Part shown: piece after piece, positions 1 to 20,091 of the stretch
Layout of the letters: each line of letters opens with the position of its first letter
Numbering within the stretch: position 1 is the stretch's first letter
Virus record (IMG/VR): IMGVR_UViG_3300031566_000482
Span: 1 to 20,091 of that record
Direction: 5' to 3' (one strand)
Length of the DNA stretch: 20,091 nt
Origin: a virus
Made by a program: the position numbers and the translations under genes
The notes under the pieces: model-generated
Database searches by the model: none
What the model saw: only the letters and a program-made list of their open reading frames with translations
What the model was told of the DNA's origin: nothing

Positions 1-35
1 CCGTATGATCCATCCGGCATCTGCCTAAAAGACAT
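1..35 (-). CDS. Start of next gene, cut by left edge
   Basis: ATG 35 begins MSFRQMPDGSY and continues past the window. GGAG lies 8 bases upstream, inside the end of the 533-residue gene, and the ATG is 3 bases after that gene's TAA. Too little remains to name it. Confidence 0.6.
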   Translation of the reverse strand, partial: MSFRQMPDGSY

Positions 36-38
36 GGC

Positions 39-1640
39 TTATGCTCCGAAGTCGAGTAGCGAGACGAGGTCAACGTCGGCGACCGCGCCGATGATGGTAA
101 GCCCGGATTCGAGCATTTCGCCAACGCGCGCAGCGGTGGCCGTCTTTTGCTCCTCGGTCATGGTGGTGTTCGCGTAGGTGTTCGTCAGAGCTTGCACCAC
201 ATCGCGGTACAGGTTCGCCGCAGACGCGCTCGACTGGATCAGGTTCTTGTACTGGCCCTCGAGATCGACAATCGTCGTGGCTTGGTCGCCCTTCAACTCC
301 TGCAACACCAGCGCCATATCGTTCTGAGCGGTCTGCAACGCCATCGAGGCGGCGAACCGTTCCTGAATCAGCCCGCGCTCAATCTCCGCTTGCGCCGGGA
401 GGATCTGGCCGGTCTGAAGATCCGCCTCAACTTGCGCCATTTCCGAGTTCAGGTCGGCCTGGGTCTGCATCGTGGCGAGCTGGTTGTCTTGTTGAATGCC
501 CAAGATCCTCTCCTGCTGCGCGTACTGCGCGGGCAGGAGTTGCCCGGTCTGAAGGTCGGCCTCGAGTTGTTGGCGCTGCTGCGCGAAGTCGTTTTGCAGC
601 GTCGTAAGGGCCGTCTGGTGCTGCTGCTCGAACTCCATCGTCCCAAGGGTCTGCGCGTAGGCTTGCGCGGAAAGCTCCTTCTGGAACGTGAACTGCTCGC
701 CAGCCAACGCACTTTGCTGGTCGAACTGCTGCTTGAGCAGTTCCTTTTGCTGCGCATGCTCGGCAGGCATGATTTGCCCGGTCTGCAAATCGACGTCCAA
801 CTGCATCATCTGCGCGCTGATGTCGGCTTGCGCCGTCATCGCGGCGAGGCGGTCGGTCTGCTCCTGTTGGAGGATGGCCTGTTTCGCCGCCAACTCGGCG
901 GGCATGATCTGCCCGGTTTCCAAGTTCGCCGCGAGCTGCGCCATGCCTTCAGCGAAGTCGTTTTGCAGCGTCGCCATCGCTCTCTGGTGGACTTGCTGGA
1001 AATCCATCGTTCCGAGCGTTTGCTCGTAGGTCTGCGTGGACAACTCGCTTTGCTGCTCGAATTCCTGCTCGAGCAGCGCCTTCTTCTGCTCGTACTCGGC
1101 TGGCATGATCTGACCAGTGCGCAAGTCGGCGTCGAGTTGCGCCATGTCCTTGTTGAAGGTGTCTTGCAGAGTGAGGAGCTCCGCCTGGATCTCACCACCA
1201 ACCCTCTGGCTCTCGATCGCGTTCAGTGCGGCCGCGTTCGTGCGCGACTTCTCGTTCTCGGCCGTGGCATCGAAGCGCCTGGCGACGTTCTCCTCCCCCT
1301 GATTGACAAGCCGTTGCTGCGAGTACGTGCTGGCGTCCTGCTGGGCTATGGGCAGCCCGGCGTCGATCGCCGCGGCTTCCCCGGCAGATGCAGCCATCGT
1401 GCTGTTGAGCAGCCCGCGCTTGTTCGCGAACTCCTTTGCGCTCGTCCTCGCGCGCGTGATGTACGGGCTGTTCTTGTTGAGAAGTGTGTCCAACTGACCG
1501 GCGACCGTGTCGGTTTCCTGATTGACGGTCCCGATGTCGGTTTCGTACCCCGTGCTTTCCACGGTCGCAACCGTCCCGGCGTCGAGTTCATCCGTGACAC
1601 CCGTGCGGTCCCGAACGTCTTCAATCAGGCCTTCTGGCAT
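39..1640 (-). CDS. Long coiled-coil virion protein, possibly internal/ejection protein
   Basis: This 533-residue protein starts with an acidic segment, then NQETDTVAGQLDTLLNKNSP and a region with ANKRGLLNSTMAASAGEAAA (about residues 40-95), which I recall from virion proteins of podophages. Residues 130-440 are Gln/Ala/Glu/Leu-rich helix with five TGQ(I/L)(M/L)PA turns near residues 172, 239, 283, 361 and 406. The C-terminal part has a helix-rich tail (NLYRDVVQALTNTYANT, then VGEMLESGLTIIGAVADV) with a mildly hydrophobic segment. I infer an internal or ejection protein or a tail-associated rod from the coiled-coil make-up and position after the tail genes. The ATG has AAGGGGA about 6 bases upstream and follows the previous stop by 11 bases. 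Confidence 0.78.
   Translation of the reverse strand: MPEGLIEDVRDRTGVTDELDAGTVATVESTGYETDIGTVNQETDTVAGQLDTLLNKNSPYITRARTSAKEFANKRGLLNSTMAASAGEAAAIDAGLPIAQQDASTYSQQRLVNQGEENVARRFDATAENEKSRTNAAALNAIESQRVGGEIQAELLTLQDTFNKDMAQLDADLRTGQIMPAEYEQKKALLEQEFEQQSELSTQTYEQTLGTMDFQQVHQRAMATLQNDFAEGMAQLAANLETGQIMPAELAAKQAILQQEQTDRLAAMTAQADISAQMMQLDVDLQTGQIMPAEHAQQKELLKQQFDQQSALAGEQFTFQKELSAQAYAQTLGTMEFEQQHQTALTTLQNDFAQQRQQLEADLQTGQLLPAQYAQQERILGIQQDNQLATMQTQADLNSEMAQVEADLQTGQILPAQAEIERGLIQERFAASMALQTAQNDMALVLQELKGDQATTIVDLEGQYKNLIQSSASAANLYRDVVQALTNTYANTTMTEEQKTATAARVGEMLESGLTIIGAVADVDLVSLLDFGA
398..1126 (-). repeat. Coiled-coil repeats with TGQxxPA turns in the 533-aa protein
   Basis: Five (N/D)LxTGQ(I/L)(M/L)PA elements are encoded near 1101-1126, 901-926, 767-790, 533-558 and 398-423. 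Spacing alternates: about 67, 45, 78 and 45 residues. A 122-residue higher-order repeat is also visible: QTLGTMDFQQVHQRAMATL (about 954-1028) recurs as QTLGTMEFEQQHQTALTTL (about 588-658). Confidence 0.8.
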
Positions 1641-1651
1641 TCACTTCCCCT

Positions 1652-2101
1652 TCATTCGTCGGTGATAAACGGCCCGAGGTCGGCGAGGTCATTCGCCGAA
1701 AACGTCATCTTTCGATGCTCGGGCGTACCGTCCGCGTCCCCGAACATATCGAGAGGCAGCGGGTTGTAGTCGATCTCCACGACCTCTTTATTGAGTTCGC
1801 GAAGCTCCTTGTTCAGGTTATTCATTGCCACGCGATGCTCTTCAAGACGCGCCTTCCACGGCTCGTCCTCCTCGCCCGTGTTGCGCTCGAGCGGGGGAAT
1901 CATCATCCCGCCATCTGTCGATTGCCCGCCGAGGCCCTCGAAGAACTTGAGCTGCGTCTCCTCGAACGCCGCGACGATAGGCTTCAACTTCCCCAGCAAG
2001 CGACTGATGCGCCAGGCTGGTTTTTGCGGGAGCTTCTGCGCGCCCATGCTGCGCAGTGCTGTAAAGGCCAAGCGGACTTGCTCAACGGTTGCTTCAATCA
2101 C
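1652..2101 (-). CDS. Unassigned phage protein (149 aa)
   Basis: The start is GTG 2101, with AAGGAGAGG 6 bases before it inside the micro-ORF. The N-terminal half is helical (IEATVEQVRLAFTALRSMG, then AWRISRLLGKLKPIVAAFEETQLKFF), the middle is Gly/Met/Pro-rich and charged (MMIPPLERNTGEEDEPW), then another helix (HRVAMNNLNKELRELNKEVVEID), ending in FSANDLADLGPFITDE. This helix-linker-helix design with a closing SANDLxxLGPF segment is something I recall in other phages as a protein of unknown function. No membrane or signal segment. Its place between adhesin and coiled-coil protein suggests a tail or virion-associated role, not more. Confidence 0.78.
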   Translation of the reverse strand: MIEATVEQVRLAFTALRSMGAQKLPQKPAWRISRLLGKLKPIVAAFEETQLKFFEGLGGQSTDGGMMIPPLERNTGEEDEPWKARLEEHRVAMNNLNKELRELNKEVVEIDYNPLPLDMFGDADGTPEHRKMTFSANDLADLGPFITDE

Positions 2102-2162
2102 GAAACCTCTCCTTGTGTTCTGGATCGTCTGGGTTCGCAGCCGGGATATAAACGAACGTCAT
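2094..2162 (-). CDS. 22-codon micro-ORF with strong ribosome site
   Basis: Starting at ATG 2162 the reading is MTFVYIPAANPDDPEHKERF, then Arg-Asp and a TGA stop (2094-2096). AAGGAG lies at 2169-2174, 6 bases upstream, one of the best ribosome sites in the window, and no other ATG uses it. The ORF overlaps the GTG start of the next gene by 8 bases. That next gene has its own AAGGAGAGG, which lies inside the micro-ORF. A real small protein, or a leader whose translation feeds the downstream start, would both explain the layout. I recognise no family. Confidence 0.55.
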   Translation of the reverse strand: MTFVYIPAANPDDPEHKERFRD

Positions 2163-2192
2163 GTCGTACTCCTTATGAAACTGTGCCTAGTG

Positions 2193-3137
2193 TTATAGGA
2201 ACCCAAAGTAGGTGATGACGATGATGCCCTGGGCGCCGTTGCCGCCGAAGGTGTTTGTTCCCGCCCCGCCGCCGCCGCCATAAAGAGCACCCGCCCTGCC
2301 TGGCGCGCTCCCGCTTGCCGCACCACCACCGCCTCCGCCGCCCGATCCATGAGTGGCCTCATCGAAATCAATCCCAGCCCCACCGTTCGCGGCGGGCGCA
2401 GCCCCGCCGGACATGAGCGCGCCACCACCACCCCCGCCGCCGGTAGTTCCGGCGGTCGCAGCTATCGGGCCAGCCCCCCCTGTGCCTCCAGTGCCGCCGC
2501 CCCCGCCGCCAGTTCTGGCGCCGCCATTGCCGCCGTGCGGTGGATTTGAGGGGTTGCCAGCTGCGCCGGCCGCACCGCCCCCGTTTCCGCCGCCCCCGCC
2601 GCCGGCGTAGTAGAGATTTGGTCCAGCGGTGTTGCCAGTGCCGCCCGCTCCGCCGTTGCCATTTGGGCCACCAGCACCACCACCACCACCGAAACCGGCC
2701 AATGTGAGGGTGGGTGGGGGTGGCCCAAAGTTGGTGTTTCCACCATTCCCGCCGCTGTACTTGGTGTCTCCAACCCCCGATGCTGCCTGGCCGCCGGTTG
2801 GGAACGTGCCGCCCTTTGCTACGATTGCGGAACTGTTGAAGGTGGTATCTCCGCCGACGCCAGAAGTTCCCCCGGCCCCGATCGCGTAGGGAATGCTGGC
2901 GCCTGGCGTCAGCGTGAGATTGGCCGATTTGGAATAGCCCCCGCCCCCGCCGGCATAATTGATACCAACGGCCACTCCTTGAGTAGATCCCCCGCCGATG
3001 CACTCGACCTTGTTGTTGGCGCTGTTCCAGTCTGCCGGCACGGTCCACGAGGTGCCGGAGGTGAGATAGACGTAGGTTGGGGTCGTGGACACTACGCGGC
3101 CCTTGCCACCGAACAGGACTTGCTGTGGTGCGCCCAT
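2193..3137 (-). CDS. Glycine-rich adhesin-like tail protein
   Basis: Translated from ATG 3137 the protein has 314 residues. I reject the ATG ten codons further upstream because 3137 overlaps the fibre stop as TGATG and the extra codons lie inside the fibre gene. After a short N-terminus (MGAPQQVLFGGKGRV) comes YVYLTSGTSWTVPADWNSAN, the opening of the phage glycine-rich domain that I place in the Gly_rich_2 type. About 250 residues then consist largely of GGGG runs with scattered Asn, Pro, Thr and aromatic residues, closing in GAQGIIVITYFGFL. By analogy with glycine-rich tip adhesins of other phages it may sit at the fibre end and contact the host; this is inference. Strong compositional bias causes many long open frames on the opposite strand. 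Confidence 0.8.
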   Translation of the reverse strand: MGAPQQVLFGGKGRVVSTTPTYVYLTSGTSWTVPADWNSANNKVECIGGGSTQGVAVGINYAGGGGGYSKSANLTLTPGASIPYAIGAGGTSGVGGDTTFNSSAIVAKGGTFPTGGQAASGVGDTKYSGGNGGNTNFGPPPPTLTLAGFGGGGGAGGPNGNGGAGGTGNTAGPNLYYAGGGGGGNGGGAAGAAGNPSNPPHGGNGGARTGGGGGGTGGTGGAGPIAATAGTTGGGGGGGALMSGGAAPAANGGAGIDFDEATHGSGGGGGGGAASGSAPGRAGALYGGGGGAGTNTFGGNGAQGIIVITYFGFL

Positions 3138-6100
3138 CAGGTGAGCCCTGTGCCGCTGATGATCCACGTCGTCGTGGTCATCTTCACCGCCGTCGCAACA
3201 CCATGCGCGGCAAGCGTTCTGCTTCCAGTGGTTCCCGCGCCAGCCAGATACATCGTGTCGGTCGTGATCGCGATGGTAATGACGCCGGCGGAGATCTGGT
3301 TGATGAACGTGATCGCGGTCCCGATCGGGAAGGCCACGCTCGCATTCGCGGGTATCGTCCAGATGCGCGCGGTCGTGTCGGCCGAGGGGTGGAAAATATG
3401 CTTGCCGGAATCAGCAAGGACAAGCTCGTAGGCCGCGCTCTTGCTGTTCTGCGGGATTTCCAAGAAGCCCACGCTGTTCGTGCCGTCTGCCGTGCAGCTC
3501 GACAGATTGCCGCCAGAATTCCAAGTGCCCGTTGTAATGGTCCCGACCGTGACCAAGTTTGAGCAAGTCGTGATCGACGATTGCGTCGCGTTTGTCACAG
3601 TCGCGGCCGAGCCCGAGGCGTCGCCCGTAAGGGCTCCAACGAACGTCGTCGCGGTGAGCGCGTTGGAACTCGCGTTGTAGGTCAGTCCCGCGTCGGAGCG
3701 CGCGCCCTGAGTGCCTGTCTGGCCGGTCGCGAGCAGGACCCATGTCGAGGTATCCGCGGCGGCATCGGTGACACCGACGTTCGTCGCATTTGTCGCATTC
3801 GTCGCCGTCGTGGCGGTTGTCGCGTTACCAGATAGCGCGCCGACAAACGTCGTCGTACTAAGCGCATTTGAGCTTGAGTTGTAGGTCAGACCGGCATCGG
3901 TTCTCGGTGATTCGCTTCCGGTCTGATTGATCGCCACCAAGGGCCAGGTCGTCGTGTCCGCCCCCGCATCGCTGACCGTAACCGTCCCGGCGTTGCCGCT
4001 GACGCTCGTCTGATCCCCGGTGTTGGAGCCGGTCGCCGTGCCGCCGCCGGTTGCAATAGTGCCGTCCGAGAGCGCCGTATTCAGTTGCGCTACCGTGAAG
4101 GACCCGAGAATCGCCGCGTTGCCGGTCGATGTGACGTGGCCGGTGAGGTTAGCGTTGGTCGTGACGTTGCCTGCGGTCAGGCTCGCCGCCGTACCGCTGA
4201 TGTTCGTGCCAACAAGGGAGGTCGGTGTTCCCGCAGCACCGTTAAACGTGATGAACGCGCCACCAATACCGACATTAACCGCGAGCGCCGCTGCAACCCC
4301 GGTCCCAAGACCAGATACGCCGCTCGAGATCGGCAAGCCCGTGCAGCTCGTCAGCACACCGCTCTGAGGCGTACCGAGGGCGGGCGTAACAAGCGCGGGA
4401 TTCGTCGCGCGCACGGGGGCGCCCGTGCCCGTCGCCGTGGTCCAAATCGGGAGCGCCGCGCCGCCGCCGACGAGGATCTGAGCCGTTGTTCCTTGCGCGA
4501 GAGATTGCTGCACCCCGGCTGCGGTTGTTCCGGTAGCCACCAGAGCGAAGGCTGTGGTCCCGGTCACTCGACCCGTGCCACCGTTCGCAATCGCGAGCGT
4601 CCCGGCAATGGTGATCGTGCCGGAGGCGGTGACTGGACCGCCGGACGTCGTCAGGCCGGTGGTCCCGCCAGACACGTCGATCGACGTGACCGTTCCCGAT
4701 CCCGGTAGGTTTTGGAATGTAGGTAGAGCCCCCGCCCCATTCGATGTCAGAACCTCGCCAGAAAGCCCAAGACCCGCAATCGACTGTTGCGCACCAGTGC
4801 CGGTTGTTCCACCGCAAAGCACGGCGTAGGCCGTGTGCGATGCCCGACCTGTTCCGCCGTTTGCAACAACCGCCGTGCCAGTGATGTTCGACGCAGTGCC
4901 AGAGATATTGCCGCTGACGTTCGCCCCGGTAATGCTCGTCAGGTTCGCACCAGATACAGCACCGAAGAGGCCGCTCCATGTGCCGCTGGTGATCGTTCCT
5001 ACGCTGGTCAGCGACGAAGTAACCACGGTCGCATTCAGCGCCGCGCCAGTAAGTGTTCCGGCCGCCGCCGTGACCGTGATGTTCGCGGTGCCGTTGAAGC
5101 TGACTCCGTTGATGTCGCGCGCCGTCTCTAGTGCTGTCGCCGTTCCGGCGTTCCCGCTGACCGTCGTTTGATCGCCCGTGTTGGTGCCGGTGATCGAGGC
5201 GTTGCCCGTCATGGTGAACGTGCGACTCGCATCGCCCAGCGTCACTGTCAGCGTCTTGTCGCTGACCGTCAGGTTCTCGGTGTTGGCGATCTTGAGATCG
5301 AACGCGCCAGTTCCAGTAGAGCGGACCCCGAGCGAGGTCAGCGCGTTGTGCTGCCCGCCCGTGATCGTCGGGGCCGCACTCATTACGAACGTCGTGCCGG
5401 TCCCTGTTTGCGAGGCAATCGAGGTTGCGTTTCCAGAACTGGTGATCGGGCCGGTCAGATTGGCGTTGGTGGTGACATTCCCGGCCGTCAGGTTGGCGGC
5501 CGTTCCGCTGATATTCGTGCCAACCAATGTCGTCGGAGTACCGAGGTCCGGCGACGTGAGCGCCGGCGATCCCGCGCGCACCGGAGACCCGGTCCCAGTT
5601 GCCGTTGTCCAGACTGGAAGTGCCGCCCCGCCCCCCACAAGGATTTGGGCCGTGGTGCCCTGCGTGAGCGTTTGCTGGACTCCGGCGGCGGTAGTGCCGG
5701 TGGCGACCAAGGAATACGCTGTGGTGCCCGTGATGCGCCCCGTGCCGCCGTTGGCGATAGGTAGCGTTCCAACAACCCCCGTGGTCAAGGGGAGCCCTGC
5801 GCAGCTCGTCAGCGTTCCACTTTGGGGCGTACCGAGAGCCGGGGTCACCAAAACTGGGTTGGTCGCAAAAACCAGAGCCCCGGTTCCGGTCTCGCCCGTG
5901 ACAGCGGTAGCCAGGTTTGCGCTAGATGGCGTGGCAAGGAAGGCCGCAACCCCTGACCCCAAGCCGCTGATTCCGGTGCTGACTGGCAAACTCGTCGCGT
6001 TCGTCAGGTCGATCGAGCTCGGAACACCTAGATTGGGGGTGGTCAGGGCCGGAGAAACCGCCCTGACCGGCGCACCAGTTCCAGTCGCCGTCGTCCAGAC

Positions 6101-6265
6101 AGCGGATAAAGTTGCTCCGCCGCCGACAAGGATCTGCCCTGTCGTCCCGGTCGAGAAGAAATCGAACGCAAGTTCGATCGCCGAAAACTCGGCGCGCTGA
6201 ACCGCCGACGAACCGGAGGAGCCTGTAGCTGGCGACCCTGTCGGGGTGTAGTAAGCGTTTGACAT
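3137..6265 (-). CDS. Tail fibre, repeat-rich
   Basis: This 1042-residue protein is a probable host-binding or head/tail fibre. The N-terminal 45 residues (MSNAYYTPTGSPATG...RAEFSAIELAFDFF) match a virion-attachment segment I know from phage fibres. The long shaft is Gly/Thr/Ala/Asn-rich with repeated motifs, including IANGGTGR, TAQILVGGGAALP, TPALGTPQSG and GTNISGTAA. Two shaft blocks of about 65 residues are near-identical in protein. The last 105 residues, from EIPQNSKSAAYELVLADSG to KMTTTTWIISGTGLT, match a common fibre C-terminal beta domain. No catalytic domain such as a depolymerase is visible. The ATG overlaps the nozzle stop (TAATG), with GGAGG 11 bases before. The stop overlaps the next start as TGATG. 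Confidence 0.85.
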   Translation of the reverse strand: MSNAYYTPTGSPATGSSGSSAVQRAEFSAIELAFDFFSTGTTGQILVGGGATLSAVWTTATGTGAPVRAVSPALTTPNLGVPSSIDLTNATSLPVSTGISGLGSGVAAFLATPSSANLATAVTGETGTGALVFATNPVLVTPALGTPQSGTLTSCAGLPLTTGVVGTLPIANGGTGRITGTTAYSLVATGTTAAGVQQTLTQGTTAQILVGGGAALPVWTTATGTGSPVRAGSPALTSPDLGTPTTLVGTNISGTAANLTAGNVTTNANLTGPITSSGNATSIASQTGTGTTFVMSAAPTITGGQHNALTSLGVRSTGTGAFDLKIANTENLTVSDKTLTVTLGDASRTFTMTGNASITGTNTGDQTTVSGNAGTATALETARDINGVSFNGTANITVTAAAGTLTGAALNATVVTSSLTSVGTITSGTWSGLFGAVSGANLTSITGANVSGNISGTASNITGTAVVANGGTGRASHTAYAVLCGGTTGTGAQQSIAGLGLSGEVLTSNGAGALPTFQNLPGSGTVTSIDVSGGTTGLTTSGGPVTASGTITIAGTLAIANGGTGRVTGTTAFALVATGTTAAGVQQSLAQGTTAQILVGGGAALPIWTTATGTGAPVRATNPALVTPALGTPQSGVLTSCTGLPISSGVSGLGTGVAAALAVNVGIGGAFITFNGAAGTPTSLVGTNISGTAASLTAGNVTTNANLTGHVTSTGNAAILGSFTVAQLNTALSDGTIATGGGTATGSNTGDQTSVSGNAGTVTVSDAGADTTTWPLVAINQTGSESPRTDAGLTYNSSSNALSTTTFVGALSGNATTATTATNATNATNVGVTDAAADTSTWVLLATGQTGTQGARSDAGLTYNASSNALTATTFVGALTGDASGSAATVTNATQSSITTCSNLVTVGTITTGTWNSGGNLSSCTADGTNSVGFLEIPQNSKSAAYELVLADSGKHIFHPSADTTARIWTIPANASVAFPIGTAITFINQISAGVITIAITTDTMYLAGAGTTGSRTLAAHGVATAVKMTTTTWIISGTGLT
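3631..3755 (-). repeat. Fibre shaft repeat of a second type, copy 2
   Basis: Encodes DTSTWVLLATGQTGT, then DAGLTYNASSNALTATTFVG. Close to the block at 3840-3961 in protein, more different in DNA. Confidence 0.8.
3840..3961 (-). repeat. Fibre shaft repeat of a second type, copy 1
   Basis: Encodes DTTTWPLVAINQTGS, then DAGLTYNSSSNALSTTTFVG. It pairs with the block at 3631-3755, about 69 codons further downstream. Confidence 0.8.
4409..4602 (-). repeat. Fibre shaft repeat, copy 2
   Basis: This block encodes AIANGGTGRVTGTTAFALVA and then GVQQSLAQGTTAQILVGGG, ending in WTTATGTGAPVRA. A weaker, partial relative (ANGGTGRASHTAYAVLCGG) is encoded near 4790-4865, and the QILVGGG...PVRA part recurs near 6070-6140. 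Confidence 0.85.
5574..5767 (-). repeat. Fibre shaft repeat, copy 1
   Basis: This block encodes PIANGGTGRITGTTAYSLVA and then GVQQTLTQGTTAQILVGGG, ending in WTTATGTGSPVRA. It is nearly identical in protein to the block at 4409-4602, while the DNA differs at many third codon positions. Confidence 0.85.
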
Positions 6266-8355
6266 TAACGCATAAGCCTCCGGGGCGTGTAGGTGAGGGT
6301 GACGCCGCTAAATCTGATCGGGAAGAAATAGTCTCCGCTCGTCGCGAGCTTCAGACTGATGTTTTCCCCGGTTCCATCAAGGCTTGCCTCTTCGGGGGTC
6401 AGAGTCACGCCGTCCCATATAAATGCGTCCCAAGTGAACGTGTCCCAGTTCAGCGCCGCAAGATTGACTTGCTTGGTGACCGAGCCCGGCTGGGAAATGA
6501 GCGTGGTCGAATAGTCGATGTCATAAGAGAAGCTGAACTCCGTGTAGCCGAAACCACGAACCTCGAAAGAAGCATGGCGAAATCTGTTCCGCATCCTCTG
6601 CCCGCCGGGGAAGTTGAACGCGATGAAGATATACGCTTCGATCGCATCGCCATCAAACGAGGTTCCCTTCTCCTGCTGGTAGACCATGCCGGTCGAGCTA
6701 CCGAAAAACGCCGCTTGCGAGCCGTCCGTCATTTCCCCGTGGGAAACACACGTCGCCGGGTCATTGAACAGCGCCGGCATCATGCCGCGCAGCTTTCCAT
6801 TCGAGATCGTCACAATCAGCACATACCCCGTGCTGAAGAAAATCCGATACTGGTTCTTGTCCCGAATCAAGCATGACCCCACCACCAGCGATCTTTGTGC
6901 GTTAATAAAGCTCTTGATGCGCTGGCTGATCGACGCGCTCGCGAAGTTGCCGAAGGTCTGCGCCGTCTGCATCATCGTGACCCCGATGTCATCGAGAAAC
7001 AGGGTCTTCTCCATCTTCTGCAACGTGTACTCGAACGCACCAAGGTCTTCGGTGTAGGTGACGAGGTTCCAGTCGGAAGTGCCGGAGCCGTAAAGGATCG
7101 AGACTTTGTTCTTGGTCGTGATCTGAAGCGAACCACCCAGTTCCGAGCCAGGCTGCGACATGAAGCCGGAAACAAGGTCGCCCATCGCAAGCTCACCGGC
7201 CCCGAAAATAGCAGACCACACGTAAGGATCCCCGATGGCGCTGTGCTGTACCGAGCTGATGAACGACAGGAACAGGTAGTTCTTGTGGAAGTGAATATGC
7301 TCCGGGGTGTCCGTGGTCATCCCGGTGTCGATCGGCACGTACACCGTGCCGTCGAACTCAAAGGCCCGGTTCACTCCATCGCAGCCGTACATGCGCTGCG
7401 TGTTGATGCCCCCGCCAAAGTTGGCGTTTACGAACTCGTACCGCCCGCCAGCAGCGAGCGTCAGAGCGGTTTCTGCGCCAGTGAGCGTGAGCGTTCCGGC
7501 CCCGGTCGTGGTCGCCGCGCCGGAAGCGTATGGCCCGGAAGTCACCGCCCCGATAATCAGCTTCCCGGCCGCGTCAGACGTGGCAAGCGAGCCCGAAGTG
7601 ATGACAACCCGCAGGATCGTGGCTGTCGTCCCCGTTTGGGTAAGCGTGTCGCCCTCGTCAATGTCTCCGGCGCCAACGGTGAACAAAATCTCATTGTTCA
7701 GGGCAACGGCAACCCAGCCGGCAGACGTTGACTTGTGCATCACCGCCGCGGTCGCGCCGGCATTGTTCCTGAAGGCGTAGACCACGTTACCGTGGAGCCA
7801 AACCCCCAAGATATTTCCAGATCCCGGGACGATTGCGATGTCTGTGCGGTATTCGTCGGAGGCCAGGTTGAAATACTGAGCATCGAGGATCGGCGTCGGC
7901 GCACCACCAACCACCGGAGCGGCCGTCGTTGTAGCCTCTGGTGAAGCAGAGACATTCAGCGTCTCGGAAGCGTTGAAGATGCCCGTGACCTTCGTGAGTA
8001 CGAGATAGGCGTCGGCAGCACCCAGCGCGATGACAACCCCGGTTGCGGCGGACGTTACCCCCACCACCGTATCGCCAACAATCACCGAGCCGGTGATGGT
8101 TACCTCAAGCGTCGTATAAATCGCATCCGACGGCTTTAGCTGTCCATCAAAGCGTTCGTATCCCTCGATGCGCGAATAGCCGCCGTTGATGTCTGGCTCG
8201 AAGTTCTGCGCTTCGTAACAAAATCCACTTCCGGGGTGATCGGCGACGGAATTTAGGCGAAGCGGCGGAGTCTCGGTGTCGAGGCCACCGTCGAAGTTGA
8301 TGAACTCACGCCGCACCTGCGGCATGGCGACTTCTTGCCCGAGAGCGCGTCTCAT
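6265..8355 (-). CDS. Tail nozzle/hub protein, putative
   Basis: This 696-residue protein is probably the tail nozzle or stabilisation protein that closes the short tail below the adaptor. It starts with REFINFDGGLDTETPPLRL, typical of such proteins in my recollection (an FxGGL-type opening that describes placement of the chain around the tail axis). The rest is beta-rich throughout, with blade-like segments such as HIHFHKNYLFLSFISSVQHS and NQYRIFFSTGYVLIVTISNG that would fit a beta-propeller. Two Thr/Ala/Gly-rich insertions (about residues 85-150 and 225-300) each contain a GDT...TATxxR/V-type motif. No membrane segment. The start used overlaps the adaptor stop (ATGA) and has AGGA about 10 bases upstream; ATG 8325 is a credible alternative. 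The stop overlaps the fibre start (TAATG). Confidence 0.65.
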   Translation of the reverse strand: MRRALGQEVAMPQVRREFINFDGGLDTETPPLRLNSVADHPGSGFCYEAQNFEPDINGGYSRIEGYERFDGQLKPSDAIYTTLEVTITGSVIVGDTVVGVTSAATGVVIALGAADAYLVLTKVTGIFNASETLNVSASPEATTTAAPVVGGAPTPILDAQYFNLASDEYRTDIAIVPGSGNILGVWLHGNVVYAFRNNAGATAAVMHKSTSAGWVAVALNNEILFTVGAGDIDEGDTLTQTGTTATILRVVITSGSLATSDAAGKLIIGAVTSGPYASGAATTTGAGTLTLTGAETALTLAAGGRYEFVNANFGGGINTQRMYGCDGVNRAFEFDGTVYVPIDTGMTTDTPEHIHFHKNYLFLSFISSVQHSAIGDPYVWSAIFGAGELAMGDLVSGFMSQPGSELGGSLQITTKNKVSILYGSGTSDWNLVTYTEDLGAFEYTLQKMEKTLFLDDIGVTMMQTAQTFGNFASASISQRIKSFINAQRSLVVGSCLIRDKNQYRIFFSTGYVLIVTISNGKLRGMMPALFNDPATCVSHGEMTDGSQAAFFGSSTGMVYQQEKGTSFDGDAIEAYIFIAFNFPGGQRMRNRFRHASFEVRGFGYTEFSFSYDIDYSTTLISQPGSVTKQVNLAALNWDTFTWDAFIWDGVTLTPEEASLDGTGENISLKLATSGDYFFPIRFSGVTLTYTPRRLMR

Positions 8356-9065
8356 GCCAGCGGTCCTGCAATCGTCAACTCTGGAAGCTGATTCTGCTCG
8401 AGCTGTCGCATCAGCCGCATACCTTGCTTCCTCGACCTCGCAAGCGCCTCCGGCGCCGCCTCGTAGTAGCCGTAATGCTCCATCGCGTAGTGCCAGATAA
8501 GATCATGGAACTGCGTCGGGCATTCGGGAACATCTGCATCAGCCGCGAGGATCTGCGCGCCGCGCTGGAATTCTCCCGTGATGGTGTAAATGTCGTCTGG
8601 ATTCGAGCCAAGAAGAAGCCGATCCTGATGGTCGACGGCGATGTACCCCGGCTTTTTGTTGGTCTGCACACCGATCTTGTAGACGCGCCTGAACGACTCG
8701 AGATCATCATAGTTCAACCAGTATTGCCCCGCGAGCCCGCCAGAGGTCAGGTAGCTCTTCGGCGGGTCGAATTCGTCATTCACCCACCAATGACTGAATC
8801 GCGTGATAACCCCGGTCTGATCGACGTCCGTCACCACGCCGTAGGCATAGGTGTCCGTGCCGGCGGCGGTGTCGAACGTAAACGCCCTGCGCATCCAGCG
8901 CCAGTTGAAGTGACGGTTCTGAATGTCTATCCATGCCGAGCGCACCCAATCGACGACGCGCTGCATTTCCCCGGTCTGCGTCGTTACGTCGGTGGGGCCG
9001 GCGGAGGACGATGTAATGCCCGACTCTTGTCGGAGTCGCTTTGCAAGTTGTAAGAAGGTACTCAT
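8352..9065 (-). CDS. Head-tail adaptor protein, putative
   Basis: This 237-residue protein is proposed as the adaptor ring that binds the portal and receives the tail nozzle. The N-terminus MSTFLQLAKRLRQESGI followed by GEMQRVVDWVRSAWIDIQNRHFNWRWMRR is a pattern I associate with SU10-type phage adaptor proteins. A beta-rich middle follows (TDTYAYGVVTDVD, GYIAVDHQDRLLL), then a C-terminal helical region (QFHDLIWHYAMEHYGYYEAAPEALARSRK). Length fits. The start has AAGGAG 6 bases upstream and overlaps the previous stop (ATGA). The stop overlaps the next start in the same way, so adaptor and the 696-residue protein are likely made in linked amounts. Confidence 0.72.
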   Translation of the reverse strand: MSTFLQLAKRLRQESGITSSSAGPTDVTTQTGEMQRVVDWVRSAWIDIQNRHFNWRWMRRAFTFDTAAGTDTYAYGVVTDVDQTGVITRFSHWWVNDEFDPPKSYLTSGGLAGQYWLNYDDLESFRRVYKIGVQTNKKPGYIAVDHQDRLLLGSNPDDIYTITGEFQRGAQILAADADVPECPTQFHDLIWHYAMEHYGYYEAAPEALARSRKQGMRLMRQLEQNQLPELTIAGPLA

Positions 9066-9490
9066 GCTCGCTCCTTCAACGCCCGTAGAAGCGAGTCCGC
9101 TTCCTCTGTGGACATCGCCATAATCCGCTGGTTTACGGCCGCCGCTTTAACGCGCCGCGAGATTTCCCTGACGATCTGGTTTCTCTCGTCGCTGAAAGCC
9201 GCGTACTCGACGGCCTTAATCTTGATCTGCGAGAGCGTCGCATCACGCTCGGCCTGGGTCATTTGAGAGCCCTCTTCCAGAACCTTTATCCGTGCTTGCA
9301 GCGCCGCGATCCGGCGCATCGAACTTGCTGCATGGACCTTCCGGGGGTCGCTTTCAGTGACCACGGGCGGCGCCGGGGGCTCGATTGTTAGATGAAGGCC
9401 GCGCAGCTCCGACATCAACTGCGCGGCCAGCGGTGCTAAAAAGTGGAACCGATCCTCGAGTTCCACTATTGTCTTATTTCGCATCGGCAT
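9062..9490 (-). CDS. Unassigned helical protein (142 aa)
   Basis: The product is mainly charged helix. Around residues 55-80 it reads SSMRRIAALQARIKVLEEG, likely coiled coil, and more helix follows (AERDATLSQIKIKAVEYAAFSDERNQIVREI is a region of heptad-like spacing at about 80-115). The N-terminus has ELEDRFHFLAPLAAQLMSEL and a Pro-rich break (EPPAPPVV). The start chosen is the ATG overlapping the previous stop (TAATG); the ATG two codons later is possible. The stop overlaps the adaptor start as ATGA. The position between head and adaptor genes suggests a small assembly or connector-associated factor, with no family evidence. Confidence 0.75.
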   Translation of the reverse strand: MPMRNKTIVELEDRFHFLAPLAAQLMSELRGLHLTIEPPAPPVVTESDPRKVHAASSMRRIAALQARIKVLEEGSQMTQAERDATLSQIKIKAVEYAAFSDERNQIVREISRRVKAAAVNQRIMAMSTEEADSLLRALKERA

Positions 9491-10008
9491 TACGCTTCCG
9501 ATAGAACACCCTTGAGCCAGTCCTTGCCGCGAGGGTTCGCATCATTGACCACCGTGAACGGAAACTTGTTCGCAGTATGCGGGATTTGCTTAAAGCCCAT
9601 CCGGTTCGGGAGTTCCTTCTGCGAAAACGTCGTGCGCTTCGCGCGCGCCAGAACCTCGACGAACTTGCGCTTCACGGTCTGCTCTTTGCCGCGCAAGAAA
9701 TACTGCGAGATCCCGTCATTCCAAACTGCGGGAATGGGGTCATCGAGCGGGTTGTTGCTGTCGTGAACGAGAACGGTGATCTCCTCTTCCATGAAAGCGA
9801 GCATTGCGGCCTTGTCGCCGTTGATGGGGCGATCCACCACTTCGATTCTCGCCGGGTCCAGTGATTGCCTTGCCGGTCCCTCCGACTTCATAACGCGAGG
9901 GTGATCCTGCCCGACCGTCTCGGCAGCCGAGTCCACGTCATTACGACGCGAACGGACTGGCCGTGTCTTCTTTTGAGCTAACGGTTTCGAGTGCTTCAAA
10001 CGGGGCAT
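9490..10008 (-). CDS. Unassigned phage protein (172 aa), basic N-terminus
   Basis: I do not recognise a named family. Residues 1-25 are strongly basic (KHSKPLAQKKTRPVRSRR), followed by a linker and a folded-looking part with DKAAMLAFMEEEITVLVHD, DGISQYFLRGKEQTVKRKF and a C-terminal NKFPFTVVNDANPRGKDW. The stretch MEEEITVLVHDSNNP recalls proteins I have seen between capsid and tail genes of N4-gp56-type phages, but I know no function. No membrane segment is seen. The ATG has AAGGAG at good spacing. The stop overlaps the next start as TAATG. A minor virion or assembly protein is the likeliest reading from position. Confidence 0.8.
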   Translation of the reverse strand: MPRLKHSKPLAQKKTRPVRSRRNDVDSAAETVGQDHPRVMKSEGPARQSLDPARIEVVDRPINGDKAAMLAFMEEEITVLVHDSNNPLDDPIPAVWNDGISQYFLRGKEQTVKRKFVEVLARAKRTTFSQKELPNRMGFKQIPHTANKFPFTVVNDANPRGKDWLKGVLSEA

Positions 10009-10035
10009 GCTGTTCTCCTTGATGAAAGGGCCCTA

Positions 10036-10049
10036 GGCCCCGAAGGGCC
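10036..10049 (-). other. UUCG-loop hairpin in spacer
   Basis: On the minus strand GGCCC-TTCG-GGGCC forms a 5-bp stem with a C(UUCG)G loop, between the 170- and 172-residue genes. A competing pairing of the flanking GGGCCC repeats is possible. Only three T residues follow shortly after, so termination would be weak. Confidence 0.65.
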
Positions 10050-10060
10050 CGGGGGTATGT

Positions 10061-10080
10061 GGGTCGCGGTTAGCTGACCC
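10061..10080 (-). other. Weak hairpin enclosing the stop of the 170-aa gene
   Basis: The arms GGGTC and GACCC enclose a 10-base loop that contains the TAA stop (10070-10072). Five base pairs with a 10-base loop is marginal on its own. Confidence 0.35.
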
Positions 10081-10582
10081 GATAGGCTACGAACGTGTCG
10101 GCCGCGGTCCACCGGAACCGGAAGGTTCCAGTAGGCGCTCGCGACGTCGCGATGTCGGCCACAACGCCAACGATCGCATCGCCGACGATTGTTACGCCGG
10201 TATCCGCCGTCAACGTGATGAGGTCGGTCGTGGCGCCAAGGTTGATGATCGTCAGATCGAATGAATCATTGAGTGACGCTTTCGGCCTGAGAGCGAGTAG
10301 CGCATCTTCCAACAGCGCCCCGGTCAGGACGGTATAGGCCGCCGCTGCCGCTGGCGTTGCAACAAGAACGCCGCCAAGCATCTGCGCGGCCGTCAGAGTC
10401 ACCGTGCCGGTTGACGTTTGCGGCGTCGGCATCGGTGAGAACAACTCGCCCGTCTCGCGGTAATAGCCGAGATCCATCGTGCTGATGGTGCCGTCGTCCT
10501 TCACTACATCGACAAGCGCGTTCTTCGCAATCCGCAGCACTTTGCGGACGATGACGTTGGTGAAATCTCTCCAAAGGTTCAT
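10070..10582 (-). CDS. Probable virion protein with beta-sandwich-like C-terminus (170 aa)
   Basis: Residues 1-50 form a basic N-terminus (RDFTNVIVRKVLRIAKNALV) and a short linker (YYRETGELFSP). From about residue 60 the protein has the pattern LTAAQMLGGVL...YTVLTGALLEDALLAL...DLTIINLGATTDLITLTAD...GTFRFRWTAADTFVAYRV. I recall this pattern as a recurrent beta domain (LTAAQLLGG...) in phage structural proteins, with moderate certainty. A head decoration or fibre-base role is inferred from position after the capsid and the 157-residue gene. The ATG has AAGGAG 8 bases upstream. The stop codon lies in the loop of a weak hairpin (GGGTC...GACCC, 10061-10080). Confidence 0.75.
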   Translation of the reverse strand: MNLWRDFTNVIVRKVLRIAKNALVDVVKDDGTISTMDLGYYRETGELFSPMPTPQTSTGTVTLTAAQMLGGVLVATPAAAAAYTVLTGALLEDALLALRPKASLNDSFDLTIINLGATTDLITLTADTGVTIVGDAIVGVVADIATSRAPTGTFRFRWTAADTFVAYRVS

Positions 10583-10624
10583 TTAATAACTCCTTCTGTT
10601 TTCGGAACCTTGCGGGCATCGCCA

Positions 10625-10642
10625 GGCCGCCCGAAGGCGGCC
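10625..10642 (-). other. UUCG-loop hairpin in spacer
   Basis: On the minus strand GGCCGCC-TTCG-GGCGGCC is a perfect 7-bp stem closed by the very stable C(UUCG)G loop. It starts 14 bases after the T-tract of the terminator at 10657-10678 and precedes the 170-residue gene. No T-tract follows, so 3'-end protection or RNA processing is more likely than termination. Confidence 0.8.
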
Positions 10643-10656
10643 CAGCTATCCCAGTT

Positions 10657-10678
10657 AAAAAACGTCGCTTACGCGACG
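10657..10678 (-). terminator. Intrinsic terminator containing a stop codon
   Basis: On the minus strand CGTCGC-GTAA-GCGACG is followed by six T residues. The stem is perfect, the loop is a GNRA tetraloop, and the loop's TAA (10669-10671) is the stop codon of the 157-residue gene. A ribosome terminating there would cover the hairpin, so translation could favour read-through while untranslated message would terminate. Confidence 0.85.
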
Positions 10679-11142
10679 ATTGGACCGGACGGCTGACCGC
10701 CCAAGAAGTCGTAGTACGTCGCCGTGCAGCCCGCCGCATCCAGATCCGTCGTGCCACCCGTAAACGTCACCGCAACGGTTGCCATCCGAAAACCTCCGAA
10801 CGGGCAGGTATTGGCCGTGGGTTCCGGCCAGAACAGCGCCGCGCCCTTTGCGATGTCGGTCGTGAGAACTTCCACGCCCTTCGTCACAGTCATTGCCAGA
10901 GCAGCATCCACACACAGCATGTAGAGGCACTCGGTGTCCGCCGCCTGAAGGGGGAGGGCACCCGGGGTGCTTGCCGTCGAAGCGTCGTCTACCTTGTAGT
11001 AGCCTAGGCCGTCGATGGCGAAGTTAACGCCCGTGCCGTCCGGTGCTGCGGTAGACAGCTCCGCAGGGGTAGACCCGATGCCAATACCAGCCTTTGTGAA
11101 GGCGCCGGTAAAGCCACGGGGGATGTCGAGAGTTTCGTTCAT
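10669..11142 (-). CDS. Probable virion accessory or decoration protein (157 aa)
   Basis: I do not recognise the family with certainty. The protein is beta-rich and small-residue-rich, with AIDGLGYYKVDD, CLYMLCVDAALAMTV and GGFRMATVAVTFTGGTTDLD. It has four cysteines, no signal peptide and no membrane segment. Its place directly after the capsid gene, strong ribosome site (AGGAG 8 bases before ATG) and flanking hairpins resemble genes for abundant head cement or decoration proteins in other phages; this is inference from position. The stop codon TAA lies in the loop of an intrinsic terminator, so the gene ends exactly where transcription would also end. Confidence 0.72.
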   Translation of the reverse strand: MNETLDIPRGFTGAFTKAGIGIGSTPAELSTAAPDGTGVNFAIDGLGYYKVDDASTASTPGALPLQAADTECLYMLCVDAALAMTVTKGVEVLTTDIAKGAALFWPEPTANTCPFGGFRMATVAVTFTGGTTDLDAAGCTATYYDFLGGQPSGPIVA

Positions 11143-11167
11143 TCGTTTCTCCTGATCCTTTCTTCAT

Positions 11168-11192
11168 GGGACGGCCTCAACTAGGCCGCCCC
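11168..11192 (-). other. GC-rich spacer hairpin after capsid gene
   Basis: On the minus strand GGGGCGGCCT-AGTTG-AGGCCGTCCC pairs over 10 bp with one G-T pair. It lies in the 84-base spacer between capsid and the 157-residue gene. No T-tract follows, so mRNA stabilisation, processing or weak termination are all possible. Confidence 0.7.
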
Positions 11193-11219
11193 TCGTTTCA
11201 CTGCTTGGTCAGACCTGGC

Positions 11220-11233
11220 CGTCTTCTTAGACG
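11220..11233 (-). other. Short hairpin across the capsid stop codon
   Basis: On the minus strand CGTCT-AAGA-AGACG makes a 5-bp stem. The TAA stop of the capsid gene (11227-11229) straddles the end of the left arm and the loop. It has no T-tract. Confidence 0.45.
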
Positions 11234-12261
11234 TCGGTCACGCCGGCTTCGATAAGAGCCATCCAGCCCTGATTGGTGATTTTCACCGCCGACCAGAACG
11301 AAGAGCCCACGTAGCCGCGCTGCCCCAACGGGTCCGACTTGTCCTTCTGCGTGTGCGGAAGGTGGACCAGATTGAAGCTCGACAGACCGCGAAGAGCCAC
11401 GTCGAACGCCGCCTCTTCCCCCATCACGATGTAGGGATAGACGTCCACGTTCGCCGCCCCAACGGACACAAGGCCCGTAGCGCCCACCGCTGCACCACCG
11501 GCCAGGTACGGCGCCAGTTCCGGGCTCGTAATGAACCGGAACTCTTCGCACGACCCCAGCTCGTTCTCGTTGATCGGAGAACGATTGGCGTACTTCGACA
11601 CAGGGACGAAGTTCGGCAGATCACGGATGTCGGGTTCGGCATCCGTATGGACGAACACGCAATACCCGCCTTCAATGGCGGATGTATCGTAGTTCGGCGA
11701 AGGCGAGAGAATCCTCGTCTTCTTCTTGGCGTGGTTCGACTTCAGCGTCTTCACAGACCGGCGGATGATGTTCAGGCTGATCGCCAGATCCACCGTCGCG
11801 CGCGTTGTTCCGCCCGCGAAAATGACGTTGGTGCAGGACTTGAGTTCGCCGTAGCGAATCATTTCCCGAACCAAGCCCATCCGCTCCCCGACCTGTTCCT
11901 TCATTTCCTCGGGGATGTCGTCCTCGTACAGTTCGGCGGTCTTGTCGCTGTAGCTGTAGAGGCACCCGTATTGCTGAAGGGTGACTTGCACGTCGACAGG
12001 CGTCATCGTGTCCGCCGTCGGCGTCACGCCCTCTGCGAGGATGTGATTGACGGCGATCGCGGCGGGCCGGTTCTCTGTGTCTTGATCGACTGCGGTGGCC
12101 CCGAACGGAAGCCAGCGCCGATAGATGACGTTGTCTCCCTTGTTCTTGGGGTGTGGCTTCATCTTGCAGCCAAGGCTGAGTACCTCGACGTGCATCGCAT
12201 GCGCCAAGGTTTCACCCTTGACTTTGTTAATGCGACCTGCGGAAGTTGCGTAGTTCTGCAT
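11227..12261 (-). CDS. Major capsid protein, N4-gp56 family
   Basis: This 344-residue protein is the probable shell subunit with the HK97-type fold. It is recognised as the N4-gp56 family by the run from AEGVTPTADTMTPVDVQVTL through QYGCLYSYSDKTAELYEDD, followed by the long spine-helix-like stretch EEMKEQVGERMGLVREMI, and the later INENELGSCEEFRFITSPEL. Length is normal for this family. The ATG is 9 bases after the scaffold stop, with AGAGG at good spacing. The stop TAA sits in a short hairpin (CGTCT-AAGA-AGACG) and a stronger hairpin follows in the spacer, which suggests a stabilised or punctuated message for a highly expressed protein. No N-terminal delta-domain is evident, which fits the separate scaffold gene. 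Confidence 0.93.
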   Translation of the reverse strand: MQNYATSAGRINKVKGETLAHAMHVEVLSLGCKMKPHPKNKGDNVIYRRWLPFGATAVDQDTENRPAAIAVNHILAEGVTPTADTMTPVDVQVTLQQYGCLYSYSDKTAELYEDDIPEEMKEQVGERMGLVREMIRYGELKSCTNVIFAGGTTRATVDLAISLNIIRRSVKTLKSNHAKKKTRILSPSPNYDTSAIEGGYCVFVHTDAEPDIRDLPNFVPVSKYANRSPINENELGSCEEFRFITSPELAPYLAGGAAVGATGLVSVGAANVDVYPYIVMGEEAAFDVALRGLSSFNLVHLPHTQKDKSDPLGQRGYVGSSFWSAVKITNQGWMALIEAGVTDV

Positions 12262-12270
12262 TAAATGCCT

Positions 12271-13248
12271 CTATTTTTTGGACCCCGCAACGGCGTTGAA
12301 TCCGGCTGCGAAGGCCTGTTCATCACTGATCGCGGAAGCGCCCGCTTGCTGCGCACCCCCTACTGGGGTGGTAGCGCGCTCTAACCTCTCCGACCGCTTG
12401 TTGCGGTTCTGTGCGCCCGTAACGACTTTCGACTGATGCCCCTTAAAGGCGTCGATCAACGTGATCGCGTCTCTGGCGCGCTCGCTATCAGCGAGCGCCT
12501 TCATGTCCGTGGATTGGCCCGAGAGCCAACCGTCGAACTCCTTAGACCTGATCGCAGATTCCCAGTCCCAATCACCATATTTCGAGTCGATGCGCGAAAA
12601 CTCTCGCGCCCGAGCATGAGATTGCTGAATGGCTGGGGTGACTTGATCGACTACCTGCTTGGTCAGAGCGCCCGTATCCACGGCCCGTCCTCCGGCCGAA
12701 ATGCGCGCGTTCATCGCTTGCAGTTCCTTCTGCACGGGCCCGGCAAAATCAGGGAAGTCCTCCATCAAGGTCTTCCACGATTCCGGGTCCGCAAGGGCAG
12801 CGGTGATTTGCTTGTCGGTGGGAGCATCGCCCCCAGTCCTCGCGGCGGCCGCTTTCGCGCTCGCCATCGAGGTATCCAACTGGCTCTTCAATCCGCCCAA
12901 GCTACCGAAGATGCGCCGGACCTCTCCGGGCAGCTTTCCAAGCTCGTCTAACCGCTCGCGCACGACTGCGGGGACGCCTTCCCAAGGGTCCGGCTGCGCG
13001 GCGGTGGCATCTACCACGGCTGCGCCAGCATCGGTCGCGCTCGCCGCATCATCTGCGGTAAGGGCGGCCTGGTCGGCCTTCTTGGCTGCGTCCGCGTCTG
13101 CGTCCGGCTCACTGCCGGAGACTCGGTTAAACCCGTCAGCAAAAGCTGCCTCGTTCTCTACATCCTGCTTGGCAAGCTCTTCCGCGGTCGGCTCGGTCAC
13201 TTCTTCGGTTGCTACTACTGTTTTGTCGTCTGTCGTTGTGGTTTCCAC
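12271..13248 (-). CDS. Scaffold protein, putative
   Basis: This 325-residue protein is assigned as the internal scaffold that guides procapsid assembly, from its position directly before the major capsid gene and its composition. The N-terminal 100 residues are acidic, rich in Ala and Asp and probably disordered. The middle is helical (VRERLDELGKLPGEVRRIFGSLGGL, then DTSMASAKAAAA). The C-terminal third is basic (RNKRSERLERA), as expected for a scaffold tail contacting capsid. The start is GTG with GAGG 9 bases upstream. A short motif, AFADGFNRVSG near residues 35-45, recurs as AFAAGFNAVAG at 312-322 near the C-terminus. No protease motif is visible, so scaffold removal would need another factor or exit without cleavage. 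Confidence 0.78.
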   Translation of the reverse strand: METTTTDDKTVVATEEVTEPTAEELAKQDVENEAAFADGFNRVSGSEPDADADAAKKADQAALTADDAASATDAGAAVVDATAAQPDPWEGVPAVVRERLDELGKLPGEVRRIFGSLGGLKSQLDTSMASAKAAAARTGGDAPTDKQITAALADPESWKTLMEDFPDFAGPVQKELQAMNARISAGGRAVDTGALTKQVVDQVTPAIQQSHARAREFSRIDSKYGDWDWESAIRSKEFDGWLSGQSTDMKALADSERARDAITLIDAFKGHQSKVVTGAQNRNKRSERLERATTPVGGAQQAGASAISDEQAFAAGFNAVAGSKK

Positions 13249-13265
13249 AGTTCCGCCTCACAAAC

Positions 13266-13287
13266 AAAAAAGCCACCCAAAGGTGGC
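13266..13287 (-). terminator. Intrinsic terminator between portal block and scaffold
   Basis: On the minus strand GCCACC-TTTG-GGTGGC is followed directly by six T residues, a textbook rho-independent terminator. It lies between the 73-residue gene and the scaffold, whose ribosome site begins only a few bases after the T-tract. No promoter fits between it and the scaffold start, so it probably acts as a partial terminator or attenuator. Confidence 0.85.
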
Positions 13288-13303
13288 CGGTAAGCGAAGG
13301 TCT

Positions 13304-13319
13304 ATCGGCTTACGCCGAT
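13304..13319 (-). other. Hairpin with GTAA loop holding a stop codon
   Basis: On the minus strand the sequence ATCGGC-GTAA-GCCGAT forms a perfect 6-bp stem with a GNRA-type tetraloop. The TAA stop of the 73-residue gene is inside the loop. It has no T-tract of its own and lies 16 bases before the intrinsic terminator at 13266-13287. Confidence 0.6.
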
Positions 13320-13531
13320 TCGTCGTCCGCCTCAGTCTGCGGGGCTGGCTTGTCCAGCGCCGCGAGATTCCTTAGCTCCTCGATCTGGCCTCGCAGATGC
13401 GCGGTTTTAACTTCATCGAGTGGCCTATCATTCTTCTCACGCAGCCGCTCGATGCGCTGTTCTGCGTATTCTTTGATCGTCTTCCATGCCGACGTAACTC
13501 GCTCGCTATCGGTCAGCACGGGGCCGCGCAT
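13310..13531 (-). CDS. Small charged helical protein (73 aa), unknown
   Basis: From ATG 13531 the product starts MRGPVLTDSERV and is mostly charged helix (IKEYAEQRIERLREKND, RGQIEELRNLAAL), ending in an acidic tail (EADDESA). The frame is open further upstream to 13603, but those codons sit inside the preceding gene. I prefer ATG 13531, which has GGTGAG about 8 bases upstream. The GTG at 13543, which overlaps the previous stop as GTGA, is the main alternative and adds four residues. It lies between portal and scaffold, just before a terminator. Its stop codon TAA lies in the loop of a short hairpin (13304-13319). The helical, charged make-up would fit a small assembly factor, but this is not demonstrated. 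Confidence 0.75.
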   Translation of the reverse strand: MRGPVLTDSERVTSAWKTIKEYAEQRIERLREKNDRPLDEVKTAHLRGQIEELRNLAALDKPAPQTEADDESA

Positions 13532-13539
13532 GGGGGTAC

Positions 13540-13734
13540 TCACCCGCCCGGCCTCGCGCGATACCAAAGCGATCCCTTCTCGCCCTCGTCGGCCTTCATG
13601 CAACTGGCGCCGGCGACTATCCGGCCCATGTTGTCCTCGTCCTTCACCCAGTCAGGGACCTCGTCGGAGTGGATCGGATGCCAGTTATCACGCCCATTCA
13701 CGGATACCTCGATCACCAAAAACGCCGTTCCCAT
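13540..13734 (-). CDS. Small conserved-looking phage protein (64 aa), unknown
   Basis: The ORF encodes a compact protein beginning MGTAFLVIEVSVNG and containing WHPIHSDEVPDWV and GSLWYRARPGG. It looks like one small beta-rich domain without a membrane segment. The ATG lies 9 bases after the portal stop and has GGGAG within those bases, a good ribosome site. The stop TGA overlaps a GTG of the next frame as GTGA. Codon use and GC match the neighbours. I recall similar short proteins near portals in other phages but know no function. A role in head or portal assembly is a guess from position. Confidence 0.78.
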   Translation of the reverse strand: MGTAFLVIEVSVNGRDNWHPIHSDEVPDWVKDEDNMGRIVAGASCMKADEGEKGSLWYRARPGG

Positions 13735-13743
13735 GTCACTCCC

Positions 13744-16086
13744 TCACTGTTGGTAAGACTCGCCTGGCGCTGCCCGCCCCGCCGGTTCGCTGGGCGGCTT
13801 GAGCGCGAGTTTCGTGCGATTTCCTTCCGTCGATAGGTCTCTCTGAGCCCTGACCTTCATCACGACCTCCGCAAGGCTTGTGCGCAGCGTGTCGGTTGAA
13901 ATATCCCGCTCGTCTCTGGACGTCAGGTTGTGAACCAGAAGCTCGAGCTCTCGATCCAGCGCGTTGTCGTTTTCCTCCCAATCGCGGCGGCGCTGATTCT
14001 CTTGTTCGTCGAAACCCCGCTCTGCGCCAGCGAGTTTTTCCTCGAGCATTCGCGAGGCATCTTCGGACGCCTTGCGGATTTCCGCCACTTGCAGCCTCGG
14101 GTCCTGCGGGCCATCCTTCATGTTCTGGACGATCTTCTTCCACTCTTCGTCGTCGTAGTCGAAGCGTGACGGATCGAAATGCTGGCTTATGAGCATTTCG
14201 TTGAACCACTTCTTCGGGTCCTTCCCGAAGCGCGGATCGAGTACAAGTCTGCCCATGTCCACGATTTGCTGATCCTGAATGTCGCGCTCCACAAGCGCGC
14301 TCGATCCTAGAGCGTTCAGGACGAAGTCGCCCTTTTCATCGTCCTCGCCGTGCATGAGCAACCAGTCGTAATAGCGCCCGACGTGCGGCTCGGTCATCCT
14401 GTCGTCGAACAGCCGCGCCATGCGCCGCAAAACGGTAGAGGCGTTGGTGTTTAGTATCTGAGTTTGGCCCAGCGTGTTGGGCTGCCTGTTGCCCCTCGTA
14501 CTCGGTCCCATCTGCCCTTGAAGCAGCATCGGTAGCCCGGTCACGTCCTCGGCGAGCTTCAGCCCGAACTGGATAATCTGCATCAGCTCGTTGACAAGCA
14601 TGTCCACCTTGACGACGCCGATCGCGTAGCGCGCGTCCGTCATTTCGTCCGCGTCTTCGGCAATGTAGTAAATCTTGCGCGGGCCCAGCCCGGCCACACC
14701 GTTCGCTGGGTAGACCACGCCTTGCCTGAAAACGATCATCGGCCCGGCCGCGAGCCCGGCGTTGTCCATCAGGTTCCGGGTCGCCGCGACGACGATGCGC
14801 TGCGGCGTCCTGATCTGTCGGGAAACCCCGATGCCCGTCCAGTGGCCGGAGCGGCGCTGCCACACCATTACGTCGTATGGATAGTCGCCCGTCTCGAGGG
14901 GGTTCTCGGCTACCTTGATGACCCGGTTGTTGACCATCACGATCATCACCGGCATGAGCATCGTCTCGTCTTCGCACTTGCAGCCCGCCGCCATAACGTC
15001 TTCCCGGTCGGCGACGCCGTGCATGTACCAGATTTCAAATCGGTTCTTCTGGTCCTCGTCCGTCACCAGCAACTCAGGGGTCGGCTTGAATTCAGCTACC
15101 GCTCTGGTGGGCCCCTCGGTCAGGCAAGCGTCGATCTGCTCCTTGATGTACGCCTTTTGCTCTCCGAGGTCCTTCAGTTGCTTCTTGGTGACGTAGTCGC
15201 GTTCCCAAATATAGCTTCCATTGTGGATGTTCTCGCCACACGCGGCGTCTGGAAACAGGTTCCACGGGTCCACCCATTTCGAGACCGGCTTGATCTCCTT
15301 TTGTAAGACGAGTTCGCCGTCGATGAACTTCTTCTTGCGCCGCTGGATTGGTATTGGGCCCTTCAGGACCCCGGTCCCGATGCGCGCAGCGTCCTCGATT
15401 ACCTGCCGGACGTGCGAAGTCCAGCGGCACTCCTTGAACCAGTCATCAATGCGCTTCTGAGCCTTGGCCGCCTTTTCCTTGGCCGCCTCGATTTTCACAC
15501 TCGCGTCTTCGCTGACTTTCGATAGCTGCTGCTTCGCGAGCCCCGGCTGCCCCGGGTTCTGCGCCGCGGCGGTCTGCACCATGCCGGCGGGGTACTGCCC
15601 TTTCGCCAGCTTCTCCTGATCGGGGATCGGCGTGGCCTTCAGGTCGAAGGGCCTGGCGCCGCCAGTCGGGAGAAGCATGTCGGATATTCGCGCTGCGGCC
15701 GCATCGCAGTAGGGCCGCGTGATGTTCGGGAACACGACGCTTTGCGTTGTGCCGTCCCTCTTCTTCTCTGACTCGGCTTGGCCGACGGGTTTGCGCCTCC
15801 ACGTCGTCCTGAATTCGTGCCGGTTTGAATCGTCGACGCCGTGGTAGAACTCCTCGTCTTCCAGCCATTCGTCTTCAATACCTGACGCCTGGCGAGCGCG
15901 AATCGCCTCTGATCGAGTCTTCGCCAAACTCTCGCCGAAAGCGTTCAGCCGCATCATCATCCGCTCGCGCTCTTCATCGCTCATGGCTGGCGGCTCTTCA
16001 CCCTCGACAGCTCCCTCGCCGGGCACTTGGGCGGACCCGTCTTCTTCCTCGCCCGGCTTTTTCATGTATGAAGAGATTGTTTCCAT
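13744..16086 (-). CDS. Portal protein
   Basis: This 780-residue protein would form the dodecameric ring at the head vertex through which DNA passes and to which the adaptor attaches. It is assigned from size (P22-like portals are about 700-750 residues), its position directly after the large terminase, and recognisable stretches such as DEEFYHGVDD near the N-terminus, the central EDVTGLPMLLQGQMG, and RRMARLFDDRMTEPHVGRYYDWLL. Residues 1-40 are acidic and probably disordered. About residues 155-210 are rich in Lys, Ala and Gln (KIEAAKEKAAKAQKRIDDW) and look helical. The last roughly 120 residues are highly charged and probably coiled coil, which would fit a barrel-like C-terminus. The ATG directly follows the terL stop and has GGGA just upstream. 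The length is slightly above family norm. Confidence 0.88.
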   Translation of the reverse strand: METISSYMKKPGEEEDGSAQVPGEGAVEGEEPPAMSDEERERMMMRLNAFGESLAKTRSEAIRARQASGIEDEWLEDEEFYHGVDDSNRHEFRTTWRRKPVGQAESEKKRDGTTQSVVFPNITRPYCDAAAARISDMLLPTGGARPFDLKATPIPDQEKLAKGQYPAGMVQTAAAQNPGQPGLAKQQLSKVSEDASVKIEAAKEKAAKAQKRIDDWFKECRWTSHVRQVIEDAARIGTGVLKGPIPIQRRKKKFIDGELVLQKEIKPVSKWVDPWNLFPDAACGENIHNGSYIWERDYVTKKQLKDLGEQKAYIKEQIDACLTEGPTRAVAEFKPTPELLVTDEDQKNRFEIWYMHGVADREDVMAAGCKCEDETMLMPVMIVMVNNRVIKVAENPLETGDYPYDVMVWQRRSGHWTGIGVSRQIRTPQRIVVAATRNLMDNAGLAAGPMIVFRQGVVYPANGVAGLGPRKIYYIAEDADEMTDARYAIGVVKVDMLVNELMQIIQFGLKLAEDVTGLPMLLQGQMGPSTRGNRQPNTLGQTQILNTNASTVLRRMARLFDDRMTEPHVGRYYDWLLMHGEDDEKGDFVLNALGSSALVERDIQDQQIVDMGRLVLDPRFGKDPKKWFNEMLISQHFDPSRFDYDDEEWKKIVQNMKDGPQDPRLQVAEIRKASEDASRMLEEKLAGAERGFDEQENQRRRDWEENDNALDRELELLVHNLTSRDERDISTDTLRTSLAEVVMKVRAQRDLSTEGNRTKLALKPPSEPAGRAAPGESYQQ

Positions 16087-17379
16087 TTACATTCCCATGC
16101 CAGCGTCGAGAACTTGGTGTTCGACAGCCCTCGTAGGCGCGCGCGAACCAACCGTCTCGATCTTGTCAACGATCATTGCCAGTCCGCCGAAGGCGTCAGC
16201 GCCGTGTCTGTAGGGCGTTTTCATTGGTCGTCCGGGTTCCTGTGTCGTGACTGGCACCGCCCGTTGGAAGCGTTTCAAGCACTCCATCAGGACGTGGCAA
16301 GTCTCGGAATTCATGTAGACCCTCGGGAACATCGCGCGGGCCTGCGTGATCGGGTACTCAATACTTGGCGGTTGCTTGATTAGCTTCGGGCGAATCTTCA
16401 GGAACACCTTCAACTGATCCCGTGCGCTGATGCCCTGCCCGCCCTGCGTCTTGTGGCCGCCGTCGTGCGGCAGCCAGTGCTGGCCGTAGCTGTACGGCTT
16501 TTCCTTCAGAATCTTCGCCCACTCGTCATAGCGCAGGAACGACTCCTCCTCGTAGTCGATGATGCGAACTTCAGAGGAAATGCGCTGCGCGAAGATGACC
16601 GCGGTCTGGTCGTTCCAGCCGAGATCCCAAATCGTATCCACCGGAAGGCGTGGATCGTAGGGGACATCCTTGAAACGGCCCTGCTGGATCATTGCGCGCA
16701 CTTCCTTGGAGTAGATCGCGCCTGGCACCGATGACCGGGGGTTGCCTTCCCAAACGTGGTCGTATTCCTCTTCGTCCGTCGCCTTCAGGTGCAGCCGTTC
16801 CTTTTCCAGCACTCCCGGGAAATACGGGTTGTCTTTCCACGTTACCCGCTGCACCCACGCATCCGGCGGGCTGCGCAGCACGAACCGCGTGTACGTGTCG
16901 TCGGTGTCGAGCTCCGGGTTGAAGCTGACCCAAATCTCCGAGTCAGGAGTTCGGATCGTCGGTATCAGGATGCCCCAGCTTCGCTTTGAAACCGTGTGGG
17001 CTTCCTCAACCCAGCAAATGTTGATGCCCTCGTAGGACTTCACGTTCTGGATGCTCAACGTGCGCAAGCCAACGAAGGTGAATTCCGATCCGTTCACGCC
17101 CTTGATAGAGTGTTCCTGCACTACGAAGAAGTCCACGATCCCCATTTCGATGATCTGGTCCTTCAGCAGTTGGTGGACCGACTCCGCAATGGTCTTCATC
17201 ACTTCCCGGGCGCACAGGATGCGCAAGGGGTCCTGCATCGCTTTAAGCAGCAAGGCCCTCGCAAAGGCCCACGACTTCCCGCCTCCACGCCCCCCGTGGG
17301 AGACCTTGTAGCGGTGCGGCTCGAATAACGGCTTCCAGACCCTCGGGAACTTCGCATCGACTGCGATTTGCTTGGTCAT
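16087..17379 (-). CDS. terL: Terminase large subunit (ATPase and nuclease)
   Basis: This 430-residue protein is the motor that translocates DNA into the prohead through the portal and cuts the concatemer. The N-terminal ATPase shows Walker A GGRGGGKS (residues 29-36), Walker B ending in WVEEA (residues 123-127, catalytic Glu in the E125/E126 pair), and the coupling motif WVSFNP (residues 150-155). The C-terminal RNase H-like nuclease shows the three expected metal-binding aspartates in D252 (IWDLGWND), D306 (LPHDGG) and D395 (HGADAF). Order and length match the Sf6 gp2/PBSX-type Terminase_3 family. No catalytic residue appears missing. The start overlaps the small-subunit stop (ATGA) and has only a weak ribosome site, so coupling is likely. 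The stop TAA abuts the portal ATG. Confidence 0.96.
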   Translation of the reverse strand: MTKQIAVDAKFPRVWKPLFEPHRYKVSHGGRGGGKSWAFARALLLKAMQDPLRILCAREVMKTIAESVHQLLKDQIIEMGIVDFFVVQEHSIKGVNGSEFTFVGLRTLSIQNVKSYEGINICWVEEAHTVSKRSWGILIPTIRTPDSEIWVSFNPELDTDDTYTRFVLRSPPDAWVQRVTWKDNPYFPGVLEKERLHLKATDEEEYDHVWEGNPRSSVPGAIYSKEVRAMIQQGRFKDVPYDPRLPVDTIWDLGWNDQTAVIFAQRISSEVRIIDYEEESFLRYDEWAKILKEKPYSYGQHWLPHDGGHKTQGGQGISARDQLKVFLKIRPKLIKQPPSIEYPITQARAMFPRVYMNSETCHVLMECLKRFQRAVPVTTQEPGRPMKTPYRHGADAFGGLAMIVDKIETVGSRAPTRAVEHQVLDAGMGM

Positions 17380-17861
17380 ACGAATTCGATCTTCGCTGAG
17401 ACCTGAACAGGCCCGCCATCCTTCCCAACGTGTTCAAGCCGATCGCCGTACTTACCCGGGAGGAGCTTGGATGCCACCCACTTGCGCGCGTCTACCCGGT
17501 TCCTCTGGTGCTGCACCGCCGCGCTGTCGACGCGCAGAACTTCCACGTCCCGGCCGCCGACCGACTTAATATCCATCACCATCACCGGGTCCTCGTCGGC
17601 AATCGAAATGATCTCGTTGGCGTACATTTCCGCCTGCGCCTGGCGCGCGATCGCGTACAGATCGCGAAACTCGTCGTGCTTATGAAGCCATCGCATCACC
17701 ATCGACCTCGATGGCATTCCAGCGAACTTCAGGATCCCCACCAACGATTCCCCCCCGGCAATGCGATTGCAAATCTTCAACGTGACCGCGCGCGAGTAGT
17801 ACGAGAGCTGCCCCCTCCCGCGCTTTTGCGCCTTAATCTTCGCTGCCTTGCTGTACGTCAT
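17376..17861 (-). CDS. terS: Terminase small subunit
   Basis: This 161-residue protein is the probable DNA-recognition subunit of the packaging motor, which binds the pac or cos region and passes the concatemer to the large subunit. The N-terminus is basic (KIKAQKRGRGQ), followed by a helical region with a likely helix-turn-helix around residues 30-60 (ICNRIAGGESLVGILKFAG...RWLHKHDEF). The C-terminal part contains RVDARKWVASKLLPGKYGDR, a signature I associate with Sf6-gp1-like small terminases. Length is normal for that family. The start follows TAA directly and has AAAGGA about 10 bases upstream. The stop overlaps the large-subunit start as ATGA. Adjacent order with the large subunit strongly supports the call. 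The recognition site cannot be identified from sequence alone. Confidence 0.88.
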   Translation of the reverse strand: MTYSKAAKIKAQKRGRGQLSYYSRAVTLKICNRIAGGESLVGILKFAGMPSRSMVMRWLHKHDEFRDLYAIARQAQAEMYANEIISIADEDPVMVMDIKSVGGRDVEVLRVDSAAVQHQRNRVDARKWVASKLLPGKYGDRLEHVGKDGGPVQVSAKIEFV

Positions 17862-17987
17862 TTACCGTCGTCCTTTTCGTCTGATTCTTTGAATCCACTC
17901 GGAAACCACACCTTTAATCCCGCCCCATACCGCAGAGGCGAAATGCTTCCCGCCGAAGTGGTTTGCCGCAAAATGCTTGAGGGCCAT
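17862..17987 (-). CDS. 41-residue basic microprotein with (K/N)HF pentad repeats
   Basis: The start ATG (17987-17985) overlaps the upstream stop as TGATG, and the stop TAA (17862-17864) directly abuts the ATG of the terminase small subunit. This leaves no unused bases and implies translational coupling on both sides. The protein starts MALKHFAANHFGGKHF: three (K/N)HF triplets at exact five-residue spacing (residues 4-6, 9-11, 14-16). A Gly/Val/Trp-containing segment follows (residues 17-32), then an Arg/Lys tail (residues 34-41). I recall short phage proteins with similar xHFxx repeats next to the C-terminal module seen in the upstream gene, but no function for them. DNA, RNA or membrane contact would fit the basic, aromatic composition but is speculation. 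Confidence 0.7.
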   Translation of the reverse strand: MALKHFAANHFGGKHFASAVWGGIKGVVSEWIQRIRRKGRR

Positions 17988-20091
17988 CAGCCCGCATCGA
18001 GCGTGATGGCGGTGCGGTTGCCCTGCGCGTCATTGACGGAAATAACCCGGTCTTTCGAGTCCGCCACATCGCGGAAGCGTTCCGTCCCGGTCCCGCCACC
18101 AGTGACCTTGCCAGCAGAGACCGCCAGCAGCAGCCGCAAAGCCTGACGAATGTCGTAGCTCCCCTCGATCACCGAGAGCAACGTATTGACGTTAGTGACC
18201 TCGGTGTCCTTGGACAGATTGAACGACATGATTGCTTGCGCCACCGCCGTCACAGAGCCGGAGATCGCGTACTCGACAGACAGGTGGTTAGTCGAAGGCA
18301 AGTTCGTGATCGCCGCAATATCCAGAGCGCCCGTGTAGTGTCCGCCGCCGATGTCGGTCAGTGTGCGAGTCTTCTGCACCCAGCCGGCCGCCTTGAACGT
18401 GTCGTCGTCGAAATCTAGGTAATCGGTCCCGTTGCCAATCCGAACCTTCGCCGTCACCGTCAGCCCCGGGACTCCCCCGCCGTTGTCCACGGCGAGGAAA
18501 AGGGGCGCCGCGGTGTCGTCTCGATTCACTATCACCTGATACCCCGTCGTTGATATGGTGGCGCCAAGAACCGGAACCGTTCCGTCTTGCGTGTCGGTCG
18601 CCGCAAGGATCTCCGCAACCGCCGCCGCGAAATCGACTTGTGCGCCGACGGTGTCCAGAGCCGTAAGGCTTTCCGCAACGCTGGCCGCGTAATCCACGGT
18701 CGCATCGACCGTGTCCACGACGGTAAGCGTCTCGGCCACCGCCGCGTCGGCAGAGATCAGCCCGTCTACCGTGTCCGCCGCGCCGAGAACTTCAGCAACG
18801 GCCGCCACGAAGTTCCCGACCGCAACCTGCGAATCAACGGCCGAGAGCGTTTCAGCAACGGCCCCGGCGTAGACGACAGTTGCCGACACGGTATCGGCCG
18901 CAGACAGAGTTTCCGCAACCACCACGTTGAGCGCCCCAGCAACGGTAGCGTTTACCGTGTCCGCAGCGGCGAGCGTTTCCGCCACCGTCGCGGCAAAATC
19001 GACTTGCGCCGTGACGGTTTCCACTGGGGTCAGCGTCTCAGCCATTGCCGCCGAGAAATCGACCTGTGCGCTGACGGTGTCTGCCGCCGCCAAAACCTCA
19101 ACCACAGATATGCCAGCGGCGTAATCTACGCTCGCACTCGGCGTGTCCACCGCAGACAGGGTTTCCGCCACGGCTGCCGTGTGTACCACCGCCGCCGATT
19201 GCGAATCGGTGGCCGTCAGCGTCTCAACTACAGCTATGCCGCCGATGTAATCTGCGCCTGCATTCGGCGTATCAACCGCCGACAGTGTCTCGGCAACGGC
19301 TGCCACGAAATCAACTTGCGCGCCTTCGGTGTCCGCAGCCGCCAGCGTCTCCGCCACGGTCGGGGCGAAATCAACCTGCGCGCTTACCGTGTCTGCGGCC
19401 GCAAGCGTCTCGGCCTGGGCAGCGTTCAACGTGATCGTCGAGTCCTGCGTGTCGACAGCAGTCAGCGTTTCAGCAACGTCCCTCGGCGTGGTTCTCAGGG
19501 CGCTCTGCGTATCGGCAGCCGAAAGCGTCTCAGCTACGGTCGCGACAAAATCAACCTGCGCAGTTACGGTATCTGCGCCCGCCAGTATTTCAGCGACAGA
19601 CGCCGAGAAATCGACCTGTGCGCTAACCGTGTCCGCCGCCGCGAGAGTCTCCGCAACGTCTCGCGGCGTCGTTCTGAGGCCGGTCTGCGTGTCCGTCGCG
19701 CTCAACGTCTCTGCGGTGGTAGCGACGAAATCGACCTGCGCAGTTTCCGTATCAGCAGCAGCCAACGTCTCTGCCTGGGCCGCAACGAAATCAACTTGCG
19801 CCGTCTCCGTGTCAGCAGCCGCCAACGTCTCAGCCTGCGCGGCCGAGAAATCAACCTGTGCGCTCACCGTGTCCGCAGCAGTGACGGTCTCGACCCGCGC
19901 ACCGTCAAACGACGTACCGCCAACAGAAACCGTTACCTGCGGCGTCTGGGTGATCGTGTCCGCTACGTTCCCGTCATACAGCACCCGGAAGTCGTACTGG
20001 ACTTCGCGCGAGTTGACCTTCGCCTCGACCGACCAGACATCCTCGCGGTTGCCGTTGTTGGCAACGTCAGTATTCGTGGTCGATGGGTTCT
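17987..20091 (-). CDS. Repeat-rich phage structural protein, 5' end outside window
   Basis: The frame is open from the stop TGA (17987-17989) to the right edge, giving about 700 visible residues. A GTG at 19984 could be taken as a start, but the 35 codons before it are open and read like protein (for example EDVWSVEAKVNSREVQYDF), so the true start lies beyond the window. Counting from that GTG, residues 29-470 are about 22 copies of a 20-residue unit of the type AETLAAADTVSAQVDF. Residues 471-665 look like one or two globular beta domains and end in a segment resembling a C-terminal module I recall from other phage proteins (AGKVTGGGTGTERF...VNDAQGNRTAITLD). The protein is acidic and rich in Ala, Thr, Val and Asp, with no obvious signal peptide in the visible part. 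A fibre, decoration or other virion surface role is inferred from repeats and position only. It ends in a TGATG overlap with the next gene. Confidence 0.82.
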   Translation of the reverse strand, partial: NPSTTNTDVANNGNREDVWSVEAKVNSREVQYDFRVLYDGNVADTITQTPQVTVSVGGTSFDGARVETVTAADTVSAQVDFSAAQAETLAAADTETAQVDFVAAQAETLAAADTETAQVDFVATTAETLSATDTQTGLRTTPRDVAETLAAADTVSAQVDFSASVAEILAGADTVTAQVDFVATVAETLSAADTQSALRTTPRDVAETLTAVDTQDSTITLNAAQAETLAAADTVSAQVDFAPTVAETLAAADTEGAQVDFVAAVAETLSAVDTPNAGADYIGGIAVVETLTATDSQSAAVVHTAAVAETLSAVDTPSASVDYAAGISVVEVLAAADTVSAQVDFSAAMAETLTPVETVTAQVDFAATVAETLAAADTVNATVAGALNVVVAETLSAADTVSATVVYAGAVAETLSAVDSQVAVGNFVAAVAEVLGAADTVDGLISADAAVAETLTVVDTVDATVDYAASVAESLTALDTVGAQVDFAAAVAEILAATDTQDGTVPVLGATISTTGYQVIVNRDDTAAPLFLAVDNGGGVPGLTVTAKVRIGNGTDYLDFDDDTFKAAGWVQKTRTLTDIGGGHYTGALDIAAITNLPSTNHLSVEYAISGSVTAVAQAIMSFNLSKDTEVTNVNTLLSVIEGSYDIRQALRLLLAVSAGKVTGGGTGTERFRDVADSKDRVISVNDAQGNRTAITLDAG
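18575..19900 (-). repeat. Tandem 60-bp (20-residue) in-frame coding repeats, about 22 copies
   Basis: Each unit starts with A-E-T/I/V-L, then roughly A-A-D-T, then often AQVDF. Most units are exactly 20 codons; a few are 19, 22 or 23. Units differ in sequence and codons, so this is a diverged array and not a recent expansion. Higher-order order is visible: two three-unit blocks each end in an LRTTPRDV unit, and two units carry a three-residue insertion (DYIGGIAVV, DYAAGISVV). Confidence 0.9.

Follow-up and report, generated by a model that had tools for sequence, protein, structure and literature searches.

The repeat-protein gene and its domains

The window, i.e. the whole stretch of DNA analysed here, is the entire virus record IMGVR_UViG_3300031566_000482, consisting of 20,091 bases and derived from an uncultured, apparently short-tailed virus of bacteria. 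It is occupied at its end by a minus-strand gene encoding a repeat protein with a computed pI of 4.05 (17987..20089; 700 codons and the stop); the start of the protein is missing, since the reading frame, still open at 20089, runs in from beyond the contig end. This gene is followed by the adjoining gene for the terminase small subunit (17376..17861; PF20901, E 4.8e-34; phrog_1482), the terminase large subunit (16087..17379; PF04466, E 2.4e-38) and the portal protein (13744..16086; PF23899, E 4.1e-12; phrog_332), all of them on the minus strand. A separate tail-fibre gene (3137-6265; phrog_1833) is located at the end of the tail genes.

Only the end of the N-terminal domain is preserved (fragment residues 1-63; 19901..20089, minus strand; VQYDFRVLYDG...DTITQTPQVTVSVGG), this flank exhibiting 37% identity over 57 residues and 39% over 72 residues to its counterparts in the viral contigs L089 and L063, respectively. 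The array that follows (18563..19900, minus strand) contains 22 in-frame units with the consensus (A/T/S)VAETL(A/T/S)A(A/V)DT(V/Q)(S/T)AQVDFxA, in agreement with the preliminary description of a repeat protein of about 22 copies that share AETLxAxDT, often carry AQVDF and are of near-constant 20-residue length. The residues Glu4 (22/22), Leu6 (21/22), Asp10 (21/22, the remaining one being Glu) and Thr/Ser11 (22/22) thus recur at a regular 20-residue spacing, AQVDF is present in 10 units, and 19 of the 22 units are exactly 20 residues long. The remaining three—units 11 (19235..19300), 13 (19109..19174) and 16 (18923..18988), all on the minus strand—have 22 residues, so that the insertion described previously as one of three residues shared by two units is in fact one of two residues found in three units. 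A motif pattern spanning three units gave 12 matches in the window and none in 100 dinucleotide shuffles; position 18 of the unit, lying outside that pattern, is F/Y in 15 of the 22 units. The long plus-strand open reading frames facing the array seem to be a side effect of the repeat on the opposite strand.

The array is succeeded by a middle beta domain of 118 residues (513-630; 18200..18553, minus strand) with the motif YLDFDDDTFKxxGW, found at 57 viral loci and sharing 59% identity with that of L089. Its AlphaFold model has mean pLDDT values of about 53-80 in blocks of 10 residues. Pfam and PHROGs offered no family name for it, and for the N-terminal domain of BppU (baseplate upper protein), considered as a possible identity of the middle domain, the same libraries listed no family in either the window protein or 21 middle-domain relatives, a profile miss of this kind being compatible with remote homology. 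Weak structural neighbours of the domain (the phage lambda tail tip and a phage VP1 capsid entry; Z about 4.3) were set aside.

The protein is closed by a C-terminal module of 67 residues (634-700; 17990..18190, minus strand) with the consensus ExGxTxRQALRLxxAxLAGKxSGxGTxTxTFRDxADxKDRIxATVDANGNRTAxTxD, detected in at least 120 viral contigs and only once among 50,697 phage records. In every distinct match tabulated it is found 0-6 residues from the protein C-terminus, the module being constant there and its partners variable, and for residues 641-700 AlphaFold yielded a fairly confident fold (block mean pLDDT 78-91). There is no name for the module in Pfam or PHROGs, the matches to PHROG being weak and scattered only; its profile (A5) retrieved no PDB sequence up to E 1, a result that leaves room for remote homology. 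Judged from its sequence, the GNRT module is a family, defined here and lacking an existing name, to which the window protein belongs. It should be noted that in about ten viruses the gene with the C-terminal module is immediately followed by a small aromatic-rich open reading frame, the product of which begins like M..YFxxxYFxxxYF (L089:5543-5938, L159:6189-6647, L191:6189-6554, L196:6189-6590, L204:6186-6695; also in L221 and L222).

Exchange, age and relatives of the array

The frame formed by these domains has been found with different arrays. L089 has the N-terminal flank, the middle domain and the C-terminal module in common with the window, its array being of 22-residue units with a different sequence, and in L002 the middle domain is preceded by units of 20 and 22 residues that form a GVEGTSAVGSV array. 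A profile comparison of the three arrays found no mutual similarity, and homology of the window array to the other two was therefore rejected. Since the flanks are kept in L089 and L002 and the arrays are mutually dissimilar, the array acts as a cassette within a conserved frame; on these comparisons, the repeat stretch is swapped between relatives.

Concerning the history of the units themselves, the preliminary description had them growing by duplication of multi-unit blocks, two consecutive blocks of three ending in LRTTPRDV. The LRTTPR ends are indeed present in units 4 (19661..19720) and 7 (19481..19540; both on the minus strand), but the duplication blocks found no support: similarity of unit DNA at lag 3 was no higher than in shuffled unit order (p 0.22), and the same test revealed no enrichment at any spacing of 1-6 units. 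The mean pairwise DNA identity between units is 56%, and the pooled pS and pN across the array are 0.69, i.e. near saturation, and 0.34, respectively; units 2 and 3, identical as protein, still differ at 10 synonymous positions. The protein pattern of the units is therefore under constraint while their synonymous sites are near saturated, which indicates that the units are old and that their sequence has been kept by selection at the protein level. Recent slippage or amplification is thereby ruled out, and, the units being so old, a history of block duplication is not readable from them. LRT-type units occur at the matching unit position in L064, L056 and L080 (5 of 230 units), so that units 4 and 7 may represent an old subtype and not a local copy. 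A copy event may be shared by units 11 and 13 only, a pair with 82% DNA identity and the same 2-residue insertion.

Relatives of the array were searched for with a degenerate three-unit DNA pattern, which found 40 stretches in viral DNA, a few of them chance matches (e.g. L069); real arrays of the same motif are present in about 20 distinct proteins from other uncultured viruses. Across 19 other loci, F/Y occupies position 18 in 66% of 97 units, against a background of 5%. The comparison of the window array profile with other viral arrays (E 5e-12, with shuffled controls scoring far lower), made on units selected by motif, supports similarity of the window array to other viral E-x-L-x3-D-(T/S) arrays. 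The whole array used as a protein query against viral contigs confirmed zero relatives, and tblastn of the repeat against catalogued phages gave no matches, an outcome made uninformative by the low-complexity filter. Matches of low E-value to the repeat regions in Pfam, PHROG and NCBIfam (RAD24_helical, Pilosulin, ClfA etc.) were considered composition artefacts. The domains accompanying the array vary among viruses; in L060, for example, a glycine-rich domain and Laminin_G_3 are fused to the repeat. L082 encodes, with one gene between them, two proteins bearing the viral repeat (9665-10084 and 11920-13314); they are 140 and 465 residues long, and both have MFG-type N-termini.

Contigs of Thaumarchaeota genomes (L226, L237 and L241) likewise code for large proteins in which 20-residue units form (S/T)LSESLPLSDT arrays similar to the viral repeat. 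They share with it the unit length and the motif E-x-L-x3-D-(S/T), but they are products of cellular genes, probably surface proteins, and have different flanking domains. As the similarity was motif-selected, it may reflect convergence.

Gene neighbourhood in related viruses

In most sampled viruses the family gene is located among terminase, portal, capsid or tail-tube genes. It comes after terminase and portal in L089 (the portal belonging to phrog_332, as in the window) and in L191, precedes a small gene and the portal in L063, has the portal downstream in L171, lies between portal and capsid in MW202621.1, adjoins the head protease/capsid in L002 and is separated from the capsid in L163 and L206, where the latter is two genes beyond. 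The C-terminal-module genes of L150 and L177 are positioned just ahead of the tail-tube gene, the repeat-protein gene of L071 stands beside the gene for the major tail protein (tail tube), and the repeat proteins of L082 are encoded in the tail-fibre region. In L209 and L212 the terminase follows after about 1-1.6 kb, matching the order in the window; in most other terminase-positive records it is roughly 4-17 kb upstream, and in the 224-kb record G059 it is far off. With most sampled relatives situated among packaging, head, connector and tail-tube genes, the place just upstream of the terminase, previously regarded as uncommon for a fibre, is a normal one for this family.

The terminase family PF04466 was not matched in any of 25 records, mostly repeat-carrying. 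Neither the C-terminal module nor the middle domain was detected in 23 terminase-related records, many of which are fragments; a control search with the C-terminal module recovered it where it is known to occur, with matches in five of eight records. The repeat-protein gene is accordingly accessory and not part of the lineage core. It is worth mentioning that L063 encodes, adjoining its portal gene, a collagen-like GPQGPQGPKGEKGDP protein (714-1925, minus strand) in addition to the window-like repeat protein, and that L013, a terminase relative of the window, has upstream of its terminase a gene (3-1754) for a 584-residue protein with GAVGSVTGAVGSV repeats, i.e. a different repeat in a place comparable to that of the window array.

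Predicted fold and possible role

The structure prediction proposed earlier as a check gave a solenoid for the array, not disorder throughout: AlphaFold modelled a beta-solenoid with three short strands per unit. The preliminary suggestion of a beta-solenoid thus stands as far as the near-strict 20-residue beta repeat and its modelled shape are concerned; against it are the mean pLDDT of 57 and pTM of 0.41, a Foldseek search with no significant match, and a full-length model that is weaker and of different solenoid geometry. Superposition of the array model on beta-helices with VIA reached a Z of 9.4 over about 200 of 203 residues, a value that, as the tool warns, may reflect a common arrangement only; the overlapping proteins are AlgE4, AlyF, the HK620 tailspike and the phage 7-7-1 fibre. 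PDB profile matches of the array to DpHF7 and DpHF18 (E 0.005-0.014), which we take to be designed helical filaments, were judged repeat artefacts.

As to the fold, the presence in the virion, the anchoring end and the function, we infer tentatively that the protein is an accessory structural component of the virion, a reading that is plausible while falling short of probable. The 22-unit array would fold into a long, acidic stalk, a beta-solenoid in which each 20-residue turn supplies three short strands and units with two additional residues are tolerated, and the middle beta domain together with the C-terminal module would attach it to the particle. The C-terminus would be anchored at the head or neck, with the stalk and the N-terminal domain pointing outward, as in T4 Hoc, and the filament would provide a weak, non-essential adhesin or contact with the environment rather than the main receptor-binding fibre. 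The C-terminus is the most likely anchor because the module found there is constant, the parts preceding it are variable and the gene is associated with those of portal, scaffold, capsid and connector. The reading is favoured, too, by the modelled strands and beta-helix overlap of the array, by the dissimilar arrays within the shared frame of L089 and L002, by the domains fused to the repeat in L060, by the protein-level constraint on the units and by the computed pI. Such constancy of the C-terminus is no proof of anchoring, since conserved C-termini are found in fibres, too, where they serve folding or trimerisation, and the repeat proteins in the tail-fibre region of L082 and by the tail-tube gene of L071 speak against a place at the head or neck.

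The comparison with T4 Hoc, suggested by the constant C-terminus, the variable N-terminal part, the acidic composition and the head-gene neighbourhood, deserves some detail. In Hoc, the C-terminal domain is constant, the beta domains nearer the N-terminus are variable and the pI is acidic (PMC10385173), and the family of the window is similarly arranged and accessory, the window protein being acidic as well. The shaft of Hoc, however, consists of Ig-like domains, whereas that of the window protein is an array of 20-residue repeats; no Pfam Ig domain was found in the latter, its N-terminal domain being cut off by the contig end. There was no sequence match between the two, and, unlike the C-terminal domain of Hoc, which binds capsid hexamers, the window module is only a putative capsid binder.

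A strong rival, albeit a somewhat unlikely one, is a trimeric tail fibre or tail-associated receptor-binding protein, with an N-terminal anchor in the missing part, the array as a shaft and a C-terminal folding or trimerisation cap, for which the constant module could serve. Fibres typically have long shafts of beta repeats, the beta-helix of the array model overlaps the HK620 tailspike and the long tail fibre of phage 7-7-1—which is itself trimeric and beta-helical in its middle part (PMC12796354)—and the module genes of L150 and L177 immediately precede tail-tube genes. On the other hand, that likeness is without a significant Foldseek match, the window already has its separate fibre gene, away from the repeat-protein gene, the genes of the relatives are grouped with those for packaging and the head, and the variable end is the N-terminus, the reverse of usual tail fibres.

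The association with portal, scaffold and capsid genes would also be explained by a role inside the particle, such as that of a scaffold-like, pilot or ejection protein, but this is very improbable: a beta-rich repeat pattern is unsuited to an essential internal part, as are variable N-terminal partners and the absence of the gene from related records, and the repeat of L060 is fused to adhesin-type domains. A cell-surface or secreted protein outside the virion, the product of an accessory gene that had inserted next to the terminase, would fit the patchy distribution and the arrays of the large Thaumarchaeota proteins; it is made quite improbable by the repeated association with structural genes across unrelated viruses.

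Virion surface filaments and fibres are of a known kind; the C-terminal module, the regular 20-residue stalk and the array exchange are unnamed in the libraries searched and were not found in the literature searched, where no paper describing a 20-residue phage repeat was encountered either. The idea of a Hoc-like surface filament could be widened to uncultured tailed viruses in general, whose filaments, fixed at head or neck by one constant C-terminal anchor and provided with 20/22-residue beta-solenoid stalks that can be interchanged, would make up a broad, unnamed class, a parallel to Hoc but independent of it, although so wide a generalization is rather unlikely. If right, the surface-filament reading would give a name to a common unannotated particle component of environmental viruses, recognizable by its constant end, its swappable repeat stalks and its head and packaging gene neighbours; annotators could use it to mark over a hundred genes now called 'hypothetical', and the contact of particles with surfaces prior to tail-fibre binding could be examined.

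As a minor observation, the window encodes another protein with repeated segments (39-1640, minus strand), 533 residues long, Gln/Ala-rich and without a clear family, the segments of which are of the TGQIMPAE type and perhaps form a coiled coil.
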